Part shown: in pieces, positions 1 to 64,000 of the stretch
Position numbering within the stretch: position 1 is the stretch's first letter
Layout of the letters: the number at the start of each line of letters is the position of its first letter
The notes under the pieces: generated by a model
Database searches by the model: none
Told to the model about the DNA's origin: nothing
What the model saw: only the letters and a program-made list of their open reading frames with translations
Translations under genes and position numbers: made by a program
Assembly (NCBI RefSeq): GCF_900114435.1
Contig: NZ_FOZK01000002.1
Location: 310,001 to 374,000 of the forward strand
DNA length: 64,000 bases
From: Halomicrobium zhouii
GTDB lineage: Archaea > Halobacteriota > Halobacteria > Halobacteriales > Haloarculaceae
Reading direction: 5' to 3'

Positions 1-1514
1 GTAATTGAAACGTTGATCTCGATCAGTCCGTTTTCGCACAACCCCTCCAGTGTTTCGACTGGGTCTGCCTCAATCTCCTCCTCGCATTCGGCCCTGATAT
101 TGGAGTACGACAGATCGGAGCTGGCTGCCGAGATCGTCAGCAGCTCCTCCAGCAGCTGGGCCTGTGGCTCTGGCAACTGCTCCCGGACTCTAGTCCTAAT
201 TTCGATGTAAGCATCGGCATAGCGATGCGAATACTCGAGGAGGGTATCAACATCCTTCTCACTGGCTGCACTTGTGAATAGGTCCGTGAAGTCCTCATCC
301 AATTCGATGTCGAACTTGTCCTTAAGCCGTCTTGCAGTCTTGATCTTCCCGACCAATCTGGAGCGCAAAGCGGTGCGTTTGTCGCTTGCCCGCTCGAGAC
401 ATTCGACCAACTCCGCTCCTGCGCTTTCTATTCCCTCGACGGAGATTGCCTCAAGGGCCCTTGATTGGCAATCTTGCGCCTCAGTGTAGAGGGTCTGGAT
501 TTTACTGGCAGCCTCCTCGAGCTCTTCAATCGCTGGCTCACCATCCGTGCTATACATCTCGACCGGGCTTTGCAGGATTTCAATTAACGCCTCTAGGCCG
601 TCTCCTACAGTCTCTATCGCTGAGGCATATGATTTGAGAGAGGGATCTGTGCTCAATTCCTCAGCAAGCAGATCCAAGATTCGTGACTGCTCATATTCGA
701 TATCTTCGGGAATTCGTTCGTATTGAGTTTCTACCCGGGCCCACGCTTTGTCGATGTCATTCAGGGCCTCTTCGATGCGTTCGTGTCGATTGTCGACTAA
801 GACTGCAACCTGCTGCAGGCCGTCCCGATCATCCACATCTTCTTTTAGCCCCTCGATCAGGACGGTCCAGATACGCTCGTTGAGTTCGTCTCCAATATCG
901 AGGTCGTAATCAAGCGTCCAGTCGCCATGCCAGCCTTCCTCTAGCAATCGTAGAGCGTCACCGATATCGTCCAGATCAGACGGTGCGTTCGCGTCTGATA
1001 TCGCTGTCCGCAGTAACTGATCTATGTCTCCCTGCAGTTTACCCAGGTCACCGCGGAGTTCGTCATGGGCGGTCTTTGCTGTACTGACCGCCTCTTCACA
1101 GGTATCAACATCGCTAATAATGACTTCTCTGAGCGACCGCTTCTCATTGCTGTCAAGCAGTTCAAGCCCGGTTGAAGCCAGCCAGCTGTCGATCTCCTCG
1201 ACGACGGATTCGGCCTTTGGGTTGTCTAATACCTCCTGAATGTCTTTGTGAACCTCTCGAACCGCCTCAGTGAATGTCTCGATTTCGCACCCATCATCCA
1301 GCAACGCCTGCAGGTCGGTCCTGACCCCATTGTTGTATGTCTCCCGGATCTGGTCGACCTGGTCGGGTTCTAATTCCGAGTCTGAGCCCAGCGTGTCTGC
1401 GAGTTCATCACGGAGTTGCTCGGTTTCCTTCTCGAGTTCACTGTGTCGCCCGATTAGGGAGTCATAGTCCCTATCCTGCGAAAAATCCACTAGATCAGCA
1501 AGGGGTGCAGTCAT
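1..1514 (-). CDS. Coiled-coil protein, third gene of ATPase operon (3' end outside window)
   Basis: The open frame starts at an ATG read leftward from 1514 and is still open at the left edge, so only about 504 N-terminal residues are visible. Its start overlaps the stop of the upstream gene in an ATGA junction, which indicates translational coupling. The visible protein is almost wholly charged and helical, with long heptad-like stretches rich in Glu, Asp, Leu and Arg. I see no Walker, nuclease or methylase motif. Because it is co-translated with a P-loop ATPase and another coiled-coil protein, a structural partner of that ATPase is the simplest inference. I do not recognise the family, and a catalytic domain could lie in the missing C-terminal part. 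Confidence 0.8.
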   Translation of the reverse strand, partial: MTAPLADLVDFSQDRDYDSLIGRHSELEKETEQLRDELADTLGSDSELEPDQVDQIRETYNNGVRTDLQALLDDGCEIETFTEAVREVHKDIQEVLDNPKAESVVEEIDSWLASTGLELLDSNEKRSLREVIISDVDTCEEAVSTAKTAHDELRGDLGKLQGDIDQLLRTAISDANAPSDLDDIGDALRLLEEGWHGDWTLDYDLDIGDELNERIWTVLIEGLKEDVDDRDGLQQVAVLVDNRHERIEEALNDIDKAWARVETQYERIPEDIEYEQSRILDLLAEELSTDPSLKSYASAIETVGDGLEALIEILQSPVEMYSTDGEPAIEELEEAASKIQTLYTEAQDCQSRALEAISVEGIESAGAELVECLERASDKRTALRSRLVGKIKTARRLKDKFDIELDEDFTDLFTSAASEKDVDTLLEYSHRYADAYIEIRTRVREQLPEPQAQLLEELLTISAASSDLSYSNIRAECEEEIEADPVETLEGLCENGLIEINVSI

Positions 1515-3214
1515 TGTTCCTCCATCAGGCCATCGATCTCGATAAGTGTGTTCTGGACACTGTTCCTTTTCTGACCCATCTGTTCGAGTTTATCAACTGT
1601 TCCCCCGAACTGTTCAATCGGTTCACAGAGGGACTCAAGACGTTTTCGGCACTCAGATATCTGGGAGTCCCATTCGTCGAGCTTACTTTGAGGTGATCCA
1701 TCCTCGTCGGTGAAATCAATCTCGGGAAGTTCATGCCGTAGCTGTACAATTTCTTCGTCCCATGCCTCCTCGAGATTCTCGGTCATTGTTGCTTGGTCAG
1801 GTACGTCAACCTCGACACCCGTTGCCTCGAGACGTTCATAGAGATCCAGTAGTTCCTCTACCTCCCGCTGACAGCGGGATTCGAGAGCTTCAATCTCCTC
1901 AAGGAGTTCATCGACGCGTGTTCGATGGTTAAATAGCGTCTCTCGGTACTGCTTCAGGTTGTACTCGAGCGTCGTGAAGACGCTTGTGCGCACGGCCCGA
2001 TCAAAGCCAAAGAGGAACCTGATAATAAGTGAGTTCGTCTCGTCTACCAGCCTGACCAACTTCTCGTATGGATCCGCCCTGCCAGTGTCTACCTGAATTT
2101 TTGTGTCCTCGAACTCGTCGGCATGAGCCTCCAAGGATGTAAGCTCCCCGTGGAGCTGCTTGATCTCAGATTCAATGGACTCTTTCTGGGACTGATATGT
2201 CGAATTGACCGTATCACTGTTATTCTGGATTAGGCGCGTCCCATTGATCGCCCTTAGCAGGCGTTCAGCGATTTTGGTTGTATTACCCTGGAACTGGCTT
2301 GTGACAAGCCGTTCGACCCGCTGTTCGCTGCTGTAAAATGTTTCTAGAGGTGTATCTTCTCCGGCATCATCTTCGGAGTCATCGCTATCCTCATCTGTCA
2401 CCCCGGTCTCGATGGGGATATCAGCCGTTTCATCGAGCAATCGCAGGAGACTGGATGTTGCACTCCGATTATACAAATTCCGTGCCGTGCGAAATTCGGA
2501 ATTGTAGCTATCCTTGTTGATAAGATAGGATATCTTGATGATTCGACTGTACCCTGCGACACCCCCACTCCCGCCAGAGAGCATCTCGCTCTGATCGATC
2601 TTCTCCTCTCGGATGTACCTGAGCAGGCTTTCGACACCATTCTCGTCTTCCGTTGAGCCAGCAGCCAGCAAAAGAAAATCGAGGATTACCTGATCGGTCA
2701 CCACGTCTTTTTCTAGCCGTTCGTTCATATCCCGAACGTCTGGGGTGTCCAGATCGACTGGGAAGAGATCCGCTAAATTCTCCTCGAAGCGCTCTGAGTG
2801 CTCTTCGAGTAAGGTTTGCATAGTTTCGATCAGGCGAGGAAGGTAATAATCAACTTTCCGTTCATCTTCGTCGGCGATATAATCTCCCGTTACGGTCTCC
2901 TCGAGAGGTTGATCGGGATCAGTCTCCAGTAGCGCATAGAGGAGACTCGTGGTGAAGGTATTCAGCCGCCGTTCGTCGACGCTGACCACGCTCAGCTGAT
3001 TGATGTCGTAGCTCTTTCGGGCAGTCGGCTCCGTGTTCTCGATGATTTCGACCGCCTCATCTGTGGTCTCAGAAGCGTCCTCACCGAACAGGACGACCAT
3101 GAATTGCTGGTTCGGGGTCAGTCCCTTCTCAGAGACTGTCTCCTCCAAGAAGGGATTGAGCAACTCACCAAGTTGATGTGCATCCGATGGAACCGGGTAG
3201 ACGTATTCAGTCAT
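1511..3214 (-). CDS. Coiled-coil protein, second gene of ATPase operon
   Basis: This 567-residue protein starts at ATG 3214, inside the stop of the ATPase gene, and its own stop overlaps the next start. The N-terminal half (about 1-250) looks globular and acidic. Residues 270-290 form an Asp/Glu-rich linker, and about 330-560 are predicted long coiled coil, with repeated Leu/Ile spacing and stretches of charged residues. No enzymatic motif is visible. The tight coupling on both sides suggests fixed stoichiometry with the ATPase and the third protein. SMC-like or scaffold proteins of multi-gene phage-defence systems have this look, but I cannot assign it to a named family. Confidence 0.85.
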   Translation of the reverse strand: MTEYVYPVPSDAHQLGELLNPFLEETVSEKGLTPNQQFMVVLFGEDASETTDEAVEIIENTEPTARKSYDINQLSVVSVDERRLNTFTTSLLYALLETDPDQPLEETVTGDYIADEDERKVDYYLPRLIETMQTLLEEHSERFEENLADLFPVDLDTPDVRDMNERLEKDVVTDQVILDFLLLAAGSTEDENGVESLLRYIREEKIDQSEMLSGGSGGVAGYSRIIKISYLINKDSYNSEFRTARNLYNRSATSSLLRLLDETADIPIETGVTDEDSDDSEDDAGEDTPLETFYSSEQRVERLVTSQFQGNTTKIAERLLRAINGTRLIQNNSDTVNSTYQSQKESIESEIKQLHGELTSLEAHADEFEDTKIQVDTGRADPYEKLVRLVDETNSLIIRFLFGFDRAVRTSVFTTLEYNLKQYRETLFNHRTRVDELLEEIEALESRCQREVEELLDLYERLEATGVEVDVPDQATMTENLEEAWDEEIVQLRHELPEIDFTDEDGSPQSKLDEWDSQISECRKRLESLCEPIEQFGGTVDKLEQMGQKRNSVQNTLIEIDGLMEEQ

Positions 3215-4887
3215 CGCGGATCCTCCGACATGATATCGCCGAATTCGCTGAGACGTGCCCCCGGATTACCCATTGAACTCAGCAACTTCACTAGCTCGGA
3301 GAACTGTTCGGATTCGGTCCTAGCCGTCCCAGCAAATGTCAGCCGGGGATTCGTGATCAGGCTCGGGAACACTGCAACCAGCGAACCCATGGCTGGCCCG
3401 AGGTATCCATCGACCGACAGGTTCTCTTCCGACTGCTCGCTGAACAGTTCAAGAAAGTCACCGAATTCTCGGGATAGAGATGATTCATCCGAATTGTCAA
3501 CATACTGTGCCAGCTCATAGAGGAAATCGATTGTCTCCTGATGTTCCTCGCCTGCCTCCTCGAGTGCGAGATCGTGGACTCGTTCGGCAAGGGGGGAGAG
3601 CATTCGGTCCTTGCAGACTTTTCCCTGCTGGAACGTGACTGTGGAAGCATCTCCAAAGACTATCTGGCCGCCCCCGTTGGCAATCGACTGGAGGAACCGA
3701 TTGACGTATCTCCGGATCACTTGGTCGGAGACGTCGTACTCCTCGTAGCTGTCATGGGATTCGACCCCATTGAGGAACGCCCTAGTGACTGCCTCGATGT
3801 CTGTCAGCTCTTCGGCGAGCATCACCTTCGGGCTCATCCCCGACAACCGATCAATCCAATCATCATTCCCGAAAGTCTCTAGCTGCGTCGGTGCGGGTGT
3901 AAAAATACTATATGCGGTAAGATCACGAGCATCATGCCCGATATCCCCACAGTATACCTCCAGATCCTCAATTGAGAGAATACTGACCCGGGACATTGTG
4001 GTCCCTGGAATCTCCCCCAGGGTAGCGTATGAACCATCCACGTTGCCGGTATGGGATCTATATGCGTTCCTTGCCGTTTCGAGCCATCCGGGACGCCCAC
4101 GTGACATCCACCATATGAAGTTTCGTTCAGTCACCGGGAGGTTCTCACCGAAAACTTCCTCGATGTTGTCGGGCTTGATAATCGGCAGCACTAGGGTGTC
4201 AACACGTCGGTACTCTGCTTCGCCGATCTCGTGGACGCTGGCATAGCCGAACCCTCCTATGAGATAGAACCGCGACTTTCCCGACTGAACCTTGTCGACC
4301 GTATCACGTAGCGGTCCGGTTGTAGACCGTATCATCTCCTCAAGTCGGTCGTAGCTCTCTTCCATCTCATCGACGATGAGTGTCACCTCTTCAGTTTGAC
4401 TGGTAATATCTGCAAACTCTTCGACAGTCAGGCCGAGCTGGTCTGCATATTCCTTGACACCGGTGATGCGGCCAGAATCGAGCAATAGGAGGTCCCGGGT
4501 CAGTTCCTCGTCCTCCAGAATCCGTTTATGAATACGATCAAGTTCCCGCTTGACGAGAGTCTCGACTTCAGTGTGGAATTGTTCCTGGGAGATATTCTGG
4601 ATCTCTTGGGGATATTCGATGTGTGTCGCGACGCTGTCAAGGAGCTCCCCAAGGGAGAGGAACAGCGCCGGCTGTCCAATCTCGCGGTAGGAATACTTGT
4701 AGAGATGGGTCAAAAGCTGGGTCTTCCCTGCACCGATCGCACCAACTACATACGAGGCGTTCGAGCCTGCTTGAGAAAACTCGGCGATATTGGCTTCGCC
4801 CCGCTCACGCCGATCGCGGTGGCGATCGGTCATATCTTCCCACTCGGTCTCAAGAGTGGGGGTGCGACGAACTCCGTTCTCGGACAT
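3211..4887 (-). CDS. P-loop ATPase, first gene of operon
   Basis: The protein has 558 residues. Residues about 47-62 contain a clear Walker A (GAIGAGKT followed by hydrophobics). A hydrophobic strand ending in LIVDEMEE near residue 170 fits Walker B with a catalytic Glu, as in AAA+/STAND-type ATPases. A sensor-like segment (YLIGGFGYAS) follows. The C-terminal third is helical without a recognisable domain. It is the promoter-proximal gene of a three-gene leftward operon and is divergent from the 1222-residue HEAT protein gene, with 249 bp between them. DptF of phosphorothioate-dependent restriction and BREX BrxC are other defence ATPases working with coiled-coil partners. I see no specific signature of either, so the call stays at ATPase. 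Confidence 0.88.
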   Translation of the reverse strand: MSENGVRRTPTLETEWEDMTDRHRDRRERGEANIAEFSQAGSNASYVVGAIGAGKTQLLTHLYKYSYREIGQPALFLSLGELLDSVATHIEYPQEIQNISQEQFHTEVETLVKRELDRIHKRILEDEELTRDLLLLDSGRITGVKEYADQLGLTVEEFADITSQTEEVTLIVDEMEESYDRLEEMIRSTTGPLRDTVDKVQSGKSRFYLIGGFGYASVHEIGEAEYRRVDTLVLPIIKPDNIEEVFGENLPVTERNFIWWMSRGRPGWLETARNAYRSHTGNVDGSYATLGEIPGTTMSRVSILSIEDLEVYCGDIGHDARDLTAYSIFTPAPTQLETFGNDDWIDRLSGMSPKVMLAEELTDIEAVTRAFLNGVESHDSYEEYDVSDQVIRRYVNRFLQSIANGGGQIVFGDASTVTFQQGKVCKDRMLSPLAERVHDLALEEAGEEHQETIDFLYELAQYVDNSDESSLSREFGDFLELFSEQSEENLSVDGYLGPAMGSLVAVFPSLITNPRLTFAGTARTESEQFSELVKLLSSMGNPGARLSEFGDIMSEDPR

Positions 4888-5136
4888 CTGATAAGCCTCA
4901 TGCTATCATGATACCTAAAAGATTCGCTACTCACCAGCGTTTTCTCGATAAATTCGGCATGATGCCTGCAGTAAATAATATTCTAGATCCTGGATCGGAA
5001 ACTATTTGCACAGCCACGGTATATAAGGACCAACATAAATACCCTTCATCTAGCTTATTGCCGGCTAATCAACTGATGTCTGAACTTATCGTTTGGAACC
5101 TCGTCGCTTTCCTAGGTCAGGAAAAAGGGTCTTAAA
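4888..5136. promoter_or_regulatory. Divergent promoter region of the defence locus
   Basis: This 249-bp gene-free stretch lies between two divergent start codons and is clearly AT-richer than its flanks. A TATA-like tatataag sits at 5020-5027 on the plus strand, about 110 bp upstream of the HEAT protein start, which would leave a long leader if used. No strong Shine-Dalgarno precedes 5137. Shared divergent control of the two transcription units is an inference from layout. Confidence 0.4.
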
Positions 5137-8100
5137 ATGAGCTCGGAGACTAATACGCGGATTTCACGGCTACTAGATCGCTATCGTGATCTGGAACCCG
5201 ACCGACGCCAGCACATTATCAAGGAACTGGAGCGGTTTAGAAGACACCGTGTAGAGGGGCTTGTTCCGTATTTCGAGTCACTGGTAAAACTTCTCAGGTG
5301 GGAGTCTGGCCCCAACTCAGACCATCTGGCAAAGCTGCTGATTGACTGCCTCAGCGACCATCCTGATCGCATTGAGACGGAGACCTTAATTGCTGTTAGT
5401 GAACTCGCTTGCTCGCCGGAGCCGCCAGTTAGGGAACTCGGCCTTAAGGCGCTCAGGAGACTCTATGAACAAGACTCGGAAGCTATCGAGGCGCCGTTCA
5501 CCTCCAGTGAAATAAGCGATTGGATGGATGAGGGGGCAGACAGGCGGGCGCTGGCCTATCGTATTCTGGGGGTGACTGTCGCTGACGACGCGGTCGAAAA
5601 GCTCGCTGATGCCTACAGTAATGAGGAATCCCTTGCCAAAAAGGCCTCTGAAGCAGCGCTAGAAGATATCGCGTCGATATCTACCTCGTGGCTGAATGGG
5701 CAGGATCCACTTGCCGGGGCCAAGAACTTGGAACACTTGGCACAACGAGTTCCGCAAATCGCCGTGGAACAAGAGGCAGCATTGCGAGAAGGATTGACTG
5801 CTGACTCGAAGTCAGTCGTCTCTCGCTGTGCAGCCGCCCTTATCAAGCTCGGTTACTCCGAGTATGGCGACCAACTTGATGCTGCAGCGCTGCTGGAGAG
5901 GCTATCAGATTTCGATCGAGTTGCGGCCGGTCGAGCCACTGGGGTTTGCATCGGGTCTCAGTCCGCTGTTGACCCCGACCCAGTTCAGCAACTACTGAAC
6001 GGCATCGAGGCTAAACGGACCAGAGACAACCAACGAGTCCAGTTAGTGGCTCTCCTGGAAGTATCCAACCAAAAACCCGAGTCGGTCGCATCGTATGCAG
6101 ACCGGCTCCGAGAGCTCAACAGCGGTATCACTGGTCAGGCGCGGAAATATTATATCGATCTGCTCGGGAACATCATCAGCCACTCAGAGAATGAGGGGGC
6201 TGTTGCCCCGTTATTGCTTGAAGAACTCAATAGCACGAATGACGAACGCGTAAAAATGGCCTGTAAGGAACTTTCGGAGACGAATCTCTATCCACTCCCA
6301 CAGGTCGTCCACATGGCCCGCAACAGGGGAGAGGAGGAGATCAGCACCCCCGCCCACAAAATCTTCAAGCGAAGCCGACCGCCGACATTTGATGTCGCCG
6401 ATCAGCTGGCCGTTGACAAAGCCGAGGGCAACTTGGAAGCACTGGAATCAAACCTGCGATATCAGACCGAGCCGGGTCGATGGGATCCGGTCTTGCTGCC
6501 GGCCTACGAGCGCCAGCGCCTTGCGACAGTCCGTGAACGGTTTCGGCAAGGGAAGGGCGGCTACACTCTCCTACCGCATGATGTCCCGGAGATGGGAATT
6601 CTGGCTGCTGCTGAACTCGCCCTGGAGGGACTCCACCATGATCGGATGTCCGTGGACATCGTGGTCTATTCGCCCGGGACATCAAATCTATGGGGAACCT
6701 TCAAAGACATCCAGATGGCGTTCCGTAAGTTCGGTCTGTGTTCGATACCCGGGATAACAACTGCAGCACGACCACTAGATGAGGTCGTAACCGTCTCCCG
6801 GGTGACCGATAGCGGGATCAAGCCATGGGGGGAACCGGCCTCCGATAACAAGATCATTCTCACCAAGTCGCTCATGGATATTGATTCGATCGACCCAGAT
6901 GCAGTTGTCTGCAACTTCCTCGGGAGACGACCCAGCGAATTTGAGCCCCAGCTCGAGGAGGAAGACAACGTCCTCGAGTCCTATCCGGTGTTCAGTCTCT
7001 ACCCATTCACCGCGAAGATCGAGGCTCCTGGGACTTGGCCAAAGTATGGCTATCCGGAGAGCATCCCGGAAGCCACCGAACAGCTACTTCCGGGGATCCC
7101 CGATCAGGCGGATTTCGGAAGATGCTCAACGTCAAGGTCGGTTAGTACCCCTGCCAGTAACGTCATCGAACAGTTGAGGCAGCTGGCGACCGATCGGTCA
7201 CTAACAATTGAACGTCTCGAAACAGATGAAATCATCGGCCGGCTCAAAACCATGCATCGGCTGGCAATAGAGCTTGATGGCGATGAGACTGAACAGGTCG
7301 CGAGGGCCTTCAGAAAGCAGACCCGATTTGTTCAGAGCCTCCCAGTCCCGCTTGACACGTATGATGAATGGGTCCGTGAAGAATCAACAGGCAGGGGCCG
7401 ATATGCCTCAGATCCATCGCACCAGCGGATTGATGACATGGACTCTCTAAAAGAAGACCCAGCCAGTGCGATGGTGCCTGGTGCAGTCTATGATTATCTG
7501 ACCGAGCTTCGTGCATTGTTTAAAATTCTTCGCAGGGAGAACCCGACCTATACGCGCCTTCTCAGGGAAATCAGGGAACAGATTGATACAGAGGACCGAC
7601 TCGCGGTGCTATTCCAGAAACGGTCCATGAAACAGGCCTTCGAATACGCATTGCTGAATGATATCGGGCAGACGGCGGGTGAGCTCAAAGACAGGGGTGT
7701 CTATATCCTCAGACCCGACGAGCTACGCAAAGTAGGAGAGGTCGACGATGTCATCATGACCAAGCCGCTGGCCCCATCACAGACACAGTTTTACATGGCT
7801 CCACTATTTAAGTCAATGCAGATCATCGTTTACGGGGAGAACACGTCTCAGTACGTAAGCAATGGTATTGAGGAACGCCTAGAGACTCTGCGAGCCCGCC
7901 GTGAATTGCCTGCCGATGCCGATTGGCCACGGCCGCCGGTAGTCGAGACAATATCAAATGACTCGAACTCGGACCTGCAGCTGGGATCCCAGGACGGATC
8001 TGACAGTGAACTCCGGCAGTCCGAAGACAACGGGGCCGTTGAAGAAATCTGGACACAGTTCGAACCAGTCGACCAGTCCGAAGCTGGATCTTCCGATGTC

Positions 8101-8805
8101 AATAACCCCTCCACTGCCCGGCCCAGCGCGGAAGAATCATGGAAAGTTCAGATTCTCACCGAGAGCGGGGTTGAACTCCTGAAACCCTCCACCGAGTCGA
8201 TTCTGGTCGAACGGAACGAAGGGCCTCTCTCAGGCAATCAGTACGTCTGGACCACCGCTGGTGATCTGGAGCCAGGCGATAATTTCCTCGTGATTCCTGA
8301 CGAGGTCCGCGATCAGGTTTTTGAAGAGGCTCTCGAGGCTGTATACGGTGATGACATGGGGGGAACTGATCTTGTTGATGGGCTCGAGATATGGTGGGAA
8401 ACACTGCGAGACATCCATTCAGAGTACGATGATCTCGAGACGGTCTATACACTCCTCTCCCAGACCGAGCTCGAGAAATCGCGAGCTAACGTGGTTGAGT
8501 GGTTCCGGGCCGTCGAGCAAGCAGAGAAGCCACTTGACCTCCCGACGAATTCGGACTTCCGGATCGGCCCGAATAAGGTCAATGACATCAAGACGATTGG
8601 GAAGGCCTTCGACTATCAGGATCTATTAGAGAATGCAACGGCAATAGGACGAGCTATGCGCCTATCTCGGGGCGAGAGCCGGCCACAGGGTCAGGAACTC
8701 AATGAGTTGGTTATCTCGCAACTCCTGAACCCCAGCTCAGATTTCGCAAGAGACGTAACCGAATACTCAGCTGGGACGATCCGCCATGTCGGGAAACAAT
8801 ACTGA
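5137..8805 (+). CDS. Large HEAT-repeat protein, possible DrmE-like defence factor
   Basis: This 1222-residue protein has two parts. Residues about 1-400 are HEAT/ARM-like helical repeats (recurrent pairs of helices with Leu and Ala spacing). From about 440 to 900 there is an alpha/beta region with hydrophobic strands (DIVVYSPGTSNLW near 505, then KIILTKSL and DAVVCNFLG near 575-590) that resembles a decayed helicase-like fold without Walker A. The C-terminal 200 residues have a LEPGDNFLVIPD strand, a helical segment beginning with WW, and a winged or HTH-like end with an IGPNKV motif. This arrangement recalls my memory of DrmE of class 2 DISARM, which also travels with a cytosine-5 methylase, but I could not run a search. 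The HhH-methyltransferase gene follows 146 bp downstream in the same direction. Confidence 0.85.
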   Translation: MSSETNTRISRLLDRYRDLEPDRRQHIIKELERFRRHRVEGLVPYFESLVKLLRWESGPNSDHLAKLLIDCLSDHPDRIETETLIAVSELACSPEPPVRELGLKALRRLYEQDSEAIEAPFTSSEISDWMDEGADRRALAYRILGVTVADDAVEKLADAYSNEESLAKKASEAALEDIASISTSWLNGQDPLAGAKNLEHLAQRVPQIAVEQEAALREGLTADSKSVVSRCAAALIKLGYSEYGDQLDAAALLERLSDFDRVAAGRATGVCIGSQSAVDPDPVQQLLNGIEAKRTRDNQRVQLVALLEVSNQKPESVASYADRLRELNSGITGQARKYYIDLLGNIISHSENEGAVAPLLLEELNSTNDERVKMACKELSETNLYPLPQVVHMARNRGEEEISTPAHKIFKRSRPPTFDVADQLAVDKAEGNLEALESNLRYQTEPGRWDPVLLPAYERQRLATVRERFRQGKGGYTLLPHDVPEMGILAAAELALEGLHHDRMSVDIVVYSPGTSNLWGTFKDIQMAFRKFGLCSIPGITTAARPLDEVVTVSRVTDSGIKPWGEPASDNKIILTKSLMDIDSIDPDAVVCNFLGRRPSEFEPQLEEEDNVLESYPVFSLYPFTAKIEAPGTWPKYGYPESIPEATEQLLPGIPDQADFGRCSTSRSVSTPASNVIEQLRQLATDRSLTIERLETDEIIGRLKTMHRLAIELDGDETEQVARAFRKQTRFVQSLPVPLDTYDEWVREESTGRGRYASDPSHQRIDDMDSLKEDPASAMVPGAVYDYLTELRALFKILRRENPTYTRLLREIREQIDTEDRLAVLFQKRSMKQAFEYALLNDIGQTAGELKDRGVYILRPDELRKVGEVDDVIMTKPLAPSQTQFYMAPLFKSMQIIVYGENTSQYVSNGIEERLETLRARRELPADADWPRPPVVETISNDSNSDLQLGSQDGSDSELRQSEDNGAVEEIWTQFEPVDQSEAGSSDVNNPSTARPSAEESWKVQILTESGVELLKPSTESILVERNEGPLSGNQYVWTTAGDLEPGDNFLVIPDEVRDQVFEEALEAVYGDDMGGTDLVDGLEIWWETLRDIHSEYDDLETVYTLLSQTELEKSRANVVEWFRAVEQAEKPLDLPTNSDFRIGPNKVNDIKTIGKAFDYQDLLENATAIGRAMRLSRGESRPQGQELNELVISQLLNPSSDFARDVTEYSAGTIRHVGKQY

Positions 8806-8917
8806 GATTTTTCTTAGAGGAAGATATTTCTACCTTCGGACACAAGCTCAACGAATTCTTGGCCATCCGGGCGAGTTCAACTACCGAGCATATGATGCCC
8901 TCACAATCACCAGCCAG

Positions 8918-8927
8918 CTTTTTATTA
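8918..8927 (+). promoter_or_regulatory. TATA-like box of the HhH-methyltransferase gene
   Basis: ctttttatta lies 25-34 bp upstream of the ATG at 8952. This is the spacing expected for a haloarchaeal promoter giving a leaderless or nearly leaderless mRNA. It suggests that the methyltransferase has its own promoter and does not depend only on read-through from the HEAT gene. Confidence 0.5.
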
Positions 8928-8951
8928 ACCTAGCCAGGATAAGAGGGTACC

Positions 8952-11180
8952 ATGGCAGAATCGTGGGATCTATCTCGAGATGACATTGCTGGGCTTACGG
9001 GGGTGTCAGAGTCAGAGCGAGTAGCCCAGTCTGGCGTTGTGTCCAGAAATATTGATTTCGTAATCGATGGACTGGCGGCAGAGGACTTGGCAGATACCAG
9101 CCGAACATCTTGTGGCTGTCCTGCAGCCACCCCGAAACTCCTCGCTCGTCGGAGGAGTACTGGATCGGAGGATAGTTTCCCGTGTTGTTATTCAACGATA
9201 GCGTCCGCTTGGACGGCCAGAGATGTAGCAAACAGCTGCTGTGATGATCCCCTGCATGGAAGTACTGATCCACTGGATAGCGTCGCAGCAGTCGTTATCG
9301 CGGATAATGATGTAGACCCCGCAGAGCGCTACCAAGAACACTGCTGGCGGAAACTTATTGACAGCCTCCGCAACGAATGCGGTGACTGGAACTCGATAGC
9401 TGATCTTAAACGACGCAGGCTCAATGTCATTCTGCAGGAAAATTCCGACGGCCGTGGCCTCAGTGTTGAACGATCCATCCGGCTACGCAAGTTCCTTGAG
9501 GCTGTCCAAGAGTACTCGCGCACAGATGGGGTCTCCCTGTCGGGATTACCGCGTCTGAGCTATGAGACACTGGTAGATGAATTCGCCTCATTTCCAGGCA
9601 TCTCACGACGTGATGCCTGGTGGATCATGCTGACAGTCTATGAGAAGCCCGTCTGGCCCACTTCCCAGTACACAGATCAAGTACTCGTTGCACTCGGTCT
9701 CCTGTCCCCTGAGGAATATGCTATCGACAGTCCTCGACGCGAAGCGATTGAGGACCGATTCTCGGACCGACGTCTGCCTGTTCTCCATCGGTTGCTCGCT
9801 AGACACGGGATAGACGCAGGTATGGAGCCCTGTAGTGATTCGTGCACAATCAGGAAGTTCCTGCTCACCTACCGCCAAGAACGCCAGTCAGAGGCTCGAT
9901 CGGGCAAGAAGGCTGTCGACCTCTTTGCCGGCGCCGGTGGGCTCTCAGCTGGGTTCAAGCAGGCCGGATTCGATATCCAATTTGCCGTCGACAAATCTGA
10001 ATCAGCTACAGATACCTATCGCCTCAATCATCCGGAACTCCCGCACGAAAACGTGCATACTGGGGACATCAATGATGTCGTCGAGGAGGGTATTCTCACT
10101 GAGCTTGCCGAAGACACCGATGTCGTGATCGGTGGCCCGCCCTGCCAGGCCCTGTCGATTGCGGGCTATCGCTCTCGTCTTGCCAACGATGAGGATTACA
10201 CCCTGCTCGAAGATTCACGGACAACTCTCTATCAGCAGTATATTGCTGCCATCGAGCAGCTCAACCCAGAAATTATCGTCATGGAAAACGTCGAGGGTAT
10301 GATCTGCGAGGTTGGCGACTCGGAACTGAAGGTCTCAGAAATGGTCCTGGATGGGCTCGACGAGGCCGGTTATAATGCTAAACTTAGATTACTCGACTGC
10401 TCGGAGTTTGGTCTGCCACAGAACCGAGATCGAGTTATTGTCTTCGGTGTAAACCGAGAAGCCGATGTTGAGACGAGCCCTGGGGCGTTATTTAGTGCAC
10501 TGTATGACAACCGGACCGAGGAGACAACGATCAGACAGGCACTGGCCGGCCTGCCAAGACTCGAACGGGGCGAGGGTGGCAAGATCATGATTGGGGCCAA
10601 CAGAGGCCGACGGAGTGAGTATGTTAGCTGCGCTGGTATTTCTGTCCCCTCACACTTTACCTATAACCACCGCGCCAGGAGCCATCCAAAGCCGAAGGAT
10701 CGCAAGCTCTTCGATGAGGTGATGGAGCCGGGCATGGACAGCGCCGATGTTGTGTACGGCACGGATCGAGGCGACCTCATAGACTATGACATCGGGACGG
10801 AGGACAATCCCCGGTTCACGGACAAATACCGGATGTTAGACTGGGAGGAGCCGTCCCCGACGATCGTTGCACACCTACAGAAGGATGCAAACGGGTTTAT
10901 CCTGCCGGACTATCACCGGTACTACACCCACTCTAGCAAGGAATCCAAACCTGAACGCAATCGCGGACTAACACCGCGAGAGGCCGCTCGTATTCAGTCG
11001 TTCCCAGATGACTTCATCTTCTTGGGTGCGTTCACTGACTGGTTCCAGCAGATTGGTAATGCGGTTCCACCACTAATCGGCCAATTCGTTGGGAAAGTCC
11101 TTGCTGACGAATTGCGGCAAGAGTCGTCCGAGACAGCAGAAACACCGATCTATCGACCTCGCATTTCTACCGACGACTGA
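8952..11180 (+). CDS. Fusion of HhH-GPD (endonuclease III-like) domain and DNA cytosine-5 methyltransferase
   Basis: The protein has 742 residues. Residues 320-735 are a complete C5 methyltransferase: motif I VDLFAGAGGLS (322-332), motif IV GGPPCQ with catalytic Cys398, motif VI MENVEG (444-449), motif VIII QNRDRV (490-495), motif IX TPREAARIQSF and motif X QIGNAVPP. Upstream, residues about 130-305 match the layout of endonuclease III/MutY proteins: a helical lead-in, the hairpin FPGISRRDAWWI (214-225), the strand KPVWPTSQYTDQV, a GL pair at 249-250, and LHRLLARHGI before a Cys pair at 294 and 298. Against Nth, the catalytic Lys of VGRKTA aligns with Arg220, and the Asp of VDTH aligns with Ser238. 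The four-Cys iron-sulfur motif is also missing. The first 110 residues are Cys-rich and unassigned. Confidence 0.9.
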   Translation: MAESWDLSRDDIAGLTGVSESERVAQSGVVSRNIDFVIDGLAAEDLADTSRTSCGCPAATPKLLARRRSTGSEDSFPCCYSTIASAWTARDVANSCCDDPLHGSTDPLDSVAAVVIADNDVDPAERYQEHCWRKLIDSLRNECGDWNSIADLKRRRLNVILQENSDGRGLSVERSIRLRKFLEAVQEYSRTDGVSLSGLPRLSYETLVDEFASFPGISRRDAWWIMLTVYEKPVWPTSQYTDQVLVALGLLSPEEYAIDSPRREAIEDRFSDRRLPVLHRLLARHGIDAGMEPCSDSCTIRKFLLTYRQERQSEARSGKKAVDLFAGAGGLSAGFKQAGFDIQFAVDKSESATDTYRLNHPELPHENVHTGDINDVVEEGILTELAEDTDVVIGGPPCQALSIAGYRSRLANDEDYTLLEDSRTTLYQQYIAAIEQLNPEIIVMENVEGMICEVGDSELKVSEMVLDGLDEAGYNAKLRLLDCSEFGLPQNRDRVIVFGVNREADVETSPGALFSALYDNRTEETTIRQALAGLPRLERGEGGKIMIGANRGRRSEYVSCAGISVPSHFTYNHRARSHPKPKDRKLFDEVMEPGMDSADVVYGTDRGDLIDYDIGTEDNPRFTDKYRMLDWEEPSPTIVAHLQKDANGFILPDYHRYYTHSSKESKPERNRGLTPREAARIQSFPDDFIFLGAFTDWFQQIGNAVPPLIGQFVGKVLADELRQESSETAETPIYRPRISTDD

Positions 11181-11184
11181 CCTG

Positions 11185-12558
11185 CTATCTCTTCTGGTCC
11201 GTCCTATTAACGTCAAACAACTCTTCCAGTAGTGCTTTTCCAAGGACCTCTGCAAGGCGGGGTGGCACGGCATTGCCCACGATTTTGAACGCCTTGGTGA
11301 GGGGAACCGGGAATTCAAAAGAATCTCGGAACGATTGGAGTCGAGCTGCTTCTCTGACGGTCAGTGAGCGCGCTTCGCGGGGATGGATGAACATGTGACC
11401 GTCCTTTTCGAGATGGGCCACGATAGTTGAGGCCGGCTTTCGGGGATGTTGTTTCTTGTACTTATCCTCAAAGATATCTTGACGATAAGGCTGGAGGTCC
11501 TGACCAACGTCACCTATGTCCCACCCTACGCCCTCGCCGAGTAGCTTGTACAGTGAGAGATCATACATATTGTGACCTCGGGAGCGATGGTTTGTCAGTG
11601 CCTCGTCTCGGGATTCATCTACGTCCCGTGCCCATTCTTGGTACTCAGTCAGGGGTTCCATCTGGTATTCGGTGGCCTGTTCGGGAATTGCAAAGTTCGA
11701 GTCATCGGAAGTTGGGCCGCCAGGGCTGACCGGTGGTAGATCCAGAATGGCCTGACCGACTGTGATCCACGGAGACTTTCTGGGTTGCTCCGGAACAATT
11801 TCGTCGAAATCCGGAACATCACCACTAACGACCTCCTCCATCGTAGCCTGCACGGTCTCTTGTTCTTGACCTACTGTACCCGTCCGTTTTAGCTTTGTTT
11901 CGTTATCGTCTTCGGGCTCTCTGTGGGTCTGCCAGTGTTTGAGATTCGGGTTGTCCCTGTTCAGCCGGTTCCCGATAAAGAATGCCCGCTTACGTCGCTG
12001 CGGAACCCCATAGTCCGCTGCATCGACCACATAGACATCAACATTGTAGCCAATCGCCTCCATCTCGGAGACGATAACATCAGAAACGATCCGGCCCCCT
12101 GCGTTCTCCGAGTTGATGATCCCCGGGACATTTTCCATAATGAACGCCCCAGGGTCGTAATAATCCACGAAGCGAAGAAATTCTTGGTAGAGTTCATGAC
12201 GATCATCCTCTTCAGGCGAAGTCCCCTCGACCGAGCCAATCTTGGATCTGCCAACGCGAGAGAAGGTAGGGCAGGGCGGGCCGCCAGCGATGAGATCGAC
12301 GTCACTTGGCCCGATATCGAATCGCGCTACCTGCTCAGATGGTACCTTGTCGTCTTCAGCTAGTTCGATCCCCCCATCGGGATCGACATCCCGAATGTTT
12401 CGCTTGATAGCGACGCCATCGTGATTAGCTCGGTAGGTCTGGACGGCCTCCTCAGAATGGTCGATGCCCCATATCACATCGAATCCCGCGTCACTTAGCC
12501 CCTGTGAGAGACCGCCAGCGCCGCAGAACAGGTCTATCGCAACAGGTGTGTTACTCAT
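11185..12558 (-). CDS. DNA (cytosine-5-)-methyltransferase
   Basis: This 457-residue protein is a stand-alone C5 methyltransferase with all key motifs in order: VDLFCGAGGLS near residue 8, GGPPCP with the catalytic Cys near 95, MENVPGI, PQRRKRAFFIG, then LTVREAARLQSF and IVGNAVPP close to the C-terminus. The target-recognition region (about 220-370) is long and acidic. It is tail-to-tail with the HhH-methyltransferase fusion gene, with only four bases between the two stops, so convergent transcripts will overlap. It probably modifies a host sequence to protect it from a linked restriction activity, or it complements the partner methylase at a different site. Specificity cannot be read from the sequence. 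Confidence 0.93.
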   Translation of the reverse strand: MSNTPVAIDLFCGAGGLSQGLSDAGFDVIWGIDHSEEAVQTYRANHDGVAIKRNIRDVDPDGGIELAEDDKVPSEQVARFDIGPSDVDLIAGGPPCPTFSRVGRSKIGSVEGTSPEEDDRHELYQEFLRFVDYYDPGAFIMENVPGIINSENAGGRIVSDVIVSEMEAIGYNVDVYVVDAADYGVPQRRKRAFFIGNRLNRDNPNLKHWQTHREPEDDNETKLKRTGTVGQEQETVQATMEEVVSGDVPDFDEIVPEQPRKSPWITVGQAILDLPPVSPGGPTSDDSNFAIPEQATEYQMEPLTEYQEWARDVDESRDEALTNHRSRGHNMYDLSLYKLLGEGVGWDIGDVGQDLQPYRQDIFEDKYKKQHPRKPASTIVAHLEKDGHMFIHPREARSLTVREAARLQSFRDSFEFPVPLTKAFKIVGNAVPPRLAEVLGKALLEELFDVNRTDQKR

Positions 12559-13280
12559 AGGTATTCACTGAGACTGAGACAAATTTCGGGAGAGATGGCG
12601 ATACGTTCCGCATTGATCTGACCTTCTTCTCACAGGGTCTCATATTTTCGGTTTGAGTTGGTACATCCAGCCGGGACACCCATCGACACAGACGTACTTT
12701 CTGCTTCGGACGCCTGCTCAGCGAGCAAATCGACCCGGCTACCAATAGGCAATCCCCGTCGTAACACACTGTTATGGCCCATATCTGCTGGAATGTCATT
12801 AATCTTCAGCGGAATGGAGAAATTTCAGACGTAGCAGGTTGTTACAGACGAATACCGCTCTACTCGGGTCACAACTATGCTTACTGTCACGAAAGCATCC
12901 AAAAGCGACCCTCAAATCAGAATTTCCCAATCATTGGGCCAACAATTAGGCGAAAAGGGTCGATCTGGGGAAATCGATGCTCCCAAAATCAGCGTATCAC
13001 CGCGCGCCAGATTCGATCGGCGCAGAGATGCCCATTCTGTCAACCGAAACTTCAGTTCCGGAACAATATCGAGTGCTATTTCGCCAACTTTCCGCCATTG
13101 TTAGCCCTAACTCCTGTGACCGTTTGACCACCGGAGTTGGCGACGGGCGATCCGGATCGAAACCGGATCGCCATTTCTCTGTTGACGATTACGTACCCGG
13201 CCGCCAATTCGACTACCGGAATCTCCCATTCGAAACCCGCATTTTCGGCGTTTCACCATGCCATGCGCCAATTCTCGCCA
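12559..13280. other. Gene-free stretch between defence locus and integrase cassette
   Basis: About 720 bp contain only short open frames without haloarchaeal codon bias or recognisable motifs. Composition is mixed, with several AT-rich runs. No tRNA gene or attachment site could be identified, although the neighbouring integrase would need one. Confidence 0.5.
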
Positions 13281-13297
13281 TCCTATTTATAGTAGGA
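13281..13297 (+). promoter_or_regulatory. TATA box inside a small dyad, likely operator of the RHH gene
   Basis: A tttata box at 13286-13291 lies 24-29 bp before the ATG of the RHH gene. It is enclosed by the inverted arms tccta and tagga (13281-13285 and 13293-13297). A dyad over the TATA box is where a ribbon-helix-helix repressor would act, so autoregulation is plausible. Confidence 0.4.
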
Positions 13298-13314
13298 TAC
13301 TCTCGGCGAAGTCG

Positions 13315-13560
13315 ATGAAGACAGGCGAAACGGAAGCGTTCGCGACCCGGCTCCCCGCTGCGGAAGCGGCACGCGTGCGAGACGCGGTCGATCAGACTAG
13401 TCTCTCCAGGTCGGACCTCCTCGCACGGGCGCTTCGGTACTACGTCGCAGAGAACCCGGACGGGATCCCTGCTTTCCACTCGGGCGACTCGGATACGGGC
13501 CCGCTGGAACAGGCAGGCATCCTACCCGCGGAACCCGAGAGTGACCAGGCCGGATTCTAG
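13315..13560 (+). CDS. Ribbon-helix-helix (CopG/Arc-type) protein upstream of integrase
   Basis: The ATG at 13315 gives 81 residues. The N-terminal 50 residues have the RHH pattern: a short strand (TEAFATRLP), a helix with RVRDAV, a turn with SRSDL and a second helix (LLARALRYYV). The rest is a flexible acidic tail. An upstream in-frame start at 13258 was rejected because the TATA box would then lie inside the gene. The integrase starts 22 bp after the stop, so the two are probably co-transcribed. It is likely a small DNA-binding regulator of the element or an excision-control factor. Confidence 0.7.
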   Translation: MKTGETEAFATRLPAAEAARVRDAVDQTSLSRSDLLARALRYYVAENPDGIPAFHSGDSDTGPLEQAGILPAEPESDQAGF

Positions 13561-13582
13561 GAGCCATAGCGCACCCAATCCA

Positions 13583-14634
13583 ATGACCCAGGACGACCTC
13601 GAACCGCTCGCGCCGCGGGACGTCCTCGACTGGTACCTCGAGCACCGTCGAGACAGCCTGCGGACCGCTACGCGGCGGAAACACACCTCGGCCCTGGGCA
13701 CGTTCGTCGACTGGACCGACGTGGTCGGTATCGACGACATGAACAACGTCGGCGGTCGCGATCGCATGCGGTTCAAGACCTGGCGGAAGAACGAGACCGA
13801 CCTCGCGACGATCAGCCTCAACGGGAATCTCGCGATACTCCGGCGGTTCCTCCGCTTCTGCGAGCGGATCGATGCCGTCGCTGAGGGAGTGGCCGACCGT
13901 GTTCCGCTGCCCAACGTCCCGCCGGACGAGGAGGTCAGCACGGATGTCCCCGAGGACAACGAGGTCGAGGGAATTCGGTCGTACTTCCGGCAGTTCGAGT
14001 ACGCCTCTCGGCGCCACGTCGAGTTTGAACTCATCGCCGAGATCGGCCTCCGCATGGGCGCGATCAGAGCCATTGACCTCGACGACTTCGACCCGGAGGG
14101 CCTGGTCATCCACCTTCGCCACCGGCACGAGGCGACGGAGGACTACGGCATGCCGCTCAAGAACGGATCCGACGGTGAGCGGATCGTCAACATCTCCGCC
14201 GAGCTTAGCGATTTCTTGGTCGACTACGTCGAGTACAACCGCCACGACGTCGTCAACGAGTACGGACGCGACGCCCTGTTCACCACGTCCGCCGGCAGGG
14301 TGTCGACGGCGACGATCCGCCGGGACTACTACAAGATGACCCGGCCTTGCACCTACTCGAACGACTGCCCGCATGACCGAGAGGCGTCGGACTGTGACGC
14401 CGCCAAGAACAAGCACGCGCCGCAGTGTCCATCGGGTTCACGACTCACCCGCTCCGCAAGTGGGCCATCGTGAACCAGCTCGACGCCGGCATGCCCAAAG
14501 AGCTCCTGAGCGACCGTGTGGACGTGTCGGTGCCCGTCCTGGACAAGCACTACGACCACCGGACCGAGGAGCAGAAGTCGAAACGCCGGCGTGAGGAGCT
14601 GACGAAGCACCTGGCCGAGTATTCGGACGCCTGA
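13583..14634 (+). pseudogene. Tyrosine recombinase/integrase, frameshifted near its C-terminus
   Basis: From ATG 13583 the frame encodes a haloarchaeal phage-type integrase: a SAM-like N-terminal domain (about 1-115), then the catalytic domain with Arg in EIGLRMGAIRAI and a Lys in PLKNGSDGER. The frame is lost at about 14425-14440, just before the second active-site box, and closes at 14473. The missing end continues in another frame (14425-14634): THPLRKWAI carries the His-x-x-Arg box and LDKHYDHRTEEQ carries the nucleophilic Tyr. One indel therefore separates the catalytic Arg and Lys from His, Arg and Tyr. It may be an inactivating mutation, programmed shifting or a sequencing error. The intact relative at 25445-26443 shows the expected continuous order. 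Confidence 0.85.
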
Positions 14635-14996
14635 TCGACGAACGGGTGGTTAGTCCCTTAGCTATTGAGTCCTGTTCATGGAATGGATCATATGCGTTTG
14701 ATATCCATCACAATAGCCAAGTAATGTGGCCCATTCAAATCCATAGAAATTGACAGAATTTAGGTTCTGAATTCAGAATATGAATTTAGCACGGGAGCCG
14801 TGTTCAATTCACGTCGAGATATGGGACACACCTGTTCAGTAGACGTGCCGACCTCTCGCGTGAGGTTCTATATGTCGTCAGACTGGGGGACATTCTCGTA
14901 TTTGCCTCCCAGAATCCGAGCCAATACCCGGTTCAATCCTATCGAGTGGAGATTATCTGAATTTTCTCCCGGTTTCACGACCAGCAACTGAGTCCC
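14635..14996. other. Short gene-free region after the frameshifted integrase
   Basis: About 360 AT-rich bases separate the integrase remnant from the stop of the GHKL-DUF3883 gene. The palindrome tctgaattcaga occurs near 14768-14779. No gene is supported. Confidence 0.4.
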
Positions 14997-17900
14997 TCAC
15001 CGGTATTCGAAGCCGACATAGAACGAGCCGCCACGGAGCTTCTCCCAATACGGGTCGCCATCGGAATCGAAGTCCGTGTACGCCACGAAGTCCGTGATAT
15101 CGCGGAGTTCGATTCCGGAATCCCGAGTGTGCTGAGCATCCCAATTCGTCGGCAGTACCACTAACCGCAGTAGATAGCGGTCGACAGATTCGATACTGTC
15201 TTTTGCTCCGTGTTCGCCTAGTGTAGGACCAGGCCGCCTTGCCATTCGGAATTCGTTCCCGGTAAGCTTGATGCGCCCACTATCAGCACGATTCGGATGG
15301 ACTGCCTTCACTTCGACTCGTCGCATCGAATCAGGCCTCCAGTCGGTGTCGGCGTCCACCGACATGGGGAGACCGGCGAACGGATCGATGTAATCGAAGC
15401 CGGGCCCCCGTTCTGCAGAGGTGTCGAACACCGCATGAAACGCACGGCGCGCCGGTTCAGAATCCTCAACCTCGGAAGCACAGAGATACCGCCTGAGCAC
15501 CGACACAGTATCCTCCGAACTATTACCCGTCTCGAACTGGATGGTGAGCTTGTCGAGCGGCTTCAGCCGCCAGTTCTCGCAACTTCGCCAACGCTCCACT
15601 TCGTCGACGATAGCTTCTCTGCAGGTACTTGACGAGGTACGGAACCGGTCCCAGGCCCGGCTGAGACAAATGAGCTCAGCATCTCGACCACGGCCGTCTG
15701 AAATCTCTGCATTCTGGCGGCCGCTGGACTGTGTATCATTGATGCTTGGGGCCTGCATGTCGTCACCGGGTTCCTCTGGTTCAAATGTCGTGGACTCAAC
15801 ATTATCTTCGACGACGTCGTCGACTTCGTCGGCGTCGTTCGCCACCCAATCCAGGGTTTTCTTGCGGCGCTGGGATTGCTGGGACGGCGAACGCTGCCCC
15901 GCATCCTCACGTAGCGCTTCCTGGAGTACCTCTTGAATCTGGCCCTTGGCTTCCGATGGCGTTGCAACAGCGTCGATAAGGGACTCCACCTTCGAGAGGA
16001 TGTCCTGGTCTGTGGTTATCGAAGCGTCCCTGAGTGCCTCATACCGGTCTTGGCACCACTGCTCGACCGCCTCAATGATTGCCATAGGGACGATGTCGTC
16101 GTTCGATGCTTCCGACTCGATATCGAGGAGTTCGACGACGAACTGTGACCGAATGGACTGAGGGAGCTTCTCGCCATTCGGCACGATCTCGCCCACAGTG
16201 TCGAACGCGGAGGGCGGAGTCGCTTCCTCCACGGCCTGGAGCGCGACGACGATGGCATCATCGTTGATACGGTCCCGCCGGTCGAGCTGCGAGAAGAACG
16301 CCTCTACCTTTTCAACTGCATCGAGATACAACCGCAACTCGTCTATATCGCGAGACCCTCGTAAGGTTCTCAGCGAACGCCACTCGTCTTCATCCAGTAC
16401 CCTCTCCACTCCATCATACTCTCGGAGCAGCTGTGCAAGCTTCAGTTGCCGGGTGATATGGTCCTCTGCCGTTGCGGCTTCGATACACTGTTCCGGCGGC
16501 AACCCAACCGACTCAAGGACAGCCATCCACTCCTCGAGGAACGAGTGAGTGGAAGACTCGGGCGGGTTGGTCAATGCGTCGAGCGCCGCGCCGTGGTCGC
16601 CCACAATATCCGGTGGCGACGCCCCCGCATTTTGACTCCGAACGAGCGCCTCCAATGCCGAGTGAACCCGCTTGAGTTCCCGAGTCTCATAGTCTTCTCG
16701 ACTTTTTTCGATTTGTTCGATCGTGTCCTTATACTCCGCTCTTCCAACTTCGATCCCCTTCATGAGGATGTTCTCGAAGACATCACCCAGCCCATAGTTG
16801 TCGAGAATCTGTTCAAGCGCATCCGCAGCTAAGTACCGCGGAATCTCTTCTACTTGCCGCCAATCATCCACTGCCTCGGAATCAGAGCCATCGCTAGGAG
16901 CGTGCTCTTCGATGGCTCGCCCGTAAACCGCGATACGAGACGGCACACGACCGTCTTCACTATCAGGAATCCATTCAGCAGAGTTCCGGCCGGCCGTGTC
17001 TTCGACGTCCGCGACGCCGAGTGGACGGCTGAATAGCTCATCTAACGTCTCGTACGTCTCTTCGACGTTTGGATTGGTCGCCTGCTCCTTGTAGCCTGCA
17101 ACTAAGATTTCGTGGCGTTCGTTCAATGCCTGCTTCAAATCTTCTAACGCCTTATGTTCGGCGTTGGTCGGAAGGGTGTCGGCAGTCACGGATTCCAGCT
17201 CTGGGTTCTCTGACTGGACTGCGATTCCAAACGGCGGGGATGCAGACTCTGAATCATCAACTCCATCGCCGAGGATATCTGCGATGGCACTGGCTTCCTG
17301 TGCTGGCCGCTCGACGATTGCGACGGTCGCGTCCGGTGCCCGGTAGCGTTGGCGGGCGTACTGTCTAAGGTTCTCTTTGAAAATCGTAGGAACGATGTCC
17401 TGCGTCACCCCCGTGGAACCTGTTGACTCTCCCTTATCGCCGCTGATGGCAAAAACATAGGACTCGCCGTGCCACCGCACTGGCAGTCGAACTCCGAACT
17501 TCTTGATATCCCGGCGGATCCACTGGATTTGCTGGTCGTCATCGGAGACTCTGTGAGTAATGTGGGACATCGATTGCAGGCGTCGCATCAACGAATACAC
17601 TGGATCGATGTACTTCGATGCCGACCATTCACCGACTAACGGCTGAAGTCGCTCCGTCCCAACTTCGAATCGGGTAGACTGGCAGTCCGTGTGCTCATTG
17701 ACGAACCAGCTGAGTCGTTTCGCGGCTTCGGCAGGGGTCAGCGATTCGATAGGCCCGGCGGACAACTCGCCCAAGAGCCGTTGAACATCGGTTGCTTCGA
17801 TTGGGTTTACTCCCGCGACAGAATCGTTCGCCTGGTTTGATACCTTCTTGACGTCTGCTCGGGGGAGATACTGAGCAGCACCCCTTGCATCTTGTTCGGT

Positions 17901-20900
17901 TATCAACTGCGTCGCTTCGAGTTCCGGACCAACATCCAATTCGAGGTCGCCTTCGATCGGCCAGAGTGGACTAGTCCGGAGCTGGGCCATCCCTAACGCC
18001 GGGATAGTGTGGTGAGGACTACCCAGTTGGTGACTGTAGTACGGCCCATTACACAACCAAGCCGTATCCGCAATCGTTTCCTCCATTTCCGGCCAGACGA
18101 GGACCACTGCATCCCGGAACGCGCGTTGCTGCGACGCTGCTAATTCATCGTTCAATTCCGAAAAGTACCACCACGTCGGAATCGCCAAGTCACTGTGCTT
18201 CTTGTCCCATCTATCGACTCCGTTCTTGAGCCATCCTTCCTGACATCTCCCAGAATGACTTGCGCTGAACACGGGATGGTGCTCGGCTTGCCAACATAGC
18301 TGTCGATAGGTTTCGAGAAGGGGTTCTGGCGGATCAATCTGGGTGTCAGCATCAATCTCCACGTTCGACGGGTCCTTTGTGAGTTCTTGTACTGTCTCCA
18401 CTGATAATGCGCCGGTTCGCTGGTCGCTGTCGTCCAACCCTGGAAAGAGCCATCCCCACTCAATGTGGGGGCCGACCTGGACACCGAGGTGTAGCAGGAA
18501 ATCAACGAGCCAGCGATCCTGGCCCTCGTCGTGGCTGTCGACTTTATCTCTAATCGGCTGCCACCGGTCATCCTCCGGTGGCGCTAAAACAGGCGTCGTC
18601 TGCGACCGGAACTGGTCCGCGTGCTCAATCGCGCCAGCCCAGCGCCGCAGCGCCTCTACTCGTTCGGCTACCGCGTCCTCGTTGTTGTCGACGAACGGGC
18701 TGTCAGGCTCCGGTTTCCCCTCCACCCGTGTCGCAACGTCTTCGAATTTTGCGGCCCAATTGACACCAAAGACCAAATCTTCTGCCCGGTGATACCCTCC
18801 GTCTTCAGCCGGCAAGGGAAGCGACCGGACGTACCGGCGTTCGAGGAACTCTGTGTTCTCCGGTTTGGTCGTGAGTGGCTCACCAGTCAACAGGTTCTCG
18901 ACTTCATCGTAGCGGCGGTGATGATATGGTTCTGGAGCCAACCACTGCGCCGGGTTCGTATCGGCGATTCTCCGATACAGGTCCAAGAGGTACGCAATAA
19001 CCGGGTCCGGTTCGTCAACAGGGTCGGCTGAATAGCCGCCCGCATCTGCAGCAATCCGGAGATAGAACCCGGCCGGACTCTCGAGTTTCCGGGTCCCCCA
19101 CGCGTTATTGAAATTCGCCAACTCCCCTGCCCACTTTGCGACCGGAGGTATCACATATACCGGTAACTGTGATGGCGGTGCTGGAAGACGTGTGGTGGTG
19201 GATTCCTGGGCACCTCCCTCATCGGCAACTTCACGGCGAAACACGATGCGATCGTTTCGCCGGTGGCGTCCATCCTCGCTCTGTCCACGACTGGGTGACG
19301 CTCGAACCAGCCGAGTCACCTGTACGCCGGACTCTACTTGTCCGTCGGAGTCGTCGACTGCCTCTTGGCGTTCTGCCGGGAGTAACGGAACAGCGGCCGT
19401 ACCTAAGTTCTGTGCGGCATCCGTGATATTGCTGTCATTGTCGTCTCCGTCGTCTGTCCGATGCCGGTCGAACGCGTCGATTACAGCAGCGAAATACTCA
19501 GTCGCCAAATCTGAATCGTCGACGTCAACGTGCCACCAGTCGGATGACCGGTCACGCACCGATTCCGTCGAATCGAGTCCACCTGCTTCACACAGAATCG
19601 TCACCCAATCTGGACCATCCTGGGTGTCTGGAAGTCGATCAATAACGTCAGATAGCCCGATTGCAGAGAGGATGCTGCGAACCCGAGATTGGCGACTTTC
19701 GGGGAGGGCGCCGTGCCACATTTCGCCGTTCGCAATCGAGGATTCTGTTGGGAGCGGTGCGGCGGCCGTGTCGAACGCGTCTTGACGCAGTACCTCGAAC
19801 GCCGACAATCGTTCTGGCGCCAGCAATGTCTCCGTCGGCCGGAGCGTCCCACCAGCTGCCGCTGGAACCATCGGCGATTCCCGCAGCGCCGCTAATGTAT
19901 CTTCGACGAATTCCCTGACAAGTCTTCCCGCAGCCTCGTCGTCGCGATCCGAGGCTGGCTCCGTCACCGGCGCCATGACCCACGGCATCCACTCGTGAAA
20001 CAAGGGATGAGAATGCGAATACGTGCTGGATATCTCGTCCAGATCTGGGGGAGCAGCACAGTCTTCGGCAGCAGTGCCAATCAACTCTGGTAGTTTCTCG
20101 AGAAGGTCCTCGTTTTTGGCCTTGTCCGCGAGTTGCTGGCGGTCGAATCCAACTTCGAACGGGGCGTGGACGACGAACGGAAATGGTGTCGACGCCTCTG
20201 AAATCGGGTAATAGAGATGCAACGGCTCTGCTTGCTCTTCGTCGTCCCACCAGTCTGCTCCTGGTTGCGGCGCTTCACAGAGAACCCGGAGCTCCGAGGA
20301 GGCCTCCACATCGGCAGGCGTTGCAGTATCGCCGCCGAGCCACTCGTAGTCCTCTGGGTCAAGCGTCTCGGAGTACCGCCGAAACCAATGTGATTTGACG
20401 TTGCTCCCCGCATCACGCTCCTCAGTCACCCGCACGACCGAGCGCTGAACGTTCGAATCAGAATCGACAACCCCCTCGTCGGTCTCCAGAACTGAGAGCT
20501 TCCGCTGGTCTCGAAGCTCCAGGCCTTCAGTCGAAGAGTCGGTTCCGAATCTCAAGAATTCGATTTCCTCGATGTCCTCCAGAAGCACCAGTGTTGCAGC
20601 CGAAAACGACTCACACTCACGCCAGAGCTCGTCCTGTTGACTCGCCGATTCCGGCCCATCGAAGGTCGAGCTCTGGCGATTATCATCGAACTCGGCCGCT
20701 GCCGCCGAATCCTGTTGTTTGAGTTGCTCGTAGGTCCCGTCCAGTAAGCTGTTCCACAAGTCGTCATCATAATCGAGTTCGACGACACTCCGATACCGGC
20801 CGGCATGGGGGGTGAGTTGGTCTAATGCCGCATCGGTAACGTTGAGGGCTTCCCGTTCTGTGTCCCCCCCGTCAAGTAGCAACTCTGCAAGGTCGCGGCC

Positions 20901-21695
20901 AGGGCTCGCCGAGGTGAACCCATCAGTATCCGTGAATGGGTACCGGAATAGTGACAACCGCGGTAAATCCGCAAGTACCTGTGCTGGCTCCGGCGGCGTC
21001 GGTGGTTGGTCGGGCCGCTCGATCTCCAAGATTCTCTTAACATCCACGTTGTCGGAGACAGGTGCCTCAGAAGAATTCCGGAGTAACTCAGTAATAATCT
21101 GCTGGTATTCGCCGATCTCAGATGATTCAACTGCGTCCTCTATCTGTTGTCGGCGGTCGTCGTCGGAAAGAATCTGATTGTAGGCGTCCAGCAGCATCAG
21201 GACGCTGCGGCCTCTGGAGAACCGTGCCTCGATGCGATGGTTGTTCAGGACAGAGCGGATGGCGAACTGATCACCGCGCTGCAGAATCGATTTCAGTCCG
21301 ACACCTTTCTCGCCGATGGCGCCCTTATCCCTGGCTTTCTTCGAGCGGCCGAGCCCCGTAACCGCCTCGAAGACACCTTCGTCGTGTAGTTGGAACGGGC
21401 GGCCCGTGTTCGCGACGAGGAGGGCCTCCGGCGTGACGAGTACTGCTACGGATTGGGTTTCGGGAGTCGTCTCGTCGTCGCGAATCGCGTCTCTTGCGTT
21501 CTGAATCAGTTCGAGGACTGTTCGGTTCTCGTGTGTGGCGGCGACAACCTGGTCACCGATTCCGAGATCGCCTTCCTTGCTCCACCGCGTTTCGTTAGTC
21601 AGTTCAGCAATTAGCTCACTGTTTTCGTCACTGCACTTGTCGGCAAGTTGTTCTGAAGGTGTGTTAGTACTCACGGAGATTCTATTCCTGATCAC
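14997..21695 (-). CDS. Giant GHKL ATPase-DUF3883 protein, predicted defence nuclease
   Basis: This 2232-residue protein starts at GTG 21695. Residues 61-138 form a sacsin/Hsp90-type GHKL ATP site: LELIQNARDAI (N box, Glu62, Asn66, Asp69), VANTGRPF in place of the usual DNG box, and GEKGVGLKSIL (G2). A central region of about 1800 residues is helical and acidic without recognised domains. The C-terminus matches the DUF3883/NO VEIN pattern: GFDYIDP near 2099, VEVKAVH near 2127, then LTGNEFRMAR. The D...E-x-K spacing fits a PD-(D/E)XK nuclease fold. Proteins of this design occur in prokaryotic defence islands, and the integrase-flanked position beside a GmrSD gene supports that role. ATP-gated cleavage of invading DNA is inferred. 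Confidence 0.9.
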   Translation of the reverse strand: MIRNRISVSTNTPSEQLADKCSDENSELIAELTNETRWSKEGDLGIGDQVVAATHENRTVLELIQNARDAIRDDETTPETQSVAVLVTPEALLVANTGRPFQLHDEGVFEAVTGLGRSKKARDKGAIGEKGVGLKSILQRGDQFAIRSVLNNHRIEARFSRGRSVLMLLDAYNQILSDDDRRQQIEDAVESSEIGEYQQIITELLRNSSEAPVSDNVDVKRILEIERPDQPPTPPEPAQVLADLPRLSLFRYPFTDTDGFTSASPGRDLAELLLDGGDTEREALNVTDAALDQLTPHAGRYRSVVELDYDDDLWNSLLDGTYEQLKQQDSAAAAEFDDNRQSSTFDGPESASQQDELWRECESFSAATLVLLEDIEEIEFLRFGTDSSTEGLELRDQRKLSVLETDEGVVDSDSNVQRSVVRVTEERDAGSNVKSHWFRRYSETLDPEDYEWLGGDTATPADVEASSELRVLCEAPQPGADWWDDEEQAEPLHLYYPISEASTPFPFVVHAPFEVGFDRQQLADKAKNEDLLEKLPELIGTAAEDCAAPPDLDEISSTYSHSHPLFHEWMPWVMAPVTEPASDRDDEAAGRLVREFVEDTLAALRESPMVPAAAGGTLRPTETLLAPERLSAFEVLRQDAFDTAAAPLPTESSIANGEMWHGALPESRQSRVRSILSAIGLSDVIDRLPDTQDGPDWVTILCEAGGLDSTESVRDRSSDWWHVDVDDSDLATEYFAAVIDAFDRHRTDDGDDNDSNITDAAQNLGTAAVPLLPAERQEAVDDSDGQVESGVQVTRLVRASPSRGQSEDGRHRRNDRIVFRREVADEGGAQESTTTRLPAPPSQLPVYVIPPVAKWAGELANFNNAWGTRKLESPAGFYLRIAADAGGYSADPVDEPDPVIAYLLDLYRRIADTNPAQWLAPEPYHHRRYDEVENLLTGEPLTTKPENTEFLERRYVRSLPLPAEDGGYHRAEDLVFGVNWAAKFEDVATRVEGKPEPDSPFVDNNEDAVAERVEALRRWAGAIEHADQFRSQTTPVLAPPEDDRWQPIRDKVDSHDEGQDRWLVDFLLHLGVQVGPHIEWGWLFPGLDDSDQRTGALSVETVQELTKDPSNVEIDADTQIDPPEPLLETYRQLCWQAEHHPVFSASHSGRCQEGWLKNGVDRWDKKHSDLAIPTWWYFSELNDELAASQQRAFRDAVVLVWPEMEETIADTAWLCNGPYYSHQLGSPHHTIPALGMAQLRTSPLWPIEGDLELDVGPELEATQLITEQDARGAAQYLPRADVKKVSNQANDSVAGVNPIEATDVQRLLGELSAGPIESLTPAEAAKRLSWFVNEHTDCQSTRFEVGTERLQPLVGEWSASKYIDPVYSLMRRLQSMSHITHRVSDDDQQIQWIRRDIKKFGVRLPVRWHGESYVFAISGDKGESTGSTGVTQDIVPTIFKENLRQYARQRYRAPDATVAIVERPAQEASAIADILGDGVDDSESASPPFGIAVQSENPELESVTADTLPTNAEHKALEDLKQALNERHEILVAGYKEQATNPNVEETYETLDELFSRPLGVADVEDTAGRNSAEWIPDSEDGRVPSRIAVYGRAIEEHAPSDGSDSEAVDDWRQVEEIPRYLAADALEQILDNYGLGDVFENILMKGIEVGRAEYKDTIEQIEKSREDYETRELKRVHSALEALVRSQNAGASPPDIVGDHGAALDALTNPPESSTHSFLEEWMAVLESVGLPPEQCIEAATAEDHITRQLKLAQLLREYDGVERVLDEDEWRSLRTLRGSRDIDELRLYLDAVEKVEAFFSQLDRRDRINDDAIVVALQAVEEATPPSAFDTVGEIVPNGEKLPQSIRSQFVVELLDIESEASNDDIVPMAIIEAVEQWCQDRYEALRDASITTDQDILSKVESLIDAVATPSEAKGQIQEVLQEALREDAGQRSPSQQSQRRKKTLDWVANDADEVDDVVEDNVESTTFEPEEPGDDMQAPSINDTQSSGRQNAEISDGRGRDAELICLSRAWDRFRTSSSTCREAIVDEVERWRSCENWRLKPLDKLTIQFETGNSSEDTVSVLRRYLCASEVEDSEPARRAFHAVFDTSAERGPGFDYIDPFAGLPMSVDADTDWRPDSMRRVEVKAVHPNRADSGRIKLTGNEFRMARRPGPTLGEHGAKDSIESVDRYLLRLVVLPTNWDAQHTRDSGIELRDITDFVAYTDFDSDGDPYWEKLRGGSFYVGFEYR

Positions 21696-21701
21696 CAGAC
21701 A

Positions 21702-22160
21702 CTATCCGCTTTCCAATAAAATGTGGCGGCCGAATACGAAATCGAGAGTGTCGAAACTGATTTGGCCCCGTTTGGAACGGCTGATGTGTACTTCTGCGGC
21801 CAGCCATCCATCCTCGCTAGCACCAACGAGGACGGGCAGCACCAACTGATGGACCGGTTGCTCATGGACGCGCCCACTGATGTCCGCACCGACGAGGATA
21901 TCCGGCGTCTCGAAGACTGCACCATCGGCGTGTATCGATCCCGTGATTGCGGCACCATCGAGCAGAAGCGGCACCTCAACGGTGGCCTTCGTAAGGACGA
22001 CATCGTCATCGATGACCGCGCCTCAACCATCGATGGGCTCACCAGTCGCCGTCGTGGTGGTCTCGTCCTGAAGATCGAGGCTAGGAAGCCGTCCCCCCGC
22101 AAATACCAAGGCTGCATCGCTGTCCGTGAGTGTCTGCAGGAATTGATCGGTGATCCGTCT
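21702..22160 (-). pseudogene. Remnant with bactofilin-like beta-helix repeats
   Basis: On the minus strand one frame reads as a good protein: DAALVFAGGRLPSLDL, then GEPIDG, an in-frame TGA near 22030, and then GAVIDDDVVLTKATVEV and LLLDGAAITGSIHADGAVF up to a stop at 21702. Short repeated strands with Gly-Ile/Val spacing resemble polymer-forming bactofilin-type beta helices. The stop codon and the lack of an upstream start mark it as broken. An antisense frame of similar length (21723-22190) is Arg-rich and poor, and was rejected. Function is uncertain. Confidence 0.45.
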
Positions 22161-22186
22161 GTACTAAACGATTCGTCGTCGTCCGC

Positions 22187-22360
22187 CTAGCCGACCAGGA
22201 CCTGATCCACCGGCCACGAAAAGAGCCCGTCGGCGACACCGCCTTCCACACTGTGCCGCTGTCCGGGGTACGAGGACTTTATCAAAACCATAATCTCGGT
22301 CGAGCAGAACACCAGTACAAAGCCTGCGAAGAGTGCGATGATCGGGTCGCGCGGTCAGGT
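22187..22360 (-). pseudogene. Fragment of a membrane protein
   Basis: A minus-strand frame ending at a TAG at 22187 contains a hydrophobic segment (PIIALFAGFVLVFC) followed by a polar tail ending in DQVLVG. Upstream it is interrupted by stops. It may be the other half of the neighbouring beta-helix remnant, since some haloarchaeal proteins combine such repeats with membrane segments. The support is weak. Confidence 0.25.
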
Positions 22361-22604
22361 TGAAGATTCTCCACATATCTGCGCTCAGGCAGGCGTGCAA
22401 CCGCCGGCTGGCCCACGATACAAAAACCATAATGAGATGAGGCATCCAAAGGGGACTCGGTACCACTGAGCCGAACTATCAAAGGCGGCCGCTCGATAAT
22501 CTTAGCTCGATGATTTCAGCACTGAGTTCCTATGTGCACTCCCTCTTGTAACCTATATGTAGCTATCCAATTATATTACCACCATTAGTTATTTCTCGTT
22601 GTCC

Positions 22605-22610
22605 AAGGAG
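22605..22610 (+). promoter_or_regulatory. Shine-Dalgarno of the GmrSD gene
   Basis: aaggag lies eight bases before the GTG at 22619 and fixes that codon as the start. Most genes in the window lack such a site, in line with leaderless haloarchaeal mRNAs. Confidence 0.55.
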
Positions 22611-22618
22611 TCTTACGT

Positions 22619-25192
22619 GTGACCCAGCTTTCTCAAGATCATCGATTGGAGGAGTTCGAAACCTCCTCGGGAACAATCCTCGAAGCATTAGATATTACTG
22701 ACGAATCTTGGTTTCAAGTTATCAAAAATCGGTCCTTCAGAGTCCCGGAATACCAAAGAAATTACTCTTGGGGGGATACTCAACGAGACGAATTCTGGTC
22801 AACGTTAAAACGAAATTTTGTCGATCTTGGACCGCTTCCTTCTGATCTTGATGAGATGGATCTTTCAGGCCTGTACATGGGGGCAGTATACATCGCTGTT
22901 CCAGGACCGGAAGACGAGCAAGAAAAACTCGATATCGTCGATGGACAACAGCGTTTTGCTTCCTTCCAACTATTGATTAAGGCCCTCAATGACAACATCC
23001 TTAGTCTAAAAGAAGAGGCTCGAGATCAAGGAAAACATGATCTCGTTTCGGAGCTTACGGAGGTAGAGGTAAAACTCGAAAAGGGATACTCTGGGACCGA
23101 ACCCTCAGTAAAACTGAATTCAGAAGACCGGGAATTTTTCGCAGCATTAGCAGCATATCCAGAAAACTGGTACATTGATGTCCGTGATTTTCTAGTTGAC
23201 CAGATTGATAAACACCCAGACATAACAGGCAGAAACCGACCTAGGGCTAAGACTATTGAGGAACTCGCTGAGGCTATTCAAGAACCGATCCAATTCAACG
23301 GAGATGACAATCTCACAGACGATTCGGCATTTGAAGCCGATAAGGATGGAGACGAAGATGCGAAACTCGGGAAACACGTCCGGTTCCTCAATTCGCACGA
23401 ACGAATGTTGGAGGCATACAGTGAAGCCTACGAGTTGATAGAGACTCTCCAAGATGAAGAGACAAATGGAGAGCTGGCTCAACGAGCTTATATTACGATG
23501 AACTTTTCCTCTTTCGTTCTTCATGCGATTGCGGTCGATCGGTGTTTAATTACGGAGCCGAACCCCGACCTGCGGCTTGACATTTTCCAATCGATAAACG
23601 ACAAGGGGCTCGCATTACACGATGTAGACAAAATTAGAGCTCGAATCAAACACCGTCTAGTTGGCTCAGGATCAAGTGGGGTAATGGAGGAATGGCGGGA
23701 AACACTTGCTCGGTTTGATGGTGACAAAGATGATATTAAAGAGATGCTGAAGTACTTTGTCGCTGCAAAAGAAGACAGCGTGAATAAGATTTCGGAAGCA
23801 AACAATGCAGTCATGCAAGTCTTTGACCGGTCCACACCAGAGAGGTCGAATGTCACACCATTGCTGACGCAGGATAATGCTGAAAACCTCGTGACCGAAG
23901 TCTCAACGTATTCCAAGTACTATGATGATCTCTATCAGTGTGAGTTCAACCACTTTGACCGATCGATTGATGATAACAATCGGAAAGAAGTAAAACGGAT
24001 ACTCAACCGTGTAGGCAAAAAAATTGAAGCAGAACAGTGGCAGGCACTTGGTCCGTTTGTGTATATGATGGTAGACCAAGGTGCACCGGAGGACTATGAC
24101 GAAGAAGATATTGGGAATTTCTTATTTGAGGTGTTTGATGCCATTGAGGTTCTTACCCTCCGGCAATCGATTAGCGACCACAGTGGGGAAGCTATCGAGG
24201 GAGTCTATGTCAACGCTGTCCAAAACTTCAATAATCGGTCTTCGGATCAATTCGACGCCACCAAGATTGTCTTAGACATTGTCGAGGATGCGAGCAATCA
24301 GACAGAGGACCTCTTCGAAGATGGAATGATTTATCATGCCGTAAAGAACCGTAATTGGACTTCTAGTGACCTAGGGCGGTGTATCCTTCAACGTACGACA
24401 AGTAGATATCTTAAGGAAGAAGATATGGGACTCGAGGTTCGAGACTACTCAGATGTCGATGTTGAGCACATTCTTCCACAAACACCTATCTCCGATGAGG
24501 CAGGGAGAAGTGCCTCAAGTTCGGAACCCGGGAAATATGCCTGGTTAGACTACTTCTTCCGGGTTAACGAGACTGATGAAGACTCACAGATCGCACAGGC
24601 TATAAAAGTACTAAAGGATCAAAGTATCTCGTCTCTACAGGCAAGCGATGTAGATTCGGACGATCTTGGAGATGAGGTTAACGAAGATGAGATACTAAAC
24701 ATCCAAGAGGAGGTATTCAAGCGATTCGTCGATGATATCGCAAATCTTCTAATTCTAGTTAATCAGGACAACCAAGAGTTAGGGAACAAACTTCTCTCCA
24801 AAAAATTACCTGTGTACTGGAGGGATACCTATATCAAAGTAATTATCAATGATTTCTTTAGCAATGAAGAGAATTCGCCGTTTATCGAATCGGAATATGT
24901 CAATCTTGATACGGGTGATGTCGACGAGATCAGGGGGGAGGATCACCTTTCCGACGATATTGCAGAGCAAGTGGATCGTTCGTGGACTTACGAAGTAATG
25001 TTTGAGCGTAAGGTGGACATGGTTCACCAGATATTGAAACGACTTACGTTCAATCTTGAGCCAGATAGCTCGGGTGGAGACAGAGATGAATCCGTTGGGG
25101 TCGACAAAAGCGAGTTCGATGGGCTCAGAGACCAAATTAAAGCTGCCGTAGACGATGATCGTGAACGGCGAATATCCCGTCGGAACTTCTAA
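22619..25192 (+). CDS. GmrSD-type type IV restriction endonuclease (DUF262-DUF1524)
   Basis: This 857-residue single-chain protein begins at GTG 22619. Residues 42-51 (VPEYQRNYSW) and 106-112 (IVDGQQR) are the signature of the DUF262 ParB/Srx-like nucleotide-binding domain. Residues 615-621 (VEHILPQ) are the His-containing core of the DUF1524 HNH nuclease domain. Together these define GmrS and GmrD fused, as in BrxU and SspE. Such enzymes cut modified (glucosylated or phosphorothioated) DNA using NTP. The gene uses many AT-rich codons and is visibly lower in GC than the genes on either side, which suggests recent transfer. It stands alone between a degraded region and the right-hand integrase. 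Confidence 0.92.
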   Translation: MTQLSQDHRLEEFETSSGTILEALDITDESWFQVIKNRSFRVPEYQRNYSWGDTQRDEFWSTLKRNFVDLGPLPSDLDEMDLSGLYMGAVYIAVPGPEDEQEKLDIVDGQQRFASFQLLIKALNDNILSLKEEARDQGKHDLVSELTEVEVKLEKGYSGTEPSVKLNSEDREFFAALAAYPENWYIDVRDFLVDQIDKHPDITGRNRPRAKTIEELAEAIQEPIQFNGDDNLTDDSAFEADKDGDEDAKLGKHVRFLNSHERMLEAYSEAYELIETLQDEETNGELAQRAYITMNFSSFVLHAIAVDRCLITEPNPDLRLDIFQSINDKGLALHDVDKIRARIKHRLVGSGSSGVMEEWRETLARFDGDKDDIKEMLKYFVAAKEDSVNKISEANNAVMQVFDRSTPERSNVTPLLTQDNAENLVTEVSTYSKYYDDLYQCEFNHFDRSIDDNNRKEVKRILNRVGKKIEAEQWQALGPFVYMMVDQGAPEDYDEEDIGNFLFEVFDAIEVLTLRQSISDHSGEAIEGVYVNAVQNFNNRSSDQFDATKIVLDIVEDASNQTEDLFEDGMIYHAVKNRNWTSSDLGRCILQRTTSRYLKEEDMGLEVRDYSDVDVEHILPQTPISDEAGRSASSSEPGKYAWLDYFFRVNETDEDSQIAQAIKVLKDQSISSLQASDVDSDDLGDEVNEDEILNIQEEVFKRFVDDIANLLILVNQDNQELGNKLLSKKLPVYWRDTYIKVIINDFFSNEENSPFIESEYVNLDTGDVDEIRGEDHLSDDIAEQVDRSWTYEVMFERKVDMVHQILKRLTFNLEPDSSGGDRDESVGVDKSEFDGLRDQIKAAVDDDRERRISRRNF

Positions 25193-25444
25193 CATCATCT
25201 CTTATTAGAGAACAAAGGCACGATGGACACCGACGTCTACCTAACACCGAACAGGAAATAAGGATGGCTCGAGAACTTCCCGTCACCTGCTGGATTCCGT
25301 CATAGGTGGGTCAATCTCGACAATTGCGAGGCATCGACAAAATCGAGATCGGCGGCGAGTTGGATGGTGCTGGGCGAACGCCAGATCGAAGAAATTCTGA
25401 CATAGAATCGATGAACCATTACTTATTTGCGGAGGAGCGGCCGG

Positions 25445-26443
25445 TTAGAGGTTCTCTAAGTATCCGCGCCGCTGTTCCAGTTTCACCTCCTCAGAACGCT
25501 TGTCGTAGTGCTTGTCGAGGATGTCGCGGCTGACGTTCATCCTGTCGCCGATGACCTCGACGGGGACGTCTTTGGTCAGTGCGTGCGTGATACTCCCGCG
25601 GCGGATCGCGTGTGGACTCACGGCTTCCCCGCACTTTTCGCTCTCCGTGCCAGCACATTCGGGACACGGTTCACCTCTGAAGCACGGTGAGGTCACGCGA
25701 TAGACGCACCTCCGCATCGCGGTTTTCGAGAGGCGACCGTAGCGACTGGTAAACAGCGGCTCCCGGCCGGCGTCGTCGGTGTTCTCGATCCGAATGTTCT
25801 CGATGTACTGGGAGAGAACTTCCGCTAGATTCGACGTAATCGCGACGGGGCGCTCGCCGTTCGCGCCGTTCTTCAAGTGTGTCCCCTGGTCGGGCCGGTG
25901 AACGATCTCGATCGCTTCCTCTTCGAGGTGGAGGTCGCCGAGGTCGAGCGAGTTAGCACCGCCGAGTCGCATCCCGGTCTCCCAGAGCAACGCAAACAGG
26001 GCGTGGTCGAGCGACGCGTAGTTGAACGTCGAGAGGTGGTCTAGGATCTCCGAGGCCGGCTCGGACGACAGCGTCTCGTCTCGCCGCTCTTCCGCGGGCG
26101 TGACTCGCGGGACCATCACCTTGTCGTAGAGATTCGCGGCGACGGCTTCGATGGAGCCGGCCCACTTGAGGAATACCCTGATGGTACTCATCTGCTGATT
26201 CAGTGTGATCTTCGCGAGGTCGCCGGTGTCCTCCCGCCAAAGGCGGTATCGCTGAATGCTCCGGCCGGTCAGGGCGTTCATGTTGTCGATGTCGTTCAGG
26301 TCGCACCACTCGACGAACGGCTTCGTCCGGTAGCGGTGGGCCTGGACGGTCTTCACCGAGTACTGGCTCGCCTTGTGGTCGAGAAACAGTTCCTGTGCTT
26401 CGCGCGGTTCGATGGGTTCGAGATCTGTGGGGTTCGTGCTCAT
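25445..26443 (-). CDS. Tyrosine recombinase/integrase, complete
   Basis: The ATG at 26443 gives 332 residues; an upstream extension to 26536 is Arg-rich and unlike the family. Catalytic residues are all in one frame: Arg159 (GMRLGG), Lys191 (HLKNGANGE), His278 and Arg281 (PHAIRRG), His287, and Tyr313 (LDKHYDKR). A cysteine cluster (Cys254, 260, 263, 271) precedes the second box and may bind zinc. It is a paralogue of the frameshifted integrase at 13583 and faces it across the GHKL and GmrSD genes. It may therefore be the active recombinase for that segment. Confidence 0.92.
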   Translation of the reverse strand: MSTNPTDLEPIEPREAQELFLDHKASQYSVKTVQAHRYRTKPFVEWCDLNDIDNMNALTGRSIQRYRLWREDTGDLAKITLNQQMSTIRVFLKWAGSIEAVAANLYDKVMVPRVTPAEERRDETLSSEPASEILDHLSTFNYASLDHALFALLWETGMRLGGANSLDLGDLHLEEEAIEIVHRPDQGTHLKNGANGERPVAITSNLAEVLSQYIENIRIENTDDAGREPLFTSRYGRLSKTAMRRCVYRVTSPCFRGEPCPECAGTESEKCGEAVSPHAIRRGSITHALTKDVPVEVIGDRMNVSRDILDKHYDKRSEEVKLEQRRGYLENL

Positions 26444-26559
26444 GGTAGTCACGGAACCCCGCGAAACAGGCTGGCGCGCGCGAACCCGGAAGTGAAGGGA
26501 TCGTACGGGGTGGGAAGATGTCCCGCCCGGACCCACTCAGTTGACGGATGGACCTATTC

Positions 26560-26581
26560 TGATATATTGGCAGATAGCGGA
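26560..26581. repeat. 22-bp direct repeat, left of HNH gene
   Basis: tgatatattggcagatagcg at 26560-26579 begins a 22-bp unit that recurs at 27908-27929 with three changes. The two copies bracket the HNH-HTH gene. They could be target-site or attachment remnants, or repeated regulator sites. Confidence 0.4.
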
Positions 26582-26678
26582 CTGAATTTGGTTCACGAGG
26601 TCAAAAAACAAGGCTCGCTGGGTCTCGTTACCTACTACGTATTAGCGTTCGTTATGCTGGGCTTGCAAGATTATTTAG

Positions 26679-27830
26679 TTACTCCCATCCGAATATGGAT
26701 TCGTACTCAGCGTGTACATCGAGGATGCGCCGAACGCTCTCAGCCGGGTTCTTCGTGCGCAGCTCATCGAATTTTTGCACTTCTTCTCTGACTATACCGC
26801 GTGACACGTCGGCGTCGGACATCAGGAGCTCCACCCACACACGAGTCTCCTTGACTGAAAGTGAGTGCCCAGTTGCGATGATGCAATCATATGCGGCTCG
26901 GACATCGTCCGTTTTGTTGAACACTCTTTGCAGTTCAGCGATAGCTGAATACGAGAGTCCGTCTTCCTCATACTCCCGTTCAGGAAACATCTCGTAAACA
27001 CTCTCTGAACGCTCGATTTGAAGGGCGCTTGCCCCCTTGACCTCAGTTTTCTCGGCAATCTCCTCGTAGGAGAGTCCGGACTTGACTCGAGCCCTGCGGA
27101 AGATCCGTCCCCACTCCCACTTCTGCGTGACGCCCATGTAATCGTCTTTGACCTCCTGAATTTGTTGCGCTAGTTGCTCAAATGAAACCTCTGCTGTGTC
27201 GTCGAATAAAGGGTCAGAATATTCTTGGTCCGTAGCCTGTCGAGTCTCTAAGGTCCTGTGATGGGTACAGCGTACTTGCTGCTGCCCGACATCTGTGACA
27301 CTACAGTTGACAACGAGTGCTTCGTCTGGAGCCCCTTCAATACAAACACGCCGCCCATCTACGAGGCTCGTTTCACCGCTTCGCAGTCCACCGAAGGTCA
27401 ACTGGTCACCTCTGTCGATGGAATCAAAGCCAAACAGTTTCTGATGCACCTTGATGAAGCGCACCCCTGGACCAAGGTCTTCAGTACTGGGAGTGATGAG
27501 CGATCGATCGCGAAACTGGTGGAAATATTCGTAGCCATAGGCAGAGTCGTCGTGCGCGACGATGATTTGGTGGTCGTCTTTGAGGCCCAACCAGCCTGAA
27601 TCGAACCCCCAGTGACAGCGCCGGCACAGTAGCAATCCGTTCATCTCCCTATCTGGGCCTCCATGCTGGGCCGGGTGAATGTGTGCAGCTTCAGTCTCCG
27701 GGTGCCCAAACGGAGATTCGTGCCGTTGGCGGCATATCGCACAACGGTTCGAGTATAAGTCCCGAAGGTTCTGCCTCGTGTTGGAGGAGAACTCTTCTGA
27801 ATACCTACTAACCGTCCAGTCTCCAGCCAT
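26679..27830 (-). CDS. HNH endonuclease with C-terminal helix-turn-helix region
   Basis: The ATG at 27830 gives 383 residues; a TTG four codons upstream is possible. Residues 30-75 form a complete McrA-like HNH site with two zinc Cys pairs: RCAIC (Cys30, Cys33), AHIHPA (His50, His52), GGPDREMNGLLLC with Asn64, and CRRCH (Cys69, Cys72, His73). Residues about 75-210 are alpha/beta and unassigned. From about 235, a helix-turn-helix-like segment (SYEEIAEKTEV) suggests sequence-specific binding. The architecture fits HNH restriction enzymes. No methylase is adjacent. Its placement next to the integrase and between 22-bp direct repeats suggests it came as cargo. Confidence 0.85.
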   Translation of the reverse strand: MAGDWTVSRYSEEFSSNTRQNLRDLYSNRCAICRQRHESPFGHPETEAAHIHPAQHGGPDREMNGLLLCRRCHWGFDSGWLGLKDDHQIIVAHDDSAYGYEYFHQFRDRSLITPSTEDLGPGVRFIKVHQKLFGFDSIDRGDQLTFGGLRSGETSLVDGRRVCIEGAPDEALVVNCSVTDVGQQQVRCTHHRTLETRQATDQEYSDPLFDDTAEVSFEQLAQQIQEVKDDYMGVTQKWEWGRIFRRARVKSGLSYEEIAEKTEVKGASALQIERSESVYEMFPEREYEEDGLSYSAIAELQRVFNKTDDVRAAYDCIIATGHSLSVKETRVWVELLMSDADVSRGIVREEVQKFDELRTKNPAESVRRILDVHAEYESIFGWE

Positions 27831-27907
27831 ACGCCACCCCAAGAACCCGACAGTTCATATATTGCTCGAGGACGTTCCCGACCGAATCACCAATCCCGCT
27901 ACCACTT

Positions 27908-27929
27908 TGATGTATTGGTAGATAACGGA
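27908..27929. repeat. 22-bp direct repeat, right of HNH gene
   Basis: This is the second copy of the repeat at 26560-26581 (19 of 22 identical). It lies 78 bp upstream of the HNH gene start and could also contain promoter elements. Confidence 0.4.
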
Positions 27930-28065
27930 ATTGCAATCCAAAGGAGGGGCTGCTCTAACTGTCGTGGCTGCGCGCGCAGCGGAGCGAGCACGGAGCGGAG
28001 GGCGGGGAGGTGGGGTCTGGGTCAGTCTGGCACAAGAAAAAAGAAACCGCGCTAGTCGCCTACTT

Positions 28066-28163
28066 CACCACTGTCCCCGTTCCGGGAAGTGGACTTCCGA
28101 CCAGCCCGTGAGCGCTATCGAGCAACGGCCCTGGTACCAGTTCTTCGCTGCCGCCCTGAATCG
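28066..28163 (-). pseudogene. Detached 3' end of an RPA-like gene
   Basis: These 98 bp match 29483-29580 at 94 positions and encode the last 33 or so residues of the RPA-like protein (from RVRFRAAAKNWYQG to ERGQW), ending in a stop at 28065. The 5' part of the gene is absent here. It lies beyond an HNH homing-type gene, as expected if that gene had inserted near the end of the RPA gene and supplied a new 3' end. Confidence 0.75.
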
Positions 28164-28308
28164 CACCCGCTTTCCCTTCATGAATAATGGCTTGTCAGAA
28201 CCTCCGCAAAAGGCGCTTGTAGAAACAGGAAATGGGTGAGTTGTTTCGGTAGACAACAGATTACGGATCAGAATTTCGACGAACTAGAGATCCGTAATCC
28301 AGTCTGTT

Positions 28309-29274
28309 TTAGAGATGTCGAGTGTCTGGTCGTAGAGGCGCGATCCGCTCCCAGATAATGTGGTGAACGGTACAGACCGTGACGAGATTGCTCAAGCTAT
28401 TCGCTCGCTGGAAATCTACTGACCCACAAGACCGTTCGAAGCTGGCTAATGGTACGATGTGATGCACATGAATATCGTGTCCGAATCGCTCGATGTGTGA
28501 CTCGCGGGTTGTGCTACATTCTGGGGTTTGACAAATGAAGTCATCTCGCTGGATCGCTTTCTCCCGTAGCCGATTCCAGTTCGGACCGTAGTACTGATTA
28601 TCTCGGCCACCCCTCCAACGTGGATTATCCTCTCCTGAGGGCCATCCTCGGGGTTCGAACCCCGCCTCTCTCACAGCGTCGTGCCACCCATCAAATTCTC
28701 GAAAGTAGCCCCGAACAGAGTACTTGCCCCGGTCTTTCAGATCGTTCGTTGATGGGGGATGACCAAGAACATCTGAAAGTCGTCGGATTTCGGCCAAGAG
28801 GTCTTCTCGCGGAATCTGTTTGATCTTATTGGGCTTGTACCCAGCAGCCACTAGGGCATCATTCCACGAACCAAACTTCGACTGAGCAACGTCGACAGAA
28901 TACTGTCCTTCGGAACTCATATCCGCTACCGTAGGGACCTGCCCCAGTTCTGCAGCTACCCTCTGAATCTCCTGGATTATATCATCTCGCGAGAGCTCAT
29001 GATAATGGACAGGTGTTAACCCGGCAGCTCGGAGGCCGGCGTTCCACGAACCAAATCTCTTCCTTACTGTCATTGGTGAGTATCGACCTTCTCGATCCAT
29101 ATCCTCCGAAGTTGGAACCCGACCTATTTCGTCGAACAGACGCTGGACCTCGGCAATCAGTTCATCTCGTTCGATTTTGATCCGATGGCCGTTTTTGTGA
29201 CCACCGAATTTCGCGGGTGTTTCGAACGTCTCTCCACAGATGTCACATTGATAGCGAGCATTTTCTGGCGTCAT
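28309..29274 (-). CDS. Homing-type HNH endonuclease with C2H2 finger and three HNH-associated repeats
   Basis: The ATG at 29274 gives 321 residues. Residues about 8-31 form a C2H2 finger (CDIC, then HKNGH). Three tandem repeats of about 55 residues follow. Each has a helix, a PT/PS turn, a YS motif and a closing FGSWN or FDGWH helix ending in AAGL, AAGY or EAGF; this is the homing-endonuclease-associated repeat (HNH_repeat). The C-terminal HNH site is HVHHIVPL, then NLVTVCTVHHIIWE. All are DNA-binding modules, so the protein should recognise a long site. The gene lies between an intact RPA-like gene and a duplicate of that gene's 3' end. Confidence 0.9.
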   Translation of the reverse strand: MTPENARYQCDICGETFETPAKFGGHKNGHRIKIERDELIAEVQRLFDEIGRVPTSEDMDREGRYSPMTVRKRFGSWNAGLRAAGLTPVHYHELSRDDIIQEIQRVAAELGQVPTVADMSSEGQYSVDVAQSKFGSWNDALVAAGYKPNKIKQIPREDLLAEIRRLSDVLGHPPSTNDLKDRGKYSVRGYFREFDGWHDAVREAGFEPRGWPSGEDNPRWRGGRDNQYYGPNWNRLREKAIQRDDFICQTPECSTTRESHIERFGHDIHVHHIVPLASFERSCGSVDFQRANSLSNLVTVCTVHHIIWERIAPLRPDTRHL

Positions 29275-29475
29275 TTCATTCTCGAGGGCACGAAGTGACG
29301 CCCTCGGTCCTTGAGGGCGAGAAAAAACAGATGGCAGAACGAGCAACTGACCATTAAATCGGTTAACGGTTAGAGAAGATTATCCGGCAATATCCGGCTA
29401 ACACTAACGAGAAACGACCTTCGCACTCCTCTACGGGAGAATGCGAATTCCAACCTTATGGGGGTGGTTCGTGAC

Positions 29476-30315
29476 CTACCTCCACCACTGCCCCCGTTCC
29501 GGGAAATGTACTTCCGACCAGCCCGTAAGCGCTATCGAGCAACGGCCCTGGTACCAGTTCTTCGCTGCCGCCCTGAATCGGACGCGTTCACCTTCCTCGA
29601 CCATCGGCTGCGCGCTCTTTTTCCAGCTGGTGAACTTGGTTCGTCCGCTCTCGTCTTCGATCAGCCCGACCTGCCGAATCGCTCGGGAGGAGGGTGTCCA
29701 AAGTTGGGTAACGCGCCCCTCAACGGTCACCTCGCTGCGATCGACGTTCTCTATCTGGTCGATCGGCACGATGACACCTGCTTCGTCGCGAATCAACTCG
29801 ATTACCTCGACGACTGCGTCCAGGACGTCCATTCCATCTGCGATCCGCTCGGCTAACTGCCGCGATATCGCCGCTCTCGTCATACCACCGTGTTCCTCCG
29901 TCAACCTCGCCGCCTGCTCGTTCACCGTCGAGAGTTCCGCCTGTGTGAGTTCCGCCCGGGGATCTTTCCGGTCCGGGTCAGCCCACTGGTCCACGCCCGC
30001 TCGTCGATGCTCGAACTCCTGCCGTCGTTCCACGCTACCCGCCTTCGCCAGCTGACGCGATCGTCCTTCCCGGCTCGATTCTTGCCGACTGTCCCACCGC
30101 TCGTGGGTTCGTTCGATCTCCCACTCTCTCGCTGCCAGCTTCTCTTCCGCCGCCAGCGTCAACCCCGTCCGTCCAGCGTCCGGGTGATTCGTGTCGACCT
30201 TCCCCTGTTTCTCCTGTTCGACCGACCGCCGCAGTTCCGGCTCTTCGGAAACCGCATCGTCGGGCTCTCGTTGTTCAACCAATTCTTCAAGTCGAATGGC
30301 GTTGTTAGTGTTCAT
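29476..30315 (-). CDS. RPA-like single-stranded DNA-binding protein (OB fold)
   Basis: The ATG at 30315 gives 279 residues. The longer open frame upstream is Arg/Ser-rich and non-coding in character. Residues 1-135 are highly charged and probably helical or disordered. Residues 193-274 are a single OB fold of the haloarchaeal RPA type: EVTVEGRVTQLW, VGLIEDESGRTKFTSW, GERVRFRAAAKNWYQGR and SIALTGWSEV. There is no zinc finger. Such small RPA paralogues are common on haloarchaeal plasmids and integrated elements and coat ssDNA during replication, repair or transfer. Its last 98 coding bases are duplicated at 28066-28163 beyond the HNH gene. Confidence 0.85.
   Translation of the reverse strand: MNTNNAIRLEELVEQREPDDAVSEEPELRRSVEQEKQGKVDTNHPDAGRTGLTLAAEEKLAAREWEIERTHERWDSRQESSREGRSRQLAKAGSVERRQEFEHRRAGVDQWADPDRKDPRAELTQAELSTVNEQAARLTEEHGGMTRAAISRQLAERIADGMDVLDAVVEVIELIRDEAGVIVPIDQIENVDRSEVTVEGRVTQLWTPSSRAIRQVGLIEDESGRTKFTSWKKSAQPMVEEGERVRFRAAAKNWYQGRCSIALTGWSEVHFPERGQWWR
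29483..29580 (-). repeat. Direct repeat: 3' end of RPA-like gene, in-gene copy
   Basis: This segment lies inside the intact RPA-like gene and matches 28066-28163 with four mismatches. The distance from start to start of the copies is 1417 bp, which defines the size of the putative inserted unit carrying the HNH gene. Confidence 0.75.
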
Positions 30316-31036
30316 TGGAATCAGCCTGATTCCGAAGGCGCTCTGCGCCACCACCGCGATGCGACCACATCGCGGTTTTCCGACGTCGACGACCGACAGA
30401 CACGTCTGCGCGTCTCGCTCGCGCCTTCGCGAGCGCCCCTGGGCGCGAGCGAGACGCGCTGTCGAGGCAGAACAAACCAGCCACGCGCGCCGACCCACCC
30501 GGAGCGAGCGGCCAGCACACAAGCCGGTTTCGCGTCCGTCGACCGCAGGGAGACGCAACCGAAAGCGCGCTTGGTGCTGGCGCGAGGGCACATTCACTTT
30601 AGCCCGGAACGGCGCGAAGCGCCGCACGCCCGGAATGGTCGGTCGCGAGCGACGCGGAGGGTGGCAGCGGCGAGCGGGGCGAGCCGTCAACCAACCCGAC
30701 CAAACCACCCGATCCGCCGACCGACCAACCGCCGTCCTGGTGGACAGAAAGGGCGAGGCCGCCTCGGTCGTCCCCCGGCCCCGTAAGCACCGAAGCGAAG
30801 CGAGGAGCGCAGCGTGGGTCGCGGGATGCCGAGCGGCCGAGGGCTTTCGAGACGGTCTCGACCACCACAAATATTATTCCCAGCCATCACGAACACAGTC
30901 TATGCACCACACACCGCCGGTGCGACAGGTGACTGCGCGCACGACCAGCGCTTGCCTCGTTCTCTCGTAGCTCGTCACAGCGCCGGCGGGTGTATCGCCT
31001 TCACATCGAGTAGCGCCGCCGCTGTCACCGACCCAC
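30316..31036. other. GC-rich intergenic region between RPA-like and aRF1-like genes
   Basis: This stretch of about 720 bp between divergent genes contains one copy of the structured repeat (30743-30850), an inverted pair around 30412-30457 (cgtctcgctcgcg against cgcgagcgagacg) and no convincing gene. Open frames here are Arg/Ser/Pro-rich shadows. Confidence 0.5.
30743..30850 (+). ncRNA. Structured dispersed element R1
   Basis: This most divergent copy of a four-member family has gacagaaaggg at the 5' side, the core cgaggagcgcag, and agggctttc at the 3' side. The middle helix is formed by ggccgcctcgg (30757-30767) and ccgagcggcc (30829-30838), a different sequence from that of the other copies but still complementary with one bulge. 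An expressed RNA is inferred from structure conservation only; the strand is arbitrary. Confidence 0.5.
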
Positions 31037-32113
31037 ATGCAGACCACCGAGTACGAACTCCGCGACCGAATCGACCAGCTAGCCAACTACCGCGGCGAGG
31101 GCACCGAACTCGTCACCGTCGCTGTCCCGCCAGACAAGTCACTCCGAACAGTCCGCGAACGCATCGACCGCGAGCACGCACAGGCCGAGAACATCAAATC
31201 CGACCGGACACGAACCAACGTCCAGGACGCCCTCGGGCGGATCCGACGGCACCTCCAGGCATACGATCAAACACCACCGAACGGCCTCGTCGTCTACGCA
31301 GGCGTCGTCGACGATGAACTACAGGACGCCGTCTTCGACGACCTCGACCGGCCAGTCGACGTCTCGATCTACCGCTGTGCGGCCGAATTCGAGACCACAC
31401 CGGTCGAACAGGCACTCACCCCGTCGACGGTGTACGGCCTGGTCGTCCTCGAGCGGGGTCGCGCCGCCTTGGGCCGCCTCGCCGGCGAGCGAATCGTCGA
31501 CACTCGAACCATCGAGAGTCAGGTGATGGGCAAGTCCCGCGCGGGCGGCCAGAGCGCACAGCGGTTCGAACGCGAACGCGACCGCCAGAAACACGAGTTC
31601 TTCACGCAGGTCGCCGACGCCGTCGAAGGGACGTTCCGCGACGAGCCCACCGTCGATGGCCTCGTCCTCGGCGGCACGACGATCACCGTCGACGAGTTCC
31701 AGCGGGGGGACTATCTCCACCACGAGCTACGGGATCGCGTCCTGGGCGTCTATCCGGTCGAGTACGCGACCGAGCAGGGCCTTGCACAGCTTGTCGAGCG
31801 CGCTGAGGACGTACTATCCGATGCTGCATACCGACGGGAACGGGAAGCCCTCGACCGGTTCTTCACCGCACTCGGCCGGGATGGCGACGTCACCTACGGC
31901 ACTGATGCAACGCGAACCGCTCTCGACTACGGCGCTGTCGACGTTCTCCTCGTCGCCGACGCACACCCACCCGAGACAATCCGCGAGCTGGAGGCAGCGA
32001 CGACCGACCAGGGAGGTGAGTGTCTCGTCGTGTCGACCGATACGGACCGCGGTGCCCAGTTCGAGACCGCATTCGGGGGTCTCGGCGCACTCCTCCGGTT
32101 TCCGATCGACTAA
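31037..32113 (+). CDS. aRF1-family release-factor paralogue lacking the C-terminal zinc mini-domain
   Basis: This 358-residue protein has the aRF1/eRF1 layout. Domain 1 carries NIKS (52-55) and the YxCxxxF motif (YRCAAEF, 112-118) that read stop codons. Domain 2 carries GGQ (170-172, GKSRAGGQSAQRFE), which triggers peptide release. Domain 3 includes DEFQRGDYLHHEL and ends with FGGLGALLRFPID. Haloarchaeal aRF1 is about 415 residues. The difference lies in domain 3, where the Cys-rich zinc mini-domain between the DVLLVADA strand and the ECLVVSTD strand is absent. All known functional motifs remain, so it may release peptides or act in ribosome rescue. Its setting beside RPA and mobile genes suggests an accessory copy. 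Confidence 0.9.
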   Translation: MQTTEYELRDRIDQLANYRGEGTELVTVAVPPDKSLRTVRERIDREHAQAENIKSDRTRTNVQDALGRIRRHLQAYDQTPPNGLVVYAGVVDDELQDAVFDDLDRPVDVSIYRCAAEFETTPVEQALTPSTVYGLVVLERGRAALGRLAGERIVDTRTIESQVMGKSRAGGQSAQRFERERDRQKHEFFTQVADAVEGTFRDEPTVDGLVLGGTTITVDEFQRGDYLHHELRDRVLGVYPVEYATEQGLAQLVERAEDVLSDAAYRREREALDRFFTALGRDGDVTYGTDATRTALDYGAVDVLLVADAHPPETIRELEAATTDQGGECLVVSTDTDRGAQFETAFGGLGALLRFPID

Positions 32114-32188
32114 GCTGAGAAGTACGGAACCGGCTGGTACAGCTGATGGACTTCTCCATCCTACCGCCGACCGGCACACCGCCCGGGT

Positions 32189-32293
32189 GGGACTGAAAGG
32201 GGCCGCGGGTTCGACCGGTCCCCGGACCCACAAGCACCGCAGGCACGAGGAGCGCAGTGCGGTCCGCGGACCGTCGAACACGCGGGGGCTTTC
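32189..32293 (+). ncRNA. Structured dispersed element R2
   Basis: This copy lies 76 bp after the aRF1-like gene. It starts with gggactgaaaggggcc and ends with gggggctttc. The middle helix pairs gttcgaccggtcc (32209-32221) with ggaccgtcgaac (32268-32279), and the hairpin pairs accgca with tgcggt around the conserved cgaggagcgcag. Helices are kept although their bases differ from R3 and R4. Confidence 0.55.
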
Positions 32294-32453
32294 GAGAAGA
32301 CAACCGTACTGTGAGACTGTGTCCGCCCGAATACACACGCACGAGCGCCCGCGCTGAGTCTCTCGACCAAGCCACGCCAGAAGACCTATCACCCGTTGCA
32401 GGCGAGCAGGGCGCTCGGCTACGAATCGCCGGGCCGCACCCACACGAGTGTCA

Positions 32454-33260
32454 TCACCAGTTCATCCCTGGGTCGTCGGCGGCTTGCCGGACCCAGGAAG
32501 CGACCTGTGCTTCGTCGAGCGTATCTGTCTCCTCGATGTCGATAGCCTGCCTGTCCGGGGCCGTCCCGCTGGGCGGTTCGGGTTCGAGGTACGATTCGCA
32601 CACGAATGTCAGTTTCACGTGTTTCGAGAACGCACTGAACGACGCGAACCAGCCCTGATCCTCGACGCCGTAGAACGGCTGGTGCCACTTCACGGCGCGG
32701 CGTACGTCGGGCACCTCGGATCGAACGATCTCGTCGAACTGTTCCGCAACATCACGCTTCCAGCCCGGCAGCGCAGCAATGTACGCCGTCACTGCCGCTC
32801 CCCCATCGGTGTCGTCCTTGCGCCGCGCCGCCTGGTACTGTTTGTCCCGTGTTTCCCACTCCTCCTGCGTCGGGATTTCGTTCGGTAGATCGATGTCCCC
32901 GAACTCCTCGTCGACGATGGTTCCCTCCCCTGCTCGGCCCGCTATCGCAGTCACGACGAGGACCGGGTCTGCCGCGTCGGGTGCAGCAAACAGGTCGAAG
33001 TCCAGCCGCACCGTCCCCCCTCGCCAGTGGCGAGCGAAGCCAACCCAGCCATCGGGATGGTCCTCACGGGTATCCTGCTCGACCCTGAAGAGACCCAGCA
33101 GGGCTGGAATGGCGTCGGCACCCCACTGGAGGCCGCGGTCCAGATCCGTAAATTGTACCCCGTCGTCGTGGTCGGCGTCGTAGGAGGGGGCCCTGATTGC
33201 TCGATTCGCCATCACGAGTTCGGAGACCCGCTCGGCCGTCAGTGGGCTGGATGCACTCAT
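32454..33260 (-). CDS. Protein with C-terminal DUF1801 (YdhG-like) domain
   Basis: The protein has 268 residues. Residues about 155-265 match the DUF1801 pattern: AYIAALPGWKRDVAEQFDEI, then VKWHQPFYGV and GWFASFSAFSKHVKLTF. This is a small alpha/beta fold of unknown biochemical role, found across bacteria and archaea. The N-terminal 140 residues are acidic and unassigned, with a VLVVTAIAGR strand. It stands alone between the R2 element and a gene-poor stretch. Confidence 0.8.
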   Translation of the reverse strand: MSASSPLTAERVSELVMANRAIRAPSYDADHDDGVQFTDLDRGLQWGADAIPALLGLFRVEQDTREDHPDGWVGFARHWRGGTVRLDFDLFAAPDAADPVLVVTAIAGRAGEGTIVDEEFGDIDLPNEIPTQEEWETRDKQYQAARRKDDTDGGAAVTAYIAALPGWKRDVAEQFDEIVRSEVPDVRRAVKWHQPFYGVEDQGWFASFSAFSKHVKLTFVCESYLEPEPPSGTAPDRQAIDIEETDTLDEAQVASWVRQAADDPGMNW

Positions 33261-34242
33261 TATCTGTCTCTGATAGGCAGTATGGCAATATCAGCATTCG
33301 GTTGGTCGTGGGAGTGGTATCGCGCCGACGTATCAGCCCTCGCCGCCGGTCTCGAACATCTGTCTCTCTTCGGTGACGACGATGACGTCGTCGGGCGTCG
33401 CTCCTGGAACGCGTACGAGCACAGTCGACGATCTCGCAGGACGTCGCGTCTCTGTGAAACAGGGTCACGACTCGCGAACAGAGCGCACGACTGGCGAACG
33501 CGCCCCTACGCACAGCTCGGTACGCCGTCAGTACTTCACGATCGGCCACAGAGACCGGTAGAAGTGTTCTCTCGACTGTCTCGATCTGTGTGTGAAAGTT
33601 GAGACGCATCGTGGATGACTAATGATTCCCGATGCAATATCCCCGGTACAGACGATTGTGCACCTGCTTTCGGGCTCCTCTGGAGTCACTGCACGCCACT
33701 ACGTCGGGCCCAGTTCCACGCGCCGAGAGGCGAGCATGCAAAATCGCAAGACTGTAGCCGATTGTGAAGCGCACATCCGGCACAGGACAGGACCAGGCCA
33801 TCGCTTCGGTTGACCCACAGTCGTCGTGAAATGTCCCGTTCACTCCCTCGTAGACCCGTTGCAAGCCAGTTGTGACCGATGACTGGCTCTGCTACCCTCG
33901 TATCTGCCCACTCACACACGACCGGTATCTCCCGATGAGAGTTATTCTACCGGCCGAAATCACCGATCGTGAAAATACGGGGAGATACCAAGAGCCGGTT
34001 TCCAGCGCCGGGAAGCGATGACAGCTTCCCTCGATGGTCGTGGATCTCTGGAGTTGAAACGGGGGTCAGGGCCATGACGAGCTTCGCCACCATACCACGA
34101 ACTTACGGCGCTCGCCGATCACATCCACCACGTCAAACGAGACTGAAAAGGGCCGCAAGGTGACTTTCGAAACCGAATAAGTCCGTTCAGCCACCGTGGA
34201 CGGAGATTCATAAACGAACACGAATCATGCCGTCCCTGTCAG
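33261..34242. other. Gene-poor region of about 1 kb
   Basis: No complete gene is supported. A short minus-strand frame around 33340-33440 reads TVLVRVPGATPDDVIVV and then stops, and a second frame overlaps it. This is compatible with a decayed small gene. No RNA gene or repeat was identified. Confidence 0.4.
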
Positions 34243-34404
34243 ATGGGACACGTCTACTACCACCACCCGGGCGACAGGCGACACTCGCTCGACTTCGTCC
34301 ACGACGACCCAGCTGTAGCGCTCACCAAAGTCGTCGGATACGACGATGACGTGACCGTGAAGGTCCGCTCCTACGATCACGACAGTGAGTTCTACGTGGT
34401 CTAC
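34243..34404 (+). pseudogene. 5' part of Fic/Doc-like gene split by an IS element
   Basis: The first 54 codons (MGHVYYHHPGDRRHSL to EFYVVY) continue in frame with the codons at 36378 if the 1973 bp between are removed. An 11-bp sequence acgtggtctac occurs at the end of this part (34394-34404) and again at 36367-36377. The joined frame would encode 287 residues. Confidence 0.6.
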
Positions 34405-34446
34405 AGGCGGAACAGGCCGAGTGCCTCGGGGCTTGACCCCGAGGGT

Positions 34447-34860
34447 GAAGGCCGTAAGCTCTGTAAACGTGTTCCGTTCGCTCGATGTACTGTTCACTCG
34501 TATCGGTCGAAACGTCACCAGCCGTCCCGACGTAGTACGATTCTTCCCAGAACCCACCGCCCCACAGGTATTCCTGTAACAGAGGTTCGTGCTGTTGCCA
34601 CATCTCTCGTGCTGTAATGCTCTGACTGTCCGTACAATCTCACTGAGGGCGTGTTTGGGATGTGCCGACGAGAACAGGTGTACGTGGTCGGGTGAGATGT
34701 GTAACGACAGTATCTCGTAGTCGTACTTGTCACACACCGCTCGAAAACTCGATTCCAGTGAATCTTCGATCACACCCAGTATCGGGTCTCGATACTTCGG
34801 ACACTACACGAAGTGGTAGTTGACGTTGTATACTGTGTGGTTTGACCATTTCTCGCCCAT
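34447..34860 (-). pseudogene. tnpA: Broken IS200/IS605 TnpA (Y1 HUH transposase)
   Basis: Reading leftward from ATG 34860, the frame shows VYNVNYHFV, a TAG at 34804-34806 in place of the usual Trp, then CPKYR and the HUH box in SPDHVHLF. A frameshift near 34618-34628 moves the rest to another frame (REMWQQHEPLLQEYLW, then YYVGTAGD with the catalytic Tyr, then QYIERTEH). Two independent lesions make this a true pseudogene. Confidence 0.85.
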
Positions 34861-34916
34861 ACAGACAGTACGTGGACAAGAATTAAGCATTTCAGTGAAT
34901 AAGCAATACGTGTGAG

Positions 34917-35054
34917 ATGACTAAACGACTCACTGTGGACTTCGAGGACGAGCTATACAAGGAGTTCTCGAAGCAATGTATCGACGCTGAGAAAACCAAG
35001 TCCGAAGTCGTGCGTGGACTCGTCCAAGACTGGCTCACCGAATCCGAAGAATGA
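34917..35054 (+). CDS. 45-residue ribbon-helix-helix protein coupled to tnpB
   Basis: ATG 34917 opens a 45-codon frame whose TGA overlaps the tnpB start as ATGA at 35051. The product reads MTKRLTVDFEDELYKEFSKQ, then a second helix with KSEVVRGLVQDWL, which is a minimal RHH (Arc/CopG) fold. It uses the same codon bias as tnpB and lies just inside the divergent tnpA start. By position and fold it is likely a repressor of tnpB and tnpA, or an element-specific DNA-binding partner. Confidence 0.75.
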   Translation: MTKRLTVDFEDELYKEFSKQCIDAEKTKSEVVRGLVQDWLTESEE

Positions 35055-36328
35055 CCGACGTACAGACTCTCGTGAAGACGCTGGATTTCCAACTCAACAT
35101 CCAGAGTGACAACGAAAGTCTGCTGGAAGACGCCACGCTCGAATCACGGTGGGCCTACAACGAAACCATCCGTCTCGCCAAGCAGGGCGTGGACTGGGAC
35201 GAAATCCCCGGCCGTGTGGCCGATGACGCCGACCTCGTGAAAAACACTACACAACGTGTCGTAGCGAAGGCACTCGGCGCGATGGAAAACTACCACGAGT
35301 ACGACGACTTCGGCCAGCCGAGCCACACCAAAGACGGCGCGTATCCGCTTCGAGCCAACTACGAAGAAGGCTACAACCTCACGCTTCGAGACGACGGAAC
35401 CATGGAGTTCCGTATCAGTGCCAAACCGTACAAGCACGTCAAAGGCGTACTGGAGGGTGACGACACCCATCTCGACATTCTGCGGGCGGCACTCGCTGGT
35501 GACGAGTGGGCTATCGGGACAGCCGAAGCCCTGTTCCACGACGGAACGCCCGAGTTGCACGTCAATGTCACGAACACCGAGCGTACCGTCCGAGAGAAAC
35601 AGGACTCTCGGACAGTCATCGGCGTGGACGTGAACGAAGACAACGTGGCACTGTCGGCACTGTCAGCAGAGGGCGTCGAGGATACGCTGGTCATTGATTT
35701 CCCCGAAATCAAGTTTGAGCGTCACCGCTACTTCACGATGCGAAAGCGGGTGCAGAACGCCGAGAAACCGAGTATGCACGATACGCTTGAAGGACGGGAA
35801 GAACGGTTCGTCCGTGACCGACTCCACAAGGTGAGCCGTCACATCGTGGAGTGGACCAAGCAGTTTGAGACACCGTGCGTCGTCTTTGAAGACCTCAAAG
35901 AGATGCGCGACAGTATCGACTACGGTACTCGGATGAACCGACGTTTGCACCACCTGCCGTTCCGTGCGCTCCAATACTACACATCGTACAAGGCCGCCTT
36001 CAAGGGTGTCCCAACAGCGTGGATTGACCCCGAGTACACGAGTCAACAGTGTCCGAGCTGTGGACACACGGAGCGAGCGAACCGCAACAGAAAGCGGTTC
36101 AAGTGTCGGTCGTGCCAGCATCAGGACCACGCCGACCGAAGTGCGAGTGTCAACATCGCTGTGAAAAGTATCGAGAAGCATCAAGACTGGAATGTGCCTA
36201 CTCTCAACAACCTTCCCCAAGTTCGGAAGGTGCGACGGCAGGCATCGGGGGCCGTGGACGCCCCGACCGTGGCCTTGGATACCGCGAGAGGGCATCATCC
36301 CGATGGTATCCGAGGCGTGTCCGACTAA
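35051..36328 (+). CDS. tnpB: TnpB, RNA-guided nuclease of IS200/IS605 element
   Basis: This 425-residue protein is complete. RuvC residues appear in order: Asp in IGVDVNEDNVAL, Glu in CVVFEDLKEMR and Asp in DHADRSASVNIA. The treble-clef zinc ribbon CPSCGH ... CRSCQH lies between the last two. The N-terminal REC-like region begins LVKTLDFQL and the linker includes LHHLPFRALQYY. TnpB proteins use a right-end-derived omega RNA to cleave empty donor sites and so retain the element. The C-terminal 50 residues after the last Asp are Pro/Ala-rich and overlap the presumed omega RNA region. Confidence 0.95.
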   Translation: MTDVQTLVKTLDFQLNIQSDNESLLEDATLESRWAYNETIRLAKQGVDWDEIPGRVADDADLVKNTTQRVVAKALGAMENYHEYDDFGQPSHTKDGAYPLRANYEEGYNLTLRDDGTMEFRISAKPYKHVKGVLEGDDTHLDILRAALAGDEWAIGTAEALFHDGTPELHVNVTNTERTVREKQDSRTVIGVDVNEDNVALSALSAEGVEDTLVIDFPEIKFERHRYFTMRKRVQNAEKPSMHDTLEGREERFVRDRLHKVSRHIVEWTKQFETPCVVFEDLKEMRDSIDYGTRMNRRLHHLPFRALQYYTSYKAAFKGVPTAWIDPEYTSQQCPSCGHTERANRNRKRFKCRSCQHQDHADRSASVNIAVKSIEKHQDWNVPTLNNLPQVRKVRRQASGAVDAPTVALDTARGHHPDGIRGVSD

Positions 36329-36377
36329 TCCACGGGAAGCCTCGGGGCTTGACCCCGAGGCGGTTCACGTGGTCTAC

Positions 36378-37079
36378 ACCGCACAGGGGACGAGGGGGAC
36401 CGTCGACAGTATCGACTTCGACCTAGGCGAAGCGCTCGCCGACATGGACGACGACAACAGAACGATCGTCGTTCGATTGCTCGAGATTTACGAGGCACTC
36501 GTCTCCCAAAACGAGGCGGAAGAAGGGGAGCCAGTGACAGCATACAAGAGCATCGACATCGAGGCACTCCCGAACGTCCTCGACCGGACAGCCTGGGAGG
36601 GATCAGCGACTCAGATCGCGGGACGTCTCGCGTCGAATCTCATCCTCACCCACCCACTCCCGAACGCGAACCATCGGACCGCAGTGGCACTCGTCCAGTT
36701 CTACCTCCGCCGGTTCGACGCGAGCTTCATGCTGCCAGAAACGGTCACCGGGACCGAGGAGTGGCACGCGTGGGTCGACGAGTACATTACCGACTCCAAG
36801 CGCCTGTTGACGGTCCGTCGAAACAACGTCCTCTTCAAACATCTGCGTCGGTTCGGAACGACGACGGTCGAACGAAAACACGGCGTCGAGATCGACCTGC
36901 CCGACTACGAACTCGACATGTATCCCAGCGAAGCCAAACAGATCTATGCCACGGAACACGAACACCTCTGGATAACGTTCGTGGAAGATGCCGTCGAGCG
37001 GGCCGAGAAACCGGAACTCCGTGACGCTCCTGGCCTGTCGAAAGCAGCATTCGCAGACGCTATTCGAGACCTGCGCTAA
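36378..37079 (+). pseudogene. 3' part of Fic/Doc-like gene split by the IS element
   Basis: This frame encodes 233 residues beginning TAQGTRGTVDS. The motif HPLPNANHRTA corresponds to the Fic/Doc active-site loop HxFx(D/E/N)xNxRTA, with Leu for Phe and Ala for the first Gly; the catalytic His and the Arg are present. Helices before and after fit the Fic core. Fic domains AMPylate and Doc phosphorylates target proteins, and Doc is the toxin of phd-doc. It is split from its first 54 codons by the IS, although it could still be translated as a fusion from inside the element. Confidence 0.7.
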
Positions 37080-37335
37080 AAACCGGTCAGTCCTGCAGTG
37101 TTGCAACGACGCGGCCCGATTCCGCGGCGTCTTCGCTCCGCGACATCTCGTACTCAGTGAGTGCCGCTTCGAGCGCTTCGTCCAGTTGCATCGGTGGCTG
37201 CTAGTTACAGGCGCTGCCATTAAGCATTTGCGTCGGCCGTTTCGTCGGAAACCGTGTGCCCGTGTATCTGACGGGGTTGGTCGGCACGTCACTGACGGAA
37301 CGATTTTTATAGCAGATTCGGCCAAGTACACGGCA

Positions 37336-38562
37336 ATGGGCACCGAGTCGAGCGCCGACCCACCAACTGACCTCCAGAGTTACCACGATACGCTCGACTC
37401 GGAGAATATCACGTTCGTCGACGCCCTCAACGACGAGATCGCCGCGCTCGTCCAGAACGCACCGGACCTCGACTACGACTACGTCCTCGGGGACGTCTCG
37501 GGCTACGGCGTCTCCTCGAACGGCCACGGGCACTTCGACCTGGTCCACGAGAACGCCACCGTCCACTGCGTCGTCTACTCGTACAAACTCGACACGCTCG
37601 CCCTGGACGTCGACGACGGCACGCAGGTCGCGGTCAAGGGTGACCTCTCGTACTACGAAGCAGAGGGTCAGGTCTCCATCGTCGTCGACGACATCGTCGA
37701 GGTCGGCGAGGGAACCTACCAGCAGGTGTACGCGGAGAACAGACGGACACTCGAGGAGGACGGCCTGCTCGACCCCGACACGAAACAGCCGCTCCCCGAA
37801 CTCCCAACCCGAATCGGCATCGCGACGAGCGCCGAGAGCGACGCCAGGACGGACGCCGTCACGTCCATTCACGAGCGCCACCCGGGCGTCGATATCGTCG
37901 TCCAGGGCACGAGCGTCCAGGGCGACGACGCGATGATGTCGATGATGAGCGCCATCAGCGAACTCGACGACGACGCGACCGTCGACCTGATCGTCCTCAC
38001 ACGAGGCGGTGGCGCCGACAAACACCTCCGGGTGTTCAACGAGACGCCGCTGTGCCGTGTCATCCACGGCACGGACACACCCATCGTCGTCGGCGTCGGC
38101 CACGAGAACGACCGCACCCTCGCCGACGAGGTCGCCGACCAGCGCGTCATGACGCCCACCGAGGTCGGCGAGGTCGTCCCGCGGAAGGACGACCTGAAGG
38201 ACAACCTCGAGACGCTCTCGGACCGACTCGAAGACGCCTACGGACGAACGGTGACCAACCGCGTCGACGATTACGAACAGGCCCTCGACGGCGCGTACCA
38301 GCAGCTCGTCTCGGATCGACTCGCCCAGCTGTCCACCGACCTCGACCACGCGTTCGAGACAGTCACTCGGGAACGGCTCACCTCACTCCAGAACCGGCTC
38401 GACCACGCCCACGAGCAACGCAAACAACAGATCATCCACGAGCAGGAGACTGCGGAGGCAGTCGAGGCATACGAGACCGCCAGGCGCCGCCAGCGGATCG
38501 CCATCGCGGCGTTGGTACTCCTCCTGCTCCTGGCACTGGGCTACATCATCACCACCCTCTAA
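37336..38562 (+). CDS. xseA: Exodeoxyribonuclease VII large subunit with C-terminal membrane anchor
   Basis: The ATG at 37336 gives 408 residues. Residues about 20-125 are the N-terminal OB domain (YDYVLGDVSGYG ... VAVKGDLSYY ... VSIVVDDIVEVGEG). Residues 150-270 are the catalytic core, with the family hallmarks RIGIATSAESDA, IVVQGTSVQGDDA, LIVLTRGGGADKHL and VVGVGHENDRTLADEVADQR. A coiled-coil stalk follows (about 280-380), as in XseA. The last 25 residues (QRIAIAALVLLLLLALGYII) are a transmembrane helix, which bacterial XseA does not have. The small-subunit gene overlaps the stop. ExoVII degrades single-stranded DNA ends. Confidence 0.93.
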   Translation: MGTESSADPPTDLQSYHDTLDSENITFVDALNDEIAALVQNAPDLDYDYVLGDVSGYGVSSNGHGHFDLVHENATVHCVVYSYKLDTLALDVDDGTQVAVKGDLSYYEAEGQVSIVVDDIVEVGEGTYQQVYAENRRTLEEDGLLDPDTKQPLPELPTRIGIATSAESDARTDAVTSIHERHPGVDIVVQGTSVQGDDAMMSMMSAISELDDDATVDLIVLTRGGGADKHLRVFNETPLCRVIHGTDTPIVVGVGHENDRTLADEVADQRVMTPTEVGEVVPRKDDLKDNLETLSDRLEDAYGRTVTNRVDDYEQALDGAYQQLVSDRLAQLSTDLDHAFETVTRERLTSLQNRLDHAHEQRKQQIIHEQETAEAVEAYETARRRQRIAIAALVLLLLLALGYIITTL

Positions 38563-38753
38563 TGACAACTATGACCGAGAACTCCATCGGCGAGAAGACG
38601 GAACGACTCGAAGCCATCATCACCCAGCTCGAAGACGGCGAGGTGTCGCTCGAACGGGCCAACGAACTCCACGAAGAGGGTCAGGAGCTACTGGAAGACC
38701 TGGATGGTGCCCTCGACATTGGAGACGGCACTGTCCTGGACACTGAATCCTGA
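38562..38753 (+). CDS. xseB: Exodeoxyribonuclease VII small subunit
   Basis: This 63-residue protein starts within the xseA stop (TAATG overlap at 38560-38564). It contains the XseB helical hairpin pattern RLEAIITQLEDGEVSLERAN followed by ELHEEGQELL. A second in-frame Met at codon 4 is an alternative start. It would wrap the XseA coiled-coil stalk as in bacterial ExoVII. Confidence 0.9.
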   Translation: MTTMTENSIGEKTERLEAIITQLEDGEVSLERANELHEEGQELLEDLDGALDIGDGTVLDTES

Positions 38754-38843
38754 CTCTGGAGAGGTCACGGAAACGTACCGGTCAGCGCGGTCACACACAG
38801 ACATCCAAGTATCTTGAACCACGACAGCGAGGCCAACACGACG

Positions 38844-39347
38844 ATGACGATTTCGCTGAAGTACGACGCTGATCTCGAGGCCCTTGAGACCGGTCTCGAC
38901 ACCATCGTCTCCGAGATGTACTTGACGCGTATCGACGACCCACCAGGCGATGGCAAGCTCACGTTGGCGATGGATCGATTCCCGGTCGATGCAAGGTACT
39001 ATCCCGCGAAGTTCACACTCACCGTTTCAGTTTCGCGGGACCGACACGGCGTCGACCGCTCACTCGAGGCCGAACAGTCACGGTTCGAGTCAGAAGGAGA
39101 AGTCGTTGCCACCGGATTCGGCGAACCGGAGCTGAAGCTATTCGACGTGGACACGGACGAACCACTGGGGTGGATCCGGGTCGACGCCGCCGAACTCCTG
39201 GAGTGGATCGATAACGAAGGAGACCGCTATTGCGTGACCGTCGAACTCGTCCACTGTCCCGAAACGGAGGGGTACGACGAGACCCAGCGAGACGAGCGAC
39301 GGGCTCACTTCCAGCAAGAGGTCCAGCGGTTCGACGTCGACCTGTGA
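38844..39347 (+). CDS. Hypothetical acidic protein
   Basis: The ATG at 38844 gives 167 residues (a TTG at 38814 would add ten). Strands such as PAKFTLTVSVSRD and DRYCVTVELVHCP alternate with acidic helices, suggesting a small alpha/beta domain. There is no signal peptide, membrane segment or catalytic motif. It follows xseB by 90 bp but has its own AT-rich upstream spacer. I do not recognise the family. Confidence 0.7.
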   Translation: MTISLKYDADLEALETGLDTIVSEMYLTRIDDPPGDGKLTLAMDRFPVDARYYPAKFTLTVSVSRDRHGVDRSLEAEQSRFESEGEVVATGFGEPELKLFDVDTDEPLGWIRVDAAELLEWIDNEGDRYCVTVELVHCPETEGYDETQRDERRAHFQQEVQRFDVDL

Positions 39348-39432
39348 ACGGCCTCCTCAGGTTGCTGTTGGACCAACCACGCCCAGATCAGATTCCCACT
39401 ACTAAGCCCACCGACGTTCGTCGATGATCGAC

Positions 39433-40185
39433 TCACTGGCTCGATGGGTCAAAATAGACGATTTCCATCGGAAGGCCCTCGCTATCTTCTGGTGGGCTCT
39501 CGGCAGCAACAGGAAGGAATCGCAGCGCGTCACCCGCTCGTGACGACATGACGGCCAGGCCCATCGCATCAAGCAAGTCGTCCCTGTTGGACGAGCGAAA
39601 CCGTCGGCCCCACGCGTCGAGGTTCTCGATGTGTTCGTCGACGAGATCGGGATATGCTTCGTCGACGTCGTACTCGTCGAATTGTTTGAGGATTTCAATC
39701 CGGGCCTCGACGCCCGATTCAGACTGTTTGGACGACGCTCCGCCGACACCGCCATCAAGTTTCTCGAAACAGACCTCTGGGTGAGCTTCGCGAATCTGGC
39801 CCTTCGCCTCCGGATATTCCGACAGGAACGTGTCTACCTCACGGATGCGCGGCAGGATGCTCCATGCCTGGGTCGTCATCGACGAATCCGTCTCCTCTTT
39901 CGCCTTCTCGTATGATTCGTGCTCCAGGGCCTTGCGAGGTGGTGTCAAGAATACGCGTTGGTGCGCGTGGGAGAGGACCTCCTTCGCCTCCGTGTCACAC
40001 GCTCGATGGTCGCCGACGTCAGGGAGTCCAATCGGAATATCGACCAGAATCCGGTCCGCACTCTCGTACTCACACCAGACGTCGAGGAACGAAGGAAGCA
40101 CCATTGCGTCCCATCCATCGCCGTCGTTCCATCGTGCGCAGACCCACCCGTTCGAGCCCCAGTCAACACCGACATGTTCTGCCAT
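39433..40185 (-). CDS. DUF429 family protein
   Basis: The protein has 250 residues. The N-terminal HVGVDWGSNGW strand-turn and RILVDIPIGLPD near residue 45 are the hallmark of DUF429, a predicted RNase H-like fold. PEVCFEKL near 135 and DDLLDAMGLAV near 205 supply the other conserved acidic positions, and the C-terminus ends GLPMEIVYF as in its relatives. A paralogue is at 56329-57129. Biochemical activity of the family is not established. Confidence 0.85.
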   Translation of the reverse strand: MAEHVGVDWGSNGWVCARWNDGDGWDAMVLPSFLDVWCEYESADRILVDIPIGLPDVGDHRACDTEAKEVLSHAHQRVFLTPPRKALEHESYEKAKEETDSSMTTQAWSILPRIREVDTFLSEYPEAKGQIREAHPEVCFEKLDGGVGGASSKQSESGVEARIEILKQFDEYDVDEAYPDLVDEHIENLDAWGRRFRSSNRDDLLDAMGLAVMSSRAGDALRFLPVAAESPPEDSEGLPMEIVYFDPSSQ

Positions 40186-40278
40186 AGTGGTGCCCTATCT
40201 GGGAAGGAATATAGCCCTGCTGTCAGAGGACGGAGGAATCACGCGACTGCGCACTAGTCATCCGTCTGAATTGCGCCG

Positions 40279-40971
40279 TTACGAGAACTCCCCAAGTCCA
40301 GTCTGTTCCGACTCGTCCTCTTCGATGATCCCAGCGTGGTCGTGAGATGGGTCGTTAACCGCAGTAGAGATGGGGTAGGCGTCGAGGTCGTCGCCGGGGT
40401 ACAGCCGACACAGTTCCCGGCGTTCGTCGGGCCCGGCATCCAGCCAGTCCCGTTCGCGCGATTTTTCGAGGATGACCGGCATTCGATCGTGAATGGGTTC
40501 GACGACGTCGTTGGGTTCGGTCGTCAGTATCGTCACCGTGGCCAGCGACTCACCGTCGCCCTCCCAGCGCTCCCAGAGACCCGCCATCGCGAACGCAGGG
40601 TCGTCACCGTCGCGATAGATACGGTAGGGCCGCTTGCCACCGACGTCGCGCTCCTGCCACTCGTAGAAGCCCGTCGACGGGACGAGACACGGGCGGCGTT
40701 CCCAGGCCTCCCCGAACGAGCGTTTCTCTGCGGCCGTCTCCGATCGGGCGTTGATCATCCCCTGGTTCGGGTCGTCCGCCCAGGACGGGACGAGCCCCCA
40801 CTGGAACTGGGCGATCGTCTCGGGGGCCTCGTTCGTGATGACTTCGAGGTCATCGCCAGGGGCGATGTTGAACCGTGGTCGGTAGTCCACCCCGCCGTCG
40901 GTGACGAGTTCGGCGCCGAAACGCTCCTCGAGGTCGTCGGGTTCGAGGAACAGGGAGGTACGCCCACACAT
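40279..40971 (-). CDS. SRAP domain protein (YedK/HMCES type)
   Basis: The protein has 230 residues. Cys2, exposed after Met removal, is the residue that crosslinks to abasic sites in single-stranded DNA. Other active-site elements are Asn35 (RFNIAPGD), Asn74 and Arg76 (NARSET), Glu104 (GFYEW) and His161 (PIHDRMPVIL). All are intact, so the protein should form the protective thiazolidine DNA-protein crosslink. The C-terminal tail is acidic. It is a housekeeping-type repair gene with no obvious operon partner. Confidence 0.95.
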   Translation of the reverse strand: MCGRTSLFLEPDDLEERFGAELVTDGGVDYRPRFNIAPGDDLEVITNEAPETIAQFQWGLVPSWADDPNQGMINARSETAAEKRSFGEAWERRPCLVPSTGFYEWQERDVGGKRPYRIYRDGDDPAFAMAGLWERWEGDGESLATVTILTTEPNDVVEPIHDRMPVILEKSRERDWLDAGPDERRELCRLYPGDDLDAYPISTAVNDPSHDHAGIIEEDESEQTGLGEFS

Positions 40972-41105
40972 TGTCTATATAGAGGGTATCCAGCGCACTA
41001 AGCATATCGGCCAGTCCACTTGATTTCGGATGGCAGCGGAGTAGGAGAGCAGAATATCGCCACAATCTACTTACCACACACTAGCAATAACTGGATCAGT
41101 CTCGG

Positions 41106-42344
41106 ATGCCAGACTGTGAGTACTGCGGGACGAACGATGGGCTCACGCACGCCTGTAAGTACTGCAGTCGAAACTACTGTAGTGAGCACACGCTCCCGGA
41201 GAATCACGACTGCCCTGGACTCGATCAGACGACGACGTTGGGACCGGAGTTTCGTCAGGAAGGGACTGACCCCACAGCTGACCCCTCCAGTACGACTACC
41301 ATCGGAGAGGCGAAGGATGAACACGATGGGACGAAATCTGCTGACTCTCGTTCACCCACGTATTCGAAGGGGCCTGACGTCGCACGGGACGGGAGTATTG
41401 CTGGACGAGCAACGGAGGAGACGACCGAAAGCAACGGTATTCTCAGCAGGATCCGAACGGTAACTGCTGGCGCCTTCGCCGGAAAGCGGTACAAGGGAGA
41501 CTGTCCCAACTGTGGAAACTGGGTGACGAAACGGGGCACCCAGCGATTCACAGCCTGCGACGACTGCGGGTGGAAAGCAGGATTGCCGGGACTCCGAATC
41601 ATCACTCACTGGCCGAACCGGTATCTGTGGAGGCGCAGGGCCACCCGATGGAGCAAACGGGCAGTACTGGGTTCTGTTCTGGTTGTCCTGCTCGCATTCC
41701 TCATCGGTGCAACCACCGGCACAGGGATCGCCCCCATCGATAACACGGCCGGTGATCTGGCCAGTTCGGCAGGCCTGGCAGGAGTCCTGAATTCATCCGC
41801 CCCTGCGACTCCAGATTCGAATCCAGCATCCTCTGATGGGATGGTCGAATCACAGTCTGGAGTCAATCGAACAGAAGTAGCGTACCAGATTCACCGGTTC
41901 GTTAACCGGGAGCGAGCCAGTCGAGGCCTCACTGAACTCCAGTTTAACGCCCAAATTCGGAAGGCTGCACGATATCACAGCGAAGATATGGCTACTGAGG
42001 GGTACTTCGCGCACGAATCACCAGCCGGTCACAGCTTCGAGGACCGATACGAACGGTTCGGGATCGATTGTAGCGTCCGTGTTTCCTCGAATACGAGGTC
42101 TGGCGGTGGTGAGAACATCGCCTACACCTATGCTTCGGCAGATATCGTAGCCGAAAGCGGAGCGAGCATCAACCACGATGGCAACGAAACGAAGATTGCC
42201 CGTGGCATCGTCACCCAGTGGATGAACTCCAGTGGCCACCGGGAAAACATCCTCCGCTCCTACTGGAACACGGAAGGGATCGGTGTGGCAGTCGCTGAAG
42301 AAGGAGGAGAGACACGCGTGTATGCCACACAGAATTTCTGCTGA
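41106..42344 (+). CDS. AN1 zinc finger, membrane segment and extracellular CAP domain
   Basis: The protein has 412 residues. Residues 4-36 form an AN1-type finger (Cys4, Cys7, Cys17, Cys20, Cys25, His28, His34, Cys36). A second zinc ribbon follows near 133-157 (CPNC ... CDDC). Residues about 186-205 (AVLGSVLVVLLAFLIGATTG) are a membrane helix. Residues 250-412 are a CAP/SCP domain: VNRERASRGLTELQFN, ARYHSEDMA and GENIAYTY, then WMNSSGHRENIL and GIGVAV. The CAP His/Glu residues are present. The layout places zinc modules inside the cell and CAP outside. Such fusions exist in haloarchaea, but their role is unknown. Confidence 0.92.
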   Translation: MPDCEYCGTNDGLTHACKYCSRNYCSEHTLPENHDCPGLDQTTTLGPEFRQEGTDPTADPSSTTTIGEAKDEHDGTKSADSRSPTYSKGPDVARDGSIAGRATEETTESNGILSRIRTVTAGAFAGKRYKGDCPNCGNWVTKRGTQRFTACDDCGWKAGLPGLRIITHWPNRYLWRRRATRWSKRAVLGSVLVVLLAFLIGATTGTGIAPIDNTAGDLASSAGLAGVLNSSAPATPDSNPASSDGMVESQSGVNRTEVAYQIHRFVNRERASRGLTELQFNAQIRKAARYHSEDMATEGYFAHESPAGHSFEDRYERFGIDCSVRVSSNTRSGGGENIAYTYASADIVAESGASINHDGNETKIARGIVTQWMNSSGHRENILRSYWNTEGIGVAVAEEGGETRVYATQNFC

Positions 42345-42388
42345 GCTATTCGCCCAGATAGTAGCCTGTCCGCACCAACCCACGGGCC

Positions 42389-42492
42389 GGGACTGAAAGG
42401 GGCCGAGTGCTCACGAGGCGAGACCCGCCAAGCACCACAGCGAAGCGAGGAGCGCAGGTGCGGTCGCAGCCCGTGAGCGCGAGGGGGCTTTC
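42389..42492 (+). ncRNA. Structured dispersed element R3
   Basis: This 104-nt copy lies between the CAP gene and the HerA-like gene, ending 77 bp before the latter's start. Outer ends are gggactgaaagg and gggggctttc. The middle helix pairs gtgctcacg (42407-42415) with cgtgagcgc (42472-42480), including a G-U. The hairpin pairs gcacc (42432-42436) with ggtgc (42457-42461) around the core cgaggagcgcag. It is nearly identical to R4. Confidence 0.6.
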
Positions 42493-42569
42493 CTGACGTC
42501 ATCTTCAATTCGCCCCTTCTAGCAGGCAATTAATTCTAATCCCATACCACGCACGCCCATGCGAACGAA

Positions 42570-45500
42570 ATGTCGCTGTGGAACAACGACGATGCCGAAG
42601 ACACACCGCTCCCGGCTACGGACGACCGCACCTACCTCACGATCACGCCGGCCGAGAAACCACTCGACCCAAGCAATATCACATCGAGCTTCGAACGACT
42701 CCACCAGCTCGAAGCGCCAAAACCGGACAGCTGGCTCCCGGACTTTCTCGCCGGCGCCTCGAAACCGACCATCGAGTGGCTCCTGGTCGCGACCAAGAAC
42801 GCCATCGACTACACGGTCAGCATCGACCCGCCCGAACTCACTGATGGCCTCGAACACGTCCTCCGGGACTGCTTCCCCACGTCGTACGAACTCACACGAA
42901 CCGACGTCCATCCCGCTGTGGCACTCCTCTACGACGAACCCCCGACGACGGCCGTCGAGTTCTACGGCCACCCTGAACGAACGAGGGACTGGCAGACCCG
43001 ACTCACGCCACTCCAGGACTTCCAGTCGAACGACAGTACGAACCACCGCATTCCATTGAGCGCCCTCGTCGCGACGCTCGCTACGGTCGATGCACCGACG
43101 GTCGTCCAGGTCCTCGTCCAGCCGTACCCGAACTGGACCCACGAAGCGACCTACCGGCAGCGGGATATCAAAGAGGGCACCGACACCAGGATCGGCCGAC
43201 TCTCCCAGACCGTCGTGGGCATCGCCGAGGACTACGAACCCAGTTCCGACGAACGGCAACGACTCGACGAACTCGACGCCAAGAACGCCCGCCGCTCGTT
43301 CGTCGTCAACGTCCGGGCGCTCCAGTACGAGCACCCCGACACCGTCGCGACCGACCTCCAGTCCGCGTTCAGCCACGTCAGCAATACCACGTACGAGATA
43401 TCCGGGAAACGGGCCGACGACCCAAGCTCGGTCCACGAGGCCCTCCAAGAACGAACCCTCCACCAGCCAGACTACGATAACAGACTCCCCTTCAAACGAC
43501 CACAGAGCCGCGGCATCGTCGCCGACCCCGCAGAACTCGGGAGCTTCTGTCTCGTCGACGGGAGCGCCCTCACCGGCGAGGGCACACGCGCCATCGACCC
43601 GACGCACGGCGAACGTACTTCGATACCATCACCGCCAGCAAACCGACTCGCACGGTACCAGACCCACGGACTCACCCTTGGCAACCCGATTACACAGGAC
43701 GGGACACCCACAGCAAACTCGGTCGCGCTCCCACCCGCCCTCCAGCCACTCCACACCGCCTGGTTCGGCAAAACCGGCTCCGGGAAATCCACCGCACTCA
43801 CCACCGCCATCCTCGACAACCACGCCAAAACGAGCGGCGCGGACATCCTCATCGACCCGAAAGGGGACGGGATGCCCGCGGAGTACATGCGCGCCCACTA
43901 CGAGCGCTTCGGGAACCTGGAGAACGTGATCTACTTCGACTGTGAACAGATCCTCCCAGCGTTCTCCTTCTTCGACATCCGCCAGGATCTGGAAGCCGGG
44001 ATCGCCCGGATGAGTGCCGTCAACGACCGCGTCGAACACTACGTCGAGATCCTCGCCCAGATCATGGGTCCCGACCGGTTCCACCAGGCCGTCCGGTCGC
44101 CCGATATCATCCGCTACCTCACGAAGGCGATGTTCGACCCCGTCAGCGGCGACGACGCCTTCGCCCACCAGGACCTCCACGAGGCACTCAAGTTGATGCA
44201 CGACCAGCAGCGCGCCCCGCCCGTCTCCGACGAGAACCTCGAACGCATGCTCGCCGGCGTCACGTCCAATCGAGCGCGCACGTTCGACGAAATCATGCAG
44301 GGCGTGGCGAACCGCATCGAGAAGATTCCTGTCGACCCGCGACTCGCCCGGATCTTCAACCACGTCCCGGAGGAGGGCGACCCGCACTTCGATTTCGATC
44401 AGGTCCTCGACGAGGACGTCGTCGTCATCGTCGACACGGGTGGGCTTCGGAGCGAGGCCCAGCGCGCCCTCGCCCTGGTCGTGCTCTCGAACCTCTGGAG
44501 CGCGCTGAAGCGACGGGCAAACCAGCAGAACGACAGCGGGGACGATCAACCCACCAACGCCGACGCAGAGGATGCACCGGACGACCTCCCGCTGGTCAAC
44601 TGCTACGTCGAGGAGGCGTCGTCGGTCGCCGTCTCCGACCTCCTCTCGGAGCTGCTGGCCCAGTCACGCGGCTTCGGCTGTGCGATGACGCTGGCCATGC
44701 AGTTTCCCGCACAACTGCGTGAGGCAAGCCAGCGCGCCTACGACGAGGTGCTGAACAACGTCTCGACGGTCGTCACCGGGAACGTCGCCGTCGACGACCA
44801 GCTTGCCCGGCGCTTCACGACTGACGACATGACCACGACCGACGTCGGCAATCGCCTCCGGGCGCTCAAGCGAGGCGAGTGGCTGGTATCGCTGCCCGCT
44901 GGCTTCGACGAGACCGAACCCCGGCCGTTCCTCTGCCAGTCCGTCGACCCGCCCCGTGGCCACCCCGCCAGCGAGCGACCACCAGCCCGTGCGGGGTTCC
45001 AACAGGCACTCGAGGACGTTCACGAACGGGTGCAACGGGAGGCGGGCATCCGGCTGGTCGAACCCAGTACGGTCGACAGCGGCGATACTGACGGTGATTC
45101 TACCGGCGACGGTGACGACGAGCTCCAGCCCACCAGCGGCGGCGTGGTCCCCTCACCGCTCCAGACGACCCAGCGCATGCCACCCACCGTCGAATACCGC
45201 CCAGAGGTCGACGCCCTCCGGTGTACCGAGTGTCACAACCGCTACGACCCGAGCGTCGACGGCATGCGACGGGTTATCGAGTGCTGTTCGTCGCTGGCCG
45301 AAGTCGAGCGCGACGACGTTCCCATCTGCAATCTCAACCTCAAACTTACCCCGGAGGAGCGTGAGGACAACGAGTGGTCTGACCGCCAGCTCATGTTCCT
45401 CCAGGCCGTCTATAACGCCCAGCAACTCCGGTACGATCGGCTAGAGTACGACCTGCTGTCTGACTCGATGATTCGCCTGCGGGAGTACGTCGGCCTCGAC

Positions 45501-46187
45501 GGTGACGATCTGGAAGCGCTCGTCGAGGCCAACCTGCTCAGCCACGACGGCGACCACCCACACCGCCTCTACACGGTGACGCCGTCGGGACGGAAGACCA
45601 TCGGCGAGAGCTACCGCAAGGGCGTCGACTACGGCCACGGCCAGGGCGACCTGGAGGAGTCCAGCCTCCACGTCCTCCTGGTCGAGGTCGGCCGTCGCTA
45701 TCTCGTCCAGGAGTTCGTGGAAGACTCGGAGTCACCCGTCGAGCGAGTGGTGCCGTACTACGAACTCGGTGAAGAAGATAGGACGATGCTCCCCGCGTCG
45801 GCAGCGATGGGCACGGACGAGTCGGAAGTGGAGGACGCCTTCGACGACTACGAGAGTCGCCGCCTTGACGTCGCCGGGCTTGACGACGACGGCGACGTGG
45901 TCGCTGCCGTCGAGGCCGAACGCATCAACAACGACGTCCACCGTGCCGTCCCGGAGGATTTCGACAAGATGGCCGACTGTGGCGTCGAGGAGGCTATCTG
46001 GATCGTCATGAACCAGACCGACGGGCACCAGGTTCTGTCGGCCCTCAACGACCCGCCAGAGGGGGAACCGCGGGTCGAGAAGACCTACAGCGACTCGACG
46101 CCGCCCCAGCAGTTCAAGATCGATGAACCCGGGTTGACGGGAATCTACCCGATTCGCTGGATGCTGAACGCAGTGGAGCAAGAATAA
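42570..46187 (+). CDS. HerA/TraD-like ATPase, likely DNA translocase of a mobile element
   Basis: The protein has 1205 residues. Walker A is WFGKTGSGKSTAL (about 398-410), followed by DILIDPKGDGMPAEYM, a VirD4/HerA hallmark. Walker B is DVVVIVDTGGLRSE (about 616-629). CYVEEASSVAV (near 677) and LAMQFPAQLREA (sensor-like Gln) complete the motor. The N-terminal 330 residues are of unknown fold. After the motor, a zinc-knuckle region (CTECHNRY ... CC) and a winged-helix region lead to a C-terminal domain. Such proteins are the conjugation or packaging motors of haloarchaeal integrated elements. Its 3' end recurs twice further right as remnants. Confidence 0.9.
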   Translation: MSLWNNDDAEDTPLPATDDRTYLTITPAEKPLDPSNITSSFERLHQLEAPKPDSWLPDFLAGASKPTIEWLLVATKNAIDYTVSIDPPELTDGLEHVLRDCFPTSYELTRTDVHPAVALLYDEPPTTAVEFYGHPERTRDWQTRLTPLQDFQSNDSTNHRIPLSALVATLATVDAPTVVQVLVQPYPNWTHEATYRQRDIKEGTDTRIGRLSQTVVGIAEDYEPSSDERQRLDELDAKNARRSFVVNVRALQYEHPDTVATDLQSAFSHVSNTTYEISGKRADDPSSVHEALQERTLHQPDYDNRLPFKRPQSRGIVADPAELGSFCLVDGSALTGEGTRAIDPTHGERTSIPSPPANRLARYQTHGLTLGNPITQDGTPTANSVALPPALQPLHTAWFGKTGSGKSTALTTAILDNHAKTSGADILIDPKGDGMPAEYMRAHYERFGNLENVIYFDCEQILPAFSFFDIRQDLEAGIARMSAVNDRVEHYVEILAQIMGPDRFHQAVRSPDIIRYLTKAMFDPVSGDDAFAHQDLHEALKLMHDQQRAPPVSDENLERMLAGVTSNRARTFDEIMQGVANRIEKIPVDPRLARIFNHVPEEGDPHFDFDQVLDEDVVVIVDTGGLRSEAQRALALVVLSNLWSALKRRANQQNDSGDDQPTNADAEDAPDDLPLVNCYVEEASSVAVSDLLSELLAQSRGFGCAMTLAMQFPAQLREASQRAYDEVLNNVSTVVTGNVAVDDQLARRFTTDDMTTTDVGNRLRALKRGEWLVSLPAGFDETEPRPFLCQSVDPPRGHPASERPPARAGFQQALEDVHERVQREAGIRLVEPSTVDSGDTDGDSTGDGDDELQPTSGGVVPSPLQTTQRMPPTVEYRPEVDALRCTECHNRYDPSVDGMRRVIECCSSLAEVERDDVPICNLNLKLTPEEREDNEWSDRQLMFLQAVYNAQQLRYDRLEYDLLSDSMIRLREYVGLDGDDLEALVEANLLSHDGDHPHRLYTVTPSGRKTIGESYRKGVDYGHGQGDLEESSLHVLLVEVGRRYLVQEFVEDSESPVERVVPYYELGEEDRTMLPASAAMGTDESEVEDAFDDYESRRLDVAGLDDDGDVVAAVEAERINNDVHRAVPEDFDKMADCGVEEAIWIVMNQTDGHQVLSALNDPPEGEPRVEKTYSDSTPPQQFKIDEPGLTGIYPIRWMLNAVEQE

Positions 46188-46242
46188 AGCGGTAGGACGG
46201 TACGCACAATTGTGGCCAGCGAAATGAGCGGTCGAATGCGAT

Positions 46243-46979
46243 CTTCCAAACCTTCTCCCAGGCAGTGAGTGGCGTCGAGCGCCGATCTAGCGGGGTTTGT
46301 ATCGCTCGATCGAGGGTCCAAATCGGTTCTAATGTCCGCAAGGAGGGTGGTGCAATTCTGCCGACAGAGAACTAGATGGTCGAATGCCGAGGAGTGTAGA
46401 TCGTGTAGGCGCGAGTGGAACTGCAGGCGACGAGCGGTCGGTTCTGCGAGTGGAGCGAACTGATCCACTGAATACCCTACCCGGTTAAATCACCGAGTAG
46501 AAGCCGTCTGAAACAGGGTTTGTTGATTTGGGCCTCCGTTCGACGGTCACAGCCAGGAACAGGGGGTCGTTGACAGTCAGCTCAGCTTTTGACGGGTGGT
46601 GTAGGATCGATCTGACATACCATATTGTTCGAATTCAGCCGCCTCAACCGGCTCTAAACAAGGGTTTGTCGATTCGCCATCTCACGTGGAATTTGACCCT
46701 TCAATCGCGGTGTTTACGCCCATTTCGAAGCAATACTTGTCGTGAAAACGCCGGTTGAAGCGAACCCGAGATCGCCAGGCTGCAACCGATTATGAAAACT
46801 TCATCCCCGTGTTGTTGGCGCCAGGGCAATCTCCCCCCGTTTCTCGGATTGTTTCTCTCACCCTCTCTCGCCGGTGAAACAGCCGTCGTTTGTCTCCCCG
46901 ATGGGGCTTTGGTGGGATATCTAGTTCTGTTTGTTGGAGTACTCTCTATGGCCCTCCCGGACGATTTGGCCGGTTATGA
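46243..46979. repeat. 737-bp duplicated block, copy 1
   Basis: This block follows the HerA-like gene and matches 61143-61879 over the same length. Matching segments include cttccaaaccttct near the left end, ggcagtgagtggcgtcgagc, gaagccgtctgaaacagggt and gacgatttggccggttatga at the right end. It contains a twice-repeated aaca(a)gggtttgt-gatt unit. A 73-codon frame (46792-47013) with a hydrophobic middle is aligned with a 68-codon frame in the other copy; substitutions are not concentrated at third positions, so coding is doubtful. No RNA gene was recognised. Confidence 0.75.
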
Positions 46980-47148
46980 ACGCCAGACTACCGGCCTAGA
47001 ATGGTGGAAATGATTGCTTAGGCGGACTGAAGCTATTTCTCCAGATTTGTTGTACAGAGTAGTGCAATACCAATACCAATCAAGGATTGTTGGTATGACC
47101 CAGCGATATCAACCTTAGTTTGATTGACATTCATAATGCTGTAGATTC

Positions 47149-48270
47149 ATGGAGATTTACCCAGAAACTGGATCTGATGATCTGTATGAAGCGGTCTCTC
47201 TAAAGAGTGAAGGCGAGATTCATTCGTTCCTTGAGAATCACGAGGGTGTTCAAATTGGAGGGATCGATGTCCTATACCTCCAGTCAGAACTCTCGACCCG
47301 AACAGGCGTACGCGGCGACCTGGTGGGAGTGGCCGAAACGGGCCATGTAGTCGTTATCGAACTCAAACAGGCAGGCGGAGGTCGAAAGGGGTCCCGCACA
47401 GCGCTCGTTCAAGCATTAGAGTACGCAGCGGACTTTCGTTCAAAGAGCTACCACGATGTCGCCGAGGAGTATGACAGGTTCACAAACGGGACAACCGAAA
47501 GTCTCCGGCAGGCACATGCTAATTACTTTGACCTGACCGATCCTCTTCGAGAGGTCGACTTTACCACGGCGACAGAACCACGTCTCCTCCTACTCGCAGA
47601 GGACTTCAAGGCGTCTGATATCGATGCCGCCGGCTACTTGCGAGATACTAACGATGTCGATATTACGTGTGTTCAGGTCACACCTTTCGAAATTGACGGG
47701 ATGCGTCTCTATGGATTCGAGACCCGCTTGGAGAGCAAAACGGAGCCTTCGTTACCGTCACGCCGCGCCTCTGATGAATCGCTTCCCTGGCTCACGACTC
47801 AACTGGAGAAGGCGTACTACAAGCGATTCGGAGAGACATTTGAAATTGAGTCACCTGATCAGGCAACAGAACGAGAAGACTATTTCAAGGGCAACCGTTT
47901 TGTATCGGCAGCTCACCACCCAAATGACCTCCGCTACACGTTCAAAGTGCTCGTATTCGACGATTCTCCACGAGTGGAATATGGAGTTAGTCCAACTGGT
48001 CAAGAGCACATTGAGCGGATAATCGATGACCACCAAGAGGTGATTGATGGGAGTCATGCGTTCAAGGACACTCAGTGGAGACGAGTCCGAGGTAGCCAAC
48101 CCCTCCAATCGACTCTTCGTGATTCCTCCCTTGATATTGTAGCGCCGGAGGTTTCCGAAACAATTGCTCGTGTCTTGTGGAATGACGACCAGTTCCAGTC
48201 AACGTTGGAATTGTTCTTTGATATGGTCGAGAAATGGCACCAAATCATAGACGACGAACTGGTTGCATGA
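47149..48270 (+). CDS. Predicted PD-(D/E)XK nuclease, NucS/DUF91-like
   Basis: The protein has 373 residues. Residues 50-95 carry the nuclease core: Asp57 (VRGDLVGV), Glu71 and Lys73 (VVIELKQ), then ALVQALEYAADF (86-97), the QxxxY element typical of NucS-like and other PD-(D/E)XK enzymes. The N-terminal EGEIHSFLENH helix is also NucS-like. The C-terminal 200 residues are unassigned alpha/beta. The gene is somewhat AT-richer than its surroundings and lies just right of the duplicated block, in line with cargo of an element. Another nuclease-like gene follows 114 bp downstream. Confidence 0.8.
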   Translation: MEIYPETGSDDLYEAVSLKSEGEIHSFLENHEGVQIGGIDVLYLQSELSTRTGVRGDLVGVAETGHVVVIELKQAGGGRKGSRTALVQALEYAADFRSKSYHDVAEEYDRFTNGTTESLRQAHANYFDLTDPLREVDFTTATEPRLLLLAEDFKASDIDAAGYLRDTNDVDITCVQVTPFEIDGMRLYGFETRLESKTEPSLPSRRASDESLPWLTTQLEKAYYKRFGETFEIESPDQATEREDYFKGNRFVSAAHHPNDLRYTFKVLVFDDSPRVEYGVSPTGQEHIERIIDDHQEVIDGSHAFKDTQWRRVRGSQPLQSTLRDSSLDIVAPEVSETIARVLWNDDQFQSTLELFFDMVEKWHQIIDDELVA

Positions 48271-48384
48271 GACAGTACCCTCGTGCTGAACCCGTTGGTT
48301 CCAATCAAAAGTGGAAAATGTCAACCAGTAGAAGCAGTTGAGGCGTCAATTTAAATAGTTGGTACGGTAGTGGGTAGTGACATC

Positions 48385-49587
48385 ATGGCGAAAGCTGAAG
48401 AAGTGACCATCGATACCGGCACCTCGTCGCTAACGATCAAGGACCTCGAGATCGAAGATGCCGACGTCGTGGATTTTCTCTCGGATCGATCACCCCCAGA
48501 ACGTGAAGAGTCGGTCCGGCGTGCAATACAGGTCGGCGTCACCGCGATGAAACTCATGGACACGACGCAGGATATCGAGTTCGTGGAACGTCGATTGTCG
48601 GACCTGGAGGGCAATCTCGAAGATGGAGTCGACGAGTTCCGGGAGGAACTCGAAGCGAAGGTCGGCGACGACGGTGAGCTGGAAGCAGTACTTCAGGAGC
48701 ATATCGGTGAAGATGGGAAGCTGATCGACCACTTCGAGGAGGCGTTCGGCGAGGAGGGGCCCCTGAAGGAACGCCTCGACGAGGAGTTTGGCGAAGATGG
48801 TGAGAAGATACGTGCTGCGCTCGACCCCGACGTAGAAGGCACACCGACTAACCGATTACTGACGACGATCGAGCGGAAATTCGAGTCGCTTCACGAGAAG
48901 CTTGGAGAAGAGGAGAAACGCGAGGAGATACGGAGCGAGACGTACTACAAGGGAGAGGACTTCGAAGCGACCGTCGAGAATATTCTCGACGATATGGTTC
49001 GACAGACAAATGCGACTGTCGAGTTCACCGGGGATACCGAGGGTGCGATGGAAGGTCGGGACGTCGGAGACTTCGTAATCGAACTCGGTGAGACAGACCA
49101 GCGCATCGCGATTGAGGCGAAGACTACCTACCAGTCCACGTCAGGCATTAAGGACGAAATGGCCGACGTAATTCCCAATCGGGAAGCCGACTACGGGATT
49201 TACGTCGTCGACCAGCTGGATAACATCCCCGAGAAGAAGGTGGGGTGGTTCGAGGAGATAGACAACGATTTCGTCGTCATCGCACTGAGCGAGGGCGACG
49301 AGGACGAACCTGAGCCCGGATACCTGCGAATCGCCTACAACTGGGCGAGGCTTCGGGCACTCCAGTCACACGCCGATATCGGTGAGGAATTCGACGCCGA
49401 GCGGCTTCAATCAGAGCTCGACGAAATCGAGGAATCGGTCGGTCGATTCAGTACGATCAAGGGTCACTGCACAGAAATTGAGAAGTCCAGGAACAAGATC
49501 GAACAAGAGCTGTCTGAGATAGAGCGAGACATCAAAGAACGGCTCGGGGAGATTTCGGCAGAGTTGCACAAAGTTGGCTCCGACTGA
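48385..49587 (+). CDS. Coiled-coil protein with restriction-endonuclease-like core
   Basis: The ATG at 48385 gives 400 residues. Residues about 60-180 are coiled coil with repeated GED/GEEG turns (four similar units of LIDHFEEAFGEEG type), which look like a trimeric or dimeric stalk. Residues 190-300 form a PD-(D/E)XK-like core: FEATVENIL helix, Asp229 (VGDFVIEL), Glu244 and Lys246 (IAIEAKTTYQ). Residues 345-400 return to coiled coil. The combination suggests an oligomeric nuclease. It follows the NucS-like gene in the same direction, and the two could act together. Family name unknown. Confidence 0.82.
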   Translation: MAKAEEVTIDTGTSSLTIKDLEIEDADVVDFLSDRSPPEREESVRRAIQVGVTAMKLMDTTQDIEFVERRLSDLEGNLEDGVDEFREELEAKVGDDGELEAVLQEHIGEDGKLIDHFEEAFGEEGPLKERLDEEFGEDGEKIRAALDPDVEGTPTNRLLTTIERKFESLHEKLGEEEKREEIRSETYYKGEDFEATVENILDDMVRQTNATVEFTGDTEGAMEGRDVGDFVIELGETDQRIAIEAKTTYQSTSGIKDEMADVIPNREADYGIYVVDQLDNIPEKKVGWFEEIDNDFVVIALSEGDEDEPEPGYLRIAYNWARLRALQSHADIGEEFDAERLQSELDEIEESVGRFSTIKGHCTEIEKSRNKIEQELSEIERDIKERLGEISAELHKVGSD

Positions 49588-49749
49588 AACTGCGCACGGA
49601 CAGACCAACGGTCCATTTTCCGCGATACATCGTATCCTGTTGGTTGCTACTGTCGAGAAGCCGCTTGGGCGTGATAATAGACAGTACAGCGACCACACAT
49701 GCGCCCCTTATATAGACCGATCCGGTAGTTCCCAGGCAGTTCTAGACGG

Positions 49750-49968
49750 AACCAGTTTCGACGCACACACCAAGGTGGACTGTGGCCTCGGCGACATCGG
49801 GACTGAGGTGCTCCTCACAGACCTCCGACAACTGGGCGAGGACCGGGCCGCACACCTAGAACGAGCGGCGTCGAAGCCGACGGCGAGTACTCCCTGCCGA
49901 CCTACTACACATACTTCGAGAGCTTCAGAGCCGCCCTCGCTCAGGCTGACTTCTCTCAGGAGTCCTGA
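49750..49968 (+). pseudogene. Frameshifted remnant with one HNH-associated-type repeat
   Basis: One frame reads VLLTDLRQLGEDRAAHLERA and then shifts. The next frame continues ADGEYSLPTYYTYFESFRAA and LAQADF up to TGA 49966-49968. Joined, these make one repeat of the type seen in the homing HNH protein (helix, YS.PTYY, F.S(W/F), AL..A.F). A single indel near 49870-49880 separates the halves, and no start codon or nuclease domain is present. Confidence 0.55.
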
Positions 49969-50433
49969 CCACGACTCTCCGGGGACTCCTAGTCACGTTT
50001 CCCGGACTGAGTAGACGAACTCGGCCATCCAATTACGGAGATTGCTAACCACGGCGATTACCTAATTGAGAAGAGTCTAAATCTCTCAGACACGGCATTG
50101 AGTCCGAATTCCAGAAAGGACAAAGCTTATTTTCAATCTGTCAGATTATTCTGTCGTCTTCTGGCGGCCATAGCCGTGGCTCGATGCAGTGCTATGGCCG
50201 GCCGCCGCCCGTCAGCGGCTCAAACAGATGATACGGGACATCCGCTCGACTCGATCACTACTGGAGAAACGAGCGAAAAGAACCGGTCTCACGCGAGTGC
50301 AGCTGCGATCGCCGACCGGGCGATTATGGGCGCATTTGCTACAACAAACGCACGTTACTGCCACACACTCCAATCTGCGAGGGAGTAGCCAAACAGAAAC
50401 GATCGTCATTGAGTACCGGCAACCCTCCGACGA
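49969..50433. other. Gene-free stretch upstream of the ABC exporter
   Basis: About 460 bp hold no supported gene. An inverted repeat ggccatagc (50168-50176) and gctatggcc (50191-50199) could form a hairpin. Promoter elements for the exporter are not obvious. Confidence 0.35.
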
Positions 50434-52332
50434 ATGACCAGGGAGGACCGTCACCCTGGCATTGGGACTGTGCACGAAGAGGAAGGCGGAGTTTCGGATC
50501 CACTCCTGGATTTGCTCAGACGATATGTACCAGGAAACGTCGGTGTCTTCTGCATCGCCGTCTGGACGACGATTCTCCATCAGCTCCTCACGCTCGTCCC
50601 ACCGTATCTCCTCGGTGAGACACTCGACGCCTTCTTCACCCAACAGCGTACCTCGCTCTCGCTCGTACTCGTTCCACAAACGTGGATTCCGACTGGAACA
50701 CGCGGCCAGTTCGTCTTTATCGCGGGGCTCTTCGTGGCGACCGCCCTGGCGACAGCAATCACGCAGGCAGTCCAGTTCGTGACCTTCCGCTGGTTCCAGC
50801 AATCAGTCCTTCACGATCTCCGGACGAATGCTTTCGACGCAACCCAGCGGCTCGATATGGCGTTCTTCGAGACCGAAGCAACGGGGAACGTTATGAGCGT
50901 CCTCAACAACGACGTCAACCAGTTACGAGACTTTCTCCTTGGCGGGCTCAGACAGTTCGTCGAGTCGACGACGTTACTGCTCGGACTCCTCGGCTTCATG
51001 ATCGGGCTGCACTGGCAACTCACCGTGTTTTCGATGTCGTTTCTCCCCTTGATGCTCGGGCTGGTGTACGCCTATCAGCAGGCGATCGAACCGCGCTACG
51101 ACGACCGTCGGTCGGCAGTTGGGAACTTGAATGCGCACGTCCAGAACGCGATCGACGGCATCGAGACGATCAAAACGTTCAGTACCGAGCATCGGGAGCG
51201 CTCAGAGCTTCAAACGCATTCCCGAACGTTCTGGCAGGCCGACTGGCGCGCAGCGAAGGTTTCAGGATTCTTTTACTCGACTCGACGACTCCTCACCGAA
51301 GTGATGTCGATCGCTATCGTCGTCGTCGGTGGATGGTGGGTGCTGTTCGGGCCACCACTCGCGTTTTCTGCCCCCCTCACGGCAGGCCTCTTCGTCACGT
51401 TCCTTTTCTACGGACGGCGGCTCGTCAAGGAGTCGTCACAGATTGGAGATCTAGTCGATACGTACACCGACGCAAGGGCGTCGGCTAAACGAGTGTTTGG
51501 CCTCATCCAATACCCGACGAAGATAACCAAATCAGCCGACGCAGAGCCACTGAGAAGCGTCGACGGGCACGTCGAATACGACGACGTGTCGTTCACGTAC
51601 CCGAACGCCGATAGCGCGACGCTGAAAGACGTTAGTTTCGAAGCCCAGCCTGGCGAGTTTGTCGGACTCGTCGGACCGACGGGAGCCGGTAAATCGACCG
51701 CATTGAAACTCCTACTGCGGTTATATGACACCGACGACGGGACGATCACGATCGACGGTACCGACGTATCGACGACGACGGTAGCGAGTCTTCGCGAGGC
51801 AGTCGGGTACGTGAGTCAAGACCCGTTCTTGTTCGGGGGCACTGTCCGTGAGAATATCGCGTATAGTGCCCCAGACGCCAGTGAAGAGCGAGTTATTGAC
51901 GCAGCCAAGCGTGCGAACGCCCACGGTTTCATCCGTACTCTTCCCGATGGGTACGATACAGACGTGGGCGAACGAGGTGTGAAACTCTCCGGCGGTCAGC
52001 GCCAGCGGATTACCATCGCTCGAGCGATTCTCAAGGAGCCACCAATCCTGATTCTCGACGAAGCGACCAGCCACGTCGACACTCAGACCGAGTTGCTGAT
52101 TCAAGAGAGCCTTCGCGACCTTGTCGCTACACGGACGACGTTCGTGATCGCCCATCAACTCTCGACAATTCGAGAGGCAGATCAGTTGCTCGTGTTCCGT
52201 GATGGGCGGATCGTGGAATCGGGTGACCACGAAGCACTCGTCGAACAAGATGGATTGTACGCATCGCTCTGGAGGATTCATACCGGAGAAACGGCGGAGC
52301 TACCGGATCAGCTCCATCCACACGGCCGATAG
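50434..52332 (+). CDS. ABC exporter, fused permease and ATPase
   Basis: The protein has 632 residues in the standard half-transporter order. Residues about 35-350 are six membrane helices with the coupling-helix sequence FFETEATGNVMSVLNNDV. Residues 385-615 are the ATPase: Walker A GPTGAGKST, Q-loop YVSQDPFLFGG, signature LSGGQRQR, Walker B ILILDEATSH and the switch His in VIAHQLST. It would dimerise in the cytoplasmic membrane and export a lipid, peptide or drug; the substrate cannot be told. It stands alone, followed by a set of lipoprotein genes. Confidence 0.93.
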   Translation: MTREDRHPGIGTVHEEEGGVSDPLLDLLRRYVPGNVGVFCIAVWTTILHQLLTLVPPYLLGETLDAFFTQQRTSLSLVLVPQTWIPTGTRGQFVFIAGLFVATALATAITQAVQFVTFRWFQQSVLHDLRTNAFDATQRLDMAFFETEATGNVMSVLNNDVNQLRDFLLGGLRQFVESTTLLLGLLGFMIGLHWQLTVFSMSFLPLMLGLVYAYQQAIEPRYDDRRSAVGNLNAHVQNAIDGIETIKTFSTEHRERSELQTHSRTFWQADWRAAKVSGFFYSTRRLLTEVMSIAIVVVGGWWVLFGPPLAFSAPLTAGLFVTFLFYGRRLVKESSQIGDLVDTYTDARASAKRVFGLIQYPTKITKSADAEPLRSVDGHVEYDDVSFTYPNADSATLKDVSFEAQPGEFVGLVGPTGAGKSTALKLLLRLYDTDDGTITIDGTDVSTTTVASLREAVGYVSQDPFLFGGTVRENIAYSAPDASEERVIDAAKRANAHGFIRTLPDGYDTDVGERGVKLSGGQRQRITIARAILKEPPILILDEATSHVDTQTELLIQESLRDLVATRTTFVIAHQLSTIREADQLLVFRDGRIVESGDHEALVEQDGLYASLWRIHTGETAELPDQLHPHGR

Positions 52333-52478
52333 CGACGAAGTAGATCTGCTACGATTTGAGGCGAGAGATCTCTCCATAACCTCACCCTCCCTTGATTTAC
52401 CGGAAGTACGCTACTGCGCGCCAAGAGTGGTAGAGTCACATATGCATCGTACCGGGGGAAAATCCGATGGAGAGGCTA

Positions 52479-53042
52479 TCAGGAGCATTCCACCCGATTG
52501 TCCTCGATGACTGCTGCCGTCAGTTTCGGTGAGAGCGTCAGCAGTTCGCGAACCTCCGCTTCCCGCTCACTGGCAGGCGTCTGTGTCATCTGAGGCGGTC
52601 TCTCCGGGGTGAACGTCCGCTGGTCGGTACCGGTACTCGCGGCCATCGCGACACTGTCGAGAGCGAGTGCAATTTGCCAGCCAGCGCAGGCCCACGAACG
52701 AGCACTACCGTCGACTGGGTACTCGGAGAACATGACCAGTACCTCGTAGCTCCCGCCATCGGGGCCGGTGTAGTAGCCTCGAATGCCATCGTTTCCACCG
52801 AGCACGGACCACTCGAAATCGCCAGTTCGCTCGAGTTCCCACCCGTCAGTCGATTCGGGAAGGTACGCTCGTGGAGATGGGTTTTCGGATGTAGGCGTGG
52901 AGGTTGCAGTCTCCGCCGTGGGCTCAGACGTCGTACTCGGTGGGTGATCCGATGGGGTACCGTCTGTATCCGATCCACGAAAGGTACACCCTGAGATCGG
53001 GATAGTGACGCTCAAAAGAGCCAGCACCCGTCGCCTGTTCAT
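52479..53042 (-). CDS. Secreted lipoprotein of unknown function
   Basis: The ATG at 53042 gives 187 residues; the longer frame upstream has no signal. The N-terminus MNRRRVLALLSVTIPISGC has basic residues, a hydrophobic stretch and a lipobox Cys at 19. A Thr/Ser/Pro-rich linker (about 22-60) is typical of haloarchaeal cell-surface proteins. The remaining domain is short, with strands such as GSYEVLVMFSEYP. Family not recognised. Confidence 0.8.
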   Translation of the reverse strand: MNRRRVLALLSVTIPISGCTFRGSDTDGTPSDHPPSTTSEPTAETATSTPTSENPSPRAYLPESTDGWELERTGDFEWSVLGGNDGIRGYYTGPDGGSYEVLVMFSEYPVDGSARSWACAGWQIALALDSVAMAASTGTDQRTFTPERPPQMTQTPASEREAEVRELLTLSPKLTAAVIEDNRVECS

Positions 53043-53131
53043 TGTCCACTGAAATCTATTCCAGCGATAAATGCTTTCTCTGCCTTTCTTCCAGAAAACA
53101 TTCATATGGGAACCACTCACTCACCTGTAGA

Positions 53132-53827
53132 ATGCCCTCTCTGACTCGTCGACGGCTACTCGCTGTTGCCACAGCAGGCCTCAGCACTTCAGTTACTGGC
53201 TGTCTGACCAGCGAGACGTCGCCAGCGAGTGAGACACCTGTCGGCGCCACGACTCAGACACAGACGGCGACGCCCACACCGCCGCCTACCCAGAAAACTG
53301 CGGTCCTCGATACGACTGCGACACCGATCGAAGATGGGCAGGCGAGTCCTGCCCCGTCCTGCCCTGACGGGTTGTATCCACTCGCCCCCAACTGGGTCGT
53401 CCATGGACCTGGTCCCCTCGGTGGATTTGAACTGAATATCGAGAACCGTTCACTAACCCCTGGAGGTACCCTCGTTGCTCACGTATCGAACGTGACCGAC
53501 GAGCAACGAGAGACGGGGACAAAGACGAAGTACGACATCCAGTATCAAGGGAAGTCCGGGTGGCATTCCATCTTCGGAACGAAACGGGAACAGGTGGCGT
53601 ACAATGACCTCGCCTATCGCCACAAACCGGGGGAGGGCCTCACGTGGAATCTCCCAGTGACGGCAGATGGCCTGACCGGGACATTCGAAAATGCGGCGGC
53701 CAATTATCACGTCTGTGGCCCTCTCGAACCCGGGACCTACAGGTTCGTCTACTGGGGGATCATGTCTGAGAAGTTAGAGAATAGAGGGTATGGCCTCGGC
53801 AGATCCTTTACTGTCTCCGGCGAGTAG
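53132..53827 (+). CDS. Tat-type lipoprotein of unknown function
   Basis: The ATG at 53132 gives 231 residues. The signal peptide begins SLTRRRLLAVATAGLS with twin Arg and ends in a VTGC lipobox. A Thr/Pro linker (about 30-60) leads to a domain with immunoglobulin-like strands (GGFELNIENRSL, GGTLVAHVSNV) and a C-terminal GTYRFVYWGI strand. A surface-anchored beta domain is likely. It is divergent from the neighbouring lipoprotein gene, with 89 bp between starts. Confidence 0.82.
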   Translation: MPSLTRRRLLAVATAGLSTSVTGCLTSETSPASETPVGATTQTQTATPTPPPTQKTAVLDTTATPIEDGQASPAPSCPDGLYPLAPNWVVHGPGPLGGFELNIENRSLTPGGTLVAHVSNVTDEQRETGTKTKYDIQYQGKSGWHSIFGTKREQVAYNDLAYRHKPGEGLTWNLPVTADGLTGTFENAAANYHVCGPLEPGTYRFVYWGIMSEKLENRGYGLGRSFTVSGE

Positions 53828-53940
53828 CAATTCTGCATATCCGGGCCGCCCCATCGAGCGGTGAGCATGCCGAACGAGAGCGTCAGATCAAATAGACAGA
53901 GCACGAAGCGAAACTGGTAGATGGGAGTGGATTGCCGACT

Positions 53941-54471
53941 CTACCAGCACAGAACCGTCCCTGCCAGATCTCCGATACCAGACCGACGCTGTACCCGGCG
54001 CTCGGTCACTTCGTACAGTGCGACGCGGAGCGGCCTGTCGTAATGGATCGTTTCCGTGGTCTCGTTCCCGACCTTCCGATCCTCCGTCCAGCTGACCAGC
54101 CCGAGTACTTCCACCTGGTAGCTCGACTGAAGTTCAGTGCTTGGAGCCTCTAGCAACCGGTAGTCGAAGGAATTCTCTCTGTGTCCCCGTACCTCAGAGA
54201 AGTTCGCTGGCGAGACGTCGAGCGTCTCCTGGTATGCTCGTTCGACCTCGTATCCTGCTTGCTCCGCAACTTCCGCGGAGAGAGACTCTGGCTTCGGGAG
54301 TGCTGGTTTCTCGAACCCTGTTGCGATGGCAGCACAGGCTTCTGTCGGCGTCTCCGTCGCAGTCTGCGTGGTATTGCTGGACGTTGTATCTGGTGGATAC
54401 GGCTCACTGGAGAGACATCCTGCGAGCGATATTGTGGATCCGATACCGGCCAGTAGGCGCCGTCTTCTCAT
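53941..54471 (-). CDS. Tat-type lipoprotein of unknown function
   Basis: The protein has 176 residues. The signal MRRRRLLAGIGSTISLAGC has four Arg and a lipobox ending at Cys19. A short Ser/Thr linker follows, then an acidic mature domain with two Cys (near 46 and 175) that might form a disulfide. No family recognised. It converges with the lipoprotein gene on its left, and the two belong to a cluster of surface proteins. Confidence 0.78.
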   Translation of the reverse strand: MRRRRLLAGIGSTISLAGCLSSEPYPPDTTSSNTTQTATETPTEACAAIATGFEKPALPKPESLSAEVAEQAGYEVERAYQETLDVSPANFSEVRGHRENSFDYRLLEAPSTELQSSYQVEVLGLVSWTEDRKVGNETTETIHYDRPLRVALYEVTERRVQRRSGIGDLAGTVLCW

Positions 54472-54598
54472 ACTCTCTCAGTCGGCCTATCAGAGGAGAC
54501 CGGCATCTTTCCTGTGATACTGTCGACCTAAGAGCCGCGTCGCACTGGAGCCCTCAATTACGGTCGTAGTGACGCGCGGACTATAGCGAGCACGCCCG

Positions 54599-55390
54599 CT
54601 ACGCCTGCAGGAACGCCTCGACTTCCGTCGCGACCACCGCTGGCGCTTTACTCGGCCCGCCGTGACTGATACCATCGAACTCCACGAGACGACTGTGGGG
54701 CAGCGCTTCGTGGACGTCCCGAGCACTCTCTCGCAGGAACTCCGGGCCGTCGGTCCCAGTCAGCACGAGTACGGGAGCGTCGACGGCGAGCCGGTCGGGA
54801 AGTCGGTACTGCTCGACGGCACGGTTCATCCGGAGCACTTCCTCGGCGAGGTCGACGCAGGCAGGCCAGGGTGGCCACGCGTCCAGCCACCCGTCGAGGT
54901 CGTCGATGCCGTCGGGATGTAACACCAGTTCGACGTAGCGCTTGACGGCCTCGTGGCGTTCGCCCCTCGCGATGAGTGACTCCATCCGGTCGGCGAGGTT
55001 GGCCTCGGCCCGGAAGCCCTCCGGAAGGATCGCCGGCTCGTAGGCGACGACCGCCGCAACCTCGGCAGCCGTCGCAGCCTCGATGGCCGTGAGCGCGCCG
55101 TAGGAGTGCCCGAAGAGGATCGGCTCACCGTCGACGGCGTCGACGAGCGTGTGGACGTACTCGACCTCGCGATCCAGTACCTCGTCGGCACTCGTCTCCC
55201 CTGGATCGTCGCGGCAGGTCCCAAAGCCTGGCCGCCGGGGGACGATCGTGGCGTAGTCGTCGAAGTGTGGCACGACTGGGTCCCAGTACTCGCTGGGTGC
55301 CATCCCGCCGTGGAGGAAGACCAACGGCTGGCCAGTCCCGCGTCGATCGAACGTTACCGTGGTCTCCTCGACAGTCTCGGTCGTTTGCAT
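54599..55390 (-). CDS. Alpha/beta hydrolase
   Basis: The protein has 263 residues. The oxyanion-hole motif is LVFLHGGMAPSEYW, the nucleophile elbow is GHSYGA with Ser96, and later VLTGTDGPEF and ISHGGPSKAP supply the probable catalytic Asp and His. The lid region contains Arg- and Glu-rich helices. The substrate cannot be predicted; esterase, epoxide hydrolase-like or lactonase roles are all possible. It is divergent from the HTH_10 regulator gene. Confidence 0.88.
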   Translation of the reverse strand: MQTTETVEETTVTFDRRGTGQPLVFLHGGMAPSEYWDPVVPHFDDYATIVPRRPGFGTCRDDPGETSADEVLDREVEYVHTLVDAVDGEPILFGHSYGALTAIEAATAAEVAAVVAYEPAILPEGFRAEANLADRMESLIARGERHEAVKRYVELVLHPDGIDDLDGWLDAWPPWPACVDLAEEVLRMNRAVEQYRLPDRLAVDAPVLVLTGTDGPEFLRESARDVHEALPHSRLVEFDGISHGGPSKAPAVVATEVEAFLQA

Positions 55391-55529
55391 GCCTCTCTCC
55401 GTGGGAGCGCGAAGTGGCTAAGCCGTTCTCTCAGTGATGGGGCTCATTAAGTGGGGACGGACGTGGAGCGAGCAGGCACGACCGGCAAGGTTCGACACGC
55501 GTTTTTGCGCCGAAGGTGATCGAGGCGAC

Positions 55530-56255
55530 ATGGCTCTCGTCGCCGAATTCGACATCGACTGCGACGCCCTCCCGCTCGTGACGGTCGCAGCAGCAGTTCC
55601 AGCGGCGACGATCGTCCTCGACCTGCAGTTCAACCACGGCGACCGGCCCCTGTTTCTGGCTACCGTCACGGACGGCTCCGACACTGCCATCGAAACGGCA
55701 CTCACCGAGGCACCGGACGTGCGAGAGTGGGCCCAGATCGGCCAGGCCGGGACCACGCGTCGCTATCAGCTAGTCCCCGCGCTCAGCTTCGAGGAGCAGC
55801 TCGGTGACCACGTCGACGACTTGCGAGGGCTCGAAGCACTCGCCACGGCCGAGGCCTACATCGAGCGAATCGAGGTGACCGTGGACGGGTGGCGACAGAC
55901 CGGCTGGTTCGCGACCCGGGAGACGTTCGCCGAGTTTTCGACCTTCTGGCGCGAGAACGCGGGGTTCCGACTCCACCGTCTCAGCCGGGTTGGTGAGCCG
56001 GAATCGTCTGGTGAGGGGCTAACGGACTGCCAGCAAGAAGCACTCCGAACCGCGTACGAACGGGGCTACTTCGAGATTCCACGTCAGGCCTCGCTCGAAG
56101 ACGTCGCCGCGGAACTGGGCATCTCTGCCTCCTCGGTGTCTGAACGACTACGACGAGCGCAGACGCAACTCATCCAGGAGACGGTCGCGACGACGTGGCC
56201 ACCGCTTCCGGAGAGGGGCCGCGTCCCTCCGGCTCGTCCGAATGGACGCGATTGA
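55530..56255 (+). CDS. HTH_10 (Bat-type) transcriptional regulator
   Basis: The ATG at 55530 gives 241 residues; the longer upstream frame lacks conservation features. The C-terminal 60 residues are the HTH_10 domain: LTDCQQEALRTAYERGYFEI, then DVAAELGISASSVSERLRRA. The N-terminal 160 residues match the bacterio-opsin-activator sensing region that usually precedes HTH_10 in haloarchaea. Target genes are unknown; the divergent hydrolase gene is the nearest candidate. Confidence 0.88.
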   Translation: MALVAEFDIDCDALPLVTVAAAVPAATIVLDLQFNHGDRPLFLATVTDGSDTAIETALTEAPDVREWAQIGQAGTTRRYQLVPALSFEEQLGDHVDDLRGLEALATAEAYIERIEVTVDGWRQTGWFATRETFAEFSTFWRENAGFRLHRLSRVGEPESSGEGLTDCQQEALRTAYERGYFEIPRQASLEDVAAELGISASSVSERLRRAQTQLIQETVATTWPPLPERGRVPPARPNGRD

Positions 56256-56328
56256 GCCGGGACGGTCCGCAACGGTCAGCAGCCGTAATAGACACTGGAG
56301 CTAAATCCGATTACCAGCGATACAGTCC

Positions 56329-57129
56329 ATGGCAGACGAGACCTGGACGCAGATCGGCGTCGACAGAGATGGGGGCAACTGGATCGCCGTTGGGTTTTCA
56401 CCAGATGACGATATCGGAGCGGCCGTCTTCGACTCGATCGACGAGCTGTGGGCAGAACATGGCGACGACGCCGACAGAATCGTCGTCGACGTCCCGATCG
56501 GTCTCTGTGATCCAGACGATGCATCGTCTCCGTGCTGTAAGGAATCGGACGAAGAGTTATCGAGGCGATGTGACGACCTTGCGCGCGGCGTCATCGGGGG
56601 CCGTCACTCCTCCGTGTTCACAGCACCGTGTCGAGAGGTAGCACGCAAAGCCGACGACGGAGCATCGTACGAGGAAGTGAACGAAACGAACAAAGACCAG
56701 ACGGGAAAGGGACTCACACAACAGGCCGCGAACATCGCAGACTGCATTATGGAAGTCGACGAGCTGCTTCAGGGAGAGGGCGACCAGGATATCCTCGTCG
56801 AAGGGCATCCGGAAGTGTGCTTTCGCGCCTTCGCTGACGAGGACCTCGCACACAGCAAGAAGACGGCCTCAGGAGTCGACGAACGGCTACGGTTACTCGA
56901 ATCGACGACAGAGTACGGAGACTCCTCGTGGCGCGACCTGACCCGTGAACTGACTACAGAAGGATACAGTGTCGGGCTGGACGACTTGCTCGACGCCCTG
57001 GTCCTTGCAGTGACGGCTGTGGCTTCGGAAGACGAGTTCCAGACGTTACCCGAGGGCCCGCCAGAGGATACGACGGGACTCCCGATGCAGATGGTGTACC
57101 GGCGAGCAGAACCGTTCGACGTCGAGTAG
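56329..57129 (+). CDS. DUF429 family protein, second copy
   Basis: The protein has 266 residues. It shares with the protein at 39433-40185 the opening IGVDRDGGNW, the strand RIVVDVPIGL, the PEVCFRAF box near 165, the DDLLDALVLAV helix and the ending GLPMQMVY. Extra residues include a Cys pair (SPCCKES) near 68. Only the scaffold and the acidic positions are conserved, so the two are distant paralogues. Function not established for the family. Confidence 0.85.
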   Translation: MADETWTQIGVDRDGGNWIAVGFSPDDDIGAAVFDSIDELWAEHGDDADRIVVDVPIGLCDPDDASSPCCKESDEELSRRCDDLARGVIGGRHSSVFTAPCREVARKADDGASYEEVNETNKDQTGKGLTQQAANIADCIMEVDELLQGEGDQDILVEGHPEVCFRAFADEDLAHSKKTASGVDERLRLLESTTEYGDSSWRDLTRELTTEGYSVGLDDLLDALVLAVTAVASEDEFQTLPEGPPEDTTGLPMQMVYRRAEPFDVE

Positions 57130-57360
57130 TCGCGACACTCGATTAGAGGCCAACAGACCGGATCGCCTGCTGGATAGGCCTGTCGTCGCTGACGCGCCAG
57201 AACCCCTGTGGCCAGAACGACGCTTCGTCGACCGGATCGAGCCAGAGGTTCGTCATAGCGGCAGCTTGTGCGCGATGTATAAACGACTTGTCCGTCCCTC
57301 GCTCAAGCCATCGTTTCACCTATCCCCACGCTTACAACCGACTGCTGGGTTGGCAGGAGT

Positions 57361-58764
57361 ATGACACGGTCCTCGAAATCGAGGGTGACGCGCCGGCAGC
57401 TCCTCCGTACCGCCGGCGCCACGGCCACGCTCTCCATCGCAGGCTGCGTTTCACAACCAGGCGACGAGCCGGAAGCGCCAGGACCAACGACGACTGCATC
57501 CGAGACGGCGTCGACGGGGACGCCTGAGCAGGCGTCGGAAACGTCGGCCAGGGTGAGCGGCGGCCAGACGCCGTGGCGCCAGTTCGGCCGAAACGCCCGG
57601 AATACGGGCTACGCGCCGGAGACGACCGGTCCGAGAACCGACCCGGCAATCGCGTGGCAGTTCGACGCCCAGACGCCCACCATGAACACCTCGCCCGTCG
57701 TCGACGACGGAACGGTGTACGTCGCCGGGAGTGGCGATCCGGGGTACGTCTACGCGGTCGACGTCCGATCGGGCGAGTCGACGTGGCGATTCGAACCCGC
57801 GGGCTACGTCTCGTCCTCGCTGGCGCTCGCCGACGACGTCCTGTTCTTCGGGACGTGGGGCAAGCGCTTCTACGCCGTCGACGCCCCGACCGGCGAGGAG
57901 CTGTGGTCGACCGAGGTGGGCCACCGGTTCGGGTCGTCCTCGCCGGTCGTCGTCGGCGGGACCGTCTACGTCGGCACCATCGGCGACGGGCCGCTCGTCG
58001 TCAGCGGTGACGAGGACGAAGAACAGTACGAGGCGTGTGCGTTACTCGCGCTGGACGCCGCGACCGGCGACGAACGGTGGCGATACGACGACTTCGGCGA
58101 GAAGGACAACGTCGACTCCTCGCCGGCCGTCGCGAACGGTCGCGTGTACTTCGGCGGCGACGACGGGGTGTACGCGCTCGACACCGACGACGGGTCGGTG
58201 GTGTGGGAGCGCCAGGTCGCGGTCCACTCGGATTCCTCGCCCGCCATCGCGGACGGCCTCGTCTACTACGGGGGACCATCGAACGGTGACGACGGACCGC
58301 CAGCGACGCTGTGGGCACTGGACGCAACGACCGGCGAGACCGAATGGACGGCTGGCATCGACGACGACAGTCTCCGGGCCTCCCCGGCCGTCGCCGACGG
58401 GACCGTCTACGTCCCGGCGTCCTCGATGCGACTCTGTCTCGATAGCGGCGGTGACGACGGCGATTGCGAAGGCGAGACGCTTGGACGCCTCTACGCCGTC
58501 GACGCGACGACCGGCGACCACCAGTGGCGTGCTCCAATCAAAACAGACACGCGGTCGTCACCGGCCGTCACGGACGACACGGTGTACGTGGGCTGTCGGA
58601 ACGGCGTCTCGGCCGTGACCACCGACGGCGAACCGGCGTGGCGAATCGACTTCGAGAGTGAGGACGAGAACGCGCCATACGTCGACTCCTCGCCAGCAGT
58701 CTCGGACGACGTCGTCTGTATCGGAGCCTCTGACGGAACGCTCCGGGCGATAACGAGTTCGTGA
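57361..58764 (+). CDS. PQQ-repeat beta-propeller lipoprotein
   Basis: The protein has 467 residues. A Tat signal with VTRRQLLRTAGATATLSIAGC anchors it outside the cell. After a Thr/Pro linker, seven or more PQQ-like repeats follow (VVDDGTVYVAGSGD, VYAVDVRSGESTWRF, and AVDAPTGEELWSTEVG type units), building a propeller like BamB. There is no catalytic Asp/Glu set of PQQ dehydrogenases, so a binding or assembly role is more likely than redox. GC content is high and typical of the chromosome. Confidence 0.9.
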   Translation: MTRSSKSRVTRRQLLRTAGATATLSIAGCVSQPGDEPEAPGPTTTASETASTGTPEQASETSARVSGGQTPWRQFGRNARNTGYAPETTGPRTDPAIAWQFDAQTPTMNTSPVVDDGTVYVAGSGDPGYVYAVDVRSGESTWRFEPAGYVSSSLALADDVLFFGTWGKRFYAVDAPTGEELWSTEVGHRFGSSSPVVVGGTVYVGTIGDGPLVVSGDEDEEQYEACALLALDAATGDERWRYDDFGEKDNVDSSPAVANGRVYFGGDDGVYALDTDDGSVVWERQVAVHSDSSPAIADGLVYYGGPSNGDDGPPATLWALDATTGETEWTAGIDDDSLRASPAVADGTVYVPASSMRLCLDSGGDDGDCEGETLGRLYAVDATTGDHQWRAPIKTDTRSSPAVTDDTVYVGCRNGVSAVTTDGEPAWRIDFESEDENAPYVDSSPAVSDDVVCIGASDGTLRAITSS

Positions 58765-58885
58765 GTGCCCCTGTCGCCACGGAGAGGTCAACTGGGGGAC
58801 TGTCCGAGGGCCACAGCACGACGGCACCCCCCTGTCCGAGACGATGCGACGGTCCAAACGACCCGGACTGATCAAGCAACGGGGC

Positions 58886-58989
58886 GGGACTGAAAGGGGC
58901 CGAGTGCTCACGAGGCGAGACCCGCCAAGCACCACAGCGAAGCGAGGAGCGCAGGTGCGGTCGTAGCCCGTGAGCACGAGGGGGCTTTC
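58886..58989 (+). ncRNA. Structured dispersed element R4
   Basis: This 104-nt copy differs from R3 at few positions. At one of these the G-U pair of R3 becomes A-U: gtgctcacg (58904-58912) pairs fully with cgtgagcac (58969-58977). Downstream it shares ttcctg, cgtcat and cttcaatt with the sequence after R3 and is followed by a remnant of the HerA-like gene. Confidence 0.6.
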
Positions 58990-59012
58990 CTGCCGTCATT
59001 AGCTTCAATTCC

Positions 59013-59188
59013 GTCATGAACCAGACCGACGGGCACGAGGTACTGTCTGCCCTCAACGACCCACCAGAAGGCGAACCGCGGGTCGAGAAAACCTACAGTG
59101 AATCCACGCCACCCAGCAGTTCACGATCGACGAGCCCGGATTGGCGGGAATCTACCCGATTCGGTGGATGCTGAACGCAGTGGAGTGA
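59013..59188 (+). pseudogene. 3' remnant of HerA-like gene, copy 1
   Basis: These 176 bp match the last part of the HerA-like gene (46005-46187). A one-base deletion near 59110 breaks the frame, and the first 1140 or so codons are missing. Because R4 lies directly upstream as R3 does for the intact gene, this looks like an internal deletion of a second R-HerA unit. Confidence 0.8.
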
Positions 59189-59249
59189 GAAAGAAGGGGT
59201 AGAAAAGTGTGCGAAATTGCGGCCGCTGAGCTGAGCTGTCGAAAGCGGT

Positions 59250-59485
59250 CCTGGCTCTGTTCTTACTCAGAAGTTGCGTCATTCATTCTGTGCGATGCGC
59301 TACATCTATATGGCCAAAGAGCGCTGTCTGAGACCGTCTTCTCGACGATCAAGCGGACGCTCGGCCACGCGGTGCGTGCCCGAGCGTAGTAGCGCGAATT
59401 TCGTGGGATCGTTTTGCTGTGTGCGGTCTACAACAGCAAGCGAACCGTAAAACAGTGAAATCAAACGCCGTCTGGCGATTCACCA
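59250..59485 (+). pseudogene. C-terminal remnant of a DDE (IS5-like) transposase
   Basis: The frame reads LSETVFSTIKRTLGHAVRAR, then a stop, then EFRGIVLLCAVYN and KRTVKQ. This matches the end of haloarchaeal IS4/IS5-group transposases, where the Glu of SETVFS is the last catalytic residue. Nothing of the N-terminal part is present. A related remnant lies at 60701-60799, beyond the oxidoreductase gene. Confidence 0.6.
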
Positions 59486-59498
59486 GAGCCGACGACGC

Positions 59499-60497
59499 TC
59501 ATTCGTTGACGAGCAGGATCTTCCCGCGGAAGTCGCCCGCTTCGCCGAGTCGGTGTGCGTCCGCGATGTCTTCGAAGGCGAACCGCTCGTCGACGTGGGG
59601 CTCGACGGCGCCGTCGTCGACGAGCGACGCGATGTCGGCGAGTTCCGCACCGATGCGCGCCTGTCGATCGCCGAGCAGCACCGGCAGGATGACGAGCACG
59701 ACGCCGAGTTCGAGCGAGTTGGCGTGCAGCGCCGAGATGTCCTGGGTCGAACTCGACTCCGTCGTGACGACGGCGCCGAACGGTCGGACCGCCTCGAACG
59801 CCGTCTGCAGGTGGTCGTCGCCGACCGGGTCGAACACCACGTCGAAGCCGTCGCCGTCGGCGTACGCTTCGACGTACGCCTCGACGTCGGTCGCCGTGTA
59901 GTCGACGGTGTGGTCCGCGCCGAGTTTCTCGGCGAAGTCGCGCTTCTCCTCGGTCGAGCCCGTCGCCGTCACGTCCGCGCCGAACCATCTGCCGAGCTGG
60001 ACGCCGATGTGGCCGACGCCGCCGCTGGCGCCGTAGACGAGCAGGTCGTCGTCGATGCCGACCGTCGCTTTGTCGGTGAGCAGTTCCCACGCAGTGAGTG
60101 CGACGACTGGGAGCGACGCGGCGTCCTCGAGCGGGATCGACTCCGGCGCGCGAGCGAACGTGCCGGCGTGCCCGACGACGTAGTCGGCAAGCGCGCCCTG
60201 CCGCCCCGCACCGCCGGGCATCCCGTACACCTCGTCGCCCGGCTCGAACTGTTCGACGTCCTCACCGACGGCGTCGACGACGCCGGAGACGTCGCAGTGG
60301 AGCGTCGCGGGAAACTCGGGTGTGAAGTCGGGGATCTCGCCCTGACGGATCTTGTAGTCGACGGGATTGAGGCTGGAGGCGGCGACGTCGACCCGGAGTT
60401 CGTCGGCAGCCGGCTCGGGGACCTCGCGGGTCGTTCGTTCGAAGACGTCGGGGTCGCCGTACGACTCGATCACGTACGCGGTCATCTCGGTGACCAT
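59499..60497 (-). CDS. Quinone oxidoreductase-type MDR protein
   Basis: The protein has 332 residues from ATG 60497; a second Met at 60485 fits the family start (MTAYVIESYGDP) equally well. NPVDYKIRQGEIP and the dinucleotide fold VYGASGGVGHIGVQLGRWFG identify a zinc-less medium-chain dehydrogenase of the QOR type, probably NADPH-dependent. The Cys and His of zinc alcohol dehydrogenases are absent. High GC and no operon partner. It is enclosed by remnants of the same type of transposase. Confidence 0.9.
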   Translation of the reverse strand: MVTEMTAYVIESYGDPDVFERTTREVPEPAADELRVDVAASSLNPVDYKIRQGEIPDFTPEFPATLHCDVSGVVDAVGEDVEQFEPGDEVYGMPGGAGRQGALADYVVGHAGTFARAPESIPLEDAASLPVVALTAWELLTDKATVGIDDDLLVYGASGGVGHIGVQLGRWFGADVTATGSTEEKRDFAEKLGADHTVDYTATDVEAYVEAYADGDGFDVVFDPVGDDHLQTAFEAVRPFGAVVTTESSSTQDISALHANSLELGVVLVILPVLLGDRQARIGAELADIASLVDDGAVEPHVDERFAFEDIADAHRLGEAGDFRGKILLVNE

Positions 60498-60560
60498 GTC
60501 GTAACGGCGGGTCGCTGGAGGGGAATAATCGTCGGTCGTCGGACCGAGCGCACCCTCTCA

Positions 60561-60697
60561 TAGTGGTGGTTGTAACTTTTTACCGGCGTTCGACGTGGCC
60601 GGTGCCGGCGAACACCGATAGACTCACTCCGTTCGTCTCTCGAGCCCGGCCTCACGCAGTTCGGCCGGACCCCGGTACGGGCTTACAACCACCACTA
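60561..60697. mobile_element. 137-bp MITE with 15-bp perfect terminal inverted repeats
   Basis: tagtggtggttgtaa (60561-60575) and ttacaaccaccacta (60683-60697) are perfect inverted repeats. They are flanked by tca on both sides (60558-60560 and 60698-60700), a likely 3-bp target duplication. The interior has no coding capacity, so it would depend on a transposase elsewhere with matching ends. Confidence 0.7.
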
Positions 60698-60700
60698 TCA

Positions 60701-60799
60701 GTCTCCGGTGACTTTCGTGCGCTTGCCTCGCTGTGTGTGGCTCACACCAGCAAGCGATCGCTGAACCCGTGATATCACGCTACGGCTAGCGATTCACCA
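60701..60799 (+). pseudogene. Second remnant of the DDE transposase C-terminus
   Basis: DFRALASLCVAHTSKRSL followed by a stop, and then gcgattcacca in the DNA, parallels the end of the remnant at 59250-59485 in the same orientation (ctgtgtg, cagcaagcga, gcgattcacca are shared). The MITE directly abuts its left side and may have inserted into it. Confidence 0.5.
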
Positions 60800-61142
60800 C
60801 GGCCCAATGAAGCCACATTCGTCCTGTCCCGCAATTCGTTCTCGGAACCCTGGACACGGATCAGAACACCGTTCGTGAGTCGAGATTCGTAGACGAAATG
60901 CAAAATTTCCCTCGTCGATTGTATTTTGTCCCCTAATTAGTTGCTACCTCGAGTTTCGACCATTCCGTACTCACCGAGCATGAGTAATATGGAGTTTGGG
61001 CTGACTCGGCGTCCTCTGTCTTGCAGGACACGATGAATCGGATCTAGTACCGGTGAGAATCGATGTGGTCGATTCGTCACGCACCTCGACTGGCTGTCCA
61101 GCGAATATCTGTCTGAGAAGTAGCTCTCGACAGGACCGCGTT

Positions 61143-61879
61143 CTTCCAAACCTTCTTCCAGGCAGTGAGTGGCGTCGAGCGCCGATCTAGCTGGGTTTGT
61201 ATCGCTCGATCGAGGGTCCAGGTCGGTTCTCACGTCCGCAAGGGGGGTGGTGCAACGCTATCGATATCGAACTGGGCGACAATTGCTGAGGGGAGGCGAC
61301 TGTGAAGGCAAGAGTGGTACTGTAGGCGACGAAGCGCCGGTTCTGTGACTGGCCTGGAGAGAACCACTGGCTATTTCACCCGGTGAAATCACCGAGGAGA
61401 AGCCGTCTGAAACAGGGTTTGTCGATTCTCACTGCCATTCGACGGTCACAGCCCGAAGCAGGGGGTCGTTGGCTGTCAGTTCAGTCATCGCCAGGTTGTG
61501 TAGGACCGATCTGACACACTATATTACCCGAATTCGGCTGTCTCAACCAGTTCTAAACAAGGGTTTGTCGATTCGCCGTCTCACGCGGATTCGGGCCCGC
61601 AAATTGCGGTGTTTCCCCCCCATTTCGAAGCAATACTTGTCGTGAAAACGCCGGTTCGAGTGCCCTCGAAATCGCCAGGCTGCAACCGATTATGAAAATT
61701 TCACACCCGTTTTGTTGGCGCCGTGTGAATTTCCCGCCGATTCGCGCATTGTCCCTCTCACCCTCTCTCGCCGGTGCCACAGCCATCGTTTGGCTACTCG
61801 ATGGGGTTTTGGCCGGGTATCTAGTTCCGTTTGTTGTCCCACTCTCTATGGCCCTCCCGGACGATTTGGCCGGTTATGA
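61143..61879. repeat. 737-bp duplicated block, copy 2
   Basis: This block is colinear with 46243-46979, with scattered substitutions and clusters of change. It carries the same aaca(a)gggtttgt-gatt pairs (61404-61426 and 61553-61577) and the same tail gacgatttggccggttatga. It is separated from the HerA remnant at 59013 by about 1.95 kb holding the transposase remnants, oxidoreductase and MITE. Confidence 0.75.
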
Positions 61880-61984
61880 CCACCCGATAAGCGACTGAGC
61901 ACGTCCAAAGCAATCGCTTCGAGTCGCTCTCTCCCCTAGACCGGGTTTGTCAACACATCCAACCAGATCGTCGAGAGACAGTCT

Positions 61985-62137
61985 GACGGGCACCAGGTTC
62001 TGTCGGCACTCAACGACCCACCAGAAGGCGAACCGCGAGTCGAGAAAACCTACAGCGACTCGACGCCGCCCCAGCAGTTCACGACCGACGAACCTGGGTT
62101 AATTGGGATCTATCCGGTTCAGTGGGTACAGAACTAA
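61985..62137 (+). pseudogene. 3' remnant of HerA-like gene, copy 2
   Basis: These 153 bp match the end of the HerA-like gene again (from gacgggcaccaggttctgtc onwards), in frame to a TAA at 62135-62137, with a diverged last few codons. It is the third occurrence of this 3' end in the window and lies about 100 bp right of the second copy of the 737-bp block. Confidence 0.8.
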
Positions 62138-62381
62138 CTGGAGAGGAGTGAACGGATCGTCGCAATCGACGACGGCTTCGACTCGGCTCAGGTGCTGTTC
62201 CCAGCAGCGACGTCCGTTGATGTACGTGGACGGCGTGGGAACACTGTCCGTGTCGGGAGAGTCCGAGACACCAGTAGGTGCGACCAGACGAGGAAGTACG
62301 TCCAGGACACGGATCGGAGTATCAGATCTGCAAATGGGAGCATGCGGATTCATTACTGTGCTGCAAGTTGAACGTAGTATC

Positions 62382-64000
62382 ATGGGCGACGAGATCTCGG
62401 TCCTCCACGTCGACGACGAGCCGGGGCTCGCCGAGATGGTGGGTGAATTTCTCGAACGCGAATCGGACAGGCTCACTGTCACCGCCGCAACGAGTGCGAC
62501 CGGGGCACTCGAGAAGCTTGCAGACCACGACTTCGAGTGTATCATTTCCGACTACGAAATGCCAGGACGCGATGGCATCGAATTTCTCACCGACGTCCGC
62601 GAGGAGTACCCCGACCTCCCGTTCGTTCTCTATACGGGCAACGGGAGCGAGGAAATCGCTAGCGACGCCATCTCCACCGGCGCGACTGATTACCTCCAAA
62701 AGGAGTCCGGCACGGGTCAGTACGCAGTTCTCGCGAACAAGGTCACGAACGCCGTCGAACAGTACCGCACGCAACGCGACCAGGAGCGTCGCCACGAGCG
62801 GCGGAAACGACAGAGCGATGCGCTCCTCGATCTGACGACGGACGACGCCGTGACGACCGGTGATTTCGATCGAGCGATCGAGCGGATCACCGAGACCGCT
62901 GCTGCCGTGTTGGACATCTCGCGTATCAACGTCTGGTTCTTCGACGACGACCGGGAGACGCTCCAGTGTCTGGACCACTTCGATACGACGGCAGATAGTC
63001 ACGCGGATGAAGGCGAACTCGTCGTGGAGGACTACCCCGAGTACGTCGAGACGGTGGAGTCGAATCGGGTGATCGTCGCTCCCGACGCGTTCGAGGACCA
63101 CCGGACGGCAGAACTCGACGAGTACCTCCAAAAACACGACGTGCGGGCGTTACTGGACGCGACGATTCGTTCCGAAGGCGAACCTATCGGCGTGGTCTGT
63201 CACGAACACGTCGGTAGCACGCGAGAGTGGACCGAGGACGAAATCGAGTTCGCCACCAATATCGCCGATCTCGTCCACCGTGCGTGGCGAAATCGAGAGC
63301 ACGTCCAGCGCACGTCCGAACTCGAGAAGACACAGGCCCGGTTTCGGGCGCTGACGGAAAACACGACGCACGCAGTCGTGACGATCGACGACGAGAGCAC
63401 GATTCAGTACGTGACTGAGCCCATCGAGGATATTCTGGGATATCCGTCAGACGAACTGCTCCACGAGTCGTTGCTGACGATCCTGCCCGAACGATTTAGC
63501 GAAAACCACAGAGACGCCGTCACCCGGTATCTCCAGGACGGGACCAGGCGGTTGGAGTGGGACTCGATCGAACTTCCCGGACGCCACCGTGACGGCCACG
63601 AGGTTCCACTCGGGATCACGTTCGGGGAAGCGAGAATCGACGACGAACACCGGTTCACGGCCCTCATCAGAGACATCACCGAGCGAAAAGAGCGTGAACG
63701 CCGGCTCCGAGGACTCAACGAAACGGCGAACCGTCTCATGACGCCCGATACGCGTGAACGGGTCGCCGAGATCGGCGTCGAAGCGGCCGCCACGGTCCTC
63801 GGGCTGGATGCGAGCGCGATACAACTCTACGACGCGGAACAGGACGCGCTCGTCCCCGTGGCTGGAACCGACGCTGCCTACGAAATCGTGGGTGAACTGC
63901 CGACGTTCACCGAAGGAAACAGTATCGCCTGGCGTACCTACGAAAAGGGAGAAGTGCTCGCGCTCGACGACGTCCACGAAGATCCCGACGTCTACGATTC
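62382..64000 (+). CDS. Response regulator-type sensor protein with REC, GAF, PAS and GAF domains (partial)
   Basis: The frame begins at ATG 62382 and is open at the right edge (about 539 residues seen). Residues 5-120 are a receiver domain: acidic pair Asp11-Asp12, phosphoacceptor Asp57 (IISDYEMPG), and Lys in YLQKES. Residues about 155-310 are GAF-like (RINVWFFDDDRETL). Residues 325-450 are a PAS domain with a closing PAC segment (RFTALIRDITERKERERRL). A second GAF begins near 455. In haloarchaea this order normally continues into a further sensor domain and either a histidine kinase or an HTH_10 output, which lies beyond the window. Confidence 0.9.
   Translation, partial: MGDEISVLHVDDEPGLAEMVGEFLERESDRLTVTAATSATGALEKLADHDFECIISDYEMPGRDGIEFLTDVREEYPDLPFVLYTGNGSEEIASDAISTGATDYLQKESGTGQYAVLANKVTNAVEQYRTQRDQERRHERRKRQSDALLDLTTDDAVTTGDFDRAIERITETAAAVLDISRINVWFFDDDRETLQCLDHFDTTADSHADEGELVVEDYPEYVETVESNRVIVAPDAFEDHRTAELDEYLQKHDVRALLDATIRSEGEPIGVVCHEHVGSTREWTEDEIEFATNIADLVHRAWRNREHVQRTSELEKTQARFRALTENTTHAVVTIDDESTIQYVTEPIEDILGYPSDELLHESLLTILPERFSENHRDAVTRYLQDGTRRLEWDSIELPGRHRDGHEVPLGITFGEARIDDEHRFTALIRDITERKERERRLRGLNETANRLMTPDTRERVAEIGVEAAATVLGLDASAIQLYDAEQDALVPVAGTDAAYEIVGELPTFTEGNSIAWRTYEKGEVLALDDVHEDPDVYD

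Follow-up and report, generated by a model that had tools for sequence, protein, structure and literature searches.

A degenerate endonuclease III-like domain fused to a C5 methylase in haloarchaeal DISARM loci

The window analysed here, a stretch of 64,000 nucleotides from Halomicrobium zhouii, contains on its plus strand a 742 aa open reading frame (8952 to 11180) that is uninterrupted from ATG to stop and joins an N-terminal Cys motif, a degenerate HhH-GPD domain, and a C5 methylase. Residues 1 to 106 (8952 to 9269, +) hold four conserved cysteines, Cys56, Cys78, Cys96, and Cys97, a putative metal site; the last two are adjacent in the window copy (CC), whereas the relatives have CxC. The HhH-GPD-like core, a homologue of endonuclease III (Nth), spans residues 107 to 300 (9270 to 9851, +). 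It includes a degenerate helix-hairpin-helix (residues 213 to 226; 9588 to 9629, +), where Arg220 corresponds to Nth Lys120 and Ser218 to the second Gly, and a GPD loop (residues 232 to 242, KPVWPTSQYTD; 9645 to 9677, +), where Ser238 corresponds to Nth Asp138. A residual Cys294-Cys298 pair (9831 to 9845, +), found in 16 of 19 fusions, lies at the place of the four-Cys iron-sulfur site of Nth. The C5 methylase domain (residues 320 to 717; 9909 to 11102, +) matches Pfam DNA_methylase at 5e-61, and its catalytic motifs are complete (DLFAGAGG, GGPPCQ, ENV, QNRDR, and GNAV). In the relative from halophilic archaeon DL31 (CP002989.1, L143), the fusion is annotated as starting at locus position 12445, yet the match begins at 12001; the annotated gene, Halar_0500, omits the N-terminal part.

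Three minus-strand genes open the window; after them come a gene of the DrmE family, the fusion, and another C5 methylase gene. The first three encode a 505 aa protein, a coiled-coil-like protein (1511 to 3214, -; a 41% relative occurs in the G054 DISARM locus, L134), and an AAA-ATPase-like protein identified by a weak match (3211 to 4887, -; a 50% relative adjoins drmA-B-C in the same locus). As a set, these genes (window 1 to 4887, -; L134:8546-13370) stand beside drmA-B-C in two haloarchaea. The DrmE-family-like protein (1222 aa; 5137 to 8805, +) scores below the curated cut-off and has relatives in the fusion-bearing DISARM loci L033, L035, and L139, where no methylase besides the fusion was labelled within the stretch examined. 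The second, unfused C5 methylase (457 aa; 11185 to 12558, -) has 52–54% identical relatives in L134, L135, and L037. Further along lie a giant protein of 2232 aa whose N-terminus weakly matches sacsin (14997 to 21695, -; SACS 0.003) and a GmrSD-type (type IV) restriction enzyme (22619 to 25192, +; Pfam GmrSD_N 2e-26), the latter marking the area as a defence island.

The fusion gene is part of a DISARM antiviral locus. Just left of the window edge (the window starts at 310001 of the contig), drmA, drmB, and drmC occupy C2:303811-309913, and together with a Mig-type glycosylase gene they stand in a row over C2:302909-309913. With drmA/B/C recognised by PADLOC, drmA was present in 18 of 19 fusion genomes and in 30 of 373 others (p=2.6e-17 over 392 genomes, in a test that ignores shared ancestry). 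Depending on the locus, the fusion is partnered by DrmE, by a 900-residue protein with a weak GHKL-ATPase match, or by DrmMI. The GHKL-like family (905–960 aa; HATPase_c_3, 4e-4) adjoins drmA or the fusion at L032:5849-8581 and in L036, L141, L142, and L135; it has no PADLOC model and could be an unrecognised DISARM component. In L135 (G154:C1:2127001-2147000) the fusion, a second C5 methylase, and a 910 aa member of this family occur together, and no drmA was detected in that genome at E<=1e-40.

The Mig-type HhH-GPD T:G glycosylase gene upstream of drmA (C2:302909-303694; L040:8909-9694) was missed by the original prediction, as was the DISARM setting. A close Mig-type gene occurs in 12 of 19 fusion genomes, compared with 9 of 373 others (p=5e-13, again ignoring shared ancestry), and it adjoins the fusion or sits upstream of drmA also in L031, L034, L036, L137–L139, and L142. 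In many fusion loci it retains its own catalytic residues; it is broken in L030 (two pieces with intervening ORFs) and in G172 (a TGA stop), and seven of the 19 fusion genomes have no close Mig homologue. PADLOC labels such neighbours 'type II nicking endonuclease', but we dropped the Vsr identification because their sequences are Mig-type HhH-GPD glycosylases. Haloarchaeal DISARM loci thus often carry a T:G glycosylase of their own, presumably as a guard against mutations caused by 5mC.

A survey of homologues, as the original prediction had proposed, disclosed 18 further haloarchaeal fusions with the architecture of the window among 392 genomes searched, so that the two-part enzyme is present in about 5% of the haloarchaea sampled and its architecture is not a chance event. 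Viral contigs and phages yielded no relative, a plasmid search returned three haloarchaeal records only, a contig scan with two peptide patterns, which missed known members, found nine haloarchaeal loci, and one phylum sampled outside the haloarchaea gave no fusion. These searches hint that the fusion may be absent outside haloarchaea.

No Pfam HhH-GPD (PF00730) match above the cut-off was found in any of 14 fusion members, and a PDB sequence search with the N-terminal region gave no match. Residues 1 to 312 searched against 293 haloarchaeal genomes recovered 17 full fusions, that of the window included, and five weak matches; the three of these that were inspected (L021–L023) proved to be endonuclease III encoded on its own (E 3e-5 to 4e-4). 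A family profile found further Nth proteins at E 1e-8 to 1e-10; the non-fusion matches aligned from the profile search of the 392 genomes are standalone Nth-type proteins with G[VI]G.KTA and VDTH motifs. Comparison of 18 fused domains with 16 standalone Nth-type sequences by hhalign gave a probability of 98.6 and E=1.2e-15, while reversed, column-shuffled, and neighbour-family controls stayed at E>=0.03. Kinship of the fused domain with Mig was considered and dropped, as the hhalign match was not significant (E=0.03). An AlphaFold2 model of residues 1 to 318 was of moderate quality (pLDDT 69.6, pTM 0.70), and the 50 PDB matches listed for it by Foldseek were all HhH-GPD proteins, the best among them D. 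radiodurans EndoIII-1 (E=8e-4, probability 1.00, with modest TM-scores of 0.36/0.46). The full-length prediction was poor (pLDDT 62), its methylase half too poor to show a domain interface.

Profile alignment and the predicted model together confirm that residues ~107 to 300 carry an HhH-GPD fold homologous to endonuclease III, and computationally the N-terminal half is shown to descend from that enzyme. The original prediction of an endonuclease III-like fold joined to an intact C5 methylase was therefore upheld, the fold by hhalign and Foldseek, with no unrelated fold among the matches listed, and the methylase by Pfam. Nor is the region a target-recognition extension of the methylase: C5 methylases have their target-recognition domain between motifs VIII and IX, and the HhH-GPD domain precedes motif I.

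To evaluate the catalytic and DNA-gripping elements, we aligned the 19 distinct haloarchaeal fusions (the window and 18 others) over their whole length. Nth Lys120 is not matched by Lys in any of them. Nth Asp138 is matched by Asp in 16 of 19, the exceptions being Ser238 of the window, Gly in Halorhabdus salina, and Asn in Salinarchaeum laminariae. The earlier hand mapping of the two catalytic residues to Arg220 and Ser238 was thus correct for the window protein; across the family, Lys is lost throughout but Asp is not, and at the Asp position the window copy is the outlier. Asp242, to which attention had been drawn for its closeness to the catalytic position, is indeed conserved in 18 of 19 fusions, but its counterpart in Nth is a variable position without a catalytic role. 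Within the hairpin Gly-h-Gly, the first Gly is retained in 18 of 19 and the second in only two, its replacement often being Glu or Asp. The LSQ intercalation loop is present in 15 of 16 Nth sequences and in none of the fusions, which according to hhalign have ~7 residues inserted at that place; likewise, the four-Cys pattern is found in 16/16 Nth sequences and 0/19 fusions. New to the fusions are the invariant residues Trp223, Trp224, Lys232, Trp235, Pro236, Glu267, Arg273, and Arg280 and the conserved Cys motif at residues 56 to 97, and the GPD loop is highly conserved among them.

The residue at the Asp138 position may be kept for structure. Ser, Asn, Gly, and Asp are all common helix N-cap residues, and in the AlphaFold2 model Ser238 immediately precedes a predicted helix (residues 239 to 248), so a structural role of this position is possible.

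The fused HhH-GPD domain is, in all likelihood, non-catalytic, and docking or regulation is a role to which we give about an even chance. With similarly balanced confidence, we interpret the fusion as a DrmMII-type methylase bearing a non-catalytic pseudo-glycosylase module that serves as a docking or regulatory surface. In Serratia DISARM, DrmAB is activated by unmethylated DNA and its ATPase is reduced on 5mC DNA (PMC9142583). Given this damping by 5mC, the methylase half of the haloarchaeal DISARM protein most likely serves to label the host's DNA as self. In the N-terminal half the endonuclease III fold is retained, but the catalytic Lys, the LSQ loop used for base flipping, the second Gly that binds phosphate, and the iron-sulfur cluster are gone; this half would most likely act as an accessory surface for docking or regulating the methylase, by way of partners within the DISARM assembly. 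It appears that an immune system has taken over a defunct repair enzyme for its self-marking methylase. Against this interpretation, Asp in 16 of 19 fusions exceeds what would be expected of a site under fully relaxed constraint, Lys is not needed by monofunctional HhH glycosylases, and the seven fusion genomes without a close Mig homologue and the broken Mig genes noted above leave some loci without that separate enzyme.

A non-catalytic module that reads or bends DNA, helping the methylase to find or distort its sites as Mag2 sculpts abasic DNA, is a possible but rather doubtful alternative, and our best reading places a docking or regulatory surface ahead of it. Mag2 (4b21) is among the listed Foldseek matches, and the retained first hairpin Gly and the conserved GPD loop would suit such a role. 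The idea, which the original prediction had offered as one option, is weakened by the frequently acidic replacement of the second hairpin Gly and by the absence of the LSQ loop in 19/19, with the insertion at that place. Net charge had been considered as a further argument against DNA contact and was dropped, since the core and haloarchaeal Nth differ too little, the core being the slightly more acidic of the two (-5.8 and -4.2 charges per 100 aa, respectively).

We consider it improbable that the domain acts as an altered glycosylase of the monofunctional kind, in which Asp238 would serve most members to remove deaminated 5mC (T:G) or to attack unmethylated or modified viral bases. The prevalence of Asp and the dispensability of Lys speak for this, as do the recurrence of T:G glycosylases in these loci and the lack of one in seven fusion genomes. 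Ser, Gly, and Asn at the catalytic position, together with the missing hairpin Gly, LSQ loop, and cluster, speak against it. The related suggestion of a domain repairing 5mC deamination is also unlikely, because 12 of 19 fusion genomes have a separate Mig-type gene, which leaves less need for repair by the fused domain. A bolder version, to which we give a slight probability, is that in Asp-bearing members the N-terminal domain could be an active glycosylase with new specificity, one protein both methylating and excising wrongly marked or modified bases; if true, the Asp-bearing fusion would work within DISARM as a base-excision restriction-modification enzyme made of a single chain.

It is highly improbable that an old gene fusion has merely left the domain behind as an inert remnant: several catalytic elements are lost and sequence identity falls short of that in the methylase half (0.47 versus 0.61), but the domain is entire in all 19 members, has many invariant residues, and evolves at a dN/dS of about 0.12–0.21 (0.04–0.17 in the methylase half; close pairs alone), under purifying selection and maintained rather than decaying.

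DISARM, C5 methylases, and the HhH-GPD fold are each of known kinds. Their combination, in which a C5 methylase conserved in DISARM carries a degenerate endonuclease III domain at its N-terminus, did not turn up in the openly licensed literature searched, including surveys of haloarchaeal and archaeal restriction-modification (PMC10273834, PMC6471742, PMC10609329, PMC12707154, PMC12839542, PMC9266487); an earlier description outside that literature is possible. If the docking or regulatory interpretation is right, the self-marking methylase gains a pseudo-enzyme domain in DISARM, where accessory parts are poorly understood, and this domain offers a concrete target for asking what connects the methylase to the 5mC-responsive DrmAB sensor.

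Among known systems, endonuclease III shares with the fusions the HhH-GPD fold, a colinear sequence, and the Asp position kept in most of them; the fusions differ in lacking its catalytic Lys, LSQ loop, and four-Cys cluster pattern, in having mostly lost the second hairpin Gly, and in adding the N-terminal Cys motif and the methylase. DrmMII of DISARM is likewise a C5 methylase encoded with drmA, drmB, drmC, and in some loci DrmE, but PADLOC DrmMII models match the fusion only from about residue 300, leaving the N-terminal 300 residues as an extra part. Mig.MthI-type T:G mismatch glycosylases are also HhH-GPD proteins encoded near a 5mC methylase; in contrast to the fused domain, Mig is a separate protein with catalytic residues and has its own gene in many fusion loci. 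Mag2, which is not known to perform base excision, differs in being standalone, eukaryotic, and unlinked to methylation. It has the HhH-GPD fold in common with the fused domain and is a DNA-binding glycosylase homologue according to its PDB entry title. Finally, the PabI restriction glycosylases also tie a base-excision fold to a methylase in immunity, but PabI has the HALFPIPE rather than the HhH fold, is encoded by a separate gene, and is active (PMC10273834).

Follow-up and report, generated by a model that had tools for sequence, protein, structure and literature searches.

An HNH endonuclease gene that lies behind an RPA-like gene of Halomicrobium zhouii appears to have brought with it a replacement for the 3' end of that gene, and the old 3' end has been left downstream. 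We consider it likely that the unit is a homing element built on a freestanding HNH endonuclease, which spreads through the repair of breaks and in doing so substitutes the end of the gene it targets. In this reading, cleavage, the repair route and allele-specific resistance are inferred; the comparisons below establish the polarity of the insertion, the existence of empty sites, the mobility of HNH genes between RPA alleles, the clustering of fragment starts and one sharp chimeric junction.

All coordinates refer to the window, the 64,000-nucleotide stretch that was analysed from this 4.25-Mb genome (G000). On its minus strand, an intact RPA-like gene (29476-30315) is followed by the HNH gene (28309-29346) and then by a detached RPA 3' end (28059-28177). 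The RPA-like gene encodes 279 amino acids, with OB-fold and replication factor A matches; matches to this family are also found in plasmids. The sequence-only reading of this DNA had claimed that the 3' end of the gene is present twice, and self-comparison of the window bore this out: 28066-28163 and 29483-29580, offset by 1417 bp, are identical at 94 of 98 bases. The repeat is even longer than claimed, extending without gaps over at least 116 nt (28063-28178; 104/116 identical), and the next-best place for it in the 64-kb window, on both strands, matches at only 52/116. As the same reading had it, one copy is the 3' end of an intact RPA-like gene and the other lies detached beyond an intact 345-aa HNH ORF; relative to the gene, the detached copy has a 1-nt deletion near its end. 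Rfam scans gave no match for the insert region (27800-29800) at E<=5 and none for six relatives at E<=1, so that no group I/II intron or other structured RNA family is recognisable in the insert of the window or of these relatives.

The unit lies in a varied neighborhood. An aRF1-type release factor gene (31037-32113, plus strand) is divergent from the RPA-like gene, and just beyond the displaced fragment is a second HNH gene of another kind (26679-27842, minus strand), with a weak resemblance to phosphorothioated-DNA-binding restriction enzymes. Outside the HNH unit there is also an integrase gene (25445-26536), and 8952-25192 is a defence-like region. Its products include a pair of cytosine methyltransferases, a TmtA-like protein of 2232 aa and a protein of 857 aa that matches the HEC-06/Orf5/SspE models.

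Which of the two copies is native can be read from loci without the insertion. The same genome also carries an uninterrupted RPA paralogue (L005), and uninterrupted relatives (L006, L008) are found in other genomes of the genus. After the stop codon, all three carry the sequence that in the window trails the detached fragment. Thus, window positions 27983-28062 match L005 at 68/82 and L006 at 71/82, whereas the flank after the stop of the intact copy matches them at only 22/79 and 24/81, respectively. Because the empty-locus flank matches that of the detached copy and not that of the intact copy, the detached piece (28059-28177) is the old native 3' end, still joined to its native downstream flank (27983-28058), and the present 3' end of the gene (29476-29594) arrived with the HNH unit. 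This polarity supports the earlier suggestion of a unit that carries an HNH gene plus a replacement 3' end and leaves RPA intact. The left limit of the donor DNA is not resolvable in the window; the new RPA tail has diverged no further than the remainder of the gene, and the putatively donor-derived tail is indistinguishable from native sequence by divergence.

The same arrangement of intact RPA gene, HNH gene and displaced end is found in HArc-gm2 (a single locus listed as L002, L010 and L153). The flank that follows the RPA stop (29347-29475) is specific to the unit, its stop-proximal part matching HArc-gm2 at 41/43 and being unlike that of empty loci. The right end of the unit runs from the HNH stop to the displaced fragment (28178-28308, minus strand, as are all features of the unit), and at this inner junction positions 28169-28204 are 35/36 identical to HArc-gm2 and 17/36 to an empty locus; blastn homology of the displaced fragment to the empty locus reaches weakly to 28199. 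From the shared arrangement and junction, we infer that the insertion is common to the window and HArc-gm2. The native flank matches behind the HArc-gm2 fragment at 71/83 over 27983-28062, and similarity between the two loci ends at window position 27958. The two RPA 3' copies of HArc-gm2 are only 83/98 identical to each other, and the displaced fragments of the two loci are 85/98 identical; therefore, the 94/98 identity within the window probably reflects later gene conversion (homogenisation) there and not the age of the duplication. Near the presumed break, the intact HArc-gm2 allele matches the empty L005 at 35/36, so no protective recoding relative to L005 is visible there. L005 survives uninterrupted in the window genome and HArc-gm2 shows no protective change near the break, which leaves either an old, inactive unit in the window or a resistance that is located elsewhere.

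The HNH protein combines a C2H2 finger, for which the match is weak, with three copies of the 'homing endonuclease associated repeat' PF18780 (E 2.4e-63) and a C-terminal HNH region; the domain search gave no LAGLIDADG or intein match. HNH Pfam models match the relatives only weakly; the HNH columns H295, H296, N316, N320, H328 and H329 are invariant over 18 relatives. The number of PF18780 repeats in the family ranges from 2 to 5. A structure model of the protein was modest (pLDDT 74.6, pTM 0.31), with the HNH endonuclease 5h0m as the best fold match (prob 0.99, E 0.077), and only the HNH part matched plausibly. The first 28 residues have low confidence in the model, and the true start is probably the ATG at 29274 (residue 25). 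The gene is under purifying selection, with a dN/dS of 0.26 between the window and HArc-gm2 and of 0.05-0.26 over the pairs tested. A viral scan for HNH relatives returned distant relatives only.

Among the HNH relatives that a search of 293 genomes of the order found, all 25 loci L009-L033 are directly preceded by an RPA-like gene in the same orientation; five HNH loci with lower scores (L034-L038) lack one within 1.5 kb. When species genomes were scanned, each of the 26 best HNH matches (L153-L178) lay just downstream of an RPA-like gene, as does L181, for a total of 27 of the 29 loci L153-L181. Tandem HNH clusters at RPA were not seen among these 29 loci; the one locus with two HNH genes, L179, lies away from RPA. 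After removal of sequences found in both sets, there were 43 occupied loci (28 + 15), including the window itself (L009), two identical loci (L016, L017) and two that hold partial HNH genes (L140, L143). RPA loci without the HNH gene, which the sequence-only reading had proposed to look for, were found in number: of 137 RPA loci analysed, 28 were occupied by HNH and 109, including the L005 paralogue, were empty, with no HNH close behind. These loci are not a random sample, being the best-scoring places listed, 80 of which were added beyond the loci already in the set. The comparisons of RPA loci left out L067, which is identical in position with L021, as well as L041 and L043, whose RPA genes are of other types, and skipped as duplicates L001, L002, L007, L039, L040, L042 and L044; the control comparison for pairs of the L024/L026 type also left out L017 and L055.

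Behind the HNH gene, 18 of the 28 occupied RPA loci (most of L011-L030, plus L032, L033 and L084) carry a small zinc-finger ORF, ending like CPVCGKVGLPERIQQHRC, which the window does not have. Two loci, L123 and L124, hold decayed HNH remnants, and there the zinc-finger ORF also survives as a remnant. A special recoded C-terminus of the RIHGAA/GRVS type, considered as a mark of HNH-linked RPA genes, was rejected because many genes without HNH have it too.

A displaced RPA 3' coding tail is present in 7 of the 43 occupied loci and absent in 36. The sequence-only reading had proposed a search for further HNH-repeat genes bounded by RPA 3' fragments; beyond the window and HArc-gm2, such fragments were found in Halorubrum trapanicum (L015), genome G289 (L020), Haloferax gibbonsii (L031), Halobellus rufus (L155) and Natrarchaeobius chitinivorans (L162). 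Tails occur in 5 of 28 occupied loci, versus 1 of 75 empty loci for which 2.5 kb or more of downstream sequence was available (Fisher p 0.005), or in 4/26 versus 1/75 when independent events are counted (p 0.015). The sole empty locus with a tail among those 75, L116 (also L316, G240:C2), has its RPA tail duplicated across a 1.5-kb insert without an HNH remnant; by eye, the ORF in this insert is RidA-like. The tails of L015, L031, L155 and L116 start inside the codons for FPERGRWW, at about -24 to -31 as judged by eye and at -25 to -42 under a looser rule. If starts were uniform, four of them would fall within 18 nt of an 860-nt gene with a probability of ~4e-5, and within 8 nt with ~3e-6. The tails of the window and HArc-gm2, L020 and L162 start at about -110 to -140. 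The choice of site seems to go with the native allele type, as inferred from the nearest empty alleles.

Flanking DNA at two of these loci is also native. In L031, the native end resumes at about -24 after the HNH gene, and the flank is 95.6% identical over 1261 bp to the empty locus L097; in L015, the flank matches L144 at 89.7% over 783 bp, a similarity that extends into the following gene, by eye a TFB gene. The inserts at loci flanked by empty-site sequence are small, 1.4-1.9 kb, and several kilobases of other DNA separate HNH gene and remnant in L155 and L162. Repeats that involve only the flank (+22 to +80; L016-L018, L021, L022) were rejected as evidence for a unit: they are weak evidence because the flank sequence recurs further downstream in HNH-less loci (L106, L119, L120, L122, L083, L070). 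The empty locus L150 has only a short match on the opposite strand.

The clearest chimeric gene is that of L031, whose RPA has a single mismatch to an empty allele of the same genus (L081) over the 200 positions from -240 to -40, followed by 8 mismatches in the last 40 nt (p 2.5e-6); these last 40 nt match another empty allele, L094, at 38/40. The length of donor RPA varies from ~40 nt in L031 to ~560 nt in L015 and, in L155, to at least most of the gene as far as it is visible. For L024 and L026, a unit boundary at about -25 in RPA was discarded after a three-way comparison with the empty relative L008, which moved it to about +100. Tail and flank are native-like up to that point, so the units of this group bring no RPA coding sequence with them. 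The RPA genes of L015, L018 and L020 are mosaic, and haloarchaeal RPA-like genes are in general numerous and highly mosaic.

HNH genes can be nearly identical where the adjoining RPA genes are not. The HNH proteins of L024 and L026 are 98% identical at the amino acid level, versus 60% for RPA, and the corresponding identities are 94 versus 57 for L011/L015, 87 versus 53 for L032/L084 and 82 versus 56 for L016/L018. Between the window and HArc-gm2, dS is 0.19 for HNH and 0.39 for RPA. The two genes thus have incongruent histories, and the HNH gene moves between RPA alleles. HNH and RPA distances correlate only weakly (r about 0.2), and a Mantel test over 25 loci of the order, without L140, L143 and the duplicate L017, gave no sign that HNH and RPA are inherited together more closely near the RPA 3' end.

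A mirror-image case came from a direct-repeat test of 38 HNH loci meant to lie away from RPA; L181, which is at RPA, was included, and L183 was skipped for short flanks. Repeats at L036 and L179 led to gene X, which encodes 360 aa without a Pfam match, and the rest, apart from L180, were short or scattered. In L180, a 60-bp direct repeat (88%), around 4890-5970, flanks another HNH gene whose target was not identified. Four loci (L308, L310, L311, L179) have an HNH gene of a different subfamily (H2) upstream of gene X. Directly before the H2 gene is a truncated native 5' end of X that ends at GAYCTYCCGCAG, about codon 46; the end comes a few nucleotides later in L179, and L310 and L311 are one base off the motif. 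Upstream of the truncated end, three of the four loci, L310 being the exception, match empty X loci (mean 77-81%, up to 98%), whereas upstream of intact X the same three are unlike them (means 37-45%, maxima 63-70%). The intact X copies of the four loci resemble each other; therefore, the whole X gene may travel with the unit, perhaps together with a second HNH gene behind it. Genes of this third HNH type (H3) follow X in all four loci as well as in L309. Isolated 3' fragments of gene X in G190:C3, G109:C102 and G018:C3 all begin at residue 290-298 and are perhaps another class of displaced ends, linked to H3. The gene X case speaks for a habit that is general to the HNH family.

We propose that the HNH protein would recognise the 3' end of RPA-like genes that lack the unit and would cut there, a cleavage that is inferred. 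The 5' side of the break would then copy the donor allele by homology, taking in the donor RPA 3' end, the flank and the HNH gene, along with, in many units, the small zinc-finger ORF. The new strand would be joined to the other side of the break by end joining or by homology to the old 3' end or flank, a route that is likewise inferred. The outcome would be an intact chimeric RPA gene with the HNH gene behind it and the old 3' end of the recipient pushed downstream, starting near the break. Points against this homing reading are the 36 of 43 occupied loci without a tail, the units of L024 and L026 that bring no RPA coding sequence, the weak correlation of HNH and RPA distances without a rise toward the RPA 3' end, the tail without HNH in L116, the uninterrupted L005 in the window genome, the lack of visible protective recoding in HArc-gm2, the undiverged new tail of the window and the weakness of the flank-only repeats.

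The arrangement could instead have come about by ordinary rearrangement, with a tandem duplication of RPA or plasmid recombination followed by a deletion that left a 3' remnant, and with the HNH gene as a bystander. The number and mosaicism of haloarchaeal RPA-like genes fit this explanation, as do the HNH-less remnant of L116 and the long intervening DNA of L155 and L162. We nevertheless judge it improbable, because the fragment starts are clustered, empty sites flank small inserts, remnants are in excess beside HNH genes and the gene X loci share one break point in mirror image. The clustered starts and the long native flank in Haloferax (95.6% over 1.26 kb) likewise disfavour the tandem duplication with later deletion that had been named as the outcome that would refute the earlier reading.

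Two further explanations have much less room. Replacement of a 3' end is a known result of site-specific integration, and an integrase gene lies near the unit, so a tyrosine recombinase, since lost or acting in trans, might have inserted an element at the 3' end of RPA that carried the HNH gene as cargo. Yet there is no integrase within the 1.4-kb unit, and visual inspection of the ORFs in the L015 insert revealed none; the nearby gene is outside the unit, beyond the point where similarity to HArc-gm2 stops (27958), and the duplicated ends, 24-140 nt long and diverged, are unlike an identical att core. Integration of this kind is thus very unlikely, and WHO elements and mORFs are closer precedents than the integrases at tRNA genes to which the sequence-only reading drew a likeness. 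It is just as hard to sustain that the HNH gene is not selfish but a simple vertical neighbour, kept in a conserved operon with the RPA-like gene for some cellular role. Its constant position and orientation behind RPA and the purifying selection on it would suit such a role, but 109 of the 137 RPA loci do without it, HNH identity reaches 98% where RPA identity is 60%, and decayed or partial copies exist (L123, L124, L140, L143).

Several known systems bear on the homing reading that we prefer. Inteins and intron-borne nucleases splice themselves out. Freestanding HNH and GIY-YIG homing endonucleases of phages, in what is called intronless homing, are standalone genes next to their target that spread by break repair, and in the usual models the gene moves by means of flanking homology alone. 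Integrative elements at tRNA genes, guaA and prfC supply an intact gene 3' end and rely for this on a tyrosine recombinase and on an identical att core; the haloarchaeal unit shows no recombinase and no such core, its repeats being diverged. The haloarchaeal genes meet the traits of freestanding HNH homing endonucleases in their HNH residues and DNA-binding modules and in their presence or absence at a homologous site. They have a displaced target end, which does not figure in the available part of a description of phage intronless homing (PMC10448857).

Closer likenesses are found in eukaryotes. According to the accessible portion of Coughlan et al. 2020 (PMC7282813), WHO elements at FBA1 of Torulaspora and Lachancea yeasts replace the 3' end of their target at each homing and were proposed as a third class of homing elements beside inteins and intron-borne nucleases. 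As there described, they share with the haloarchaeal units an endonuclease gene behind the target, a replaced 3' end with old 3' fragments downstream, many fragments that begin at about one position, a chimeric target gene and a zinc finger domain in the endonuclease (PMC7282813). The differences, on the same partial basis, are that WHO endonucleases are LAGLIDADG/intein-derived and act in yeast nuclei, with allele-specific cutting demonstrated and tandem clusters, whereas the haloarchaeal units have HNH proteins with PF18780 repeats, archaeal hosts, other targets, no cutting data, no tandem clusters at RPA among L153-L181 and a second group that acts at a gene's 5' end (PMC7282813). Among WHO traits tested, those met are the replaced 3' end with an old fragment downstream, common fragment starts (in two clusters) and a target gene with two histories. 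Differing histories of the target end are supported by the sharp switch in L031 and the mosaic genes of L015, L018 and L020, but RPA is mosaic in general and the Mantel test gave no gradient. A LAGLIDADG/intein-derived endonuclease and tandem endonuclease clusters behind the target were not met. In mORFs of fungal mitochondria (atp6, atp9, cox2 and nad3 in Glomus; atp6 in Allomyces), as given in the part of Beaudet et al. 2013 available (PMC3630166), an endonuclease ORF likewise comes with a foreign C-terminal end, the native C-terminal piece is displaced and the host gene stays in frame; the endonucleases are LAGLIDADG or GIY-YIG and the genomes organellar, whereas the haloarchaeal units are HNH-based and lie in archaeal genomes (PMC3630166). 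Thus, the archaeal units work like WHO elements and mORFs but are not WHO members, because their nuclease belongs to the HNH and not to the LAGLIDADG type and none of the loci L153-L181 at RPA is a tandem cluster.

In titles and abstracts of open-licence papers, we recognised no paper on such end-replacing elements in archaea or bacteria. The layout itself is known from yeasts and fungal mitochondria; what is new here is that the hosts are archaea, that the nuclease is of the HNH family, that other genes are targeted and that there is a 5'-end variant. We put forward only tentatively, at a confidence a little short of even, that haloarchaeal HNH genes with PF18780 repeats are a prokaryotic class of end-replacing homing elements, independent of WHO elements and mORFs, whose zinc finger and 2 to 5 repeats would address a conserved stretch at a gene end and swap in a resistant copy, at the RPA 3' end and, in mirror image, at the 5' end of gene X; cleavage and resistance remain inferred, and such elements would help to drive RPA mosaicism. 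That archaea show this layout with an unrelated nuclease suggests a strategy that arises repeatedly. The haloarchaeal units give tractable microbial examples, of which Haloferax carries a clean one, and they offer a cause for the mosaic evolution of a family of single-stranded-DNA-binding genes.

Follow-up and report, generated by a model that had tools for sequence, protein, structure and literature searches.

The locus raises a simple question: why should a small gene of the ribbon-helix-helix (RHH) kind stand directly ahead of tnpB in an IS200/IS605-type element, in the position that we call the slot, with its stop codon inside the tnpB start? The answer that we favor is that the gene probably supplies the regulator of an exchangeable cassette, an autorepressor that would act on both tnpA and the coupled tnpB. 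The element lies in a 64,000-nucleotide stretch of Halomicrobium zhouii DNA (the window), and its features are shown in Table 1.

Table 1. Features of the element, in window coordinates.
Feature	Position	Strand	Basis or remark
IS200/IS605-type element, whole	34405..36368	.	Ends aligned with nine other copies
Element ends			Left begins after TCTAC; right ends ..GCGGTTCAC
Left subterminal palindrome CCTCGGGGCTTGACCCCGAGG	34424..34444	.	Sequence; identical palindrome at right end
tnpA (Y1 transposase) pseudogene, three frame fragments	34462..34860	-	Pfam Y1_Tnp 1e-7 and 4.8e-10; three HMM fragments; start codon 34858-34860, far end set by analogy with intact relatives
Exchangeable cassette, tnpA start codon to tnpB start codon (shared promoter region and regulator gene)	34861..35050	.	
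Candidate operator, three tandem 8-bp repeats AAGCATTT-CAGTGAAT-AAGCAATA, overlapping TATA-like TTAAG	34885..34908	+	
RHH (ParG/CopG-like) regulator gene, 45 aa	34917..35054	+	Pfam, dN/dS, structure model
ATGA stop/start overlap of RHH gene and tnpB	35051..35054	+	RHH gene ends ...GAA GAA TGA
tnpB, RNA-guided nuclease family, 425 aa, intact frame	35051..36328	+	NF040570 guided_TnpB 7.5e-38, above cut-off
Omega RNA-like region, overlapping tnpB 3' end and right end	36192..36378	+	Rfam sot2652
Right subterminal palindrome	36340..36360	.	Sequence

By inspection the element has subterminal palindromes and no terminal inverted repeats, a trait of the IS200/IS605 family. Not every one of the nine copies used to place the ends is readable at both; among those that are readable, copies of different slot class have similar-looking ends. 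The sequence GTGGTCTAC flanks the element directly on both sides (34396-34404 and 36369-36377), the left flanks of the other copies have just (T)CTAC or GTAC in common, and target duplication is not expected of IS605-type elements. The insertion splits a host gene (34243-34404 and from 36369) whose relatives at L292-L295 are uninterrupted, with open frames of about 291-294 residues; the portion to the right of the element matches Fic/DOC weakly (E 0.076). A Y1 (HUH) TnpA gene, divergent from the RHH-tnpB pair and broken in this copy, was missed by the sequence-only reading of this DNA. The tnpB product also matches Cas12f1-like_TNB and can be aligned to chains of Cas12f over its C-terminal region, with one Glu and one Asp position that we take to be catalytic. 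At 45.1 bits (E 6e-8), the sot2652 match does not reach the gathering score, which is 61.

The sequence-only reading had described a 45-codon RHH frame ending in the ATGA that begins tnpB, and we confirm this frame from the sequence. Its product matches Pfam ParG above the cut-off (E 9.3e-6, 26.2 bits, cut-off 21.4) and falls just under that for RHH_1 (E 7e-4, 19.8 bits, cut-off 20.5). The AlphaFold model (mean pLDDT 79) has helices at 11-23 and 28-44, with no strand called in the monomer. The top Foldseek match is CopG 1ea4 (TM 0.67/0.71), yet at a Foldseek E of only 0.43, and in VIA comparison of the model ParD, NikR, and CopG rank highest, with Z of 5.1-5.7. The protein is thus predicted to have an RHH-type fold, albeit with modest scores. 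Relatives include plasmid ParG, at 45% identity, and none were found in the phages and viral contigs searched. Public plasmid records either label the RHH gene hypothetical or have no gene annotated there.

The small frame is real and recurs beyond chance. Relatives of the protein (E 0.01 or better) are found in 33 of 392 genomes of the order, 169 of which carry a close tnpB (1e-60). An alignment search of named genomes gave 24 loci, with the gene directly before tnpB in 22; the exceptions are L256, with no tnpB in the fetched stretch, and L260, a Nanoarchaeota bin match at 45% that looks unrelated. L256, from Halobellus salinus, encodes an RHH relative 80% identical over 34 residues and is probably a remnant, as neither tnpB nor tnpA lies within the 5 kb retrieved. 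Median pairwise dN/dS is 0.209 for the RHH genes versus 0.222 for the adjoining tnpBs, and slot genes overall lie between 0.11 and 0.21. RHH identity can exceed that of TnpB, as in G259 (L017), with an RHH protein 86% identical and a TnpB only 58% identical.

The slot was surveyed before related tnpBs. We fetched 166 loci, set aside 16 duplicates, and examined 150, of which 141 match the tnpB N-terminus; the other nine are own-genome tnpBs (L003-L008), RHH loci without tnpB (L030, L035), and a degraded locus (L037). These 141 were drawn from the tnpB matches listed, with intact tnpBs over-represented, and hold a DUF2080 gene in 48, an RHH gene in 27, a VapB-like gene in 18, DUF2080 plus an extra gene in 5, and nothing in 43. 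Profiles of the three main families match their own class alone over the whole locus, the DUF2080 profile finding 47 of the 48 and all five with the extra gene. The match of the VapB-like protein to VAPB_antitox (7e-4) is below the cut-off, and the model of the DUF2080 slot protein was poor (pLDDT 59.5) and left unused. The extra gene (L095, L116, L117, L118, and L125) encodes a protein of about 190 residues with no Pfam match; it lies between DUF2080 and tnpB and stops near the tnpB start codon or runs into it.

A 4-nt overlap with tnpB is present at 81 of 93 slot loci (RHH 19/27, VapB-like 18/18, DUF2080 44/48). The remaining RHH junctions comprise two 1-nt overlaps, five 9-nt gaps, all in variants 52-55% identical, and one broken gene. 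The sequence-only reading had suggested looking at haloarchaeal tnpB loci for the small frame with its ATGA, and this pairing does recur, although most loci hold other families or nothing. It had also held that absence of the frame from closely related elements would count against it. Taken literally such absence is seen, since the nearest slot-less tnpBs (L039, L040, and L042, 91-92% identical) have neither slot gene nor tnpA; in substance it is not, since in most other relatives this position is taken by another family of regulator.

A slot gene is present wherever a divergent tnpA is (82 of 82 loci), and all 43 slot-less loci are without tnpA. Because the slot gene and tnpA are neighbors, they may be lost together in a single deletion, and this co-absence is weaker than it looks; among pairs independent by descent, 5.4 agree and none disagree (median p 0.0625). 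At 16 of 98 slot loci the slot gene stands without tnpA, and its function therefore cannot lie in controlling tnpA alone. At the slot-less loci tnpB is intact in 40 of 43, and at two loci the slot gene is broken and tnpB intact.

A tnpB tree with 130 rows requires a minimum of 34 changes of slot type, versus 69 when shuffled, and strongly supported branches alone force seven changes for DUF2080, five for RHH, and three for VapB-like genes. For a set of 60 loci placed on both trees, tnpB requires 14 changes and tnpA 11, with about 26 when shuffled. Related elements of different slot class show identity breakpoints at the two start codons, those of tnpA and tnpB. Thus in the pairs L050/L064, L066/L089, and L100/L164 most of tnpA and tnpB shows about 80-94% DNA identity, while the block between is 29-56% identical; for L050 (VapB-like) and L064 (DUF2080) the values are 85-94% for tnpA, 80-98% for tnpB, and 38-42% between. 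From these alignments, promoter and regulator seem to be swapped as one block, start codon to start codon. In L038 and L159, tnpA and the RHH gene are 88-97% alike and tnpB differs (45-82%), showing that the slot-tnpB junction recombines too. Escape from cross-repression was considered as the driver of exchange and gave no signal, with 6 of 13 co-resident pairs of the same slot class versus 5.1 expected.

The promoter region carries sites that change along with the regulator. RHH loci share the pattern AAGYATTT-CAGTRNNT-AAGYA, and in 18 distinct sequences from 19 RHH loci (8 divergent ones of the 27 left out) the upstream self-match is 0.56 at lags of 8 and 16 versus 0.285, a value as high appearing in none of 2000 column shuffles; this test supersedes a narrower pattern (TAAGYA, gap, TAAGYA) that matched 12 of 27. 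A PWM scan places the best site of the window at the candidate operator, the sole good one in the element. Two further hits, at 23736 (16.8) and 24606 (13.0, compared with 29.9 for the operator site), lie inside a long ORF and are attributed to chance; this ORF (22619-25192) carries a DGQQRF motif and presumably encodes a DUF262-type defence nuclease. By eye, the repeats stay in place in all five RHH loci without tnpA. DUF2080 loci instead have the dyad GTATATNN-N3-NNATATAC, right after a TATA-like TTAAG, in 44 of 48 cases and in all five with the extra gene. Within 900 bp upstream it is absent from all 88 other loci (0/27 RHH, 0/18 VapB-like, 0/43 slot-less). For the VapB-like class, a search for operator-like repeats found inverted ones no better than in shuffles and direct ones at 1 of 18 loci. 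The octads and the dyad are putative operators, the dyad co-segregating with DUF2080 and the octads preceding the RHH genes.

These observations are best explained by an autorepressor cassette. The RHH protein would most likely dimerize and bind the tandem 8-bp repeats over the tnpA-tnpB promoter region, and when bound may repress both its own operon and the divergent tnpA. Once a copy has settled, little transposase or nuclease would then be made. Through the ATGA overlap, translation of TnpB would depend on that of the regulator by termination-reinitiation, such that the nuclease would never be produced on its own. Other pairs of regulator and putative operator, such as DUF2080 with its dyad, or else a VapB-like RHH gene, have taken the place of the entire block on several occasions in related elements. 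We prefer autorepression with coupling because it accounts together for the position of the gene, the overlap, the promoter repeats, and the joint exchange of regulator and site. The idea that a dedicated DNA-binding partner could repress TnpB, put forward in the sequence-only reading, fits best with the conserved coupling, operator-like repeats, and purifying selection. Overlap coupling was strict in 13 of 14 pairs tested in Haloferax volcanii and Escherichia coli (PMC6728339), coupling by gene overlap is documented for H. volcanii (PMC6728339, PMC10666635), and Halobacterium TnpB proteins are low or undetected, with post-transcriptional control proposed (PMC10134880, PMC12558985). A transcriptional switch within the element would add a layer to such control.

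Small regulators are also found before more distant tnpBs. Among 76 further haloarchaeal loci, a non-random set of own-genome genes, best-match loci, and 40 from better-scoring matches (75 distinct, as L192 repeats L005), 24 have an upstream small regulator, mostly 0 to 22 nt before tnpB, and most have none. A small regulator before tnpB therefore extends more widely than this element. Eleven are CcdA-like RHH genes (0.0042 to CcdA, below the cut-off), seven DUF2080 (one degraded), and six MazE-like (6e-9 to MazE_antitoxin). The CcdA-like genes (L168-L171, L173, L177, L184, L197, L198, L203, and L205) end 0-3 nt before tnpB, and several have short tandem repeats upstream, by eye; the MazE/AbrB-like genes (L182, L210-L214) end 5-22 nt before it. 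No tnpA was reported alongside the resolved slot loci of this sample, to which L177 and L184 do not belong. By TnpB profile, DUF2080 is followed by TnpB in 13 of 13 haloarchaeal matches examined and in none of 17 from outside the order of the window's organism (L261, L264, L265, L272-L274, L276, L279, L280, L282-L285, and L287-L290).

We tentatively raise a broader speculation, that haloarchaeal TnpBs form interchangeable antitoxin-type modules drawn from at least five families (ParG-like RHH, VapB-like, CcdA-like RHH, DUF2080, and MazE-like). Promoter, operator, and regulator might swap as in phage immunity, with co-resident elements escaping or imposing repression and some partners restraining TnpB by contact.

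Contact could also be the main function. In this case the slot protein would be an antitoxin-like partner that binds nascent TnpB at the ATGA and restrains the nuclease, autoregulation through DNA being secondary. The resemblance of slot families to VapB, MazE, and CcdA antitoxins suggests as much, as do the slot genes kept without tnpA in both samples, and DUF2080 is reported as one of the validated antitoxins of nuclease toxins (PMC10440598), which keeps this rival alive. We nonetheless consider it unlikely. TnpB persists intact without any slot gene, in three cases with a protein very close to this one, and beside the two broken slot genes; L044 and L052, near neighbors on the tnpB tree, have unrelated slot proteins, hard to reconcile with a specific binding surface. 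Its strict form, addiction to a partner without which TnpB is toxic, is rejected in view of the intact slot-less tnpBs.

It is a good deal less probable that the slot gene merely hitchhikes, as cargo of the antitoxin or addiction kind that is kept because it brings a promoter and loads ribosomes, and that it controls neither tnpA nor TnpB. Any small expressed gene supplying a promoter would presumably also give mixed families in the slot, but every occupant resembles a DNA-binding regulator family, the promoter site changes along with the regulator, and purifying selection on slot genes is as strong as on tnpB. Least probable of all, by a little, is a transposition accessory that marks the ends, as the sequence-only reading had suggested, or bridges them with TnpA: plasmid relaxosomes employ RHH proteins as accessory factors, TnpA belongs with relaxases among the HUH enzymes, and slot type fits the tnpA tree slightly better, but end-marking is disfavored because the octad site is single, in the promoter, and at neither end, the DUF2080 dyad occurs once per locus in 49 of 53 and not at all in 4, the ends look alike across slot classes in the readable copies, and slot genes outlast the loss of tnpA.

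TnpB is a relative and likely ancestor of Cas12, and the slot bears on how it is kept quiet while its element is not moving. If the autorepressor reading is correct, an insertion sequence of less than 2 kb would bring along a switch for its own transcription whose specificity can be exchanged, an arrangement more familiar in phages and toxin-antitoxin loci, and DUF2080 would gain a role in these elements. Whether an IS605 element is controlled at transcription can be tested directly at the slot, and its regulators offer a way of finding tnpB operons.

With the haloarchaeal IS200/IS605 elements (IS605-type and IS1341-type) this one shares a Y1 tnpA, tnpB, subterminal palindromes, and an omega RNA-like right end; in the text available of PMC3119063 and PMC12558985, tnpA and tnpB are named alone, with no mention of a tnpB-coupled regulator gene. 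Neither an RHH gene coupled to tnpB nor cassette exchange is described in the literature searched, to which preprints and most subscription papers do not belong, including the available parts of these two and of PMC8303175, PMC10440598, PMC10134880, PMC12737573, PMC6563490, and PMC3403918. What is already known is the pairing of DUF2080 with transposase, in the NCBIfam name (NF033496). That family occupies the same slot with the same ATGA overlap in the same tnpB lineage, but is unrelated in sequence to the RHH protein, and the name records the transposase association only. ParG/CopG-type autorepressors share with our gene the RHH domain and short tandem repeats at their own promoter, comparable to the 8-bp boxes of MetJ. 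The protein differs from ParG in that no ParF-type ATPase gene adjoins it in this element and its N-terminal part is absent, the match starting at profile position 34 of 76. Type II toxin-antitoxin operons likewise begin with a small DNA-binding gene that overlaps the one for a nuclease, and their antitoxin families are exchangeable, although TnpB, the effector here, persists without a partner. Phage immunity regions exchange repressor and operator. Here the block is of 0.2 kb in an insertion sequence, and co-resident copies show no same-class avoidance; as in those regions, a putative repressor and its candidate sites appear to swap as a block between conserved genes.
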